Shown in pieces: positions 1-50,522 of a stretch of DNA of 50,522 bases. The notes under the pieces are model-generated. The model had not been told where the DNA came from and ran no database searches. It saw only the letters and a program-made list of their open reading frames with translations. This stretch comes from Propionibacteriaceae bacterium (GTDB taxonomy: Bacteria; Actinomycetota; Actinomycetes; Propionibacteriales; Propionibacteriaceae): assembly GCA_031272505.1 (NCBI GenBank), contig JAISTQ010000029.1, forward strand, positions 1 to 50,522, written 5' to 3'. A program made the translations under genes and the position numbers. Position 1 is the stretch's first letter, and every line of letters begins with the position of its first letter.

Positions 1-55
1 GGTGTACTGGCGCACGGCTTTGCTTCCGCGCACTTCTGCGCGCGGCTTTACTCCC

Positions 56-970
56 CTATCCTTTGACGGCGCCGGCGGTGAGGCCGGAGACGATGTACTT
101 CTGCAGGAAGAGGAAGAGCAGCAGGACGGGCAAGGCGGCGACGACGGCGCCGGCGCCGAAGATGGCCCATTCGGCGTTCTTCTCGGAGGCGACCCACGAG
201 TATAGGCCGACGGCGAGCGTCCAGTTGTCCTGGGAGGCCAAAATCACTTTTGCGATGATGAACTCGCCGAAGGTGGAGATGAACGACAGCAGGGCCGTCA
301 CCGCCAAAATCGGGATCACCAAGGGCATGATGATGGTCCAGTACGTCTGGGCATGGGTGGCGCCATCGATCTTGGCGGCTTCGTCGAGGCTCTTGGGAAT
401 CGAGTTGAAGAAGCCGTACATCAAGAAGGTGTTGGCGCCCAGCGCGCCGCCGAGGTACACGCAGATCACCGCCAGCTTGGAGTCGAGGCCCAGCACCGGC
501 ACTACGTCACCGAGGGTGAGCAGCAACAGGTACAGCGCCACGAAGGCCAGCATCTGCGGGAACATCTGGATGATCAACAGGCTCGTCAGCCCCATGCGGC
601 GACCACGGAAGCGGAAGCGAGAGAAGGCGTAGGCGGCCGCCGCACCCATCAGCAGCGTGCCGATGGCGGTGGCTGAGGCAATGATCAGCGAGTTGCCCAT
701 CCAAATCCAGAAGCGCGAGGCGTCCGCGCCGGTGCCGGCGTGTTCTGCCCCGAGGCGCAGATAGTTGTCGAAACTGATTGACGAGAAGAGCGCGTTCGAG
801 CCCGTCATCGTAGTCCCCTTCGGGGCCAGCGACGCCGACACCACGTAGACGATCGGGAAGGCGGCGTAGATGACGGCGATCACGCCGACCACATGCCGCC
901 AACCGAGATGGCCCCACCAACGGGCGGCGCCCAGCTTGGGCTGTGCGTAAACGTCTTGATTCTTGGCCAT
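56..970 (-). CDS. malG: Maltose/maltodextrin ABC transporter permease MalG
   Basis: 304 residues, an inner-membrane permease of the MalG type, close to the usual length of about 296. It has about six hydrophobic segments, with an N-terminal anchor near residues 25-50. The permease EAA loop is visible near residue 195 (EAAKIDGATHAQTYW), the site that contacts the transporter ATPase. The ATG lies directly next to the stop codon of malF upstream, so the two are translated from one mRNA. With MalF and MalE it would import maltose or malto-oligosaccharides. No ATPase gene lies in the visible part of the operon. The gene ends 55 bases from the window edge, so the operon may continue to the left. 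The family is clear; the exact sugar is inferred. Confidence 0.92.
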   Translation of the reverse strand: MAKNQDVYAQPKLGAARWWGHLGWRHVVGVIAVIYAAFPIVYVVSASLAPKGTTMTGSNALFSSISFDNYLRLGAEHAGTGADASRFWIWMGNSLIIASATAIGTLLMGAAAAYAFSRFRFRGRRMGLTSLLIIQMFPQMLAFVALYLLLLTLGDVVPVLGLDSKLAVICVYLGGALGANTFLMYGFFNSIPKSLDEAAKIDGATHAQTYWTIIMPLVIPILAVTALLSFISTFGEFIIAKVILASQDNWTLAVGLYSWVASEKNAEWAIFGAGAVVAALPVLLLFLFLQKYIVSGLTAGAVKG

Positions 971-2608
971 TTAGATCATCTCCTCCAGCTTGCGGGTCTG
1001 ACGGAAGCCCAGGGCGGATACCACCGCCACGATGATGAAGATCAGAATCGACAGCGCCGAGCCCAGGCCGAAGTCACGCGCGCCCTGGCCGGAGATGCCG
1101 GATATCTGATACACCATGGAGATCAGGATGTCGGTGGCGCCCACTGGCGCGGAGACGTCCGTGAAGCGCGGGCCGCCTTCGGTCAACATGTAGATCAACG
1201 TGAAGTTGTTGAAGTTGAACGAGAAGGAGGCGATCAGCACCGGGGCCGTGGAGACCAGAATCAGCGGGCCGGTCACCGAGAACCAGGTGCGCAGCGGGCT
1301 GGCCCCGTCCACCTTCGCGGCCTCCTTGATGTCGGCGGGGAGCGCCTGCAGGGCGCCCGTACAAATCAAGAACATGTACGGGAAGCCCAGCCACAGGTTC
1401 ACCCCAAGCACGGATAGCTTCGCCAACCAGTCGTCGGTGAGCCAGGGTACCTCCGCTCCCCCAAGCAAAACGTTGTTGATGAACCCGAAATCGGTGTTCA
1501 GCAGGCCCGACCAGATCAGCGCCGACAGGAACGCGGGGAAGGCGTACGGCAGCAACAGCAGCGTCCGGTAGATCTTGCGGCCCTTCACCCGCTCTTCGTT
1601 GAAGACCGCGGCTAGGAACAGGCCGAGCAGGAAGGTGGAGATCACCGAGAGCAGCGCGAACGCGATGTTCCACAGCAGCACCCGCAGGAACGGGCCCGAA
1701 TACGTCGGATCGGTGAACGCCTTGGTGAAGTTCTCAAAGCCGATGAACACCTGCCAGCCCGGCTCAATCGCGTGGCCGGTCTCGTCGGCGAACGAACCCT
1801 TGCCGTTGTCGGTGTAGGTGACGTTGTTCTTGGTGTCCACCAGGTTGGTGCCGTCATAGCTGAACGTGGACTTGTACTCGAAGCCGTTCATCATGTCGGT
1901 GGTGCGGATCGAGCCCGCGGTGGGATCGTCGCTGACGGGTACCCGCAGCTTGGCGAAGAACTGCTGGTGCTTCACCAGGAATTGCGTGGGCACGATCTCG
2001 TAGCCGGGCACCGAGGTGATCTTCTTGCCGGAGAACTCCGCCCCTTCGACCACCGCCAGCGGCACCTCTTCGGGAGCTTCGGAGATGACGGCGGCGTCGA
2101 CGTTGATCGGGTTGCCCGCGTCATTGTGCGCGGCCCCCAGACCGGCCTTCACCGTGTCGCCCTCAATGACGGCGAAACCGTACTGGTCCCCCTGCTGGAT
2201 GGCGGTGAGCGGATAGCCCTTGGAGTCCTCCACTTTGGATTCACGCGAGGAGAGGATCTGCGAGACCGCTTGGTCTTTGGTGAGGTTGTGTCCGGTGCCG
2301 TAGTTGGTGAACGCCACGCCCAGGGTGTACAGGATCACGAAAATCTGGAAGATGAGCAGGAAGATCACGCCGGGAAGGATGTACTTCATCGGCAGCGTGT
2401 GCTTGTTCGTGAAATACACGTAATCAAGCAACAACAGCACCACTAGCATGAATCCGAAGATCCACCAAGACTCCTTCACGAATGCGAAGAAGCAGATGTA
2501 AACCCCCAGCGCGTTCACGATCGCCATCAAGATCAGCTTGACGACAAAGCCCCAAGAGAAGGTCTTGGAGTTCCACATCGGGGGTGAGATTTCAGTCTTG
2601 TCAGCCAC
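971..2608 (-). CDS. malF: Maltose/maltodextrin ABC transporter permease MalF
   Basis: 545 residues. The N-terminus carries about three membrane segments (roughly residues 20-110). A large extracytoplasmic region (about 115-290) follows, like the P2 domain of E. coli MalF that touches the binding protein, and then a second block of membrane segments. The EAA loop is seen near residue 430 (EAAKVDGASPLRTWF). Start ATG at 2608 has AGGAGG-like bases just upstream. It sits between malE and malG in one operon. The P2-type insertion argues for a true MalF rather than a generic sugar permease. Confidence 0.93.
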   Translation of the reverse strand: MADKTEISPPMWNSKTFSWGFVVKLILMAIVNALGVYICFFAFVKESWWIFGFMLVVLLLLDYVYFTNKHTLPMKYILPGVIFLLIFQIFVILYTLGVAFTNYGTGHNLTKDQAVSQILSSRESKVEDSKGYPLTAIQQGDQYGFAVIEGDTVKAGLGAAHNDAGNPINVDAAVISEAPEEVPLAVVEGAEFSGKKITSVPGYEIVPTQFLVKHQQFFAKLRVPVSDDPTAGSIRTTDMMNGFEYKSTFSYDGTNLVDTKNNVTYTDNGKGSFADETGHAIEPGWQVFIGFENFTKAFTDPTYSGPFLRVLLWNIAFALLSVISTFLLGLFLAAVFNEERVKGRKIYRTLLLLPYAFPAFLSALIWSGLLNTDFGFINNVLLGGAEVPWLTDDWLAKLSVLGVNLWLGFPYMFLICTGALQALPADIKEAAKVDGASPLRTWFSVTGPLILVSTAPVLIASFSFNFNNFTLIYMLTEGGPRFTDVSAPVGATDILISMVYQISGISGQGARDFGLGSALSILIFIIVAVVSALGFRQTRKLEEMI

Positions 2609-2645
2609 GCTTCGCCTCCTTTGCCTGTGCGTGCGGCGGTATGGG

Positions 2646-2678
2646 CGTTGGGAGGGCTAGTTCATAGCCCTCCCAACG
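2646..2678 (-). promoter_or_regulatory. Intercistronic stem-loop between malE and malF
   Basis: A perfect 14-bp inverted repeat (arms 2646-2659 and 2665-2678) with a 5-base loop lies between the malE stop and the malF start. No run of T follows on the minus strand, so a full terminator is unlikely. Such hairpins after the binding-protein gene often protect its 3' end and reduce read-through, giving more binding protein than permease. The structure is seen; the role is inferred. Confidence 0.7.
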
Positions 2679-2687
2679 TCTTGATGC

Positions 2688-3980
2688 TTACTGCGCCTTG
2701 TCGATGGCCGCCTGGATGTCGGAGACCATCTTCTCCCAGCCGTCCGTCGGCTTCTGCTTGCCGGCGATGATGTTGGCCTCGGTGACGCCCCAGTAGTTCC
2801 ACACCTCGCCCATCGCGGTGATCGACGGCATCGGCACGGCGGTCTTGGCGACCTCCGCGAAACCGGCGGCGATCGGATCGGACTTGGCCTTTTCGGCCGC
2901 GGCCGTCAGCGCCGGGGTGCGGTTGCCCGCCTGGTAGAGCTGATACTGGATGTCCTCGGTGGCGATGTAGTTGGTGAGGAAGTCGGTCGCCACCAGCGGG
3001 TTCGTCGACTGCGCGGAGATGTAGAAGCCCTGCACGCCGGTGAACGGCGCGGCCACCTGGCCACCCGCCGACGGGATCGGGTCGATAGCGAGCTGGTCGG
3101 CGATGTCGGCGAACGAATCGATCATCCACGGGCCGCCGATGATGAACGGCGCCTGCTCCTTGGAGAAGGCCTCCACCGCGATGTCATAGGTGATCGACGT
3201 GGAAATGTTCTTCGCCTTGCCCTGCTCGGCCAGCCAAGCCGCAAACTCGTTGCCGGGTTCGCCGCCGAGCGTCAATTCGGCCTTGTAGGAGCCGTCGTCG
3301 TTCTGGGCGAACACCGGAGCGCCGAAGGAAACCTGCAGCGGATACATGGTGTACGGATCGCCCGTCTCGCCAACCTGGAGCAGCACGCCGTACTTGGTGC
3401 CCGCCTCCTTGGCGGCCGCCAGCGCGTCATCCCAAGTGGCCGGGGCTTCCGCGGCCAGCTTGGTGTTGCGGATCAAGGCGATGTTCTCAATCGCGTAAGG
3501 CACACCGTAGACCTGGCCGTCCTGGCTGAACGCCTGGATGGAGACCGGCTCAAAATCGGAGGTCTTGTCCCCCAGCTCGACGGTGGCGACGACGCCGTTG
3601 GCGATCAGCTCACCGAGCCAGTCGTGGGCGCCAATGGTGATGTCCGGGCCCTTGCCCGACGGCACCTGGGTGATGAAATCCGAGCGGATGTCGTCATAGT
3701 TCTTCTGCACAATGGTGACTTTGGCACCCGTGGCAGCTTCAAAAGTCTGCGCGGCGGCGGTGACCGGCGCGTTGCGGGTCTCGTCCGTCCAAACTGTCAA
3801 TTCAATGCCGGCATAGTCTTGGCTCGGCTCCTCGGTGGGCGTTTCCGTCGCGGGAGCGGGCTCGGAAGAGCCGGAAGTATCTGGGGCCGCAGTCTCGGAT
3901 GGAGTGCTGCCACCGCAGCCTGCCAACGACAGCATCAGGGCCAATGCGGCCAAGGTTGCGGTTATGGTTTTCCCTCGCAT
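2688..3980 (-). CDS. malE: Maltose/maltodextrin-binding lipoprotein MalE
   Basis: 430 residues from the ATG at 3980, chosen because AAGGAG lies just upstream and the protein then begins with a lipoprotein signal (MRGKTITATLAALALMLSLAGC; lipobox LAGC, Cys22). A longer open frame runs back to 4136 but has no signal peptide. A Ser/Thr/Pro/Glu-rich linker follows the Cys. The rest is a family 1 solute-binding protein with MalE-like stretches such as GPWMIDSF and VPMPSITAMGEVW. It is the extracellular receptor for the MalFG permease and the first gene of the operon. Confidence 0.93.
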   Translation of the reverse strand: MRGKTITATLAALALMLSLAGCGGSTPSETAAPDTSGSSEPAPATETPTEEPSQDYAGIELTVWTDETRNAPVTAAAQTFEAATGAKVTIVQKNYDDIRSDFITQVPSGKGPDITIGAHDWLGELIANGVVATVELGDKTSDFEPVSIQAFSQDGQVYGVPYAIENIALIRNTKLAAEAPATWDDALAAAKEAGTKYGVLLQVGETGDPYTMYPLQVSFGAPVFAQNDDGSYKAELTLGGEPGNEFAAWLAEQGKAKNISTSITYDIAVEAFSKEQAPFIIGGPWMIDSFADIADQLAIDPIPSAGGQVAAPFTGVQGFYISAQSTNPLVATDFLTNYIATEDIQYQLYQAGNRTPALTAAAEKAKSDPIAAGFAEVAKTAVPMPSITAMGEVWNYWGVTEANIIAGKQKPTDGWEKMVSDIQAAIDKAQ

Positions 3981-4270
3981 GAAGTTCTCCTTTGTTCCCA
4001 TAAGGTCGGGCACAGCGTTGCGCCCAGTTAGAGTGAGAGTATCGCTGATTAGAAGCGTCCCGCAACGGATTTGGCGAAAAATTGTAAGAAATTTATCGGA
4101 TTTTTTGAACCAGAACGAGGCTCCGACAACAACCAACGAGGATTGGTGAAAGGAATATCGCGTTGACTAGGTGTTTTACCGGACAATGACCAAAAATGCG
4201 TGTTGAAACGCCCATTTGCAAGCAATGACGCGCATTTCGGTAAACTACCACAAGAGTGCTAAGGAGAGAG
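3981..4270. promoter_or_regulatory. Divergent promoter region, malE and the dehydratase-activase gene
   Basis: About 290 bases without a gene between two divergent starts, clearly more AT-rich than the flanks. On the minus strand a TTGCGG and a GATACT hexamer about 16 bases apart are a possible malE promoter. On the plus strand TAAACT near 4241 is a possible -10 for the large activase gene. CGTTGCG and CGCAACG, about 40 bases apart, could be half-sites for a LacI-type sugar repressor. All of this is tentative. Confidence 0.4.
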
Positions 4271-7200
4271 ATGCGGTTGCGGCTCGGATTGGACATCGGG
4301 TCCACCACGGTGAAAGCGGTGGTGTTGCGCGATGACGAGATCCTGTTCACCGATTATCGGCGGCATCAGGCGTCCGTGCGCACCGAGTTGAGCGCGCTGC
4401 TGGCCGAGTTGGGCGAGCGTTTCGGTGACCAGGTGTTCCAGACGGCGGTCACCGGCTCCGGCGGCCTGCAGGTGGCGCAGTTGATGGGCGTGGATTTCGT
4501 GCAAGAGGTGATCGCGGGCACCAAGGCGATCCAGCAGTTCCACCCCGACACCGACGTGGTAATTGAATTAGGCGGAGAGGACGCGAAGATCACCTTCCTC
4601 AAGCCCACCCCGGAGCAGCGGATGAACGGCACCTGCGCGGGCGGCACCGGCGCTTTCATCGACCAGATGGCCACCTTGCTGCACACTGACGCGGCCGGGC
4701 TGGACGAGTTGGCCGCCCGATACCAGACCCTCTACCCCATCGCGTCGCGTTGCGGCGTCTTCGCGAAGACGGACTTGCAGCCTTTGATCAACCAGGGGGC
4801 CGCCCCCGAGGATTTGGCCGCCTCGGTCTTCCAGGCGGTCGCCACCCAGACTATCGCCGGGCTGGCCTGCGGGCATCCGGTGCGCGGCAACGTGGTTTTC
4901 CTGGGCGGGCCACTGCACTTCCTCCCCCAGCTTCGCCAGGCCTTTGTGCGGCTGCTGGGCGAGAAGGTGGACGGATTCGAGACCCCCGCCGACGCCCACC
5001 TCTTCGTGGCGTTGGGCGCCGCGCTGGGGGCGGCGGGAAAGGCGTTCACGGCCGCGCAGCTCCTCGACGGTTTGGCGCGGGCCACGTCGCTCCCAGTGCT
5101 CTCCGGAAGGATGCAGCCGCTGTTCACTTCCGAGCGCGAATACCAGGCCTTCCAAGCCCGCCACGCCCACCACACCGTGGCGCAACGGCGCTTAGCGACC
5201 GCCCAAGGTGATTGTTTCCTCGGCATTGACGCCGGCTCCACCACCATCAAAGCGGTGCTCATCGACGACGCCGATGAGATCGTCTACTCGTTCTACTCCT
5301 CCAACCGCGGCGATCCGGTGGGCATGGGCGTCGAAATCCTCAAAGACATCTACGCCAAACTCCCCGCTGGGGCGCGAATCGCGTCCTCCTGCGTCACCGG
5401 CTACGGCGAAAGCCTGACGAAAGCCGCGCTGCGCGTCGACGCCGGGGAGATCGAGACGATGGCCCACTATCGGGCCGCCCGGAAGCTGGCTGCCGACGTC
5501 TCCGCCATCATCGACATCGGCGGCCAGGACATGAAATTCCTGAAGATCAAGGATCACGCGGTGGATTCCATCGCGGTCAACGAAGCCTGCTCCTCGGGGT
5601 GCGGCTCCTTCCTGCAGACTTTCGCGCAGACCATGGGGATGGAGATCACCGAGTTCGCCAAGGCGGCGCTGCTGGCCGAACAGCCGGTCGATCTGGGCAG
5701 CCGCTGCACGGTGTTCATGAACTCTTCGGTGAAGCAGGCGCAAAAGGAAGGCGCGACGGTCGGCGAGATCGCCGCCGGGCTGTCCTATTCGGTGATCAAG
5801 AACGCGCTGTTCAAGGTGATCAAGCTCAAAGACACCGCCTCGCTGGGGCCGACGGTGGTGGTCCAAGGCGGCACCTTCTTAAATGACGCGGTGCTGCGGG
5901 CTTTCGAGTTGCTCACCGGGGCGCAGGTGATCCGCCCGAACATCGCCGGCCTGATGGGCGCCTATGGGGCGGCGCTGAGCGCCAAGTGGCGCCATACCGA
6001 GCGGCCCGCCGCGTCCACGCTGCGCTCGCTGGCCGAGCTGGAGGCCTTCTCGGTGAGCACCGGTTTTGACACTTGCCCGCACTGCCAGAACCACTGCAAG
6101 CTGACCATCTCCACCTTCTCCGACGGCAGCCGCCACGTCACCGGAAACCGCTGCGAGAAGGGCGAGAGCCTGGACGCCAAGCCCCAGCCTTCCACCATCC
6201 CGAACCTCTACGCCTACAAGTACAAGCGGCTGTTTTCCTACCGGCGGCTCACCGAGGCGAAGGCCACCAGGGGCGACATCGGCATCCCCAGGGTGCTGAA
6301 CATGTACGAGAATTATCCGTTCTGGTTCACCGTGCTCACCACGCTCGGCTTCCGGGTGATGCTCTCCCCGCGCTCCTCGCACGACCTGTTCGAAAAGGGC
6401 ATGGAGTCGATTCCGTCGGAGAACGTCTGCTACCCCGCCAAGCTGGTGCACGGCCATATCGAGGCGTTGTTGGAACAAGGCGTGAAAACCATCTTCTTCC
6501 CCTGCGTCTCCTTTGAGACCAAGGAGATCGCCGCCGCCGACAACCACTTCAACTGCCCCATCGTGGCGCTCTACCCGCAGGTGGCCCAGAACAACATCAC
6601 CGCGCTGCGCGCGCCTGGGGTGCGCTTCCTGCGTCCGTTCCTGAACCTGAACAACCGCGAGCGGCTGGTTGACCGGCTGGCCCAGGTATTCGCCACCGAC
6701 GGGGTGACGATGGCGGAGGCCAGAGCCGCCATCGAGGCGGGGTTCGCCGAGGACGCGAAGTTCAAGGCGGACGTGCGGGCGGAGACGGAGCGGGCTTTGG
6801 CGTTGATGCGCGAGCGCGGCCTGCGCGGCGTGGTGCTGGCCGGCCGTCCCTACCATCTCGATCCGGAGATCAACCACGGCATCCCGGAGGTGATCAACGG
6901 GCTGGGCATGGCGGTGTTCACTGAGGATTCGCTGGCGGGCACCGGGGAGCTTCCCCGGCCACTGCGGGTGCGCGACCAGTGGGTCTACCACACCCGGCTC
7001 TATGAGGCGGCCGCCCGCGTCGGCGCCGAGCCCGATCTCTCCCTGGTGCAGCTCAACTCCTTCGGCTGCGGGGTGGACGCGATCACCACCGACCAGGTGC
7101 AGGAGATTCTGGAACGCGCCCAAGACACCTACACGCTGCTGAAGATCGACGAAGTCTCCAACCTGGGCGCGGCGCGGATTCGGCTCCGCTCGCTGCAGGC

Positions 7201-8572
7201 GGCGAATGCCGAACGGGCCGAGTTGGGCGCCCAGCGTTCGCTCACCGCGCTGCCGGTGCTGGCCAACAACGAGTCTTTCACCAAGGAGATGCGCGCCCGG
7301 CACACCCTGTTTGCCCCGCAGATGTCCCCGATCCACTTCCGGCTCATCGCCCCGGTGTTCCGCAAGCTCGGCTATAACGTCAAAGTGCTGGAGCGGGTGG
7401 TGGACGACGACGTGCAATGCGGGCTGAAATTCGTCAACAACGACGCCTGCTACCCGGCGGTGATGGTGATCGGCCAGTTGATCAACAACTTCATCTCCGG
7501 GGGCGCGAATCCGGACGAGTCGACGGTGGTGATCACCCAGACCGGCGGTATGTGCCGGGCCTCGAACTATGCGGCGCTGCTGCGCAAGGGCCTGGCCGAC
7601 GCCGGCTATCCGCAGGTGCCGGTGCTGGCGCTCAGCGCCCAGGGGTTGGAGAGCCATCCGGGCTTCAAGATCACCGGCGAGATGGTGGTGCAGGGCATCC
7701 GGGCGTTGATCCTGGGCGACCTGTTCCAAACCGTGCTCTTCCGGGTGCGCCCGTACGAGGTGATTCCCGGTTCGGCGATGCAGCTCTACTACCGTTGGAA
7801 CGGCATCTGCGCCGAATGGTTCGAGCACGACCACTACTCCCCCACCCTGAAGCGCAAGCTCAGCTTCAAATCCCTAGTCCGCCAACTCGTCCAAGAGTTT
7901 GACGAATTGCCGCTGCTGAACGTGCCGCGCAAGCCACGGGTCGGCGTGGTCGGCGAGATCTTGGTGAAATTCCATCCGGACGCGAACAACCACGTGATCT
8001 CCGTCATCGAAGAAGAGGGCTGCGAGGCCGTGGTGCCCGGCATGTTGGATTTCTTCACCCAGGCGATGCACACCGGCGACTGGCGCTGGGAAAACCTCGG
8101 CATCGGAAAGTGGTCGCGCTACACCAAGCGGATGGGCAACTGGCTCTTCGAAAAGCTGCAACACCCCGTCAACGAGGCCTTGGACGCCTCCCGCCGCTTC
8201 CGCTCCCCCACCCCGTTGCATGAGCTTGCCGAAAAGGCCACCAAGATCATTTCGCTGGGCACCGCCGCCGGCGAGGGTTGGCTGCTCACCGCCGAAATGA
8301 TCGACCTGATCGAGCAGGGCGCCCCCAACGTGATCTGCGCGCAGCCTTTCGCCTGCCTGCCCAACCATGTGGTGGGCCGGGGCATGTTCGCCGCGCTGCG
8401 CCGCGAATACCCGCAGGCGAACGTGGTCTCCGTCGATTACGATCCGGGTGCCTCCGAGGTGAACCAGCTAAACCGCATCAAGCTGATGATTTCCAACGCG
8501 TTCGCCGCCGAGCCCGCGATGGCCGTCCCGCTCTCAACAAGGACAAGAAATGACAATTCTGAGCCTCTCTGA
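4271..8572 (+). CDS. Giant fused 2-hydroxyacyl-CoA dehydratase activase/dehydratase-like protein
   Basis: 1433 residues from ATG 4271, chosen over an upstream GTG (4256) because AAGGAG sits just before it. Two BadF/HgdC-type ASKHA ATPase domains are seen: residues 1-265 (LDIGSTTVKAV, then Cys122 in NGTCAGGTGAF and Cys161) and about 315-590 (GIDAGSTTIKAV, Cys440/444, Cys479). In HgdC the matching cysteines hold a [4Fe-4S] cluster between two subunits. Next comes a Cys-rich linker (CPHCQNHCKL) and DUF2229 (about 620-850), then an HgdB-like region to the C-terminus. Family knowledge: such activases use ATP to drive very low-potential electron transfer. The physiological substrate is unknown. A lyase gene overlaps its 3' end by 23 bases. 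Confidence 0.85.
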   Translation: MRLRLGLDIGSTTVKAVVLRDDEILFTDYRRHQASVRTELSALLAELGERFGDQVFQTAVTGSGGLQVAQLMGVDFVQEVIAGTKAIQQFHPDTDVVIELGGEDAKITFLKPTPEQRMNGTCAGGTGAFIDQMATLLHTDAAGLDELAARYQTLYPIASRCGVFAKTDLQPLINQGAAPEDLAASVFQAVATQTIAGLACGHPVRGNVVFLGGPLHFLPQLRQAFVRLLGEKVDGFETPADAHLFVALGAALGAAGKAFTAAQLLDGLARATSLPVLSGRMQPLFTSEREYQAFQARHAHHTVAQRRLATAQGDCFLGIDAGSTTIKAVLIDDADEIVYSFYSSNRGDPVGMGVEILKDIYAKLPAGARIASSCVTGYGESLTKAALRVDAGEIETMAHYRAARKLAADVSAIIDIGGQDMKFLKIKDHAVDSIAVNEACSSGCGSFLQTFAQTMGMEITEFAKAALLAEQPVDLGSRCTVFMNSSVKQAQKEGATVGEIAAGLSYSVIKNALFKVIKLKDTASLGPTVVVQGGTFLNDAVLRAFELLTGAQVIRPNIAGLMGAYGAALSAKWRHTERPAASTLRSLAELEAFSVSTGFDTCPHCQNHCKLTISTFSDGSRHVTGNRCEKGESLDAKPQPSTIPNLYAYKYKRLFSYRRLTEAKATRGDIGIPRVLNMYENYPFWFTVLTTLGFRVMLSPRSSHDLFEKGMESIPSENVCYPAKLVHGHIEALLEQGVKTIFFPCVSFETKEIAAADNHFNCPIVALYPQVAQNNITALRAPGVRFLRPFLNLNNRERLVDRLAQVFATDGVTMAEARAAIEAGFAEDAKFKADVRAETERALALMRERGLRGVVLAGRPYHLDPEINHGIPEVINGLGMAVFTEDSLAGTGELPRPLRVRDQWVYHTRLYEAAARVGAEPDLSLVQLNSFGCGVDAITTDQVQEILERAQDTYTLLKIDEVSNLGAARIRLRSLQAANAERAELGAQRSLTALPVLANNESFTKEMRARHTLFAPQMSPIHFRLIAPVFRKLGYNVKVLERVVDDDVQCGLKFVNNDACYPAVMVIGQLINNFISGGANPDESTVVITQTGGMCRASNYAALLRKGLADAGYPQVPVLALSAQGLESHPGFKITGEMVVQGIRALILGDLFQTVLFRVRPYEVIPGSAMQLYYRWNGICAEWFEHDHYSPTLKRKLSFKSLVRQLVQEFDELPLLNVPRKPRVGVVGEILVKFHPDANNHVISVIEEEGCEAVVPGMLDFFTQAMHTGDWRWENLGIGKWSRYTKRMGNWLFEKLQHPVNEALDASRRFRSPTPLHELAEKATKIISLGTAAGEGWLLTAEMIDLIEQGAPNVICAQPFACLPNHVVGRGMFAALRREYPQANVVSVDYDPGASEVNQLNRIKLMISNAFAAEPAMAVPLSTRTRNDNSEPL

Positions 8573-9635
8573 AGCTGAACTCCGCGCCCGCCAATCGTTG
8601 AAATGGCAGGTCTACCCGCCCGATGTGCTGCCGATGTGGGTGGCCGAGATGGACACCTTGGTGCTTCCCGAGGTGCAGGACGCGTTGGCGCACGCGATTT
8701 CCATCGGCGACACCGGTTACCCGTGGCACAACGTTTGTGTGACCGCCTTCCAGGCGCAGGCCCGGCAGCGCTGGGGTTGGGAGATTGACGATAAAAGCAT
8801 CGTCTCCGCCTTGGATGTGATGAGCAACATCCATTTCACGCTACTGGCTGCCACCAACATCGGCGATGGGGTGATCATCAACCCGCCGATCTATCCGCCG
8901 TTCCGCCGGGTGATCCGGCTGCTGGGCCGCCAAGCCGTCGAAGTGCCGCTGGGAGAGCTGCCCGGCGCTGAGGTCACCGCGAAAGCCTGGCTGCTCTGTT
9001 CGCCGCACAACCCCACCGGGCACATCTACTCCCCAGCAGAGTTGGAGGCTATCGTCCACTGGTGCAACACCCACGGCGTGCAGTTGATCGTCGACGAAAT
9101 CCACGCGCTGCTCATCGATCCGGGGGCGGTTTTCACCCCGATTTTGACGGTGCCCGGCGCCGAGCGGGTGATCCAGGTGACGAGCGCGGGGAAATCGTGG
9201 AATCTCGCCGGTTTCAAGGCCGGTCTGGTGACCGGCGGCCCGCACTCCCCCATCACCGAGGTCTCCCACCATGTGCATCTGCAGGGCGGCCATTTGGCCT
9301 ATATCGCGCACGCCACCGCCATCCGCCACGGCCAAGCCTGGGTGGACGAGCTGATGGGCGAAATCGCGCTGAACAAGCAGCTGTTGGCGAGCGAACTGGC
9401 GGCGAAGCTGCCCGAAGTGCGCTACTCCCCCGCTCCGGGCACCTATCTGGCGTGGGTGGATTGCAGCGCGCTGGGGCTGGAAAACCCGCAAAAACACTTC
9501 GCGCAGCACGCGAAAGTCGCCTTCAGCCCCGGTGCCGACTACGCCCCCTCACATCAGCAGTGGGTGCGCGTCAACCTCGCCTGCAACCCCGATTTCGTCC
9601 GCGAAGCGGTGGCCCGGATGTCAGCTAGCCTCTAG
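8550..9635 (+). CDS. MalY/PatB-like PLP-dependent C-S lyase (aminotransferase fold)
   Basis: 361 residues, fold type I PLP enzyme. The N-terminus (LKWQVYPPDVLPMWVAEMDT) and the PLP-lysine motif SAGKSWNLAGFK are typical of cystathionine beta-lyases of the MalY/PatB group, which cleave C-S bonds of cystathionine or cysteine conjugates to give pyruvate, ammonia and a thiol. Other marks are SPHNPTGHIYS and the VDEIHALL aspartate region. It begins inside the 3' end of the giant activase gene (23-base overlap, AAGGA before the ATG), so translation is probably coupled. The last 15 bases overlap the convergent phosphofructokinase gene. Despite its MalY likeness, nothing links it functionally to the mal genes. 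Confidence 0.85.
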   Translation: MTILSLSEAELRARQSLKWQVYPPDVLPMWVAEMDTLVLPEVQDALAHAISIGDTGYPWHNVCVTAFQAQARQRWGWEIDDKSIVSALDVMSNIHFTLLAATNIGDGVIINPPIYPPFRRVIRLLGRQAVEVPLGELPGAEVTAKAWLLCSPHNPTGHIYSPAELEAIVHWCNTHGVQLIVDEIHALLIDPGAVFTPILTVPGAERVIQVTSAGKSWNLAGFKAGLVTGGPHSPITEVSHHVHLQGGHLAYIAHATAIRHGQAWVDELMGEIALNKQLLASELAAKLPEVRYSPAPGTYLAWVDCSALGLENPQKHFAQHAKVAFSPGADYAPSHQQWVRVNLACNPDFVREAVARMSASL

Positions 9636-10850
9636 CTCGACGACGGCGATGGGAGCCGGCTGGCCGATCTCGCCCAGCATCCGCACGAACCACGGCTGGT
9701 AGACGTCAAAGGCCTTGCCGCCAGCGATCCGGTCGAAGGCGATCACCGTCAACTCGTCGCCATTCTCCTCATCCTGGCCGATCACGCCGGAGACATGCTC
9801 CAGGGCCTTCTCCACCGCCAACTCGCAGAACTTGCTGATCAAATCCAGATCGAACTCATTTGACGGGCCGGAGCGGGCGTAATAGCCGGACTTTTGCACC
9901 AGCACTTTCTCGGCGCGCAGCATGGTGGCGAACTGCTGGCCGAACCACGCGCCCGGATTGATCTTCTCCAGCCGCACATGCCCGAAGGCGTCACGCGGCA
10001 CCTCTTCCTCGCGGCGCTCCATCTCGGAGACGATGTCGGCCACGCCGGCACCCTCAGAGAGGAAGATGTTTGCGTTGCCGTAGCGATCCATGATCTGCTT
10101 CAGCCGATCGGCCTCGGCGGCGAGATCGATGTAGGCCTCCGGCACATAGACGGCGTGCACATCCCACGCCTTTTGGCTCAGCCCGATCTCGGGCAGCCAT
10201 TCCACCGACTTCACCCACTCGCGGTACTTCTTCGCGGTGGCGGCAGTCAACCAGCCACAGTGGCGGCCCATGATCTCGTGGATCACCAGCACCCGGGTGC
10301 CCGCGTTGTGCTCGCTCATCACGTTCTGCGCGAAGGTGGCTCCGAACTCGGCGGCGGTGTCCGCGCCCAGCGACTGCCGGATCGGGATGACGTCATTGTC
10401 CACCGTCTTCGGCAGGCCCACCACCGTCAAGCCATATTCGTTCTCCGCCAGATACTTGGCCAAGTCGGCGGCGGTGGTGTTGGTGTCGTCTCCGCCGATG
10501 GTGTGCAGGATGGTGACCCCATCCTCGACCAGCCGGTCGGCGGCGACCTTCAGCGGATCCTGGCCGGGGCGCACCAACCCGCGGCGCACCAGATCCTTGG
10601 TGTTGGTGAGCTTGACGCGCGAGTTGCCAATCGGCGAACCGCCAAAGCGGGTGAGCAGATCGGCGTTGCGCCGCACTTTCTCGTCCACCTCGATGAAATC
10701 GCCGAGCAGCATTCCTTGGTAGCCGTTCTTGTAGGCGATGATCTCGATCTTCGGATCGCGCTCGGTGTAGAGCCGGATCAGGTTTCCAATGGCCGTCGAC
10801 AGGCAGGGGGCGAAACCCCCGGCAGTCAGCAACGCAACTTTCTCGCGCAT
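9621..10850 (-). CDS. pfp: Pyrophosphate-dependent 6-phosphofructokinase
   Basis: 409 residues, phosphofructokinase family. It interconverts fructose 6-phosphate and fructose 1,6-bisphosphate. The GGDDTN motif and PKTVDND fit the PPi-dependent group, where Asp replaces the Gly of ATP enzymes; the reaction is then reversible and saves ATP. The N-terminus begins MREKVALLTAGGFAP, and AAGGAG precedes the ATG. PPi-type enzymes are known in propionibacteria and other anaerobic or facultative actinobacteria. It probably stands alone; the YihY gene upstream ends about 57 bases before its ATG. The phosphoryl donor is inferred from motifs only. Confidence 0.87.
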   Translation of the reverse strand: MREKVALLTAGGFAPCLSTAIGNLIRLYTERDPKIEIIAYKNGYQGMLLGDFIEVDEKVRRNADLLTRFGGSPIGNSRVKLTNTKDLVRRGLVRPGQDPLKVAADRLVEDGVTILHTIGGDDTNTTAADLAKYLAENEYGLTVVGLPKTVDNDVIPIRQSLGADTAAEFGATFAQNVMSEHNAGTRVLVIHEIMGRHCGWLTAATAKKYREWVKSVEWLPEIGLSQKAWDVHAVYVPEAYIDLAAEADRLKQIMDRYGNANIFLSEGAGVADIVSEMERREEEVPRDAFGHVRLEKINPGAWFGQQFATMLRAEKVLVQKSGYYARSGPSNEFDLDLISKFCELAVEKALEHVSGVIGQDEENGDELTVIAFDRIAGGKAFDVYQPWFVRMLGEIGQPAPIAVVELEAS

Positions 10851-10906
10851 GTTTCTCCTTCATTGGGATGGGCTACCCCGTAAACCAAGGAGCTATCTTA
10901 CAGCGG

Positions 10907-11836
10907 TTAATTAGGCCTGACGGTCGGTATTCCACCGGAGTCGTCGGGAACATCCACCGGGGAGACCCATTCGGGCTCCAGATCGGCGGCCTCGTCGACG
11001 TCGGGAGTGACCCGGCAGGTGCCCACCCAGGCGGCGACCAGCAGAATCAGCGAGGCGAAGAGATTCATGAAGATCATCAGCACGATCACCGACCCGAAGG
11101 TGGCGGCGGAGACGTTGTTGGAGAAGATTTGGATGATCCATGTGGTCATCAACTGCAGCACGCCGAGGCCCACCGCGCCGATGATCGAGCCTTGGGCGAG
11201 ATGCCAGAACGGCAGCTTTTCCACCGAGAAAAGCCGCAGGATCATCAGGAAGAGGCCAAAGCCGACCACCACCGAGGTGATCACCGAAAAGACGCGCGGA
11301 ATGCCGAGTTGGCCGCTCAGCGAAAGGGTGACGGCGGAGGCGAAGAAGGTGGCCAGCACCCCGAGGAAGAGCAGCACCAAAATGCCCAGGTTCACCGGGA
11401 TCTCCAGCCAGAACGGCAGCTTGGGCTCCGGCTCGCCCAGCTTCGGGCGGAGCAACACCCGAAAAGCCCGCTTCAGGTTCCCCATCCAAGCCGAGCCGAT
11501 CCAGAGCGCCACCACCAGGCCGGTGACGCCGACGGCCGTCCAGGAGTGCAGCGCCTTGGTGATCGCATCGAGGATTTGCGCGGTCAACTCGGGCTGTTGG
11601 GCCAAGATGGAGCGGATGGTGCTTTCGATGTTGGCCAGCCACGCGGGCTGGATCACGGTGAGCGTCATGCCCAGGATCGAAAAGGCCAACATGCACACCG
11701 GCACCACCGCCACCACCGAGTAGTAAGCGATGCCAGCCGCGAACTGGGCTCCGTTGCGCGAAAAGTAGCGGCGCACCGCGCGAATCAGATGCGCCACCAC
11801 CGAGAGTTGACAGAACCACTCCCATCGCGCGCGCAT
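10907..11836 (-). CDS. YihY/virulence factor BrkB family membrane protein
   Basis: 309 residues with about six hydrophobic segments. The N-terminal stretch QFAAGIAYYSVVAVVPVCMLAFSILG is typical of the YihY/BrkB family (once called ribonuclease BN, now thought not to be a nuclease). The C-terminal tail (about 270-309) is acidic and hydrophilic, probably cytoplasmic. The function of the family is not settled. It reads away from the RCC1 gene, with 169 bases between the two starts. Confidence 0.85.
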   Translation of the reverse strand: MRARWEWFCQLSVVAHLIRAVRRYFSRNGAQFAAGIAYYSVVAVVPVCMLAFSILGMTLTVIQPAWLANIESTIRSILAQQPELTAQILDAITKALHSWTAVGVTGLVVALWIGSAWMGNLKRAFRVLLRPKLGEPEPKLPFWLEIPVNLGILVLLFLGVLATFFASAVTLSLSGQLGIPRVFSVITSVVVGFGLFLMILRLFSVEKLPFWHLAQGSIIGAVGLGVLQLMTTWIIQIFSNNVSAATFGSVIVLMIFMNLFASLILLVAAWVGTCRVTPDVDEAADLEPEWVSPVDVPDDSGGIPTVRPN

Positions 11837-12005
11837 GTGCCCACTCTAATGCGCCACTCCCCCATTTCGGCGGAGGCGGGGGTCTCCACGGCAGCAGATG
11901 AAATGCGTAATGCTGAGAAACGCCTGAAAACGCTGGTAGGTGATGTAGCATTCTTTGCACCCGGAGCCGGAAAGGTTCCGGTATCCGACATGAAGGATCA
12001 TCACC

Positions 12006-13544
12006 ATGAGTCATCCTAAGTTTGGGCATCTGTTCGGGGCGGGTCTAGTCTCTTTTTCCCTTTTGCTGGGTAGCTTTGTTTCCGCGCCACCAGCGGGTGC
12101 TGGCTCGGCACCGCAGGCTGCCAAACCGACCAAAATCTCTTTGTCTGTTTCGCAGAGCGTGGTGGCTGTGGGGCAGAGCGTCACGGTGAAGGTGAAGGCA
12201 ACCCCATCCTCGGCGTCGAAGGCGGTAGTTTGGTCGTCTTCGGACAAGAAGGTCGCGACGGTTTCGGCGAAGGGGAAGGTGACGGGCAAGAAGGCTGGGA
12301 CGGTCACGATTAAAGCGGTGTCGAAGGCTGCGAAGAAGGTGAAGGCTTCGATCAAGATCACGGTGAGTGTGAAACCGACGAAGATCACTTTGAACGCGTC
12401 CTCCACATCGATGATCGTGTATGGCAGCTTCACAGCTTCGGTGAAGTCGATCAAGCCCGCGAAAGCGAAAAAGAATGTGGTCTGGTCCAGCTCGGACAAG
12501 CAGGTGGCCACGGTGTCTGACACCGGTGTGGTGACGGGTGTGAAGGCCGGTACGGCGAAGATCACCGCCACATCGATCCTGAACAAGAAGGTCAAAGCAA
12601 CACTGAAAGTGACCGTCAAACCTATTGAACCGGGCATGGTCTGGGCGTGGGGATCCAACGACTCGGCGCAGCTTGGTGACGGCACCAGAACCGACCGGTA
12701 CACACCGGTGCCGGTGTCTGGCCTGACCAACGTGACCGCCATCTCCGCTGGGGCCGAATCAGGGTATGCGCTCAAGTCGGATGGCACGGTCTGGGCATGG
12801 GGATACAACGGGGACGGGCAGCTTGGTGACGGCACCAAAACCAGCCGGTACACGCCGGTCCGGGTTTCCGGCCTGACCAACGTGACCGCCATCTCCGGTG
12901 GGGACGATTCAGGGTATGCGCTCAAGTCGGATGGCACGGTCTGGGCATGGGGATACAACGGTTTCGGGCAGCTTGGTGACGGCACCATTACCGACCGGTA
13001 CACGCCCGTCCGGGTGTCCGGCTTAACGAACGTGACCGCCATCTCCGGTGGGGGCGGTTCAGGGTATGCGCTCAAGACGGATGGCACAGTCTGGGCATGG
13101 GGATACAACCGGTACGGGCAGCTTGGCGACGGCACCAAAACCAGCCGGTACACGCCCGTGCAGGTGTCGGGCCTGCCCAGCGTGACCACCATCTCAGCTG
13201 GGGGTGGGGGCTTTTCAGGGTATGCGCTCAAGTCGGACGGCACGGTCTGGGCATGGGGATTCAACTGGTACGGGCAGCTTGGCGACGGCACCAAAACCGA
13301 CCGGTACACGCCCGTCCGGGTTTCCGGCCTGACCAGCGTGACCGCCATATCCGCTGGGGGCTATTCAGGGTATGCGCTCAAGTCGGATGGCACGGTCTGG
13401 GCATGGGGAAAAAACGGGGACGGGCAGCTTGGTGACGGCACTACTACCGACCGGTACACGCCCGTGCAGGTTTCCGGCCTGACCAACATGACCGCCATAT
13501 CCGCTGGGAGCTATTCAGGGTATGCGCTGCAGGGCGGCTCGTAG
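12006..13544 (+). CDS. Secreted Big2-domain and RCC1-repeat protein
   Basis: 512 residues. A Sec signal peptide is clear (hydrophobic core FGAGLVSFSLLLGSFVSA, cleavage probably near residue 32, AGAGS). Two bacterial Ig-like (Big2) domains follow, about 40-120 and 122-205, each with a VVWSSSDKxVATVS core. Six RCC1-type repeats of about 50 residues fill residues 212-512, each with VWAWGxNxxGQLGDGT and SGYAL. RCC1 repeats fold as propeller blades (usually seven), so six may leave it incomplete. No LPXTG, SLH or membrane anchor is seen. AAGGA precedes the ATG. A surface or secreted binding role is inferred. Its 3' end is partly duplicated 750 bases downstream. Confidence 0.85.
   Translation: MSHPKFGHLFGAGLVSFSLLLGSFVSAPPAGAGSAPQAAKPTKISLSVSQSVVAVGQSVTVKVKATPSSASKAVVWSSSDKKVATVSAKGKVTGKKAGTVTIKAVSKAAKKVKASIKITVSVKPTKITLNASSTSMIVYGSFTASVKSIKPAKAKKNVVWSSSDKQVATVSDTGVVTGVKAGTAKITATSILNKKVKATLKVTVKPIEPGMVWAWGSNDSAQLGDGTRTDRYTPVPVSGLTNVTAISAGAESGYALKSDGTVWAWGYNGDGQLGDGTKTSRYTPVRVSGLTNVTAISGGDDSGYALKSDGTVWAWGYNGFGQLGDGTITDRYTPVRVSGLTNVTAISGGGGSGYALKTDGTVWAWGYNRYGQLGDGTKTSRYTPVQVSGLPSVTTISAGGGGFSGYALKSDGTVWAWGFNWYGQLGDGTKTDRYTPVRVSGLTSVTAISAGGYSGYALKSDGTVWAWGKNGDGQLGDGTTTDRYTPVQVSGLTNMTAISAGSYSGYALQGGS
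12639..13541 (+). repeat. Six tandem 150-bp RCC1-coding repeats
   Basis: Near-identical DNA units begin at 12639, 12789, 12939, 13089, 13245 and 13395. All are 150 bp except the fourth, which is 156 bp with two extra codons near the end. Codons are almost identical between units, so copies arose recently or are kept alike by recombination. The last unit ends in a different tail (YALQGGS). Confidence 0.95.
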
Positions 13545-13920
13545 CGTCCGAGCACGCCTAACCCGATGTAGTGTCGTATAATATACAAACTACGACACTA
13601 CATTGAGGATTCCCGAACACTCTCCCACCGCAAAGATCTGGCTGTGCCATCCGGAATGGACGTTTGGGGAGCCGCCGGGCGGCGGGCTACGGCTTGATCT
13701 CGGCTCGGGTGGCCAGGAAAGTGTCAGTGGGCCGTGAGACAATCAATGTCGGGCTCGCCTCTATCGTGTGACTGGAGCCTCAGGGTCCTTCACGACAAGC
13801 AAAGGAGGCGTTCTTTGTGACTGGTAACGTCACTCCCGCAGGGACAGGGTCAGGCCACGACTCAGGGAAAAAGAATGGCCCCGGCACGGCGACCGCTTGC
13901 GCAGCTCGACCGGGGCTTAC
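13545..13920. other. Accessory intergenic region with gene remnants
   Basis: About 375 bases without an intact gene. It holds a 13-bp inverted repeat (13566-13603) around a TATAAT, a short open stretch starting near 13621 that reads LSHRKDLAVPSGMDVWG and soon stops, and an AAAGGAGG (13801-13807) placed well for a GTG at 13817. That GTG frame runs across the Abi-like gene in the wrong phase. The picture is of scrambled, decayed accessory DNA. Confidence 0.5.
13566..13603. promoter_or_regulatory. Palindromic operator-like site over a TATAAT
   Basis: Perfect 13-bp arms (atgtagtgtcgta at 13566-13578 and its complement at 13591-13603) flank a 12-base AT-rich spacer. TATAAT lies at 13577-13582. 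This looks like the autoregulated promoter of a toxin-antitoxin or similar small defence operon, but no regulator gene is intact next to it. It has no T-run, so a terminator for the RCC1 gene is less likely. Confidence 0.6.
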
Positions 13921-14301
13921 ATGGATAACTCTACCGCAACAGAGGGCACACAGCCAATTATTTGCCCGATTGACGATCCGGCGATTCCTTGCATCCTCAG
14001 CTTGGACCGCCACTCTACCTACCTCGACGCTTGCAACGGGGACCAAGGCCAAGCGGTGCGCTTGTATGCGTGGAACGTGGCCATCTCGGCGGCACTGTGG
14101 GGCGGATTCAACGTAATGGAAGTTGCGTTGCGCAACACCATGCACACCCAGCTTGCCCGATGGGTGGGCCGGGAAGACTGGTGGAACGGAAAGGTGCCAC
14201 TGTTCCCGTTCGAGCAGCAGAAAGTAGCCGACGTGGTTCAAGCCATGAAGCAGGAGAAGGGCTCAGCGTTTTCCGCATATGCGCTGCAGGGGGGCTCGTA
14301 A
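13921..14301 (+). pseudogene. Truncated Abi-like (Abi_2 family) gene with foreign 3' tail
   Basis: 126 residues from ATG 13921. The motif order (LSLDRHSTYL, AVRLYAWNVAISAALWGGF, MEVALRNTMHTQLARW, DWW) matches the N-terminal half of Abi-like proteins, a family linked with phage abortive infection. Family members are normally 200 residues or more, with a conserved Phe-Trp-rich C-terminal part that is absent here. After KQEKGSAF the frame ends in SAYALQGGS, almost the same DNA as the end of the RCC1 gene (13521-13544). It is therefore probably a recombinational remnant. No good ribosome site precedes the ATG. It converges on gcvP, 24 bases away. Confidence 0.65.
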
Positions 14302-14325
14302 GACAGCCGCTAGTCCGTAGGCGGT

Positions 14326-17088
14326 TTACCAGGTGCCGATGAAGTGGCGATCGCCAGTGACGTTGTCGATGCGGCCGACGGGTGACCAGTACTTTTCCGG
14401 TTGCCCGGCCATCGCGACCGCCCGGCTGTACGGATGGGTCCAATCGTCAGCCGTCACCTCGGCCAAGGTGTGGGGGGCGTTGGCCAGGCAGTTGTCCGGG
14501 TCGGCAGCGGCCAGGGCTTCGGCGTGGATGGCGATCATCGCGTCACAGAAACGATCCAGCTCGGATTTGGATTCGGATTCGGTGGGCTCCACCATCAGCG
14601 TGCCGGCCACCGGGAAGCTCATCGTGGGGGCGTGGAAGCCGTAGTCGATCAGCCGTTTGGCCACGTCATCGACGGTGACGTGGGTCTGTTTCGTCAACTC
14701 GTGCAGATCCAGGATGCACTCGTGGGCCACCAGGCCGTTTTGCCCGGTGTAGAGCGTCGGGAAAGTGTCGGCGAGCCGCTTGGAGACATAGTTGGCGTTC
14801 AAGATGGCCACCTTGGCGGCGTCTTGCAGCCCGCGCGCCCCCAGCAGCGCGATGAAGGCATACGAGATGGGCAGCAGGCCGGGCGAGCCGAAAGGCGCCG
14901 CGGTGACCGGCGCGTCATGCAGGTACGGGGCCAGATGCTCTTTGACGGCCACCGGGCCCACTCCGGGGCCGCCGCCGCCGTGCGGCATCGCGAAAGTCTT
15001 GTGCAGGTTCAGATGGGAGACGTCCGCGCCCAACCGGCCGGGCGAGGCCAAGCCGAGCAGGGCGTTCAAGTTCGCCCCATCGATGTAAACCTGCGCCCCG
15101 GCCGCGTGCGCTTTGGCGATGATCTGCTTGACGGTCTCCTCGAAGACCCCATGGGTGGACGGGTAGGTGATCATCACCACCGCGACCTGATCGGGGTATT
15201 GGGCCAGTTTGGCATCCAGATCACCGAGATCGACCGAGCCGTCCGCAGCTGTCTTAACTTGCACGACTTTCAACCCGGCCATCGCCGCGGAGGCGGCATT
15301 GGTGCCATGGGCGGAGGCGGGCAGCAGGCAGACGTCCCGGTCTTCCCCTTTGGCGCGGTAGTAGGCGCGGATCGTCTTCAGCCCGGCGAACTCGCCCTGG
15401 CTGCCAGCGTTGGGGGCGATGCTCACCTCGTCATAGCCCGTGATGTCGGCGAGCCAATCGGAAAGCTCGGAGATCAGATCCACGTAGCCCAGCGCGTCCT
15501 CGAAGGGCGCGAACGGGTGCAGGTTGGCGAATCCGGGGTAGCTGATCGGCTCCATCACGGTGGCCGAGTTCAGCTTCATGGTGCACGAGCCCAGCGGGAT
15601 CATGCCGGTGTCCAGCGCGAAGTCGCGTTTGGCCAGCCGGGTGACGTAGCGCATGAACTCGGTCTCCGAGTGGTATTGGTTGAAGACCGGCTGGAGCAGA
15701 TAGTCGCTCGCGCGGGTCTGCAACGGATGGGTGGGCGGACGGACGGAGACGTCCCCGCCGAGGGCCGCGATCAGGGCGTCCAGCTCCGCGTCGGTGAGGT
15801 CCTCCCCCACCGACATGGAAATGTGGGCGTCGTCCACCAGGCAGATGTGGAAACCGGCCTGGCGGGCCGCATTGACGGCTTGATTGGCATCGGGCACCGC
15901 AAGCTGCACGGTGTCGAAGAAATCGCCGTGGACGAGTTCGCGGCCAACAGCCTGCAGCGCCTGGGCTAGCCGGTTGGCTTTGTCATGGACGGTTTGCGCG
16001 ATCTGCCGCAAGCCGTCCGGCCCGTGATAGACCACATAGAGAGCGGCCACGCAGGCCATCAGCACCGCCGAAGTGCAGATATTTGAGGTGGCCTTTTCGC
16101 GGCGGATGTGCTGTTCGCGGGTCTGCAAGGCCAGCCGCAACGCCGGATTGCCAGCCGAATCGACACTCAGGCCCACCAACCGGCCGGGAAGCTGCCGTGT
16201 CAATGATTCTTGGATGGCGATGTAGGCGGCGTGCGGGCCGCCGAAGAACAGCGGGCAGCCGAACCGCTGCGTCGAACCGACCACCACGTCGGCCCCCCAG
16301 GCGGCCGGCGGGTCGATCAACGTCAAAGCCAGTGGATCGGCGGCGACGATGAGCAGCGCGCCTTTGGCGTGGGTGGCTGCGGCCACCGCCTCCAACTCAG
16401 CGCGGTTGGGCAATCTCCCGTCCGCCGTCGGCACCTGGATCACCACTGCGAACGGATCGGCCTGGCTGATCGCCTCCGGCTCATCGACCAGCGAGATGCG
16501 TTTGTGCTTCAAGCCGACCAGGTTCATCCGGGTCTGCACCACGTCCACCGTCTGGGTGAGCACGCTGGCCCCGATCACCACTTCCGAGCCGGTCTTCACC
16601 GCCCGGCGGGCCATCGAGATCGCCTCGGCCACCGCCGTGCCTTCGTCCAGCAGCGACGCGCCCGCCACCGGCAGCCCGGTGAGCTCGGCGATGATCGTCT
16701 GGAAGTGCATCAGCACCTCCAGCCGGCCCTGGCTGATCTCCGGCTGATACGGGGTGTAGGCGGTATACCAGGCCGGGTCTTCGAGCACCAGCCGCCGGAT
16801 CACCGGCGGGGTGACGGCGCCGTAATAGCCGAAGCCGATCAGCGAACGCAGCGGCTTGTTGCGGGCGGCGAGCTGGGCTAGCTTGGCCTGGACTTCGGCC
16901 TCGCTGACCGGATGGGGCAGGCTCAGCGGCAGCCCGTGGTCGCGCAGCGAGGCGGGGATAGCGGCATCGATCAACTCGTCAAAAGAGGCATAGCCCAAAT
17001 AGGCGAGCATCTCATCTTGATCGGAAGCTGACGGGCCGAGATGGCGATTCAGGAAAGACGTCACCCCTAAAGGATAATGGTTATGCAA
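14326..17088 (-). CDS. gcvP: Glycine dehydrogenase (decarboxylating), P-protein
   Basis: 920 residues from a TTG at 17088; a GTG at 17064 (MTSFLNRHLGPS...) is an equally good start. A single-chain P-protein of the glycine cleavage system: it decarboxylates glycine with PLP and passes the aminomethyl group to the lipoyl arm of GcvH. The PLP-lysine region is NLHKTFAMPHGGGGPGVGP, and the early SFIGFGYYGAVTPPVI-type motif is present (LIGFGYYGAVTPPVI). The length fits the fused form (about 950). It overlaps the MerR gene upstream by 8 bases if the TTG is used. gcvH lies 9 kb away at 26140; gcvT is not in the window. Confidence 0.93.
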   Translation of the reverse strand: MHNHYPLGVTSFLNRHLGPSASDQDEMLAYLGYASFDELIDAAIPASLRDHGLPLSLPHPVSEAEVQAKLAQLAARNKPLRSLIGFGYYGAVTPPVIRRLVLEDPAWYTAYTPYQPEISQGRLEVLMHFQTIIAELTGLPVAGASLLDEGTAVAEAISMARRAVKTGSEVVIGASVLTQTVDVVQTRMNLVGLKHKRISLVDEPEAISQADPFAVVIQVPTADGRLPNRAELEAVAAATHAKGALLIVAADPLALTLIDPPAAWGADVVVGSTQRFGCPLFFGGPHAAYIAIQESLTRQLPGRLVGLSVDSAGNPALRLALQTREQHIRREKATSNICTSAVLMACVAALYVVYHGPDGLRQIAQTVHDKANRLAQALQAVGRELVHGDFFDTVQLAVPDANQAVNAARQAGFHICLVDDAHISMSVGEDLTDAELDALIAALGGDVSVRPPTHPLQTRASDYLLQPVFNQYHSETEFMRYVTRLAKRDFALDTGMIPLGSCTMKLNSATVMEPISYPGFANLHPFAPFEDALGYVDLISELSDWLADITGYDEVSIAPNAGSQGEFAGLKTIRAYYRAKGEDRDVCLLPASAHGTNAASAAMAGLKVVQVKTAADGSVDLGDLDAKLAQYPDQVAVVMITYPSTHGVFEETVKQIIAKAHAAGAQVYIDGANLNALLGLASPGRLGADVSHLNLHKTFAMPHGGGGPGVGPVAVKEHLAPYLHDAPVTAAPFGSPGLLPISYAFIALLGARGLQDAAKVAILNANYVSKRLADTFPTLYTGQNGLVAHECILDLHELTKQTHVTVDDVAKRLIDYGFHAPTMSFPVAGTLMVEPTESESKSELDRFCDAMIAIHAEALAAADPDNCLANAPHTLAEVTADDWTHPYSRAVAMAGQPEKYWSPVGRIDNVTGDRHFIGTW

Positions 17089-17605
17089 TCCGCAAGTGGC
17101 GCACTGGCGCAGCTTCGGCAGGCTCGGGCTTCGGCGCTGGCGGAAGCACGGCGAGCACGCCCTCGATGTCGCGGCAGACCTGGCCGAGGCCGATGGCGAA
17201 CATGCCGTGGCCGCCCTTCACCAGGTCGATGATCTCGTTGTCCGAGGTGCATTCATACACGGACACGCCGTCGGAGATCAGGGTGACCTCGGAGAGGTTC
17301 TCCACGCCGCGCGCCCGCAAATGGTTGATGGCGGTGCGGATCTGCTGCAGCGACACGCCCGCGTCTAGCAGCCGCTTGATGACCTTCAGCAGCAACAGGT
17401 CGCGGAAAGAGTAGAGCCGCTGGGTGCCCGACCCGGTGGCGTCTTTGATGGACGGGACGACCAGCTCCGTGCGGGCCCAGTAATCGAGCTGCCGGTAGGT
17501 GATGTCCGCAGCCTGGCAGGCGACCGGCCCCCGGTACCCCTGATCCTCCGGGACGGGTGTGAAATCACCCTCGAAGAGAACGTCCTGGTCGTCGAGTACC
17601 CGCAT
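17081..17605 (-). CDS. MerR-family regulator, Rv1830-like
   Basis: 174 residues from ATG 17605, which has GGAGGAG just upstream; an earlier ATG at 17629 lacks this. The MerR helix-turn-helix (about 30-100) includes ITYRQLDYWARTELVVPS and GSGTQRLYSFRDLLLLKVIKRLLDAGVSLQQI. Its C-terminal part (VYECTSDNEIIDLVKGGHGMF) resembles mycobacterial Rv1830 and not the usual metal or drug sensors. In mycobacteria the gene lies between gcvH-garA and gcvB, and here it directly precedes gcvP with overlap, so co-transcription is likely. The effector is unknown. Confidence 0.85.
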   Translation of the reverse strand: MRVLDDQDVLFEGDFTPVPEDQGYRGPVACQAADITYRQLDYWARTELVVPSIKDATGSGTQRLYSFRDLLLLKVIKRLLDAGVSLQQIRTAINHLRARGVENLSEVTLISDGVSVYECTSDNEIIDLVKGGHGMFAIGLGQVCRDIEGVLAVLPPAPKPEPAEAAPVRHLRIA

Positions 17606-17691
17606 GGCTCCTCCGTTCAACATAAGCACGAACGTAGGGCTTGGCCCGGGGAAGAACCGCTCGCGACACGCTAAATCACATGCGTGTCATC

Positions 17692-17715
17692 CTCAAGTCT
17701 AAACTAAGAGTTCAA
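17692..17715 (-). promoter_or_regulatory. Possible MerR-type operator upstream of the MerR gene
   Basis: The stretch has CTCAAG and GTTCAA about 12 bases apart with TAAACT between. A related arrangement (CTTAAGTTTAGCT and CTCAAGTTCAAC) lies before gcvH at 26544-26577. Shared elements at the two promoters suggest a common regulator, perhaps one of the two MerR proteins encoded here. Inferred from similarity only. Confidence 0.4.
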
Positions 17716-17751
17716 CGATGTGAAGCCCCCCGCGTGAGAATGCCGTTAAAC

Positions 17752-17781
17752 AGGAGTGGGGAGCCGAAGCCCCCCACGCCT
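17752..17781 (-). terminator. Terminator after the GH3 gene
   Basis: An inverted repeat with 10-bp arms and one mismatch (17752-17761 and 17772-17781) lies 11 bases beyond the GH3 stop codon. On the minus strand it is followed by a short T-rich tract (TGTTT). It is placed to stop GH3 transcription before the MerR gene. Confidence 0.6.
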
Positions 17782-17791
17782 GCCTCTCAAC

Positions 17792-20700
17792 TTATTTGAT
17801 TTTCACCTTGACGGCCTTGGAGGTCTTCACGGTACCGGTGGCGCCGTTCTTGGCCGCCTTCGGCACGTACTTGGCCTTCACCGAGATCGCCTTGGCATAC
17901 TTCTTGGGCAGCTTCACCTTCGTCTTCTTGTTGACGACGTTGATGCTCTTCACCCACTTGCCGTTGACGTAGAGCGCCACCTTGCCCTTCGGATAGCCCG
18001 CCGAAAGGGTGACAGTGACGAAGACCACCGGCTTGGTGTTCTTCTTGAACTTCGCCGCCGTCACCTTCACCGACTTGGTGGTGGCTTGCTGCGGCACCTT
18101 CGCCTTCGTCTTATTGTTCTCCTCGGTCAACGCGGTCTTTTCGGCGAGCGCGGCTGCCGCCGCCGCTGCCAACTCGGCTTGCTTCTGCGCCTCGGCCGCC
18201 GCCAGCGCGGCCGCCTTCTCGCTCTCCGCCGCCTTGGCCGCCGCTTCCAGCGCCGCCGCCTTGTCAGCTTCGGCTGCCTTGGCCGCCGCCTCCAGGGCTG
18301 CCGCATTGTCGGCTTCCGCGGCTTCCAACGCCGCCTCCAGGGCATTCGCGGCATCCAGCGCGGCCTGCGCCAATGCCGTCACCTTGTCGGCTTCTGCCGC
18401 CAGCGCCGCCGCCTGCAACTGCAACTGGTATGCCTGCTCGGCCGCCGCCAAGGCTGACGCCTTGTCAATTGCCGCGTTGTTCGCCGCGTCCAACAGCGCC
18501 TGCGCCTTCTCTTGCGCGGCCTGGGACAGCGCGTCCAGCTTGTCCTGGGCGGCTTGCGCCAACTCCAGGGCCTTCTGGGCGTCCGCCGCCGCCAGGGCCG
18601 CCTGCATCGCAGCCTTGTGCTGTTGCGCCTGGGCGGCCAGTGCCGCCGCCTGATCCAACGCCGCCTGGGCTTCGGCTGCCGCCTGGGCCGCCGCCGCCGC
18701 CGCCTGGGCGGCCGCGGAGTTCGGGTTGGCGGTCAAACCGGCGAGTGCCGCGTTCAGATCACCGCGGGCGTCTTCCACTTCCGCTTGCGTGGAAGTCGGA
18801 TCAGCCAGGATCTCCTGGGCTTCGGCGAGCGCCTTCTCCAGTGCCTCGACGGTGGCCGGGCTGAAGACGTCCGAGATCGGCCCGAGGGCGGCCACCGCAT
18901 CGGCCAAGGCGGCCAGCGCGGTGCGATCGGCGGCCAGCAACTCGGCCTTCGCTACCGTCAACGCCTGCTGCAGCTTGTTGGTGGCGGCGTCAATCTCGGT
19001 CTGCGTCTTGTCCGTGGCATTGTCGAAAACCGCCTTGGCACCCGCGATGGCGGTCGTCAAGGTCGCCTGGTCCGTCAAGCTCAACCGGCCGAGGGCGGCT
19101 ACCGCCTGGGCGTCGGAGATCACGGCGTCCAAAGCGGTCGGATCACCGCGCAACTTCAGCGCGTCGATGGCGTGCTGCAGATTCTGCGCGGCGGTGGCGA
19201 CTTGCGTCTCCGTGGCCCCGGCATCTGCGTCCACGCTTTCGGCCTGCGCCAACGCGGTGGGCAGCGAGGCCCAGGTGGAAGTGGTGTAATCCGCCTCGGT
19301 CAAGGCCTGCGCGGCGCTGATCACGGCCTCCAACTCCGCCTTCGAGGTGACGTTGTAGACCCGGATCTCGTCAATCGACCACGGCACGGTGGTGTCCGCG
19401 TCGGTCAAGGTGAGCCGCACGTAACGGGCGGTCTGCCGGTCGGCGAGATCGGTGACCTTGGTGCCGCTCACGCCGGCTTGCGCGGTGGCCACTTCCGTCC
19501 AGGTGCTGCCGTTGGCGGAGACCTCGATCTTGTACTCCTTGCCGAAGTCGGTCGCCGAACTGCTCAGCACCGCGACCCGGTTGAACGGGTACGACGAGCC
19601 GAGGTCGGCCCGCACGTAGTTGCCGACCGCCTGGTTGGCGGTGCCGGTGTAGGCGGTGCTGTCGTTGTTGTCCACCGCGTTCCCTGGCGAGCCGTTGTTC
19701 GGCGAGGCGGTGCCCGCCCAGTAGTTGATCGGCGCCTTCGGGATCTCGGTGTTCGCCGGGACGGTGGCCTGGGTCACCGGGGCGCTCTGCTCGGATTCGG
19801 CCGAGAGCGCGCCCGTGGCGGACACCGTGTAGACGTGCGCCGTGCCCGGCTTCGGGCTGGTGTCCACGAACACCGGGGTGGTGCCAGTGGTGCCCAGCTT
19901 CTCGCCGTCACGGTAGACCTGGTAGCCCGTCACCGCCACCTTGCCCGAAGGCGAAGCCGTCCAGTCCAGCCGGTTGAAGCCGTTGTAGCCGGTGGCCGTC
20001 AAGCCGGTGGGGGCGCTCATCGAGTAGTCGGAACTCAACGTGTAGAAGAACTCAAACTCGTAGACCGTCCACTGCACGCTGGCGGAAGTCCGCAGGTCGA
20101 TCGTCATATAGCGGGCCAATACCGCGCCGCCGGTGTTGGTGAACGGGATTTCCTGGATGCGCGGATCCTGGAAGCCGTTCACGTTGTTGAACGCCGTGGT
20201 CGCGCTGACTTCCCAGCCCGACGTCGACGTCCGCAACCGGTAGCGGCGGCCATATTCGTCCGAGCCACCGGAATCGATGGCCATCATGGAGACCGGATAG
20301 TAGTCGCCCAAATCGATGCGGAAGATGCGCGCGGTGGCCTGCAGCGAATTGGTGCGGTACCACGTCTCGTGATCGCCGTCGATGGCATACTCGCCGGGGT
20401 GGCCCACGGCATCCCACGGCGTGGAGATGGTGCCCGTCAAGGCCCAATCCGAGTTGGGCAGCTTGGTGTTCGCCGGATCCATCTGGCCGGTCACCGGGGC
20501 GGACATCGCCGAATAGTTGCCCGACTCGTCATAGGCGCGCACGGTATAGGTGTGCGGCACGCTCATGTCGGCGTAGAGGTCGACGAAGTAGTACTTGTCG
20601 CGCAACGTGGTGACCTTCACGCCATCGCGGAACAGCTCATAAGTGACCGTCGACTCATCCTCGGAGGCCGACCAATCGACGCGGATGAAGCCGTTGTAGC

Positions 20701-23700
20701 CCACCGCGGCGAAGTCGCCCGGCACCGTCGGCGGCGTCTGATCCGCCACCGGCGTGTAGAAGGCGTACAACTCGTTGATGCAGAGCCACTTGTCCGTCGA
20801 AGTGCCATTGGAGACCACCCGCAGATAACGGGTCTGCTGGGTGGGGAACTTCATGATGCCGTACATCTGGCTCAGGTCGCCGGTCGAGATCGGCTCCCCC
20901 CAGTTCACGCCATCGGTGGAGGCGTACAGGCTGTAGGCCTTGAAGTACGAGTTGTCGCGGGCGATCCACACCAGCGAGTTGACGTTGATCACCTCGCCGA
21001 AATCGATGTTGATCCAGTGCCCGCTGGCCAGCAGCGCGCCCGACGCCCAGCGCAGGTCGCGGTTGCCGTCAATGATGTTCTCCTGCGGGTCGGTCGTCGG
21101 GTGGATGTTCTGGAACGGGGTGACCGTCCACAGCGAGGTGTCCAGGGGTTTGGTCAACACCCCGTCAGTGGCCGCGCCCTTGAAGGTGAAGGTGGAGTCG
21201 GTGGGAACCGTGATCTTCACATAGTGCACGCCGGACAGGTAGGAGGCGGAAACCACCTCGTTGCCGGTGACCGTGGCCAGATCCACATCGACCGCCGCAT
21301 CGTCCTCCTTCATCACCGAGACGGTGCCGGTGCCCGAACCGAAGACCGCGACTTGCTTGCCGCTGTAGTAGAACTCCACCGACGCGCCCGGATCAGCCAC
21401 CTTGCCGTTCGGGGTGTCCGTCCAGGTGCCGGTGTAGATATACGCCGGGTCGTCCACGGCGACCACCGGCTTCACGGTGAACTTGAAGGTGTACGGCGCC
21501 GCCAAGTTGCGGGTGGCCTGGTTGTTGGCGTCAATCAGATCGTGGACGGCGTCGGCCGCCACGGTGACCTTGTAGGTCTTCCCCGGAGTGAGCGCGTTGT
21601 TGGCGGTGACCCGCAGGATGTTGCTCTCCAGGCTGACGCTGGACGGGACGACGTTGCCTTCGTCGTCATACAAGGTGACGTCTCCGTCGCCCAACTGCAC
21701 CGTCTCGGAGAAGTAGACCTCCGCATACGAGTGGGTGGTCTCACCGTGGCTGTTCGGCGAAGAGCCGTTGACGACCGGGGCGGTCTCGTCGAGATAGCCC
21801 ATGCCGCCATAGAGCAGCACTTTGTCGATGATCACCCGGCCGCCGGCCGACTCCAAGTAGACGACGTTGTTGCCGGCGGTGACCGGCAGCGGGACCGTCT
21901 GCTCGCACTTCCAGGAATCCCAGCCGCCGGTGGTGCCCAGGGTGAGGGTGTACACCTGGTTGCCGTTCACATAGACGTTCACCGGCGCCGCGACGTCGCC
22001 GCCGTTCGCGTAGGTGAACTGCAGCCGGCTGGCCATCCGGGCGTCCGAGGTGATGTCCATGGTGAAGGAGCCACCTGCGGCCAAATCCACATAGCCGGTG
22101 CCGGTGTAGCCGGCGTTCTCGGCGCGCACCTTGGCGTTGGTGAGGTCACGTCCGCTCTCGGCCTGGTAGACGTCGCCGTCCTCGGTGGACTCCGGCGGCG
22201 TGAAGTCGTCGTTCGCCGGAGCCGGGGCCGGAGCCGGGAAGCGGTCGATGAGCTGCTGCAGGATCAGCTTTTCCACCCGCAGCCCCGGAGTGTCCGAAGT
22301 GGCCTTCAGCCCAATGGTGTTCGCGCCCGCGGCCAGGGTGACGTCAATGCTGTCATAGTTGTAGACGTTCTGGTAGCGGGTGTTCATGAAGTCGTACTTG
22401 CCGACCGTCATCCCGTTCACCACCAAGTCGGTGAGCATGTTCTTGCCGAAGCTCTCCGCGCCCGTCACCGAACCGGAGAAGCTGTCGTTCGAATAGCGGA
22501 AGATGATCGAGTACTTGCCAGCCGTCGGCACATTCACATTCCATGTGGCTTCGGCGGAAGTGGAGTTGAACAACAGATGGCCGATCGGCGTGGTGTGCGT
22601 GGGATCGTCCACCTCGTAGTTGCTCTCCACGCTGGTGCCGCTGGCGCTCGCATAAGCCTCGGCCTGGACCACGGTGTACTCCGGATCAGGCGCGGTGCTG
22701 GAGGTGAGCGTGAAGGAGACGGTGGCGGGCAGCGTGGCCGCCGAGCTGCCGATCCGCGCGATGAACTCGCCGGCCTCAGCCTTGAAGCTGTGGGTGTTCA
22801 CATCCCAGAAGCTCAACGAGCTCGCGTCCACGGTGAAGGTGGCGGTGCGGGTCTGCCCGGCGGGGATGTCCAGCTTGGTGAAGCCCTTCAGCTCCTTGAC
22901 CGGACGCGCCACGGACGACACCGGATCGCTGATGTACAGCTCGACCGTCTCCTTGCCGTCACGGGTGCCGGAGTTCGTCACCGGGACGGAGATGGTGATG
23001 GAATCCTCCGGGCCCATGGTGGTGGCGCTGGCGGTGGCCGTGCCATAGGTGAAGTTGGTGTAACTCAAGCCATAGCCGAACGGATACTCGTAGGGCACGT
23101 TGTTGGCGTCATGGTAGCGGTAGCCGACGTTCACGCCCTCGGTGTAGAAGACGTCATTCGTCTTCGCCACCTTCTGGTCTTCGGCGGTCGGCCCCGCGCT
23201 GGCGATGAAGCCCTCGGTGTCCGCGTAGCGGCGCGGCCAGGTGAAGGAGAGCTTGCCGGACGGGTTGACGGCGCCGAACAGGATCTCGGCGACCGCGGTG
23301 CCGCCTTCCTCGCCGCCATAGAACATCGTCATGATGCCCTTGACGTCATCGGCGAAATCGCGGATCTCGCGAGCGGAGCCGTTCATCACCACGATGGTCT
23401 TGTTCGGGGCGGCTGCGGCCACAGCCTTGATCAACTGTAGCTGCGGAGCCGGGAAGGACAGGTCGAAGACGTCGCCGTCCTCGGAGTCGGGGCCCTGCGG
23501 GATGTACGGATCGCCCTTTTCAATGCCGGCGAAGATGATCGCGTAGTCAGATTCCTGGGCGGCCGCCACCGCATTGGCGATGGTGGTGTCCAGGTTCGCG
23601 GTGGTCTCCGAATAGGTGGGAATGACGAACTGGGTCGTCAGGCTGTGCGCCGACTTGTAGTTGTTCAGGCCCTCCAGATACGACTTCTGATCGGCCGGAC

Positions 23701-24835
23701 GCATGTAGGAGGAGCCGCCCATCGAGGTGGCGTCGAATTCCTTGCTCACATACTTGCCCAACAGCGCGATCTTGGCGGTGGACTCCGGGATCGGCAGAAT
23801 GTTGTCCTGGTTCTTCAGCAGCACGATGCCCTCTTCGGCCACCTGCAAGGCGACCGCCCGGTTTGCCGGGGTGTTCTCCTCACCGCCGGAGATCGGGGCG
23901 CCGGTCATCTTGGCCACCCGGATGATCCGCTGCGCGGCGTTGTCAATCGCGGCGGCGGGCAGTTTGCCCTGCTGCACATAGCTGGCCAGCTTGGTGTACA
24001 GGTCGGAGTTCGGCATCGAGACGTCGGTGCCGGCCTTGGCGGCGATGATGTCGGTGCGCACCTTGATCCAGTCCGTCATGATCAAGCCGGACATCCCCCA
24101 GTCGTTCTTGGTCAGGTTGGTGAGGATGTAGCGGTTGTCGGAGACGAAGGTGCCGTTGACGCGGCCCGCGGACGTCATCAGACCCCAGACGTCGGCATCC
24201 TCCACGGCTGCCTTGAAGGGGGCCAGATAGACCTCGTGCATCGCCCGTTCGGAGATGTTTGACGTCACCCAGTTGCGGTTCGTCTCGGCGTTGTTGGCCA
24301 AAATGTGCTTCGGGGTGGAGGCCACATTCTGGGCCTGCACGCCCTTGATGTACTCGGCGGTGATCTGCGCGTTCAGGTACGGGTCTTCGGTGAAGTACTC
24401 GAAGGTGCGGCCGCCGCCGAGATCGCGGTTCAGGTTGATGCCGGGGCCCAGGTGGATTTCCCGGCCGTTGTATTTCACTTCCTTGCCGAGCACGTCGCCG
24501 ACCGAATTGATCAGCTCCTTGTTCCAGGTGGAGGCGATTACCAGGCCGGAGCCGAAGGCGGTGCCGTCGGCGACACCGTCACCGTTGAAGCCGAGCGGCC
24601 CGTCACCCATGTTCAGCGCCGGGACGTCACCCACGGCGACCAGGTTGTTCACCCCGTCGCCGTACATCAGCCGGTTGCGTTGCGCGGTGGTGAGGGTGGC
24701 CAGCGTCGCGTTGACGGCCTCCTCCAAGGCGTCGTCAGCGTGAGCCGGTGGGGTGACCACCGCCATTGACGAGAAAATGATGGATAAAGCGACGGTTGGA
24801 ATGAGCGCCAATCGTCGGAGTTTCGTATGCGACAT
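17792..24835 (-). CDS. Giant secreted multidomain glycoside hydrolase family 3 protein
   Basis: 2347 residues. Sec signal peptide (cleavage after AHA, residue 33). GH3 catalytic part about 40-600: KHILANN near 176, nucleophile Asp255 in LIMTDW, AGTDVSMP, and FYGGEEGG near 505-512 with a likely acid/base Glu. A fibronectin-like domain ends near 715. Then come two CBM6/35-like modules (720-865, 885-1010), an SbsA-type Ig domain (1018-1120), an F5/8 type C-like module (1240-1360), fibronectin III/F5/8-C pairs (1370-1850), three FIVAR-like three-helix repeats (1860-2040), an Ala-rich coiled coil (about 2040-2240) and a Lys-rich beta domain. No LPXTG is seen. It likely hydrolyses beta-linked glycans outside the cell. 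It interrupts the gcvH-garA-ftsR/MerR-gcvP block. Confidence 0.9.
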   Translation of the reverse strand: MSHTKLRRLALIPTVALSIIFSSMAVVTPPAHADDALEEAVNATLATLTTAQRNRLMYGDGVNNLVAVGDVPALNMGDGPLGFNGDGVADGTAFGSGLVIASTWNKELINSVGDVLGKEVKYNGREIHLGPGINLNRDLGGGRTFEYFTEDPYLNAQITAEYIKGVQAQNVASTPKHILANNAETNRNWVTSNISERAMHEVYLAPFKAAVEDADVWGLMTSAGRVNGTFVSDNRYILTNLTKNDWGMSGLIMTDWIKVRTDIIAAKAGTDVSMPNSDLYTKLASYVQQGKLPAAAIDNAAQRIIRVAKMTGAPISGGEENTPANRAVALQVAEEGIVLLKNQDNILPIPESTAKIALLGKYVSKEFDATSMGGSSYMRPADQKSYLEGLNNYKSAHSLTTQFVIPTYSETTANLDTTIANAVAAAQESDYAIIFAGIEKGDPYIPQGPDSEDGDVFDLSFPAPQLQLIKAVAAAAPNKTIVVMNGSAREIRDFADDVKGIMTMFYGGEEGGTAVAEILFGAVNPSGKLSFTWPRRYADTEGFIASAGPTAEDQKVAKTNDVFYTEGVNVGYRYHDANNVPYEYPFGYGLSYTNFTYGTATASATTMGPEDSITISVPVTNSGTRDGKETVELYISDPVSSVARPVKELKGFTKLDIPAGQTRTATFTVDASSLSFWDVNTHSFKAEAGEFIARIGSSAATLPATVSFTLTSSTAPDPEYTVVQAEAYASASGTSVESNYEVDDPTHTTPIGHLLFNSTSAEATWNVNVPTAGKYSIIFRYSNDSFSGSVTGAESFGKNMLTDLVVNGMTVGKYDFMNTRYQNVYNYDSIDVTLAAGANTIGLKATSDTPGLRVEKLILQQLIDRFPAPAPAPANDDFTPPESTEDGDVYQAESGRDLTNAKVRAENAGYTGTGYVDLAAGGSFTMDITSDARMASRLQFTYANGGDVAAPVNVYVNGNQVYTLTLGTTGGWDSWKCEQTVPLPVTAGNNVVYLESAGGRVIIDKVLLYGGMGYLDETAPVVNGSSPNSHGETTHSYAEVYFSETVQLGDGDVTLYDDEGNVVPSSVSLESNILRVTANNALTPGKTYKVTVAADAVHDLIDANNQATRNLAAPYTFKFTVKPVVAVDDPAYIYTGTWTDTPNGKVADPGASVEFYYSGKQVAVFGSGTGTVSVMKEDDAAVDVDLATVTGNEVVSASYLSGVHYVKITVPTDSTFTFKGAATDGVLTKPLDTSLWTVTPFQNIHPTTDPQENIIDGNRDLRWASGALLASGHWINIDFGEVINVNSLVWIARDNSYFKAYSLYASTDGVNWGEPISTGDLSQMYGIMKFPTQQTRYLRVVSNGTSTDKWLCINELYAFYTPVADQTPPTVPGDFAAVGYNGFIRVDWSASEDESTVTYELFRDGVKVTTLRDKYYFVDLYADMSVPHTYTVRAYDESGNYSAMSAPVTGQMDPANTKLPNSDWALTGTISTPWDAVGHPGEYAIDGDHETWYRTNSLQATARIFRIDLGDYYPVSMMAIDSGGSDEYGRRYRLRTSTSGWEVSATTAFNNVNGFQDPRIQEIPFTNTGGAVLARYMTIDLRTSASVQWTVYEFEFFYTLSSDYSMSAPTGLTATGYNGFNRLDWTASPSGKVAVTGYQVYRDGEKLGTTGTTPVFVDTSPKPGTAHVYTVSATGALSAESEQSAPVTQATVPANTEIPKAPINYWAGTASPNNGSPGNAVDNNDSTAYTGTANQAVGNYVRADLGSSYPFNRVAVLSSSATDFGKEYKIEVSANGSTWTEVATAQAGVSGTKVTDLADRQTARYVRLTLTDADTTVPWSIDEIRVYNVTSKAELEAVISAAQALTEADYTTSTWASLPTALAQAESVDADAGATETQVATAAQNLQHAIDALKLRGDPTALDAVISDAQAVAALGRLSLTDQATLTTAIAGAKAVFDNATDKTQTEIDAATNKLQQALTVAKAELLAADRTALAALADAVAALGPISDVFSPATVEALEKALAEAQEILADPTSTQAEVEDARGDLNAALAGLTANPNSAAAQAAAAAAQAAAEAQAALDQAAALAAQAQQHKAAMQAALAAADAQKALELAQAAQDKLDALSQAAQEKAQALLDAANNAAIDKASALAAAEQAYQLQLQAAALAAEADKVTALAQAALDAANALEAALEAAEADNAAALEAAAKAAEADKAAALEAAAKAAESEKAAALAAAEAQKQAELAAAAAAALAEKTALTEENNKTKAKVPQQATTKSVKVTAAKFKKNTKPVVFVTVTLSAGYPKGKVALYVNGKWVKSINVVNKKTKVKLPKKYAKAISVKAKYVPKAAKNGATGTVKTSKAVKVKIK

Positions 24836-24926
24836 TGCATAACCTTTCTATTTGGACGCTGCGCAACCCTTCCTCTCTGACGGGCCACGCTATTGAAAAC
24901 AGCCTAATAAATGGCTTGCGAAACCA

Positions 24927-24939
24927 TTGGTCTGACCAA
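24927..24939 (-). promoter_or_regulatory. GntR/FadR-type operator upstream of the GH3 gene
   Basis: TTGGTCTGACCAA is a perfect 6-bp inverted repeat around one base, with further partial symmetry (CCATTGGT/ACCAAATGG). It fits the FadR-subfamily GntR pattern TGGTNNNACCA, and it also resembles DasR sites with one base missing. It lies about 92-104 bases before the GH3 start, so sugar-dependent repression is plausible. Confidence 0.5.
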
Positions 24940-24951
24940 ATGGCGAATAGC

Positions 24952-25644
24952 TCAAGACAGCATGGAACGCATCATCGCCGCGTGGGCGTTCAATATCAGG
25001 TTCATTACCTCGTTGGGCAGGCCGCGGGCCATCGGGTTGCGGCGCAGATAAGGGGTGATCGCCTGCTCGATGAGGCCGGTTTCGCGTTCGGCGGATTGCT
25101 TCACGATGCGCAGATGCCGGGCGTCGATGCCATAGGTGGCGAGCTTGCGGGCGATCACGCAGACGGCCAACGCGTCCCGGTCGTAATAGATGGTGCCCCG
25201 GCGCGGCTTCACCAAAGCCTGCTTTTCCAATTCCGCCAGCATCGCCTCGGAAACCCCGGAAGCGTTCAAGAGATCCCGGCGGGAGATCCGCATCGCCCGC
25301 TGCGGCAACTGCTGCCGGGGGCGGGTGACTGGCGGTGCGGCGGGAGCGGCCTCGGCTGATTTCGGCTCGGCGGAGAGGGTGCCGTCCACCGGCTCGCCGC
25401 GATCCATAGCCTCCAACTGTTCGCGGATCACATTCAGCGGCAGATAGTGGTGCTTCTGGGCGTCCAGGATGTAGCGGAGCCGCTCGATGTCGGATTCGGC
25501 GTAACGGCGGTAGCCGCTGGGGGCCCGTTCGGGCGAGATCAGCCCCTCGGATTCAAGGAAGCGGATCTTGGAAATGGAGATGTCCGGATACTCACCTTCG
25601 AGTATCGCTTTGACTTGGCCGATTGAGCGAAGCCCGATTGCCAT
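24952..25644 (-). CDS. ftsR: MerR-family regulator FtsR (Rv1828-like)
   Basis: 230 residues from ATG 25644 (GGGAG upstream). The frame extends to 25710 but overlaps the FHA gene and lacks a ribosome site. The N-terminal winged helix (ISISKIRFLESEGLISPERAPSGYRRY) and IERLRYILDAQKHHYLPLNVIREQLEAM are nearly diagnostic of Rv1828/FtsR, a MerR-type activator tied to ftsZ and cell division in corynebacteria. The C-terminal half (about 120-230) carries a second helix-turn-helix-like part (LNASGVSEAMLAELEKQALVKP). It follows garA by 10 bases, so garA-ftsR is probably one transcript. The symbol rests on homology and gene order. Confidence 0.85.
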   Translation of the reverse strand: MAIGLRSIGQVKAILEGEYPDISISKIRFLESEGLISPERAPSGYRRYAESDIERLRYILDAQKHHYLPLNVIREQLEAMDRGEPVDGTLSAEPKSAEAAPAAPPVTRPRQQLPQRAMRISRRDLLNASGVSEAMLAELEKQALVKPRRGTIYYDRDALAVCVIARKLATYGIDARHLRIVKQSAERETGLIEQAITPYLRRNPMARGLPNEVMNLILNAHAAMMRSMLS

Positions 25645-25654
25645 GATGCTCCCG

Positions 25655-26143
25655 TCAGCTAGTAGTTCCCTCGAAGAAAATGAGCCGGTACTTCCCCACC
25701 TGGATGGCATCCCCCGGCTTCAGCAGCTGCTCGTCCTCGACCAGCTCGGAGTTGACGTAGGTGCCGTTCAGGCTGCCTTCGTCCTTGACTTTGAAATGAC
25801 CGTCTTCGCGCAGGAAGCGGGCGTGACGCCGCGAGACGGTGATGTCGTCCAAGAAAATGTCGCACTTTGGGTGGCGGCCGACGGTGACCACATCGGCGTT
25901 CAGCAGGTACTTCTCCCCCGCCTGGGCCCCGCGCACCGCCAACAGCAGGGCGGACCCGGCGGGCAGCGCGTCGACAGCGGCCGCTTCGGCGGGACGGAGA
26001 TCGGCGTAGGTGATCTGATCAGCTTGGACGGCGACGATGGAGGTGGTGTCCCCGGAGGCCTTCGCCAGCGAGGCGCCGCAATGCGGGCAGTAGTTGGCCT
26101 GGGCGTCAACCTCGAAGCCGCAGGCCGGACAGGTGATCGTCAT
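25655..26143 (-). CDS. garA: GarA/OdhI-like FHA regulator with zinc ribbon
   Basis: 162 residues. An N-terminal zinc ribbon (CPACGFEVDAQANYCPHCG, four Cys at 5-22) is followed by GDTTSIV near 31-37, which matches the phospho-threonine motif ETTSV of GarA. The FHA domain (about 70-155) has GRHPKCDI, SRRHARF and SLNGTYV. In mycobacteria GarA, when not phosphorylated, binds 2-oxoglutarate dehydrogenase and glutamate enzymes; PknG/PknB phosphorylation turns this off. The zinc ribbon is not part of mycobacterial GarA. It overlaps gcvH by four bases (ATGA). A PknG-like kinase is encoded at 42458. Confidence 0.85.
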   Translation of the reverse strand: MTITCPACGFEVDAQANYCPHCGASLAKASGDTTSIVAVQADQITYADLRPAEAAAVDALPAGSALLLAVRGAQAGEKYLLNADVVTVGRHPKCDIFLDDITVSRRHARFLREDGHFKVKDEGSLNGTYVNSELVEDEQLLKPGDAIQVGKYRLIFFEGTTS

Positions 26144-26526
26144 TCCTCCTCCTTGTCCACCAAATCCTCGTACTCGTCGGCGTCCAATAGGGTGTCGATC
26201 TCGGCCGGATCGGAGAACTGGATCTCAAAGAGCCAACCTTCCCCGTAGGCGTCTTCGTTGATCAAGCCGGGGTTGTCGGCCAAGCGCGGATTCACCGCCA
26301 CGATCTCGCCACTGAGCGGGGCGAAGGCATCCTCGACGCTCTTCGTGGACTCAAGCTCGACGATAGCGTCAGCTTGGCGCACCTCATCTCCCACTTCAGG
26401 TAGAGACACATAGACCACGTCTCCGAGCAACTCCGCGGCATGATCGGTAATGCCGACGCGGGCTACTTTGGCCGCAATCCGAAGCCACTCATGGGTGCCG
26501 GTGTATTGCAAATCGGCTGGGAACAT
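26140..26526 (-). CDS. gcvH: Glycine cleavage system H protein
   Basis: 128 residues, the lipoyl carrier of the glycine cleavage system. The lipoylation site is the Lys in VELESTKSVEDAFAPLSG. The N-terminus (YTGTHEWLRI) is typical. GAGGAGG precedes the ATG. It is the first gene of a gcvH-garA-ftsR transcript and receives the aminomethyl group from GcvP (14326-17088). Confidence 0.95.
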   Translation of the reverse strand: MFPADLQYTGTHEWLRIAAKVARVGITDHAAELLGDVVYVSLPEVGDEVRQADAIVELESTKSVEDAFAPLSGEIVAVNPRLADNPGLINEDAYGEGWLFEIQFSDPAEIDTLLDADEYEDLVDKEEE

Positions 26527-26543
26527 TGCTGCCTCCTCTAAAT

Positions 26544-26577
26544 CTCAGCTTAAGTTTAGCTCATTCTCAAGTTCAAC
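26544..26577 (-). promoter_or_regulatory. Possible MerR-type operator upstream of gcvH
   Basis: Two related elements, CTTAAGTTTAGCT and CTCAAGTTCAAC, lie 18-51 bases before the gcvH start, partly over the stop codon of pgsA2. They resemble the site at 17692-17715. Control by FtsR or the second MerR protein is possible; this is inference from shared sequence. Confidence 0.4.
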
Positions 26578-27211
26578 TGGAGTGTTCTACTACTGGAGAT
26601 TCCTCGTCGCGAGATTCTTTGTCGCGTTGGGACGGGAAGCGGCGGATCACGTCGATGCCTTGGCCAATGTAGAGACCGGCCGACCACCAGTAGAGGATGG
26701 TGCCCCAGATCACCGACGCCCAACCAAAGATCCTAAACGGCAACTGCCATTCGGCCTCTCCCGCGCCGAGCAACACCAGCGGGAAGGAATAGAGCAGCAG
26801 GAAGGTGGCGGCCTTGCCGAGGAAGTGCACCGGCAGGCCGGTGTAGCCGCGCGCCCGCAGCGCGGGCCAGATGGTGACGCCCATCAGCGCGTCGCGGGCG
26901 GCGAGCAAGATCAACAGCCAGAGCGGAATCACGTCGCGCAGCCACAGCCCCACCAAGGTGGCCCAGATGTAAAGCCGGTCGGCCGCCGGATCGAGCACCT
27001 GGCCGATGCGGGAACGCTGATTCCAGGCGCGGGCGATCTTGCCGTCGAGGAAATCCGTCAACGCCCCGGCGGCGAGCACCACCACCGCCCACACGTCCTC
27101 CTTGGGGCCGAGCAGCAGCCACAGGAACAGCGGGATGCCGAGCAGCCGGATGAAGCTCAGGATATTGGGCAGCGTGAAGACGGCTTCAGTATCGTACGGT
27201 TCACCTGCCAC
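26573..27211 (-). CDS. CDP-alcohol phosphatidyltransferase, PgsA2-like
   Basis: 212 residues with about five membrane segments. The CDP-alcohol motif DGx2ARx8Gx3Dx3D is complete (LDGKIARAWNQRSRIGQVLDPAADR, about 50-75). The N-terminus (FTLPNILSFIRLLGIPLFLWLLL) and the tail resemble mycobacterial PgsA2 (Rv1822), which also lies near gcvH. It exchanges CMP of CDP-diacylglycerol for an alcohol such as glycerol 3-phosphate; the acceptor is not certain from sequence. It is probably last in a thrS-HIT-pgsA operon (10 bases after the HIT gene). Confidence 0.85.
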   Translation of the reverse strand: MAGEPYDTEAVFTLPNILSFIRLLGIPLFLWLLLGPKEDVWAVVVLAAGALTDFLDGKIARAWNQRSRIGQVLDPAADRLYIWATLVGLWLRDVIPLWLLILLAARDALMGVTIWPALRARGYTGLPVHFLGKAATFLLLYSFPLVLLGAGEAEWQLPFRIFGWASVIWGTILYWWSAGLYIGQGIDVIRRFPSQRDKESRDEESPVVEHSS

Positions 27212-27220
27212 GAGGCCATC

Positions 27221-27769
27221 TTATTGCGCGGTATCGCCGCAGTGGCCGAAAACCGCGGCCAGTCGCTCCCGGGTGTCGCCGAGCAACTGCGGGATAGCCT
27301 TGGTCTGCGCGATGATCGGAAAAAAGTTCGCATCGCCGAACCAGCGCGGCACGATGTGCTGATGCAGGTGTTTGGCGATCCCGGCGCCCGCCACGTCACC
27401 TTGGTTCATGCCGATGTTGAAGCCGTGCGGTTGGGAGACCGCGCGCAGGGTGCGCATCGCCGCCGCCGTCAACTCCCCCACCTCGACGCGCTCCGCGTCC
27501 GTCAAATCGGTGTAGTCGGCGACATGCCGGTAGGGGCAGACCAACACGTGCCCCGGTGAGTACGGGAACAGGTTCAGTACCACGTAGCAGGTTTCGCCGC
27601 GATACACGATCAACCCGTCTTCATCAGACTTTCCAGGGGCCGCGCAGAAGGGGCATTCCGGCTCGGGTGAGCCGTCATTGTGGGAGTCAATGTAGGCCAT
27701 CCGGTAAGGCGTCCAGAGCCGCTCCAGGCCGTCCGGGGCGGCGGCGAACTCGGCGGCCGACTCGCTCAC
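27221..27769 (-). CDS. HIT-family hydrolase (Ap4A phosphorylase-like)
   Basis: 182 residues. The histidine triad [10 protein letters not shown] is near residue 140, and a CPFC...H zinc-type Cys pair ([16 protein letters not shown]) lies in the N-terminal part. It resembles actinobacterial Rv2613c, an Ap4A-cleaving HIT protein encoded next to thrS, as here. The ATG overlaps the thrS stop by four bases (ATGA), so translation is coupled. Confidence 0.88.
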
Positions 27770-29703
27770 TGCTTGTCCCGGATCGCGGCGAGCACCTCGG
27801 CCAGGGCGGTTTCCACGCTGATCTGGTTGTTCTGGGAACCGTCGCGATAGCGGAAGGAGACGGCGTTGGCCTCCACGTCCTCCGCGCCGGCGATCAGGAT
27901 GTAGGGCACCTTCTGCTTCACTGCGTTGCGGATCTTCTTGCCGAAACGGTCATCCGAGTAGTCGATCTCGACGCGCACCCCGGCCTTGCGGAACTCCGCG
28001 GCCACGCCTTCGAGGTACCCGATGTGATCCTCGGCGACCGGCACGCAAAGCACCTGCACTGGGGAGAGCCAGGCTGGGAACGCGCCCGCATAGTGTTCGG
28101 TGAGCACGCCCATGAACCGCTCGATGGAGCCGAATTTGGCCGAGTGGATCATCACCGGACGCTGACGGGAGCCATCCGGGGCGGTGTACTCCAGTTCGAA
28201 ACGCTCGGGCTGGTTGAAGTCGTATTGGATGGTCGACATCTGCCAGGTGCGCCCGATGGCGTCCTTGGCCTGCACCGAGATCTTCGGCCCATAGTAGGCC
28301 GCGCCGCCTGGATCGGGCACCAAATCCAGCCCGGATTCCACGCCCACCTTCTCCAGGATCGCGGTGGCCTTCGCCCAATCCTCGTCAGAGCCGATGAACT
28401 TGTCCTTGTTCTTGCCCTCGGAGTCGCGGGTGGAGAGCTCCAGATAGAAGTCGTTGAGGCCGAAATCTCGCAGCAGCTTCAGGATGAAACCGAGCAGATG
28501 CTTGATCTCCGCCTCCGCCTGCTCGGCCATCACGTAGGAGTGGGAATCGTCCTGGGTGATCGAGCGCACCCGCGTCAACCCTTGCAGCACGCCGGATTTT
28601 TCGTCACGGTAGACGGTGCCGAATTCGAAGAACCGCAACGGCAGCTCGCGGTACGAGCGGCCCCGCGATTTGTAGATCAGGTTGTGCATCGGGCAGTTCA
28701 TCGCCTTCACCCGGTAGCGTTCGCGCGGCTTGCCCTCGTCGTCCAGCTCCACCATCTCCGGGAACATCATCTCCGCGTAGTACGGCAGATGGCCGGAGGT
28801 GTAGAACAGCCCCTCCTTGGCCAGGTGCGGGGTGCCGACGTACTGGAAGCCCGCCTCCAAGTGGGCCTTGCGGACGTAATCCTCCATCTCCCGCTTGATC
28901 ACGCCGCCCTTGGGATGGAAGACCGGCAGGCCGGAGCCCAATTCCTCGGGGAAGCTGAACAGATCCAGCTCCGCGCCGAGTTTGCGGTGATCGCGCTTGG
29001 CGGCCTCCTCAAGGCGGGTCTTGTAGGCGACCAGATCGTCTTTGGTGGCCCAGGCGGTGCCGTAGACCCGTTGCAACTGGGCGTTGCGCTGGTCGCCACG
29101 CCAATAGGCGGCCGAGGAGCGCATGATCGCATAGGCCTTCAGGTAGCCGGTATGCGGCACGTGCGGGCCGCGGCAGAGATCCTTCCAGGCCACCGAGCCG
29201 TCCCGGCGGACGTTGTCGTAGATCGTCAACTCGCCGCCGCCGACCTCCACCGCGGAGCCGTCCTCGGTGTTCGCCTTGCCCTTGTCGCCGATCAACTCCA
29301 GCTTGTAGGGCTCGCTGGCCAACTCGGCGCGGGCCTGCTCGTCCGTCACCACCCGGCGGTGGAAGGACTGCCGCTCCTTGACGATCCGCCCCATCTCCTT
29401 CTCGATGGCCCTCAGATCCTCGGGGGTGAACGGGTTGGGCGTGTCAAAGTCGTAGTAGTAGCCGTCGGTGATGGGCGGGCCAATGCCCAGCTTCACATCC
29501 GCGAAGATGGCCTGGATCGCCTGCGCGGTGACGTGCCCGCAGGAGTGCCGTAGAATCGAGAGGCCTTCGTCAGTGTCCAAAGTGACGGGTTCCGGCGTGA
29601 CGCCGTCGGGCACCTCGCGCTCCAAGTCGTAGGTGACGCCGTCAATCTTCATCGCGACGACGCGTTGGTCATCCCCAAAAAGCTCAAGCCCAGTTACGGC
29701 CAC
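27766..29703 (-). CDS. thrS: Threonyl-tRNA synthetase
   Basis: 645 residues from GTG 29703 (AAAGGAG upstream). A short N-terminal TGS domain comes first, then the editing domain with [11 protein letters not shown] (about 55-65), then the class II catalytic core: [32 protein letters not shown] holds the zinc Cys and motif 2, and [20 protein letters not shown] is motif 3. The C-terminal anticodon-binding domain starts near 535. It is the first gene of the thrS-HIT-pgsA run. No T-box features are seen in the short leader. Confidence 0.96.
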
Positions 29704-29761
29704 GATTGGCTCCTTTCACAAACGTGACGATCTTACTCTCACCAAGCGGGCGCCGCTCGCA

Positions 29762-30445
29762 TCACTCCAGCGAATCGGCGACTTCGGAGAGGAAACCGGT
29801 GGCGACGGCCCGGCCGAGATCGGCCATCTCCTGCCGGTTCACCACGTACTTGCGGTCACACTTGGCGGTGTCCTCACCGGCGTCGAACAGCCATTCGCGC
29901 ATCAATGAAGCGGTGGCTTCTGGGTGGAATTGCAGGCCCAGCGCGCAGCCGACCCGGAAGGCGTGCAGCGGATACTTCTCCGACGAGGCCAGCCAGATCG
30001 AATTCGGAGGCAGTTTGACGGCGGCGTCGGAGTGCATCACCGGCACCAGGAATTCCTTGCCGAGCTTGTGGTAGAGGGTGCGCAGCGTCGGATCGGATTT
30101 CGCCTCCGGACGCAAGGAGAGCGTCTTCACGCCACGCTCGGGGCCATTCGGATGATTCACCACGACTTTGCCGCCGCAGGCCTTGGCGATCAACTGTCCG
30201 CCGAGGCAGATGCCGAGCACCGGCTTGCCCACCTCGATGCAGTCGCGGATCAACTGCTCGATGTCCGTCAACCAGGGGAACTGCTCCACGTCCTCGACGC
30301 TCATCTTGCCGCCGAGGATGATGATGCCGTCAAAATCCTTCACATGCGGCATTCCCTCGGCTGCCTGGTAGGTGGTCGTCTCCAGATGCGCCCCCAACCC
30401 GTCCAGCGGGACCTCCTCTTGCAACTGTAAAACTGCAATTCTCAT
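29762..30445 (-). CDS. Class I glutamine amidotransferase-like protein
   Basis: 227 residues, GMP synthase-type amidotransferase domain. The nucleophile elbow is GICLGGQLIA (Cys near residue 98), and the His-Glu pair is in LQFHPEAT. It is a stand-alone domain with no synthase partner fused. Such proteins can be gamma-glutamyl hydrolases of amines or peptides, but the substrate cannot be read here. It lies 18 bases after the sirtuin stop, probably in the same transcript. Confidence 0.8.
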   Translation of the reverse strand: MRIAVLQLQEEVPLDGLGAHLETTTYQAAEGMPHVKDFDGIIILGGKMSVEDVEQFPWLTDIEQLIRDCIEVGKPVLGICLGGQLIAKACGGKVVVNHPNGPERGVKTLSLRPEAKSDPTLRTLYHKLGKEFLVPVMHSDAAVKLPPNSIWLASSEKYPLHAFRVGCALGLQFHPEATASLMREWLFDAGEDTAKCDRKYVVNRQEMADLGRAVATGFLSEVADSLE

Positions 30446-30463
30446 GCCCCGAGACTACCAGCC

Positions 30464-31183
30464 CTAGATAAAGGGGGAAAGCGCTTCTCCGATTGGCTCG
30501 CGGACGATGCAGGTGGCCATCCGGTCAGCGCCGGTGGGAGTGAGGTTGATGAGCACCAGATGCTTGCCCCGGAAGTATTGCACCAAGCCCGCCGCCGGGT
30601 AGACGACCAGCGAGGTGCCGCCCACGATCAACGTGTCGGCCTGGGCGATGGCGTCGGTGGCCCCGTCCATCACCGCGTAATCCAACCCTTCCTCGTAGAG
30701 CACCACGTCCGGTTTCACCAACCCCCCGCATTCCGGGCAATACGGGATCGGATCGGCTTCCAGCACGATCTCCAGGCCGTAGCGGCGCTTGCATTTGGTG
30801 CAGTCGTTGCGGCGCACCGAGCCGTGCAGCTCCCAGACCGTCTTGGAGCCGGCGTCTTGGTGCAGCCCGTCGATGTTCTGGGTGACCACCGCGGTGAGTT
30901 TGCCCTGGGATTCCAGGCTCGCCAACGCCCGATGGGCGGAGTTGGGTTTGGCGTCCGGATAGATCAGGTGCTGTTTGTAGTAAGTGTAGAACTCTTTGGT
31001 GTGCCGGACGAAGAACGAGTGCGAGACGATCTCCTCCGGACGGTATTCGCCGCCCAACTCGGCCATAAACAGGCCGCCTGCGGAGCGGAAATCCGGGATG
31101 CCGCTCTCGGTGGAGACGCCCGCGCCGCCGAAGAACACGATCCGCTTTGATTGTTCGATGATCTCTTGCAACTGTTCCGTCAT
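30464..31183 (-). CDS. cobB: NAD-dependent protein deacylase, sirtuin (CobB/Sir2)
   Basis: 239 residues. NAD-binding motif GAGVSTESGIPDFRSAGG (about 20-37), TQNIDGLHQDAGS with HGSVRRNDC carrying the catalytic His (about 110-135), and a zinc module with CTKC and CPEC. It removes acyl groups from lysines using NAD. It lacks a long N-terminal extension, as usual for bacterial class U or M sirtuins. The start is divergent from the GNAT gene 33 bases away. Confidence 0.93.
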   Translation of the reverse strand: MTEQLQEIIEQSKRIVFFGGAGVSTESGIPDFRSAGGLFMAELGGEYRPEEIVSHSFFVRHTKEFYTYYKQHLIYPDAKPNSAHRALASLESQGKLTAVVTQNIDGLHQDAGSKTVWELHGSVRRNDCTKCKRRYGLEIVLEADPIPYCPECGGLVKPDVVLYEEGLDYAVMDGATDAIAQADTLIVGGTSLVVYPAAGLVQYFRGKHLVLINLTPTGADRMATCIVREPIGEALSPFI

Positions 31184-31216
31184 GATTTCAGCCTATCGCA
31201 AGGCTAGAGTTATCCC

Positions 31217-31966
31217 ATGCGCACCCTCGAACAACTTCGGGCGCTGGCCGCGGATATGGCCGCGCAAGCCGGTGTCGAGGTGCGCTTGGTGCATTCGGTC
31301 GAGGATGCCCATGTCTGGGTTTCGCTCACTGACGAAATCTGGAGGATGCCCCCACCGGCGAACGCGCTGGAATCCAACCTGCTGCTGGCGTTGCTGCACA
31401 CCGGCTCGTACGCGTCGGTGGCCTTTGACGGTGAACAGCCGGTGGGCGTGTGTTTCGGTTTTTGGCATGAGCCAGCCCATCGCACCATGCACTCGCATAT
31501 CGCGGGAGTGCGCTGGGAGCGGATCGGCGAGGGTATTGGCACCGCGCTGAAATACCACCAAGCGGTGTGGCTGGCCGAGCACGACGTCGACGCGATGACT
31601 TGGACTTTCGATCCGCTGGTGGCCCGCAACGCCTACTTCAACCTGGTCAAGCTCGGGGTGCGGGTGATCGAATACCTGCCGGATTTCTATGGGCCGATGA
31701 ATGACGGCTTGAACGCCGGGCTGCCCAGTGACCGGTTGATGGTCGAGTGGCGGTTCCGCGAGGAACCTGCACCTCGACTTCCGAGTGACACTTCACTGTT
31801 GGTGCCGGTGCCCCCGGACATTGAGGGTTTGCGGCTCCACGACCAAGATGCCGCCCTGCTGCTGGCCATCGAACTGCGCGGCGAGTTGGCGCCGCCGTTG
31901 CTCTCCGGGTGGCAGGTGGTCGGGTTTGACCGGGCCAGTTCGTCGTTTGTGCTGGAGCGCAAATGA
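31217..31966 (+). CDS. GNAT-family acyltransferase partner of NSAR racemase
   Basis: 249 residues, COG3375-type predicted acetyltransferase. Features are EIWRMPPPANALESNLLLALLHTG, a GVCFGFW strand and VRWERIGEGIGTALKYHQAVWLAEHDVDAMTWTFDPL (the acyl-CoA-binding region), then NAYFNLVKLGV. This group is commonly found next to N-succinylamino acid racemase genes, where it is thought to succinylate D-amino acids. Its stop overlaps the next start by four bases (ATGA). Confidence 0.8.
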   Translation: MRTLEQLRALAADMAAQAGVEVRLVHSVEDAHVWVSLTDEIWRMPPPANALESNLLLALLHTGSYASVAFDGEQPVGVCFGFWHEPAHRTMHSHIAGVRWERIGEGIGTALKYHQAVWLAEHDVDAMTWTFDPLVARNAYFNLVKLGVRVIEYLPDFYGPMNDGLNAGLPSDRLMVEWRFREEPAPRLPSDTSLLVPVPPDIEGLRLHDQDAALLLAIELRGELAPPLLSGWQVVGFDRASSSFVLERK

Positions 31967-33057
31967 AGATTCTGCGCGCTGAGCTCATCCGGTTGGAGTT
32001 GCCGCTGGTGGCTCCTTTCGTCACCTCGTTTGGCCGTGAGGACGTGCGCCATCCGTTGCTGGTGAAGCTCACCGTCGACCACGAGGGGCGGCAGGTGGCG
32101 GGCTGGGGCGAGTGCGTGGCCGGCACGTTGCCCAACTATTCCAGCGAATATCTGGAGTCGGCCGCCTATGTGCTGGAGACTTTTCTCGTCCCGCTGCTGT
32201 TGGAATGGCAGCAGGCTCACGGTGAAGTCAAACCTGAGGATGTGGCCTCGGCCTTCCCGCACATTGTCGGGCATCGGATGGCGAAAGCCGCCTTGGAGAT
32301 GGCGGTGCTGGACGCCTGGCTGCGGTTGCGCGACCAGTCTTTCGCCAGCTATCTGGGAGTAAAGGCCACCGCCGTCCCATCTGGGGTCTCGGTGGGGATT
32401 CAACCCAGCATTGAGGCATTGCTGGAAGTGGTCGAGCATTACTTGATGGCTGGCTATGTGCGGATCAAGATCAAGATCGAGCCGGGCTGGGTGGTGGAGC
32501 CCGTCAAGGCGATCCGGAAGCTGTTCGGGGACATCCCGTTGCAGGTGGACGCCAACTCGGCCTTCTCGCTGGCCGACCTGGAGATGTTGAAACAGTTGGA
32601 CGACTACCAACTCCTGCTGATCGAGCAGCCGCTCGCCGAAGACGACATCTATGAGCACGCCAAGCTGGCCGGGCAGCTGCAGACCCCGATTTGTTTGGAC
32701 GAGTCCATCGTCTCGCTGGCGAAGGCGCGGCAGGCGATCGAGAGCGTGGCGAACGTCATCATCAACATCAAACCGGGCCGGGTGGGCGGATACCTGACAG
32801 CCAAGGCGATCCACGACTACGCCTACGCGCGCGGGGTGCCGGTGTGGTGCGGCGGCATGTTGGAGACCGGCATCGGCCGCAACGCCAACGCCGCGCTGGC
32901 CGGGCTGCCTGGCTTCACTTTGCCGGGCGACATCTCCGCGTCCAACCGCTTCTACACCCGCGACATCGTGCCCGAGGTGGAGATTGTGGACGGGCAGATT
33001 CCAATCTATACCGGGCCGGGGGTTTCCCCGGTGCCGGAGTGGTTGCCCCGCGTCTAA
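31963..33057 (+). CDS. N-succinylamino acid racemase / o-succinylbenzoate synthase family
   Basis: 364 residues, enolase superfamily, muconate-lactonizing subgroup. Catalytic Lys169-x-Lys171 in YVRIKIKIEPGW; metal ligands Asp196 (QVDANSAFS), Glu221 (LIEQPLAEDD) and Asp246 (CLDESI); second catalytic Lys270 in NIKPGRVGG. The IKIEPGW stretch is typical of NSAR/OSBS proteins. No other menaquinone gene is nearby, and the GNAT partner favours amino-acid racemisation (D- to L-N-succinyl amino acids). An OSBS (MenC) role cannot be excluded, because the family is often bifunctional. Confidence 0.83.
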   Translation: MKILRAELIRLELPLVAPFVTSFGREDVRHPLLVKLTVDHEGRQVAGWGECVAGTLPNYSSEYLESAAYVLETFLVPLLLEWQQAHGEVKPEDVASAFPHIVGHRMAKAALEMAVLDAWLRLRDQSFASYLGVKATAVPSGVSVGIQPSIEALLEVVEHYLMAGYVRIKIKIEPGWVVEPVKAIRKLFGDIPLQVDANSAFSLADLEMLKQLDDYQLLLIEQPLAEDDIYEHAKLAGQLQTPICLDESIVSLAKARQAIESVANVIINIKPGRVGGYLTAKAIHDYAYARGVPVWCGGMLETGIGRNANAALAGLPGFTLPGDISASNRFYTRDIVPEVEIVDGQIPIYTGPGVSPVPEWLPRV

Positions 33058-33104
33058 TCCAGTATGCTGAAGGCATTGGACAACGGGGTCTTGGGGAGGC
33101 AACG

Positions 33105-34496
33105 ATGAACCAGATTCGCAGGCCATTGGCGGGTATTTTGGCGATGCTCCTGGGGGCGTCGCTGTTGAGCGGCTGCGCGGCGGCCGGGCCGGACACCCAG
33201 TTGGTTTCCGACGTGATCGCTCAGGTCGAGGCTGCCCATCCCGTGCTGTCGGGAATGAAGACGAAGGATCTCACTGGCATCCTGGACGGCTACGACTACG
33301 ACAACTTCTCGGTGCCCGTGCCGATCCAATACCCGGATGCCAGCGCCATTGATCCGGCCAAGATCATTGTCGAAACGCCTAGCGAGACGACCATTGACCG
33401 ACTTGCGGTACAAGAAGCCACCTATGCGGGTATCGACTTTTACATTGGCCTAAATGCCGATACCCTTCCGTATCGGGACGCCTCGCTGAAGGTACACCTG
33501 ATCAAGGACGCGGAAACGGGCTCCTGGTCCGGCGAAGTGGCCCACCTGTCCGATCTGGACGCGCTCGAAGATGAAATCGAGGTGGCGAACTTCAACCTCG
33601 CTTACCGGGTGACCAAGGCTTCCTTGCCGCTGCGGCAGTTCATTGTCACGGAGAAACTCGACACCTTCATCGAGCAGGTGACCGGCACCGCTGATCAGAG
33701 TTTCATCGAGAACTCCCGCATCACCGCCTTCGCGCCGTTGGCGGATGACCAGTTCACGGTGACCCTCGAACACCCGGATCTGGCCGCCTACTATGAAGCC
33801 GCCGGAGCCAAAGCGGTGGAGTCGTATGGCACCGGGAAGATCTGGGGCGAGGTGAGCAAAGAGAGCTTCAAGACCCGGGTTGACGAACAGAGCGTGTCTC
33901 TCGAGCAAGCCACGACGGCGGAGACCACTTTCACCGTGCGAGTCGAAGTGAATGATGCGGTCGCGGAAACTGACGTCTTGTTGGATGCGATTTCCGGAAT
34001 CGCCGAGGCTTCGTATGTGTACGTGGTCGAATCGCCGCCGGTACCCGACACCGACTCCATCCTCGAGAAATACCGCGCCCAGGTGAACGAACGGGCCATC
34101 AAGGCGCAGAAAGAACCCGGCACCAAGCGCCTGAAGGCCGGCACCTCCGGCCGTCAAATCACCTTGAAGGTGGGCAAGTACTACCCGAACCTGCACATCA
34201 CCTTCTTCAAGTGGGGCACCGAAAAGCAGGTGGTCTCGGTGTTCGTCCACTCCGGCAAGACATTCACCTTCCGGGTGCCCAATGGCAGCTACCGGATGGT
34301 CTACGCCTCCGGTTCCACCTGGTACGGCAAGAAGTACTCGTTCGGCCCGAACGGCAACTACTCCGAGTTCTCCGAATCCAGCGGCACCAAGGCCATGAAA
34401 ATCCAGATCAAATCCAACTACAGCTACACCATCAGCCTCGGTGTCGCCGGCGGCACCCTCCCCTCCCGCTCCACCGACAACCCCTACGAAGAGTAA
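33105..34496 (+). CDS. Putative lipoprotein of unknown function
   Basis: 463 residues from ATG 33105 (GGGGAGG upstream). Lipoprotein signal with LLSGC (Cys near residue 24). I do not recognise the middle part, which is rich in Asp/Glu and beta structure. The last 120 residues (about 345-463) form a distinct beta domain (PNLHITFFKWG, VPNGSYRMVYASGSTWYGKKYSF) seen in other Gram-positive surface proteins. It is thus probably anchored on the outer face of the membrane. Not clearly linked to the racemase genes upstream (48 bases apart). Confidence 0.75.
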   Translation: MNQIRRPLAGILAMLLGASLLSGCAAAGPDTQLVSDVIAQVEAAHPVLSGMKTKDLTGILDGYDYDNFSVPVPIQYPDASAIDPAKIIVETPSETTIDRLAVQEATYAGIDFYIGLNADTLPYRDASLKVHLIKDAETGSWSGEVAHLSDLDALEDEIEVANFNLAYRVTKASLPLRQFIVTEKLDTFIEQVTGTADQSFIENSRITAFAPLADDQFTVTLEHPDLAAYYEAAGAKAVESYGTGKIWGEVSKESFKTRVDEQSVSLEQATTAETTFTVRVEVNDAVAETDVLLDAISGIAEASYVYVVESPPVPDTDSILEKYRAQVNERAIKAQKEPGTKRLKAGTSGRQITLKVGKYYPNLHITFFKWGTEKQVVSVFVHSGKTFTFRVPNGSYRMVYASGSTWYGKKYSFGPNGNYSEFSESSGTKAMKIQIKSNYSYTISLGVAGGTLPSRSTDNPYEE

Positions 34497-34552
34497 TCCA
34501 CTCCCAAGGTGTCCCGGCCGTCCGCCTTATGCTAAACTCTCACTCCGACAAG

Positions 34553-34627
34553 GGGCGTATGGCGCAGCGGTAGCGCGCTTCGTTCACACCGAAGAGGTCA
34601 CTGGTTCAAACCCAGTTACGCCCACCA
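34553..34627 (+). tRNA. tRNA-Val (anticodon CAC), CCA encoded
   Basis: Full cloverleaf: acceptor GGGCGTA pairs with TACGCCC; D-stem GCGC/GCGC with a 7-base loop; anticodon stem CTTCG/CGAAG around TTCACAC (anticodon CAC, reading GUG); T-arm ACTGG-TTCAAAC-CCAGT; discriminator A and encoded CCA. TATGCTA about 25 bases upstream can serve as a -10. Confidence 0.97.
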
Positions 34628-34722
34628 TGTTCAAGAGGTAATGTGCTCGCATAACGAGCCTAGTCGCATGGTCTTTACACGCGGGGACGACCCGATGCCC
34701 TGTAGCTCACACCTGCCTCACG

Positions 34723-34750
34723 TTGACTTTGACATTTCATGGGCTAAAAT
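34723..34750 (+). promoter_or_regulatory. Sigma-70-type promoter in gene-free region
   Basis: TTGACT (34723-34728) and TAAAAT (34745-34750) with a 16-base spacer are close to consensus. No clear coding start follows; transcription would enter the structured region downstream. Confidence 0.6.
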
Positions 34751-35121
34751 GGACCTACACGTAATTCCTCTGTCGTGGGGCTCCGCATGGTTCCTCGTAA
34801 ATAGCGGCAGAGGTTGTGTTTTAACCGTGGATGCTGCTCTTGGAGGTTGGCTCGTCGACGGTTTTCGCGCGTTCGGCCAACGCCCTCACACGCGGCAAAC
34901 GACGACCCTCCGGCTATTGCCTCGGGCCGCCGTTTCTCGAACATGGCCGGGCTGGTCGTCCCGCAAGTTGAATGGTTGGGCTGGCTAAGCGGACGCAGCT
35001 TTGGCGTCGGGTGCCGGTCGGTGGCTGGGTACCACAACCCCGCTATTGAAGATCTTCATAAAACAAAGCAGCAGACTCGGCCGCAAGCACAGAGTTCTGT
35101 GGAAGGTGAGATAACAGGCGG

Positions 35122-35140
35122 GCGGGCGGTGGCCGCCCGC
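35122..35140. other. GC-rich 8-bp hairpin
   Basis: gcgggcgg-tgg-ccgcccgc, a perfect 8-bp stem with a three-base loop. No T-run follows. It lies in the gene-free region. Confidence 0.7.
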
Positions 35141-35178
35141 GAAGGCGAGAGGCAAGGCAACCACCAGCGAATGGAGGG

Positions 35179-35212
35179 TTCCGGCGGCAAATCGATAAAT
35201 TGCCAGCCGGAA
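35179..35212. other. 12-bp hairpin with single bulge
   Basis: ttccggc and ggcaa pair with ttgcc and gccggaa across a 9-base AT-rich loop, with one unpaired A. Its left part repeats at the next hairpin (35427). Confidence 0.7.
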
Positions 35213-35415
35213 GCCCCTGATCGACGCCTGGATAAAAGAGACGGAAGATGAGGGACAGCGCGGGCCGTTGGGTGTGCATGGGGAGACAGTTGGCCCGCGA
35301 ATCGGGGCAGCCATCGAAAAGGAAGGGGCGATGGAACAGAGACACAACCCGAACCATCCCCGAGGGGGAAGCGACGCCGAAAAGGGGGTGAGGGAGCAAA
35401 GGAGTGAGCGGGTGA

Positions 35416-35474
35416 AAGAATGAGCGGTTCCGGTGGCAAAAGCTGCCGGAATAGCGCCGGAACCGCTCATTCTT
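35416..35474. terminator. Large 18-bp inverted repeat, possible terminator
   Basis: Perfect 18-bp arms (35416-35433 and 35457-35474) around a 23-base loop that itself can fold (ggca/tgcc). A short T-run (gggtttt) comes only about 20 bases later, so it may be a terminator, a cruciform protein site, or the end of a structured RNA. Confidence 0.55.
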
Positions 35475-35570
35475 CGGTGACTAGGAGGGTTTTCAAGGGG
35501 ATGGCGTTCGACTGCCGACTAGAATGCGGGTAGGAGAGAGAATGCGGGTAGGCGAGGCGAGGGGGCTGAA

Positions 35571-36575
35571 GTGAGATGTCCGCGTTGTGGGGCGCAGGTG
35601 GCGCTCGGGGCGAAGTTTTGCGCGAGGTGCGGGTTGGCGTTTGCGGGGGCGGTGCCGGATGCGGATCCGAATCTGCCGTTTTCGCCGACAGGCGCGCCGG
35701 TGTCGTTTGCGCCGCCGGTGGTGAACGAGGTGGTGGCTCCCCCATCGGCTGCTCCGGAGGAGAGCCAGCCGGACAAAAAGAGTGGCAAGGTGGGGAAGAT
35801 CGCGCTGTGGGCGGCTGTGGAGGCCGCGGTGGTGGCGTTTGTGGTGTCGTTTATCTTCTTCACCTTTGCGGGCCAGCAGTCATCGAAGTGGGAAGGAAAC
35901 GGGTTCGGCAGCGCGGAGGCGGCGGCCACCGGATATGTGGAGGCGCTCAGGAGTGCCGATCCGGAGCAGATCTTCGGCTGCTACGCCATTGAGACACTTG
36001 CGGAGCATTACAACATGCAGGCGGCGCTGGAACGCGCCCAGGCCTACACCCCGACAATGTCTGGTCTCCCCTCGGAAACCGCGCTCGGCGCCCGCATAAA
36101 TGCCACCACTTTTGCCGCCGACGCAGCCCAACTGGTCACCGCCCAGTGGGCGCAGATTGGTGAAATGGGGTTTGATCCTACGGAGACCGTCATGTTCACC
36201 GAAGGCGGCAATGAAGCCGCAGAATTCTATGACCGGCTCACCAACACCTTCACCACCGAATATCTGACCAGCATCCTTGACATTGAGATCTCTAACTTGG
36301 AGGCCATCGACCCCAGTGTTGCTCAGGTTGCCACCGCCGAACAATTCCAGCGCACCATGGAGGCCACCAGGGAGATCTACGGCGCCGACGAACTCGTCGA
36401 GATCCCCGTACTGTTCAGCGCCAAAACCAACCCAGTCAGTTCCTGGAGCGGCGATTACATCCTGTACCTGCAACTGCTCCGCTACGGTGATAGTTGGTAC
36501 GTCTCCCCCAACATCAGCAACACCGCCATGCTCATGGGAATCCCCTCCACCAGCGGCGGTCTGACGCATCGCTAG
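35571..36575 (+). CDS. Zinc-ribbon membrane protein of unknown function
   Basis: 334 residues from GTG 35571 (GAGGGGG upstream). Zinc ribbon at the N-terminus (CPRCGAQVALGAKFCARCG), Pro-rich linker, one membrane segment near 76-100 (IALWAAVEAAVVAFVVSFIFFTFAG), then an extracellular domain of about 230 residues that begins with a DUF4878/NTF2-like helix (ATGYVEALRSADPEQIFGCY). Domain architecture is common in actinobacteria, where the ribbon faces the cytoplasm. The function is unknown. Its stop overlaps the stop of the XerC-like gene by four bases. Confidence 0.75.
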   Translation: MRCPRCGAQVALGAKFCARCGLAFAGAVPDADPNLPFSPTGAPVSFAPPVVNEVVAPPSAAPEESQPDKKSGKVGKIALWAAVEAAVVAFVVSFIFFTFAGQQSSKWEGNGFGSAEAAATGYVEALRSADPEQIFGCYAIETLAEHYNMQAALERAQAYTPTMSGLPSETALGARINATTFAADAAQLVTAQWAQIGEMGFDPTETVMFTEGGNEAAEFYDRLTNTFTTEYLTSILDIEISNLEAIDPSVAQVATAEQFQRTMEATREIYGADELVEIPVLFSAKTNPVSSWSGDYILYLQLLRYGDSWYVSPNISNTAMLMGIPSTSGGLTHR

Positions 36576-37504
36576 GCCCGTGGGTGGGCCTGGTTGAAGG
36601 CGGCGCGGAGGCGGTCTTGGGTGACGTGGGTGTAGAGCTGGGTGGTGGCCAGGGAGGCGTGGCCGAGCAATTCCTGGACGCTGCGCAGGTCGGCTCCCCC
36701 TTGCAGCAGATGGGTGGCCATCGCGTGGCGCAGGCCGTGCGGGCCGAGGTCGGGGGCGTCGGGAATTTGGGCGAGCACCCGGTGCACCAAGCGGCGCACC
36801 ACCCGCTGGTCGATGCGGGCACCGCGATCCCCCACAAACACCGCCAGCTCGCCAGGATTGGCGAGCAGGTGGCGGGCATCCAGCCAGGCTTGCAGCGCCC
36901 GGAAGGCGGGACGTCCGAGCGGCACCACCCGTTCCTTGTTGCCTTTGCCGAGCACCCGGATCACTCCGCGCGCCCAATCGATGGCGAGCACGTCCAGCCC
37001 CGTCAACTCGGCGACGCGCACTCCCCCGCCATAAAGCACCTCGATGATCGCCGCATCCCGCAAGGCGCGGGCCCGGCCCGTCTCGTCCTTGGCGGCCGCC
37101 ACCGCCGCCGAAAGCACTTCGAACATCGCCTCCGCCTCGGGGGTCTCCAACGTCGGCGGCAAATGCCGGGCGGCCTTCGGCGAACGCAGCGTGGCGGACG
37201 GATCGACGGCCAACTGCCCGGTGCGCGTCAACCAACCAAAGAAGGCCCGCACCGCGGAGACCTCGCGTTGCAAGGTGGTGCGCTCCCGTCCAATCTGAAG
37301 CTGCAACGCCAGCCAGGTGCGCAGGTGCCGGATGTCGATCTCTTCCAAATCCACCACCCGCTCGGCGAGCAGCCATTCGAGCAGCAAAGTGATGTCCGAG
37401 CAATACGCCTTCACGGTATGCTCGGCGCGCCCATTGGCCCGCAAGTGCGCGGCAAAGTCAGTTTTGTGGGCCGCCACATCGATTGCTGGCATGTGAATCA
37501 GCAT
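36572..37504 (-). CDS. xerC: Tyrosine recombinase XerC-like
   Basis: 310 residues from ATG 37504; an alternative ATG lies at 37492. The frame extends far upstream (to 38485), but that part is antisense to the deformylase. SAM-like N-terminal core-binding domain (about 10-95), then the catalytic domain with Arg in GGGVRVAELTGL, Lys in LGKGNKERVVPLG, HGLRHAMATHL, GHASLATTQ and Tyr in LYTHV. The length fits XerC/XerD, which resolve chromosome dimers at dif. No attachment site or integrase-type arm-binding domain is seen, so a housekeeping role is likelier than a phage integrase. Confidence 0.85.
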   Translation of the reverse strand: MLIHMPAIDVAAHKTDFAAHLRANGRAEHTVKAYCSDITLLLEWLLAERVVDLEEIDIRHLRTWLALQLQIGRERTTLQREVSAVRAFFGWLTRTGQLAVDPSATLRSPKAARHLPPTLETPEAEAMFEVLSAAVAAAKDETGRARALRDAAIIEVLYGGGVRVAELTGLDVLAIDWARGVIRVLGKGNKERVVPLGRPAFRALQAWLDARHLLANPGELAVFVGDRGARIDQRVVRRLVHRVLAQIPDAPDLGPHGLRHAMATHLLQGGADLRSVQELLGHASLATTQLYTHVTQDRLRAAFNQAHPRA

Positions 37505-37561
37505 AGAATAAGACCGCTGAGAGATTCGTGAGGCGCCGCGCGGCACCAGTTGGAGGATATT

Positions 37562-38149
37562 TTGCTCGAAGACCTGATGGAAGGTGGCTCCATCCGTCCG
37601 ATCACCCGTTGGGGTGAGCCGGTGATGCACGCCAAGACCGAGCTGATCGAAGTCTTTGACGACGCCTTGCGCGAGTTGGCGCGCGACATGTTCGCCACCA
37701 TGGACGCCGCCGAAGGAGTGGGCTTGGCAGCCACCCAAGTGGGCCTCGGCATTTCCCTCTTCGTCTTCCGCTGCCCCGATCTGGACGGCAGATTGGTCTC
37801 CGGGGCGATCTGCAACCCGGTGGTCACACTGCCCAGCGGGGACGAGCGCAACCTCGAATCGACGGATGAGGGCTGCCTCTCGCTGCCCGGAGGCTTCCAG
37901 CCGCTGGCCCGCCCGGACCACGCCACCTGCACCGGCATCGACGTCTTTGGCGAACCGGTCACCGTGGCCGGGACAGGTTTGCTGGCCCGCTGCCTCCAGC
38001 ACGAGACGGACCATCTGGACGGCGTGGTCTTCGGGGACCGGCTCTCCAGCCGCACCCGCAAGAAGCTCTACGAGCAGGCTGACTCCTTGAAGCACCTGTA
38101 CCCCGCCGATTGGCCGGTGTCCCCCAAACTCACCAGCGCGGACGGCTAA
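37562..38149 (+). CDS. def: Peptide deformylase
   Basis: 195 residues from TTG 37562, five bases after GGAGG. A TTG at 37550 lies before that ribosome site, and an ATG at 37577 is possible. Motifs of the family are complete: GVGLAATQVG (Thr in place of the usual Asn), EGCLSLPG (metal Cys) and QHETDHLDG (HExxH). It removes formyl groups from new proteins, using a bound metal ion. The A-T-Q variation is a minor departure from AANQ. Confidence 0.93.
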   Translation: MLEDLMEGGSIRPITRWGEPVMHAKTELIEVFDDALRELARDMFATMDAAEGVGLAATQVGLGISLFVFRCPDLDGRLVSGAICNPVVTLPSGDERNLESTDEGCLSLPGGFQPLARPDHATCTGIDVFGEPVTVAGTGLLARCLQHETDHLDGVVFGDRLSSRTRKKLYEQADSLKHLYPADWPVSPKLTSADG

Positions 38150-39118
38150 ATGCGCCGCTCGCCCATCGACCCGTTCCTGCTGGCGATCATCGCCGCCGCG
38201 GTCATCGGCACGTTGCTGCCGGTGCAGGGCTGGGGGGTGGACGCCTTCGAGTGGCTGATCAACGTCGCCATCTTCGCGCTCTTCTTCCTTTTCGGCACCC
38301 GCCTCTCCCCCGCCGAGACCCTGGCGGGCCTGAAGAACTGGCGGCTGCACCTGACGATCCTGGGCTTCACCTATGTGCTCTTTCCACTGCTGGGGCTGGC
38401 GATCCGCTTCCTCGCCCCTGAGCTGCTCTCCCCCGGCCTGCTGCTCGGCATCGTCTTTTTGACGCTGGTGCCCTCCACCGTGCAATCCTCGGTGGCCTTC
38501 ACCTCCATCGCCAAAGGCAACGTGGCGGCCGCCGTGGTCTCGGCTTCCGCGTCAAACATCCTCGGCGTCTTCCTCACCCCGCTGCTCACCTTCCTAGTTC
38601 TCTCCAGCGAGCATTTCACCATCTCCGCCGCCGCGGTGCTCGACATCGCGCTGCAGATCTTCGCCCCCTTCGTGCTCGGCCAATTGCTGCGCCGCTGGAC
38701 GGCCAAATGGGTGCTCGCCCACCCGCAGACCAAGCTGGTCGACCGGGGCGTGGTGGTGTTGGTGGTCTATTCGGCGTTCGCCTCCGGTATGCGCGAGGGC
38801 ATCTGGACGCAGGTCACCTGGGTGGAGATCCTGATCGTGATCGCGCTCGCGCTCGCCTTGCTAGGCATCATGCTGCCGCTTACCTGGTATCTGGCGCGGC
38901 GGCTCGGTTTCAGCATTGCGGACGCGATTGCCATCCAGTTCTGCGGCACCAAGAAGTCGCTGGCCACCGGCCTGCCGATGGCCGGGGTGCTCTTCGCGGG
39001 AACGCCGGTGGGGCTCGTCATCCTGCCGCTGGTGATCTTCCACCAAGCGCAACTGATGGCCTGCGCCACCCTGGCCGCCCGTTACGCCAAACGGGAAGAC
39101 GCTAAATCGCCCGGTTAG
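38150..39118 (+). CDS. SBF-like bile acid:sodium symporter family transporter
   Basis: 322 residues with about nine to ten membrane segments. Resembles the YfeH/SBF-like branch (FFLFGTRLSPAETLAGLKNWRLH near 45; LVPSTVQSSVAFTSIAKGNVAAAV near 115; FCGTKKSLATGLPMAGVLF near 265). The substrate is unknown; in this branch it need not be bile acid. The ATG follows the deformylase stop directly. Its 3' end overlaps the convergent ABC ATPase gene by 17 bases. Confidence 0.85.
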   Translation: MRRSPIDPFLLAIIAAAVIGTLLPVQGWGVDAFEWLINVAIFALFFLFGTRLSPAETLAGLKNWRLHLTILGFTYVLFPLLGLAIRFLAPELLSPGLLLGIVFLTLVPSTVQSSVAFTSIAKGNVAAAVVSASASNILGVFLTPLLTFLVLSSEHFTISAAAVLDIALQIFAPFVLGQLLRRWTAKWVLAHPQTKLVDRGVVVLVVYSAFASGMREGIWTQVTWVEILIVIALALALLGIMLPLTWYLARRLGFSIADAIAIQFCGTKKSLATGLPMAGVLFAGTPVGLVILPLVIFHQAQLMACATLAARYAKREDAKSPG

Positions 39119-39905
39119 CCCGCCCGCGCACCGCGTGGGCCGTCCAGCGTCCGTCCATCTTGAAGACCTCCAGCGGGAAGTCAAAAGCCTTGGAGAGATT
39201 CTCCGAGGTGAGGGTGAAATCCAGATAACCGGCCGCTACCACTTTGCCGTGGTTCATCAACATGATGTGGCTGGCCCCCTGCGGGATTTCCTCGACGTGG
39301 TGGGTGACCATGATCGTCGCCGGCGCGAACTCGTTTTCGCAGATGTCGGAGATGGTGTCCACCAAATCTTCGCGGGCGGCGAGATCCAGCCCGGAAGCCG
39401 GCTCGTCAAGCAGCAGCAACTCCGGATCGGTCATCATCGCGCGGGCGATCTGGACACGCTTGCGCTCCCCCTCCGAAAGCGTGCCATAGGTGCGCTGGGC
39501 GAGATCGTCAATGCGGAGCTGGAACATGATGTCGTCCGCCCGCTCGAAATCCGCCTGCTCATAGTTTTCGCGCCACCGGCCCGTCACCCCATAGGCGGCC
39601 GAGATCACTACGTCGGCCACGGATTCCGCCTTGGGCAACTGGTCGGCCAAGATCGCCGAAGCCATCCCGATCCGGGGGCGAAGCTCGAAGACGTCCACCC
39701 GGCCCAGCTCTTGATCCAAGACTTTTACGGTGCCCTTTGACGGGTGCAGTTGCGCGGCCGCGAGCTGGAGCAGCGTTGTCTTCCCGGCCCCGTTCGGCCC
39801 GATGACGACCCAGCGTTCATTCGGCTCGACGACCCAGTTCACGCCGGAGACCAACTCCTTGCGCGAACGGATCAGCGAGACGTTCTGAAATTCCAGCACT
39901 GGCAC
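39102..39905 (-). CDS. ABC transporter ATP-binding protein (YlmA/ModF-like)
   Basis: 267 residues, a single nucleotide-binding domain. Walker A GPNGAGKTTLL, signature LSEGERKRVQIARAM, Walker B LLLLDEPASGLD, and H-loop VTHHVEEIP. No membrane partner gene is adjacent, which is common for the YlmA-type proteins. An ATP-driven role is sure; the cargo is unknown. Confidence 0.83.
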   Translation of the reverse strand: MPVLEFQNVSLIRSRKELVSGVNWVVEPNERWVVIGPNGAGKTTLLQLAAAQLHPSKGTVKVLDQELGRVDVFELRPRIGMASAILADQLPKAESVADVVISAAYGVTGRWRENYEQADFERADDIMFQLRIDDLAQRTYGTLSEGERKRVQIARAMMTDPELLLLDEPASGLDLAAREDLVDTISDICENEFAPATIMVTHHVEEIPQGASHIMLMNHGKVVAAGYLDFTLTSENLSKAFDFPLEVFKMDGRWTAHAVRGRANRAI

Positions 39906-39964
39906 GCTTCGAGAATAGTGGATACCGCCCGCCGAGAGGCGGTACCGCGCCGTAGCATTTAGCT

Positions 39965-40723
39965 ATGCAATTACTGGCGGGCAAGCGCATTCTGGTCACC
40001 GGCATCACCAACGCGGACTCCATCGCCTTCAGGGTGGCGCAGATCGCCCAACTCGAAGGAGCCGAAGTGGTGGTGACGGCCCTGCCCCGCGCGGCCGCCG
40101 CCGCCTCCCGCGCGTTGGCCGCCCTGCCCACCACGCCCGAACTGATCGAGTTGGACGTCACCGACGCCGCGCAGCTTGCCGCCCTGCCCGCCCAGGTGGG
40201 CCCGCTGGACGGCCTCGTCCACTCCATCGCCTTCGCCTCCCCGAAACGCGCCCTCGGCGGCAAGTTCCTGGACACCGAATGGGACGACGTGGCCCTCGCG
40301 CTGCACACCTCCGCCTACTCGCTGGTCTCGCTCACCCGCGCGCTGCTGCAGGTTTTCCGCGAATCGGCCTCCGTCGTCGGTCTGACGTTTGACGCCTCGG
40401 CGTCCTGGCCCGGCTACGACTGGATGGGGGTCGCCAAAGCGGCCCTGGAGGGCGCCAACCGCTACCTCGCCCGCTACCTCGGCCCGATGGGCTTGCGCTG
40501 CAACCTGGTCGCCTCCGGCCCCATCGACACCATCGCCAAGACCGCCATCCCCGGCTCCGCCGACTACAACGACGTCTGGAACCAGCGCGCCCCCCTCGGC
40601 TGGGACGCCTCCGACGCCACCGACCCCGCCAAAGCCGTCATCGTGCTGCTCTCCGACTGGCTCACCGCCACCACCGGTGAAATCCTCTTCGTCGACGGCG
40701 GCGTCCACTCCACCGGCGCCTAG
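39965..40723 (+). CDS. fabI: Enoyl-ACP reductase, InhA-like
   Basis: 252 residues, short-chain dehydrogenase fold. NAD-binding GITNADSIAFRVAQIA near the N-terminus; active site FDASASWPGYDWMGVAKAALEGANRYLARYLGP, with the Tyr and Lys spaced YxxMxxxK as in InhA; C-terminal LLSDWLTATTGEILFVDGGVH. It performs the last reduction of fatty acid elongation. The InhA-type loop supports an actinobacterial host. Confidence 0.92.
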   Translation: MQLLAGKRILVTGITNADSIAFRVAQIAQLEGAEVVVTALPRAAAAASRALAALPTTPELIELDVTDAAQLAALPAQVGPLDGLVHSIAFASPKRALGGKFLDTEWDDVALALHTSAYSLVSLTRALLQVFRESASVVGLTFDASASWPGYDWMGVAKAALEGANRYLARYLGPMGLRCNLVASGPIDTIAKTAIPGSADYNDVWNQRAPLGWDASDATDPAKAVIVLLSDWLTATTGEILFVDGGVHSTGA

Positions 40724-40818
40724 CTCAGGGGAGATTAGGGGTCGATCCGAAGAGCGGGTGAGGGTGGGAATCTGTAGGCTGGGCGTGAGAGGTTTACTAC
40801 CGGCCTGAAAGGGAGATT

Positions 40819-42009
40819 ATGAGTACCGAAGTCAATCCTGAAGAAGTCTTTTCGTTGGATCCGCCAGCCCCGTCCAAGGACGTGGTGCCGACCCAGGCGC
40901 CGAAGATGGCGCCAAAGGTGGAAATGGAACGGATTCCGGTGTTGGATGCCAAAGTTGACGAGTTCCTGGCGGCGTTGCAGACGGCCGAGCCGGGCTCGCC
41001 GGAAGTCGCCGCGCAAGCGGATGCCGTGCGGGCGATGGGCGACACCGACATCCGCAAGGCGGCCGAAACGTCAAACCGGCTGTTGAACTCGCCGGTGAAG
41101 GCCGTCAAGGAAGGCGGCGTCGAGGAAGGCTCGACGGTGGCGAAGGCGTTGCTGGAGTTGCGCCGCACCGTGGAGACGCTGGATCCGGCGGGCGGCCGGG
41201 GCCAGGAGAAGAAGTTCCTGGGGATTTTCCCGACGGGCAAGTCGAAAGACTATTTCCGCAAGTACCAAAGCTCGCAGGCGCAGTTGGACGCGATTCTGCA
41301 CGCGCTGCGTTCCGGCCAGGATGAGCTGGGCAAGGACAACGCGGCGCTGAACCTGGAGAAGCAGAATTTGTGGGACATGATGGCCCGGCTGAACCAGTAC
41401 GTCTACATCGCCGAGCAGTTGGACGACAAGTTGACGGCCCAGATCGCCGAGTTGAAGGCCACCGATCCAGACAAGGCGAAGGCTTTGGAGCAAGATGTGC
41501 TCTTCTATGTGCGGCAGAAGCACCAGGATCTGCTCACCCAGTTGGCGGTGTCGGTGCAGTCGTATCTGGCGATGGACATCATCATCAAGAACAACATCGA
41601 GCTGATCAAAGGCGTGGACCGGGCTTCCACGACGACGGTTTCGGCGCTGCGCACGGCGGTGATCGTGGCGCAGGCGGTGGGCAACCAGAAGCTGGTGCTG
41701 GATCAGATCACCGCGTTGAACACCACCACGTCGACGATCATCGAAAGCACCTCGATGGCGCTGCGGAAGAACTCGGCAGACATCCAGGAGCAGGCGGCTT
41801 CGGCGACCATCGGCATGGAGCAGTTGCAGAACGCGTTTGCGAACATCTACGCCACCATGGACGCCATCGACGAGTTCAAGGGCAAGGCCCTGGAGACGAT
41901 GAGCCAGACGGTGGCCCAGTTGGAGGGCCATGTCGCCCAGTCCAAGCTGTACTTGGAGCGCGTTAGGCAGTCCGACGAACATCCGACCCCCGAGATCACC
42001 ATTGACTGA
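40819..42009 (+). CDS. TelA/KlaA family toxic-anion resistance protein
   Basis: 396 residues, TelA family. The conserved helical core is seen in YFRKYQSSQAQLDAILHALRSGQDELGKDNAALNLEKQNLWDMMARL (about 135-185) and in the long coiled helices to residue 380. TelA proteins are found with tellurite resistance and in Ter-type stress operons, but their mechanism is unclear. GGGAG precedes the ATG. First gene of a five-gene run; its stop overlaps the next start by one base (TGATG). Confidence 0.85.
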   Translation: MSTEVNPEEVFSLDPPAPSKDVVPTQAPKMAPKVEMERIPVLDAKVDEFLAALQTAEPGSPEVAAQADAVRAMGDTDIRKAAETSNRLLNSPVKAVKEGGVEEGSTVAKALLELRRTVETLDPAGGRGQEKKFLGIFPTGKSKDYFRKYQSSQAQLDAILHALRSGQDELGKDNAALNLEKQNLWDMMARLNQYVYIAEQLDDKLTAQIAELKATDPDKAKALEQDVLFYVRQKHQDLLTQLAVSVQSYLAMDIIIKNNIELIKGVDRASTTTVSALRTAVIVAQAVGNQKLVLDQITALNTTTSTIIESTSMALRKNSADIQEQAASATIGMEQLQNAFANIYATMDAIDEFKGKALETMSQTVAQLEGHVAQSKLYLERVRQSDEHPTPEITID

Positions 42010-42461
42010 TGCCCACTTATGAGGAGATCCTGGCCGCCATCGTCCGGGTAGAGCAGTTGGTCTGCCGCACCGACGTGCCCACGGTGGTGACCGCCCGCGT
42101 GCTCCGGATCACCCGGGTGCTGCGCGAGTTGCTTCCCCGCCTCTCCCACCTCGGCTTGGGCTCTTGGGACGCCTATTCGGTGATGGCGACGGCCACCGAC
42201 TACCTCCCCGAGGCCGTCAACGCCTATCTGAGGCTGCCCCGCAACTGGGCGGACACCCGGCCCATCTCGAACGGCAAGACCTCGCTGATGCTGCTGGTCG
42301 AACAGTTGGAGTTGCTCACCACCACCGTCGACGAACTCTTTGACGCGGCCGTCCGCCAGGACGCCAACGACCTGGTGGTGCATGGGCTGTTCCTCAAAGA
42401 GCGGTTCGCTGCCGGGGTCGAGGTGGAAAACCTCACTGAGCAGGCAGGCGTGCAGCCGTGA
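42009..42461 (+). CDS. Small helical protein of unknown function in TelA operon
   Basis: 150 residues. Rich in helix with repeated Leu; contains RITRVLRELLPRLSHL, YLRLPRNWAD and SLMLLVEQLELLTTTVDELFDAAV. I recognise no named family. The start overlaps the telA stop and the end overlaps the kinase start, so the protein is probably made in a fixed ratio with them, perhaps as a scaffold. Confidence 0.75.
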   Translation: MPTYEEILAAIVRVEQLVCRTDVPTVVTARVLRITRVLRELLPRLSHLGLGSWDAYSVMATATDYLPEAVNAYLRLPRNWADTRPISNGKTSLMLLVEQLELLTTTVDELFDAAVRQDANDLVVHGLFLKERFAAGVEVENLTEQAGVQP

Positions 42462-43822
42462 GCAACTTCCCCACTCCGCCCGGCGCCATCGGCAAGCCCG
42501 CCGACGCCACCGCGGTGCTGCGGTTCCTCTCCGACCTACGCGCCTGGGTCACCGACACCAAAGACGCCCTCGACGACGCGGACCAGGCGATCCTGGCCAG
42601 CGGCCATCCCCGGGATTTCCAGGCCGACATCACCCTGGCCATGTCACTGTGGCAGGCGGTGCAGACCCGCCAGCAGCAATTGCTGGCCCGCTGGGATTCC
42701 GGACGGGTGGACGCGGTGGCTTTGAACGAGATCACCCAGTTGGTCTTCGGGCGGCTCGACAACACCGGCCAGTCGGCGTTCAATCTCCCTGAGGCAGGCC
42801 GGCTGGTGAACGCGCTCTTGGACAAGCTGCGCAGCCAGTTGGGCCTCGGATTTGACGTGATCATGCGGCAGGTTCGCGGTTTGCGCGCCCAGGTTACCCG
42901 CATCGAGGAGCAGTTGCCGTCCGTCCCGCCCAGCATCCAGGACGGCTACCGGGCGCAGGTGGACGGGCTGCGGCCCCAGTTGGAGGGGTTGGTTTCCAAG
43001 CAGGCGCGCGGCGGCGACGTGGTCGGCGAGTTGCAGGCCTTCACGATTCGCGCGGCGAAGCTGGAACGCGACCTGATCGTGGCGGCCACCCCGAAACCCG
43101 CCGGGGAGGCGCGGCTGCGTCCGGGCGAGCTGGTGGCCGGGCAGTATCGGGTGGTGGAGCCCATCGCCAAGGGCGGCTTGGGCTGGATCTACTTGGCCAC
43201 GGATCAGCGGGTGGGCGGCCGCCAGGTGGTGCTGAAAGGGTTGGTGGACGAGACCAGCAGGCAGGCGGTGGATGCGGCGGCGAACGAGCGGCAGATGCTG
43301 GCCCGGCTGGGAACCCATCCGTTGATCGTCGAGATCTACAACTGGGTGTGGCACGCCGGGGCGCAATACATCGTGATGGAGTACGTTCCCGGCAAGTCGC
43401 TCAAAGAGCTGCTGGCCAGCGAATCCGTCTCGGTGGAGCGCGCGCTGCGCGATGTGTTGGCGGTGCTGCCCGCGATTGCGTACATCCACTCCCTCGGGCT
43501 GCTCTATGTGGATTTCAAGCCCGCGAACATCATGGTTTCCGCCCAGAAGGTGATGCTGATCGATCTGGGCTCGGTGCGCGAGATTGACGACCGGCGCAGC
43601 TCGGTGCTGGGCACCCCCGGTTTTGCGGCCCCCGAGTTGGCCGAGCAGGGCACCTCCATCGCCACCGACATCTATGCGATTGGCAAGACCCTGGAGACGG
43701 TTTTGGGCGATGCGGACTCGCCTGCGGTCCGCGCGGTAATCGGAAAGGCCACTGCGGACGATCCGGCGGGCCGCTATGCGAATGTGGGCGAGTTGGAACA
43801 GGCGTTGCGTCAGGCGCTGTGA
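42458..43822 (+). CDS. PknG-like serine/threonine protein kinase
   Basis: 454 residues from GTG 42458. An N-terminal helical half (1-215) has no rubredoxin domain. The kinase domain (about 228-450) is close to PknG: GGLGWIYLATDQ, VVLK (Lys260), NERQ (Glu277), IVMEYVPGKSLKELL, YIHSLGLLYVDFKPANIM (Asp352, Asn357), IDLG (Asp369 in place of DFG, as in PknG) and GTPGFAAPEL. It lacks the TPR tail of PknG. No membrane segment, so it is soluble. Known PknG acts on GarA. The kinase is surrounded by vWA and FHA genes, so it may feed an FHA reader here. High confidence of kinase; the target is inferred. Confidence 0.85.
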   Translation: MSNFPTPPGAIGKPADATAVLRFLSDLRAWVTDTKDALDDADQAILASGHPRDFQADITLAMSLWQAVQTRQQQLLARWDSGRVDAVALNEITQLVFGRLDNTGQSAFNLPEAGRLVNALLDKLRSQLGLGFDVIMRQVRGLRAQVTRIEEQLPSVPPSIQDGYRAQVDGLRPQLEGLVSKQARGGDVVGELQAFTIRAAKLERDLIVAATPKPAGEARLRPGELVAGQYRVVEPIAKGGLGWIYLATDQRVGGRQVVLKGLVDETSRQAVDAAANERQMLARLGTHPLIVEIYNWVWHAGAQYIVMEYVPGKSLKELLASESVSVERALRDVLAVLPAIAYIHSLGLLYVDFKPANIMVSAQKVMLIDLGSVREIDDRRSSVLGTPGFAAPELAEQGTSIATDIYAIGKTLETVLGDADSPAVRAVIGKATADDPAGRYANVGELEQALRQAL

Positions 43823-43836
43823 CGGGAAAGGAAGCT

Positions 43837-44895
43837 ATGGAAGCGACGGTTTATCAAAACGAATTCCTGCCGGTGGGCGGGACGGACATCAACGCGATTG
43901 TGGCCTTCGATCCCGGTGCGGACGCCCCGCCCGCGATTGGGGCGGCGGCGGAGATCATCGTGGTGGACGGTTCGGTCTCCATGAAACCGCACTTGGACAC
44001 CCTGCTGGCGGCGGCCGAGACGGCCATCAAGCTGCTCGATCCGGGCAGCCAGTTCGCGGTGCTGGTGGGCACCCACCGGGCGAAGGTGCTCTGCCCGTTG
44101 AAACCGGTGAACGAAGGCACCCAGAATGACGCCGTCAAGGCGCTGCGGGCGCTCACCCCCGAAGGTGGCACGGCAATGGGCACCTGGCTGAAGCTGGCCG
44201 CCCAAGTCTTCACCGTGGGCCAGGCTCCCGCTCCGCGCCATGTGCTGCTCATCGGTGACGGCGGCAATCGCAACGAGCTCCCCGAGCAGTTCTTGAAAGC
44301 GCTGCAGGACGTCACCGGGCAGTTCTCCGCCGACTGCCTCGACATCGGCGCCGACCCGGAGCCCGGCGACCTGCGCTACCGGCTCGCCACCGCGCTGGGC
44401 GGGCAGTTGATAAACCCGATCACCGATCCCCAGCAGTTGGAGAACGTGCTCACCATGGCGCTGCGCCGCTTCTCCCCCGCCTTGGCCAGCCCGACGCTGC
44501 GGCTTTGGCTGCCGGTGGGCACCGAGTTGCTCTACCTCAAGCAGGTCTCTCCCGACGTCACCGAGCTGCCCCCGCCCACCGAGATCACCACCTATCTGCA
44601 CGACTATCCGCTGCGGTGGACGGAATCCGCCGTCCACGAATACCACCTCGGCATCCGGGTGCCGCCCAGCTCCGTGGGCAAGGAACAACTCGCCGCCCGG
44701 CTGGAGTTGCGCTCTGGGCACAAGCTGCTGGCGAACGCGCAGATCCAGGCCCGTTGGTCCTCCCCCGGCGGGCCCATCCCGACGCCGCCGACCCCGGAAC
44801 CCGCGACCGAGCCGCAAACCTCAGATTTCTACACGCCCCCGGTAGCCAACAATCCGCCGCAGTCTGACGAGTCTGACACCACACTGCTGAAATGA
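43837..44895 (+). CDS. von Willebrand factor A domain protein
   Basis: 352 residues from ATG 43837 (AAAGGA upstream); a GTG at 43819 overlaps the kinase stop. The vWA domain (about 36-215) has a MIDAS with Asp44-x-Ser46-x-Ser48 in VVDGSVSM, plus GGTAMG and LLIGDGG. A beta-rich part follows (about 220-310), then a Pro/Thr-rich tail that ends in DESDTTLLK. The tail resembles a phospho-threonine ligand for FHA domains. Cytoplasmic, since there is no signal peptide. Upstream kinase and downstream FHA genes suggest a complex. Confidence 0.85.
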   Translation: MEATVYQNEFLPVGGTDINAIVAFDPGADAPPAIGAAAEIIVVDGSVSMKPHLDTLLAAAETAIKLLDPGSQFAVLVGTHRAKVLCPLKPVNEGTQNDAVKALRALTPEGGTAMGTWLKLAAQVFTVGQAPAPRHVLLIGDGGNRNELPEQFLKALQDVTGQFSADCLDIGADPEPGDLRYRLATALGGQLINPITDPQQLENVLTMALRRFSPALASPTLRLWLPVGTELLYLKQVSPDVTELPPPTEITTYLHDYPLRWTESAVHEYHLGIRVPPSSVGKEQLAARLELRSGHKLLANAQIQARWSSPGGPIPTPPTPEPATEPQTSDFYTPPVANNPPQSDESDTTLLK

Positions 44896-44940
44896 AGCGG
44901 TAGACTCTATTGCGAGAAACAGCTGCACACAGGGGTTGAG

Positions 44941-45432
44941 ATGTCGCAAACCGTCGAGTGGGTCGCGGAGGTCTGGATCGATCCAGACTGGTACGCCGCC
45001 CAAGGCGCTGAAGAGCCGATGCCCTCCCCCGGCCTGCCGGACATCGTCCCGTTGACGAAACCAGTGAACTTGATCGGCCGCTCCTCGCCCTCGCGCGGAA
45101 TCGCCCCGGACATCGAGTGCGAGCTCGATACCGGCGTCTCCCGCCGTCACGCCGAGTTGAGCACCGATTGGACGCGCTGGTTCATCGAGGATCTCGGCAG
45201 CGCCAACGGCACCTTCGTCGGCATTCCCGACGGGCCGGTGCCCGCGATGCCGATTCCGGCCGGAAAGTTGGAGCTGAAGGATCGGCAATGCATCTTCGTC
45301 GGCGCGTGGACGAAAATCGTGATCCGCCGCGCTTTGCCGCCCGAACAACAAGCCTTCGGCGCCCGCCCTGAACCGATTGCGGACGCCCAGACAGTGGAAA
45401 CCCCGCCTCCGCCGCCACCTCCGGCCCCGTGA
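44941..45432 (+). CDS. FHA-domain protein, end of TelA/kinase operon
   Basis: 163 residues. FHA domain (about 35-130) with IGRSSPSRG, VSRRHAEL and DLGSANGTFVG, the loops that bind phospho-threonine. The C-terminal tail is Pro-rich (ten prolines in the last 20 residues). It is a candidate reader of the kinase encoded two genes upstream. It lies 45 bases after the vWA gene. Confidence 0.87.
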   Translation: MSQTVEWVAEVWIDPDWYAAQGAEEPMPSPGLPDIVPLTKPVNLIGRSSPSRGIAPDIECELDTGVSRRHAELSTDWTRWFIEDLGSANGTFVGIPDGPVPAMPIPAGKLELKDRQCIFVGAWTKIVIRRALPPEQQAFGARPEPIADAQTVETPPPPPPPAP

Positions 45433-45466
45433 AGCGTCCACCGTCAAACCAGCAAGAAAGAACAAA

Positions 45467-45691
45467 ATGGAAGTAAAGATAGGAATATTGAACGCCGCCC
45501 GTGAGGTCTCGGTGAACTATACCGGCACCTTGGAAGAGTTAGAAAAGGCGGTAAATGAGGCGCTGGCTAGTGAGACCGTCCTCAAACTGAATGACGATAA
45601 AGGCCGTCAGGTTTTCATCCCGGCATCGGCGATTGCCTATGTCGAGGCTGATTCGCAGTCGTCCCGTCAGGTTGGGTTTGGGCGGCTATGA
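45467..45691 (+). CDS. DUF3107 family protein
   Basis: 74 residues from ATG 45467. MEVKIGILNAAREVSVNY at the start and KGRQVFIPASAIAYVE are typical of DUF3107, a small protein found throughout actinobacteria and often beside a DEAD-box helicase, as here. Function unknown. Its stop overlaps the helicase start (ATGA), so they are translationally coupled. Confidence 0.88.
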   Translation: MEVKIGILNAAREVSVNYTGTLEELEKAVNEALASETVLKLNDDKGRQVFIPASAIAYVEADSQSSRQVGFGRL

Positions 45692-47166
45692 CAGATTTTG
45701 CACATTTAGGAGTACACCCGAAGATCATCAAAGCCCTGAAGGGGGTCGGCATCACCGAGCCGTTCCCGATCCAGGAGCTCTCCATCCCGATTGCGCTTTC
45801 GGGCACCGACATGATCGGCCAGGCGCGCACCGGCACCGGCAAGACTTTGGCGTTCGGCATCGCGCTGCTGCAGCGGATCACCGTCCCCGCGGATGCGGCC
45901 TGGGAAGGCGATCCGGCAGGCCGGAATCCGCAGGCCCTGGTGATGTGCCCCACCCGCGAGCTGGCCTTGCAGGTGACCGAAGACCTTGACGTGGCCACCG
46001 CCTATCGCCCCGCGAAGGTGATGACGGTCTATGGCGGCGTCGGCTACGAGCCGCAGCTGGATCGGATCGCCAAAGGTGTGGACGTGGTGGTGGGCACCCC
46101 AGGCCGGCTGCTCGATCTGCTGCATCGCGGCGATCTCGACCTCTCCGACATCAAGATTTTGGTGTTGGACGAGGCGGACGAGATGCTCGACATGGGTTTT
46201 CTGCCCGACGTGGAGGCGCTCATCGAGGCCACCCCGAAGGAGCGGCAGACGATGCTGTTCTCGGCCACCATGCCGGCTGCCATCGTCTCGCTGGCCCGCA
46301 CCCATTTGAACCAGCCGATCAACGTGCGCGCGGAGACCCGCGACGCCCAGCTCACCGTGCCGGACACCACCCAGTTCGTCTATCGGGCCCATGATCTCGA
46401 CAAGCCGGACATGGTCGGCAAGATCTTGCAGGCCGAAGGGCGGGGCCGCACCATCATCTTCACCCACACCAAGCGTTCCGCGCAGCTTTTGGCGGATGAT
46501 CTGAAGGGCCGCGGCTTCAAGGTGGTCTCCCTGCATGGCGATCTCGCCCAGGCCTCGCGCGAGCGGGCGCTGGAGAAGTTCCGCGACGGCAAGGCGGACG
46601 TGCTGGTGGCCACCGATGTGGCCGCGCGCGGCATCGACGTCACCGACGTCACCCATGTGATCAACTACGAATGCCCCGACAACGAGCTCACCTACGTGCA
46701 CCGGATTGGCCGCACCGGCCGGGCGGGCGCCTCCGGCATCGCGGTCACCTTCGTGGATTGGGCCGACATGGTGCGCTGGAAGGTGATCAACAAGGCGCTG
46801 GGGCTGGATTTCGAGGAGCCGCCGGAGACGTACTCCACCTCGGAGAACTTCTTGGTGGACTTGAACATCGCGCCCGGTACCAAGGCGTGGCTCAAAGAGC
46901 CGGAAGACCCGTATCAAGTCGGGCTGTCCAGCCGGGATCGCGATGACCGTCGCGGTGGTGATCGCCGGGGTGGCCGGGATGACCGCCGGGGTGGTCGCGA
47001 TGACCGCCGGGGTGGTCGCGATGACCGGCGCGGCAACCGGGATCGCCGGGGCGGAGAACGGCGCGAGCGCCGGGAAGAGAAGCCCGCCGAGGAGTCGAAA
47101 CCGCGTGAGTCGCGGCAGAAGCGGGAACGCCGCCGGCTGCGCAATGGCAAACCTGTCGAGGAGTGA
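45688..47166 (+). CDS. DEAD-box RNA helicase with RGG-rich tail
   Basis: 492 residues. All helicase motifs are seen: ARTGTGKT, PTRELAL, TPGRLLD, DEAD (VLDEADEMLDMGF), SAT, IIFTHTKRSA, DVAARGID and HRIGRTGRAG. The C-terminal 80 residues are a basic Arg/Asp/Gly repeat tail (RDDRRGG) that probably binds RNA. It unwinds RNA in ribosome assembly or mRNA decay. The tail is encoded by tandem DNA repeats. Its 3' end overlaps or abuts the GRE activase start. Confidence 0.93.
   Translation: MTDFAHLGVHPKIIKALKGVGITEPFPIQELSIPIALSGTDMIGQARTGTGKTLAFGIALLQRITVPADAAWEGDPAGRNPQALVMCPTRELALQVTEDLDVATAYRPAKVMTVYGGVGYEPQLDRIAKGVDVVVGTPGRLLDLLHRGDLDLSDIKILVLDEADEMLDMGFLPDVEALIEATPKERQTMLFSATMPAAIVSLARTHLNQPINVRAETRDAQLTVPDTTQFVYRAHDLDKPDMVGKILQAEGRGRTIIFTHTKRSAQLLADDLKGRGFKVVSLHGDLAQASRERALEKFRDGKADVLVATDVAARGIDVTDVTHVINYECPDNELTYVHRIGRTGRAGASGIAVTFVDWADMVRWKVINKALGLDFEEPPETYSTSENFLVDLNIAPGTKAWLKEPEDPYQVGLSSRDRDDRRGGDRRGGRDDRRGGRDDRRGGRDDRRGNRDRRGGERRERREEKPAEESKPRESRQKRERRRLRNGKPVEE
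46940..47062 (+). repeat. Tandem repeat coding the helicase RDDRRGG tail
   Basis: Units of about 24 bases with gatgaccgccggggtgg-type core repeat four to five times. They encode RDDRRGG-like motifs. Such short repeats change length easily by slippage. Confidence 0.8.
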
Positions 47167-47942
47167 TGTCCGTCCCGTACGTCTTCAACGTGCAACGGTT
47201 CTCCATCAATGATGGGCCGGGGCTGCGCACCACCGTCTTCTTCAAAGGCTGTCCGCTGTCGTGCCCGTGGTGCCACAACCCGGAGTCGATCAGCTTCGAG
47301 CCCGAGGTGATGGTGTCCGCCGACGGCGGCGCAGAAGTGGTCGGGCGGCAATACCCGGTGGCCGAGCTGGTGGAGCTGTGCGCCAAAGACCAGATCTTCT
47401 ACGACCAGTCTGGCGGCGGGGTGACGCTCTCGGGCGGCGAAGTGATGGTGCAGGATTTCGGCTACGTCACCGAGTTGGTCGAGAGTTTGCGCGCCAAGGG
47501 CATCACGGTGGGCATCGACACCTGCGGTTTGGCGCCCTCCGAGCGCTTCACCGCGCTGGCGAACCGGGCCGCCTTCTTCCTCTATGACCTCAAGTTCATC
47601 GATTCGGAAAAGCACCGGCAGTACTGCGGGGCCCCCAACGACCTGATCTTGAAAAACCTCAAGCTGCTCGCTGACGCCGGGGCAAACCTCTACTTGAGGC
47701 TGATCCTGCTTGAGGGTTTGAACACCGATTCGCAGACTATCGAGTCGACGCTGAATTGGCTGGTGGAGCACGAGATTCGCCCCACCGAGGTGAACTTGCT
47801 CCCCTACCACCGGTTCGGCCAAGACAAGGCGGTGAAACTTGGGCGGCCGTGGCGCGAATTCGTCACGCCCAGCGACGAAACGGTAAATCGTTACAAAGAG
47901 CGGCTAGAATCTGTTTTTACCCAGGTGACAATTGGCGGGTAA
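47166..47942 (+). CDS. Glycyl-radical enzyme activating protein (radical SAM)
   Basis: 258 residues from ATG 47166; a GTG directly upstream (47163) is also possible. The radical SAM cluster motif is CPLSCPWC (CxxxCxxC) after RTTVFFKGCP, then SGGEVMVQ. It lacks the ferredoxin-like insertion with eight cysteines seen in many GRE activases, so it is of the short, PFL-activase-like form. It installs the glycyl radical on the enzyme encoded 18 bases downstream. The gene order, activase before enzyme, is unusual but known. Confidence 0.9.
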   Translation: MSVPYVFNVQRFSINDGPGLRTTVFFKGCPLSCPWCHNPESISFEPEVMVSADGGAEVVGRQYPVAELVELCAKDQIFYDQSGGGVTLSGGEVMVQDFGYVTELVESLRAKGITVGIDTCGLAPSERFTALANRAAFFLYDLKFIDSEKHRQYCGAPNDLILKNLKLLADAGANLYLRLILLEGLNTDSQTIESTLNWLVEHEIRPTEVNLLPYHRFGQDKAVKLGRPWREFVTPSDETVNRYKERLESVFTQVTIGG

Positions 47943-47959
47943 GGCTTTTGGGAGGGCTG

Positions 47960-50341
47960 ATGAGCGAGACGAAACGGGGATTCACCGCGCGGACGCAACG
48001 GCTCCGCGAGCAGTCGGAGACAACGCGCCCGTCGATCTCCTTGGAACGCGCCCTGATCGAGACTGAGGTATACCAGCAATGGGAGGGCAAGGTGCCCACC
48101 CCGGTGCTGCGCGGGCTGTTCTTCAAGGATCTGATGCGCCGACGCACCCTGTATCTGGGCGATGACGAGCTGATCGTGGGTGAGAAGGGCGTAGCCCCGC
48201 AATCCGCCCCGACTTTCCCCGAATTGTGCTGCCACACCCTGGAAGATTTGGACAACATGGACGCCCGCGAGCGGGTCTCTTTCGCGGTGACCGACGCGGA
48301 TCGGCACCTGCAAGCCGAGGTGATCATCCCCTTCTGGGCCGAGCGGGCCACCATGACGAAGATGTACGCGCAGCTTCCCGAGGCCTGGCATCTGCTCTTC
48401 AACGCCGGGCTGTTCACCGAGTTCATGGCCCAGCGCGGGCCCGGACACACGGTGGCGGACGGCAAGATCTACCGCAAAGGCTATCTGGATTTCATCGCCG
48501 ACATCGAGGCCGAACTGGCGAAGATCGACTACGGCCAGGATATGCGCGCCAGTGACCGCAAAGCCGAGTTGGAGGGCATGAAGCTGGTCTGCGAAGGCAT
48601 GGTCATCCTCGGCGAGCGCTATGCCGCCCTGGCTCGGGAAAAGGCGCTCGAATGCGGCGACCCGGTGCGCCAGGCCGAGTTGGAGGAACTCGCGGCTGTC
48701 TGCGACGTGGTGCCCGCCCACGCGCCGCGCACTTTCCGCCAGGCGGTGCAGATGTACTGGCTCACCCACATCGGCGTCACCTCCGAGATGAACAACTGGG
48801 ACGCCTATTCGCCGGGCAAGCTGGATCAGCACCTGGAGCCGTTTTACAACGCCGAGATCGCCGCGGGCACGCTCAGCCGCGAACAGGCCCGCGAGTACCT
48901 GGAGTGCCTGTGGATCAAGTTCAACAACCAGCCGGCCCCGCCGAAGGTGGGCATCACCCTCAAGGAGAGCGCCACCTACACTGATTTTTGCAACATCAAC
49001 ACCGGCAGCCTGCGCCCGGACGGCACCTCGGGCGTCTCCGACGTCTCCTACCTGATCTTGGAGGTGATGGACGAGCTGAAGCTGCTGCAGCCCTCCTCGA
49101 ACGTGCAGATCTCGCGCAAGAGCCCCGAGCACTTCCTGCGCGAGGCGGTGAAAATCTCGCGCAAAGGCTGGGGCCAGCCCGCCTTCTACAACTCCGAGGC
49201 GGTGGTCGCCGAGCTGCTCAACATGGGCAAGACCATGGACGACGCCCGCGAATCCGGAATCGCCTCGGGCTGTGTGGAGACCGGCACCGCCGGCAAGGAA
49301 GCCTACGTGCTCACCGGATACTTCAACGTCCCCAAGGTGTTGGAGTTGGTGCTGAATCGCGGCTTTGACCACTACACCCGCAAGCAGGTCGCCCCGGATC
49401 TGGGCGATCCGCGCAGCTTCGGCTCTTACGAGCAGCTCTACGCCGCCTACACCGAGATGCTGCGCTATGTGGCGGACGTGAAGGTGGCCGGCAACAACCT
49501 GATCGAAAAGCTCTTCATGGACACCATGCCCGTCCCGCTGCTCTCGGTGATCACCGACGACTGCATCAAGAAGGGCCTTGATTACAACTGCGGCGGCGCC
49601 CGCTACAACACCTCGTACATCCAGTGCGTGGGCATCGCCACGGTGACGGATTCGCTGGCCGTGATCAAGGCCCACATCTACGGGGATGCCCAGTTGTCTT
49701 GGGATGAGCTGTTGACGGCGCTGGATGCCGATTTCGAGGGCCACGACGCCACGTTCGATTTGGTCTTCAACCAGACGCCGAAGTACGGCAATGACGACGA
49801 CTACGCCGATTCGATCCTGCGGGACGTGGTGGAATCCCTGCAACAGGCCATCGCCGGGCGGCCCACCCCGAAGGGCGCGAAGACGATTGTGGAATTCCTG
49901 CCCACCACCTGCCACGTCTACTTCGGCCAGGTGATGCAGGCCTCCGCCAACGGCCGCCACGCGGGCATCCCGCTGCCCGATGGCATCTCTCCCGAAAAGG
50001 GCGCGGACCGGCACGGCCCCACCGCCGTGATCAAGTCGGCCGCCAAGATCGACCAGTTGAAGACCGGCGGCGCGCTGCTGAACCAAAAGTTCACCCCGTC
50101 GGTGATCGCCGGCGAAAAAGGGCTGACGGCGGTGATGACGCTGATCCGCTCGTACTTCGCCATGGACGGGCACCACATCCAGTTCAACGTCGTCGACCGG
50201 GCCACCTTGCTGGACGCCCAGGCCCACCCCGAGCAGTACTCGGACCTCATCGTCCGGGTCGCCGGCTACTCAGACTACTTCAACAACCTCGACAAAGCCC
50301 TGCAGGACGAAATCATCGCCCGCACCGAACAGCAGATTTAG
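47960..50341 (+). CDS. hypD: Glycyl radical enzyme, trans-4-hydroxy-L-proline dehydratase (HypD-like)
   Basis: 793 residues from ATG 47960 (GGGAGGG upstream); a longer frame from 47756 overlaps the activase. Glycyl motif RVAGYSDYF (Gly769) and active Cys438 in SGCVETGTAGKEAYVL. Every active-site residue I recall for C. difficile HypD is present at a steady +3 or +4 shift: F155, H163, D281, S337, F343, C438, E440, Y454, T649, G769. HypD removes water from trans-4-hydroxy-L-proline to give pyrroline-5-carboxylate, which ProC can reduce to proline. The length fits (789 in C. difficile). A proC partner is not in the window. Radical enzymes of this kind are killed by oxygen. Confidence 0.85.
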   Translation: MSETKRGFTARTQRLREQSETTRPSISLERALIETEVYQQWEGKVPTPVLRGLFFKDLMRRRTLYLGDDELIVGEKGVAPQSAPTFPELCCHTLEDLDNMDARERVSFAVTDADRHLQAEVIIPFWAERATMTKMYAQLPEAWHLLFNAGLFTEFMAQRGPGHTVADGKIYRKGYLDFIADIEAELAKIDYGQDMRASDRKAELEGMKLVCEGMVILGERYAALAREKALECGDPVRQAELEELAAVCDVVPAHAPRTFRQAVQMYWLTHIGVTSEMNNWDAYSPGKLDQHLEPFYNAEIAAGTLSREQAREYLECLWIKFNNQPAPPKVGITLKESATYTDFCNINTGSLRPDGTSGVSDVSYLILEVMDELKLLQPSSNVQISRKSPEHFLREAVKISRKGWGQPAFYNSEAVVAELLNMGKTMDDARESGIASGCVETGTAGKEAYVLTGYFNVPKVLELVLNRGFDHYTRKQVAPDLGDPRSFGSYEQLYAAYTEMLRYVADVKVAGNNLIEKLFMDTMPVPLLSVITDDCIKKGLDYNCGGARYNTSYIQCVGIATVTDSLAVIKAHIYGDAQLSWDELLTALDADFEGHDATFDLVFNQTPKYGNDDDYADSILRDVVESLQQAIAGRPTPKGAKTIVEFLPTTCHVYFGQVMQASANGRHAGIPLPDGISPEKGADRHGPTAVIKSAAKIDQLKTGGALLNQKFTPSVIAGEKGLTAVMTLIRSYFAMDGHHIQFNVVDRATLLDAQAHPEQYSDLIVRVAGYSDYFNNLDKALQDEIIARTEQQI

Positions 50342-50349
50342 TACTTAAA

Positions 50350-50382
50350 CGCGAAGCCCCCGGCATTGCCGGGGGCTTCGCG
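50350..50382. terminator. Strong bidirectional intrinsic terminator
   Basis: A 15-bp GC-rich stem (50350-50364 and 50368-50382) with a three-base loop, followed by T-rich sequence (GTTGTTCAATTATTT) on the plus strand. It lies between the convergent hypD and the gene at the window edge and can serve both. Confidence 0.88.
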
Positions 50383-50391
50383 GTTGTTCAA

Positions 50392-50522
50392 TTATTTGAT
50401 TGTGAGGGCTTTGGAGACCTTGGAGACGGTGGTGTAGCCGGACTTCTTGCCCGTCACCTTCACCGTGATCTTCTTACCCTTGTCAGCCTTCACCAGCTTA
50501 TAGCTGGCCTTCGTGGCCTTCT
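50392..50522 (-). CDS. C-terminal end of a surface or secreted protein, partial
   Basis: Only the last 43 residues are in the window (ending VSKALTIK). The stretch ATKASYKLVKADKGKKITVKVTG followed by KKSGYTTVSK is the Lys-rich, Ig-like C-terminal repeat seen in secreted actinobacterial proteins. It resembles the Lys-rich end of the GH3 protein in style. Start and remainder lie beyond the window. Confidence 0.7.
   Translation of the reverse strand, partial: KATKASYKLVKADKGKKITVKVTGKKSGYTTVSKVSKALTIK

Follow-up and report, generated by a model that had tools for sequence, protein, structure and literature searches.

Gene organization of the locus

The stretch of DNA analyzed here (the window; 50,522 nucleotides of contig JAISTQ010000029.1 from a Propionibacteriaceae bacterium) carries a run of five genes on the forward strand that encode, in order, TelA, the small protein P150, a fusion of a helical domain with a PknG-type kinase, a vWA protein, and an FHA protein. 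A preliminary description prepared from the sequence had listed these parts in this order, and all of them are present. TelA (PF05816; 396 amino acids; positions 40819..42009) is followed by P150, an all-helical TelA-partner protein with its own open reading frame at 42009..42461, by the kinase fusion at 42458..43822, by the vWA gene at 43837..44895, and by the FHA gene at 44941..45432. The run then continues on the same strand with a small DUF3107 protein (45467..45691; Pfam, 88 bits) and a DEAD-box helicase (45688..47166), the latter supported by synteny. The Pfam family scan covered nine window proteins, namely these five and four neighbors.

Tight or overlapping starts had also been noted, which is correct for the TelA/P150 junction (one shared base) and the P150/kinase junction (a 4-base overlap). 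The listed vWA start, GTG 43819, appears doubtful. An alternative start, ATG 43837, stands downstream of GGGAAAGGAAG, and the vWA gene probably spans 43837-44895 because this ATG matches the start in relatives and was chosen by our own gene caller. Its stop lies 45 nucleotides ahead of the FHA start. The motif AGGGAGA is found directly 5' of the TelA ATG, and the run contains one promoter-like site (0.7 expected) and three terminator-like sites (4.8 expected). By these counts, no signal divides the gene run.

The order from TelA through the DEAD-box helicase is repeated in genome G011 (loci L107/L152/L184) and also in genome G014 (L153) as far as its contig extends, TelA lying beyond the contig end. 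Given this repetition, and given that TelA is upstream of P150 wherever there is room for it (see below), the five-gene arrangement is not a product of chance. Of 17 longer loci from relatives, 10 have DUF3107 after the FHA gene and 8 have the DEAD-box helicase after DUF3107.

TelA and its small partner

Membership of the first protein in the TelA family is clear (293 bits against a gathering cut-off of 30), and the operon copy is the sole TelA match in its own genome. It shares 68-74% identity with three relatives over 395 alignment columns, and no related solved chain was found for it among the solved structures searched. P150 has no match to a Pfam, NCBIfam, or PADLOC family. Its AlphaFold model consists of helices (pLDDT 88), and, judged by eye, the window copy lacks the N-terminal hydrophobic segments of other members.

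P150 is a frequent partner of TelA. In 78 of 78 loci with sufficient room, out of 80 named loci, a TelA match ends less than 450 bases upstream of P150, which agrees with the earlier impression that this protein is locked to TelA. Our own simple gene caller overlooked P150 at 8 of the 80 loci, overlooked a TelA that is present in 5 of 20 class regions, and at times mis-set starts; adjacency was therefore recounted with tblastn and stop-to-stop frames. The association extends beyond kinase operons: 17 of 20 class TelA regions carry a P150 member, and only two of these regions (L185 and L188) also have a PknG operon; a P150 member is likewise present at 4 of 7 plasmid TelA loci. No member was found at the plasmid loci L173 (Arthrobacter), L205 (Methanosphaera), and L206 (Vibrio), or in class regions L195 and L200, although the L200 TelA lies near a contig end and its neighbor may lie off the contig. 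Region L198 has only a marginal member (22.8 bits). At six loci with a member (L172, L174, L192-L194, and L204), the set takes the form TelA-[SBP-vWA]-P150. A phylum-wide search with a close P150 alignment (A1) returned 2 of 396 genomes, the window's own included, a figure that is not a distribution; in most genomes merely eight first-look candidates were scored, and genome G187, empty by this search, has a P150 member by the wider profile (L194, 96 bits).

P150 is probably a distant relative of XpaC, whose type is likewise encoded next to TelA. A profile of 23 diverse P150 members aligns to XpaC by hhalign with a probability of 56.6% (E 1.1e-4), which falls to 18.8% with the close set and to 8-13% with eight TM-type members alone. 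Reversed, unrelated, and shuffled control profiles reach at most 1.2% against XpaC, and an unrelated CbbX profile reaches 5.2% against P150. The Pfam XpaC family (PF10112) matches none of 57 P150 members at E values up to 5, nor anything in the window's own genome. A DAHL domain assignment (9 of 57 members, best E 0.0022) was dropped as too weak.

A PknG-type kinase with a fused helical domain

The third gene encodes a helical domain (residues 1-215; model pLDDT 93) joined to a kinase core (about residues 219-454; Pkinase, 110.6 bits at residues 230-415). Our own profiles for the helical protein (Hel) and for PknG score 250 and 337 bits, respectively. In a phmmer search of the PDB, PknG chains score 155-186 bits and the next kinase, StkP, scores 80 bits. 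The catalytic domain is of the PknG type, with motifs that align to those of PknG and catalytic residues that are intact. PADLOC PD-T4-6 matches to this protein were rejected, as they involve only the generic kinase domain.

The window kinase terminates at the kinase C-lobe in the alignment, and PknG_TPR is found neither in it nor anywhere in its own genome, which is 98% complete; 38 of the 60 genomes searched, a set that includes this one, contain the domain. From catalytic motif to C-terminus, 99 full-form proteins (some genomes represented twice) have 442-464 residues, as compared with 312, 156, and 105 residues in the reduced forms. The zinc ribbon is missing from the window kinase, and there is no rubredoxin by family match, by CxxC pair, or by alignment, which has a gap at that place. 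The rubredoxin flag in the locus table is a motif rule that also reads zero in L151, where the motif anchor is missing, and in L086, where the protein is incomplete. Full-form PknG proteins as called carry two (24 proteins), three (18), four (56), or five (1) CxxC motifs, and the three reduced kinases carry 3, 2, and 0, which gives no clean gradation against the full forms.

The vWA and FHA proteins

A MIDAS motif comprises DxSxS together with T and D residues. The vWA protein (Pfam VWA_3, 51 bits) preserves MIDAS-like DGSVS, GGTA, and DGG elements that align with those of relatives, and is a predicted metal-binding protein. Two features of its relatives are missing, a helical-looking stretch at the C-terminus and the DTASTKTTR tail, and the protein ends in SDESDTTLLK. 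Among 52 distinct uncut vWA proteins, the DTASTKTTR sequence is terminal in all 49 non-reduced ones. The loose pattern T-x-x-I/L is found in 29 of the 52 tails, compared with 32% of shuffled tails and 16% of random 14-mers, but these rows are related, most tails without the pattern have V instead, and the count proves nothing for the window. Identity to relatives is 33-43% for the vWA protein, well below that of TelA and of the FHA protein (54-73%), and this faster divergence could reflect relaxed constraint.

Phosphothreonine-reading FHA domains are marked by GR, S-x-RH, and N-G motifs. The corresponding GRSSPSRG, SRRH, and SANGT segments of the window FHA protein (Pfam FHA, 40 bits) align with those of relatives, which makes it a predicted phosphothreonine reader. 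The N-terminal zinc ribbons present in 14 of 17 fuller relatives as called are missing from it.

A candidate kinase substrate in the same genome

GarA/OdhI is the classical substrate of PknG. About 15 kb from TelA, on the reverse strand at 25655..26143, lies the gene for a candidate substrate of the kinase, a GarA/OdhI-type FHA protein that carries a zinc ribbon at its N-terminus as well as a DTTS motif. It scores about 120 bits against OdhI/GarA structures and 140.6 bits against NCBIfam OdhI, under the 200-bit equivalog cut-off. Its end is overlapped by an FtsR gene (24952-25710, reverse strand; 248 bits, above its cut-off). The genome (2.2 Mb) also encodes 2-oxoglutarate dehydrogenase. It had been remarked that no phosphatase is present, which is true of the gene run, but two PP2C genes lie elsewhere in the genome.

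A larger operon in relatives

Many actinobacteria retain a fuller operon of 9-10 genes in the order TelA, P150, AAA ATPase, GlnX, (GlnH), helical protein, PknG, PP2C, vWA, and FHA. A called P150 with 9.5 kb or more of downstream sequence is available at 52 of the 80 named loci, and in 44 of these, CbbX, GlnX, GlnH, Hel, PknG, PP2C, and vWA all lie downstream of P150. Only GlnH is absent in five others, and the remaining three as called are without vWA, without GlnH and vWA, or without GlnX and GlnH. By comparison, the Hel-PknG fusion combined with the absence of CbbX, GlnX, GlnH, and PP2C is seen in the locus table only for the window, G011, and G014. GlnH is absent from the window gene run, and the CbbX and GlnX queries, each lacking a positive control, found no match in the window's own genome. 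In a tree built without G014, the window and G011 separate from all 28 remaining loci (bootstrap support 100%), a grouping that depends on two long branches (1.15 and 0.88).

Judged from sequence, then, the five window genes derive by reduction from a larger actinobacterial operon. TelA, the PknG-like kinase, the vWA protein with MIDAS-type residues, and the FHA protein do belong to one conserved operon, as had been proposed. The further suggestion that they make a complete signal unit is not supported; they are the remnant of a set to which relatives add GlnX, GlnH, an AAA ATPase, and PP2C.

Evaluating possible explanations

The explanation that we favor, and consider reasonably probable, is a reductively evolved PknG operon, meaning this evolutionary identity together with either a kinase that still phosphorylates GarA or an FHA protein that reads a phosphothreonine of the vWA protein. 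Underlying it are the observed gene content, the losses, the intact catalytic residues, the GarA-type protein, and 2-oxoglutarate dehydrogenase. According to the published model, amino-acid sensing by GlnH (outside) and GlnX (membrane) controls PknG in the full form, and PknG sets GarA/OdhI phosphorylation and through it 2-oxoglutarate dehydrogenase. The full-form operon also encodes TelA and XpaC-like P150, which would act as a membrane-stress pair, along with the AAA ATPase, PP2C, vWA protein, and FHA reader. The best-grounded ancestry joins PknG nutrient signaling with a membrane module of the TelA/XpaC-like kind.

The lineage of the window would then have seen the genes for sensor, ATPase, and phosphatase depart from the operon, the helical protein become fused to the kinase, and the redox parts (rubredoxin and zinc ribbon) and docking TPR trimmed off. 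What remains would be a writer, a scaffold, and a reader, a minimal set on TelA. We infer that the helical domain may stand in for TPR/GlnX docking and tether the kinase to TelA-P150, that the kinase may still phosphorylate GarA at its DTTS motif, that the FHA protein may read a phosphothreonine in the vWA tail, and that one of the two PP2C enzymes encoded elsewhere could carry out dephosphorylation. The TPR domain is described as conserved across all PknG homologs in a statement of PMC6069109, and rubredoxin as absent within Actinobacteria only in Corynebacterium in one of PMC8546545. Since passages of both papers report that PknG without TPR gave no growth rescue in complementation tests, loss of the TPR may mean that the GarA role has been lost.

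Such a loss is assumed by the strongest competing explanation, in which a TelA/XpaC-type envelope-stress module comparable to YaaN-XpaC of Firmicutes is the core, and the kinase, its metabolic role gone, only gates TelA-P150 via the vWA and FHA proteins. P150 members beside TelA without PknG nearby, in class regions and on plasmids, are consistent with this idea, as are the TelA-[SBP-vWA]-P150 sets, the better conservation of TelA and the FHA protein than of the vWA protein in the window, and the envelope-stress response of XpaC-TelA operons in Lactococcus and Listeria, as indicated in portions of PMC3139573 and PMC12791056. Retention of the GarA-type protein with its DTTS motif and of 2-oxoglutarate dehydrogenase means that a PknG target is still present, and we regard this explanation as unlikely, if a serious one. 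A decaying operon that is losing its kinase and vWA protein, and whose members lack a coherent function, would fit the lost genes and domains, the long branches of the window and G011, and the small genome, but all frames are open, the catalytic, MIDAS-type, and FHA residues are preserved, the genes follow one another closely, and three genomes share the short form, all of which makes decay very improbable. Hardly credible is a Ter-type chemical-stress or anti-phage system, although the preliminary description raised a link to Ter stress systems, PMC7824862 (in part) places both TelA and the vWA protein TerF among the Ter components beneath the membrane, and a Curtobacterium plasmid TelA is located among TerD genes. 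TerD and TerC are absent from the nine window proteins scanned, PADLOC recognizes only a generic kinase domain, and a phage collection holds no match to the window TelA.

The reductively evolved PknG operon can be placed in a broader reading, which we offer tentatively and with somewhat less than even confidence. In many Propionibacteriales and some Micrococcales, PknG might not be a stand-alone glutamate sensor but act as writer in a membrane signalosome not described so far, with the window showing its minimal working core. TelA, XpaC-like P150, the AAA ATPase, GlnX/GlnH, a helical scaffold, a PP2C eraser, the vWA protein, and the FHA reader would together couple amino-acid sensing to envelope-stress control, and the fused helical domain of the window would take over from GlnX as input and from the TPR as dock.

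Among bacterial Ser/Thr kinases, PknG has been studied intensively, and descriptions of it include a TPR domain common to all homologs and an operon of three genes. The wider operon, which adds TelA and the protein paired with it as well as an ATPase, a phosphatase, and an FHA reader, names specific candidates for PknG partners. Natural kinases that have lost rubredoxin and then TPR with the core intact make it possible to ask which parts GarA control requires, and TelA gains a frequent partner and a possible kinase.

Comparison with known systems

A literature search found no paper connecting PknG with TelA; PMC3694306 came up as a whole-word match, but in the matching portion Tela is a journal name. 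Ter-dependent stress systems resemble the window in having TelA and a vWA protein, TerF-type in their case, and differ in the TerD/TerC components noted above. The XpaC-TelA (YaaN) operon of Firmicutes likewise places TelA beside a small partner, and the profile of diverse P150 members reaches a probability of 57% against XpaC (E 1e-4). By contrast, the window partner has no Pfam XpaC match, has by eye no N-terminal hydrophobic segment, and is tied to a kinase operon. TelA-[SBP-vWA]-P150 modules of Nonomuraea, Streptomyces-like genomes, and a Sphaerotilus plasmid hold TelA, a vWA protein, and a P150 member in one run, but their vWA is joined to a part that resembles a solute-binding protein (Pfam SBP in L174), their P150 N-terminus is hydrophobic by eye, and our own profiles detect no PknG or operon FHA there.

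The glnX-glnH-pknG system of Corynebacterium and Mycobacterium is alike in its PknG-type core, and fuller relatives of the window keep GlnX, GlnH, and PknG close together. The GarA/OdhI-type protein and 2-oxoglutarate dehydrogenase of that system are also encoded in the window genome. Compared with it, the window set lacks GlnX, GlnH, TPR, and rubredoxin, and adds TelA, P150, the vWA and FHA proteins, and the fused helical domain.

The five-gene run and its surroundings

The preliminary description placed genes for TelA, a helical protein, a PknG-like kinase, a vWA protein, and an FHA protein in one run, and the presence of all five was confirmed. On the forward strand, TelA (40819-42009) is followed by P150 (42009-42461; about 150 residues), a helical-PknG fusion kinase (42458-43822), a vWA gene that probably starts at 43837 rather than 43819, and FHA (44941-45432). 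The run most likely carries on into DUF3107 and then a DEAD helicase gene. The window is an entire contig of a 2.23-Mb genome that is 98% complete.

The stretch directly after the helicase (47166-50341, forward strand) holds a glycyl-radical enzyme, an anaerobic trait, that scores 1260.8 bits with the trans-4-hydroxy-L-proline dehydratase model (cut-off 1100). The activating-enzyme gene that precedes it passes the general activator cut-off and not the specific one. Elsewhere (17792-24835, reverse strand), a 2347-residue protein resembles glycoside hydrolases in its N-terminal part, which matches arabinopyranosidase and beta-glucosidase models below their cut-offs, and has a long extra C-terminal part.

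A longer operon and its reduced form

P150 is present in 41 of the 60 genomes in our relatives set, our own included, and a scan of named genomes confirmed 276 relatives. By record title, the best 80 of these 276 loci belong chiefly to Nocardioides, Kribbella, and Propionibacteriaceae, and also to Dermatophilaceae, Intrasporangiaceae, and Cellulomonas, which we take to represent Propionibacteriales and Micrococcales. The linkage of P150 with TelA that had been proposed as a check held: among these best 80, a TelA match ends no more than 450 bases upstream of P150 in all 78 loci with room. Operon content was counted in the 52 of these 80 loci where P150 was called and at least 9.5 kb lay downstream. 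A CbbX-type AAA ATPase, GlnX, GlnH, a helical protein, PknG, PP2C, and vWA are complete in 44; GlnH alone is missing in five, and one or two called genes are missing in three. FHA follows vWA in 17 of the 18 longer loci from full-form genomes, once with an intervening gene; genes were not called in the remaining locus. The labels CbbX, GlnX, and GlnH were assigned here from the Pfam matches in a single Nocardioides set (AAA with AAA lid, plus one weak four-helix-bundle match) and from likeness to the published glnX-glnH-pknG operon (PMC6069109, PMC9769921).

The window and two further genomes, G011 and G014, share a reduced order that begins with TelA (beyond the contig end in G014) and continues with P150, helical-PknG fusion, vWA, FHA, DUF3107, and DEAD helicase, and none of these three runs contains CbbX, GlnX, GlnH, or PP2C. 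Queries with CbbX and GlnX, run without a positive control, gave zero matches in the rest of our genome. By alignment, the window FHA protein is without the zinc ribbon and the vWA protein without the C-terminal stretch. A tree separates the window and G011 from 28 other loci with 100% support and long branches. Searches of the open-access literature found no paper on an operon joining PknG with TelA.

The P150 family

Of the 246 genomes in the class, 42 have TelA. Among 20 TelA regions fetched from 19 genomes, 17 hold a P150 family member adjoining TelA or a few genes off, as do four of seven plasmid TelA loci. Several members have hydrophobic N-terminal segments, as judged by eye, and belong to sets of TelA, an SBP-vWA protein, and P150. 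Sets in which P150 has such an N-terminus were seen at L172 (5809-10525), L174 (8818-13264), L192-L194, and L204. These loci come from Nonomuraea and Streptomyces-like genomes and from a Sphaerotilus plasmid record; upstream of TelA, both L172 and L174 encode look-alike proteins of 360-380 aa. A Curtobacterium plasmid TelA (L208) sits amid three TerD-family genes with a P150 member nearby. The second TelA of genome G198 (L195) scores 721 bits with our own profile, close to the PknG-operon type, and its region has zero P150 matches.

The predicted P150 structure is helical (pLDDT 88), and fold comparison gave no informative match. XpaC (PF10112), the small partner of TelA in Firmicutes, occurs in nine of 396 genomes of the phylum and in five of the nine loci adjoins a gene matched by our TelA profile (29-34 bits). 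Profile comparison of P150 with XpaC gave a probability of 56.6% (E 1.1e-4, 90 columns), which falls to 18.8% with a narrow P150 set and to 8-13% when only eight TM-type members are used. Against XpaC, reversed, unrelated, and 30 shuffled profiles all reached at most 1.2%; one unrelated family scored 5.2% against P150. P150 is read here as a probable distant homologue of XpaC, and is not counted as a member because the Pfam model matches none of 57 P150 members.

The trimmed kinase and its possible partners

The window kinase is, on sequence comparison, a descendant of PknG, because its closest solved structures are PknG (best 185 bits, vs 80 bits for the next kinase). By alignment, it retains the kinase motifs (glycine loop, VVLKG lysine, YVDFKPAN, DLGS, and APE), and it ends with the C-lobe. 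Rubredoxin is missing from the alignment in all three reduced kinases, and 312, 156, and 105 residues follow the catalytic motif, vs 442-464 in 99 full-form proteins. The three have 3, 2, and 0 CxxC pairs; full forms as called have 2 to 5, so this count by itself shows no grading. PknG_TPR, found in 38 of 60 genomes searched, has no match in ours.

All 49 non-reduced vWA proteins among 52 distinct uncut ones end in DTASTKTTR, which may be a phosphothreonine tail recognized by the FHA protein; the window protein ends in SDESDTTLLK. A loose T-x-x-I/L pattern is seen in 29 of 52 vWA tails, against 32% of shuffled tails and 16% of random 14-mers; the proteins are related and most of the others have V in that place, so the pattern carries no weight for the window protein. 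At 25655-26143 on the reverse strand, adjoining FtsR, is an FHA protein of GarA/OdhI type (below the OdhI equivalog cut-off) that has a zinc ribbon at its N-terminus and a DTTS motif. The 2-oxoglutarate dehydrogenase C-domain is found in our genome and in 56 of 60. Our genome also has two matches to PP2C, eight to FHA, and thirteen to the kinase domain, of which eleven are above cut-off. The classical PknG output and phosphatases are therefore still available. On contig C7 of our genome (~9-15 kb), a second cluster combines four FHA matches with one PP2C and one kinase; it is distinct from the group on C33, where two FHA matches accompany one PP2C and one kinase.

In published accounts, TPR is described as conserved across all PknG homologues (PMC6069109) and Corynebacterium as the sole case without the PknG rubredoxin (PMC8546545); C. 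glutamicum PknG trimmed to its core retained peptide activity and lost ~7-fold on OdhI (PMC8546545). The window kinase resembles this core-only construct and has a helical domain, modeled with a pLDDT of 93, that may serve as a replacement dock.
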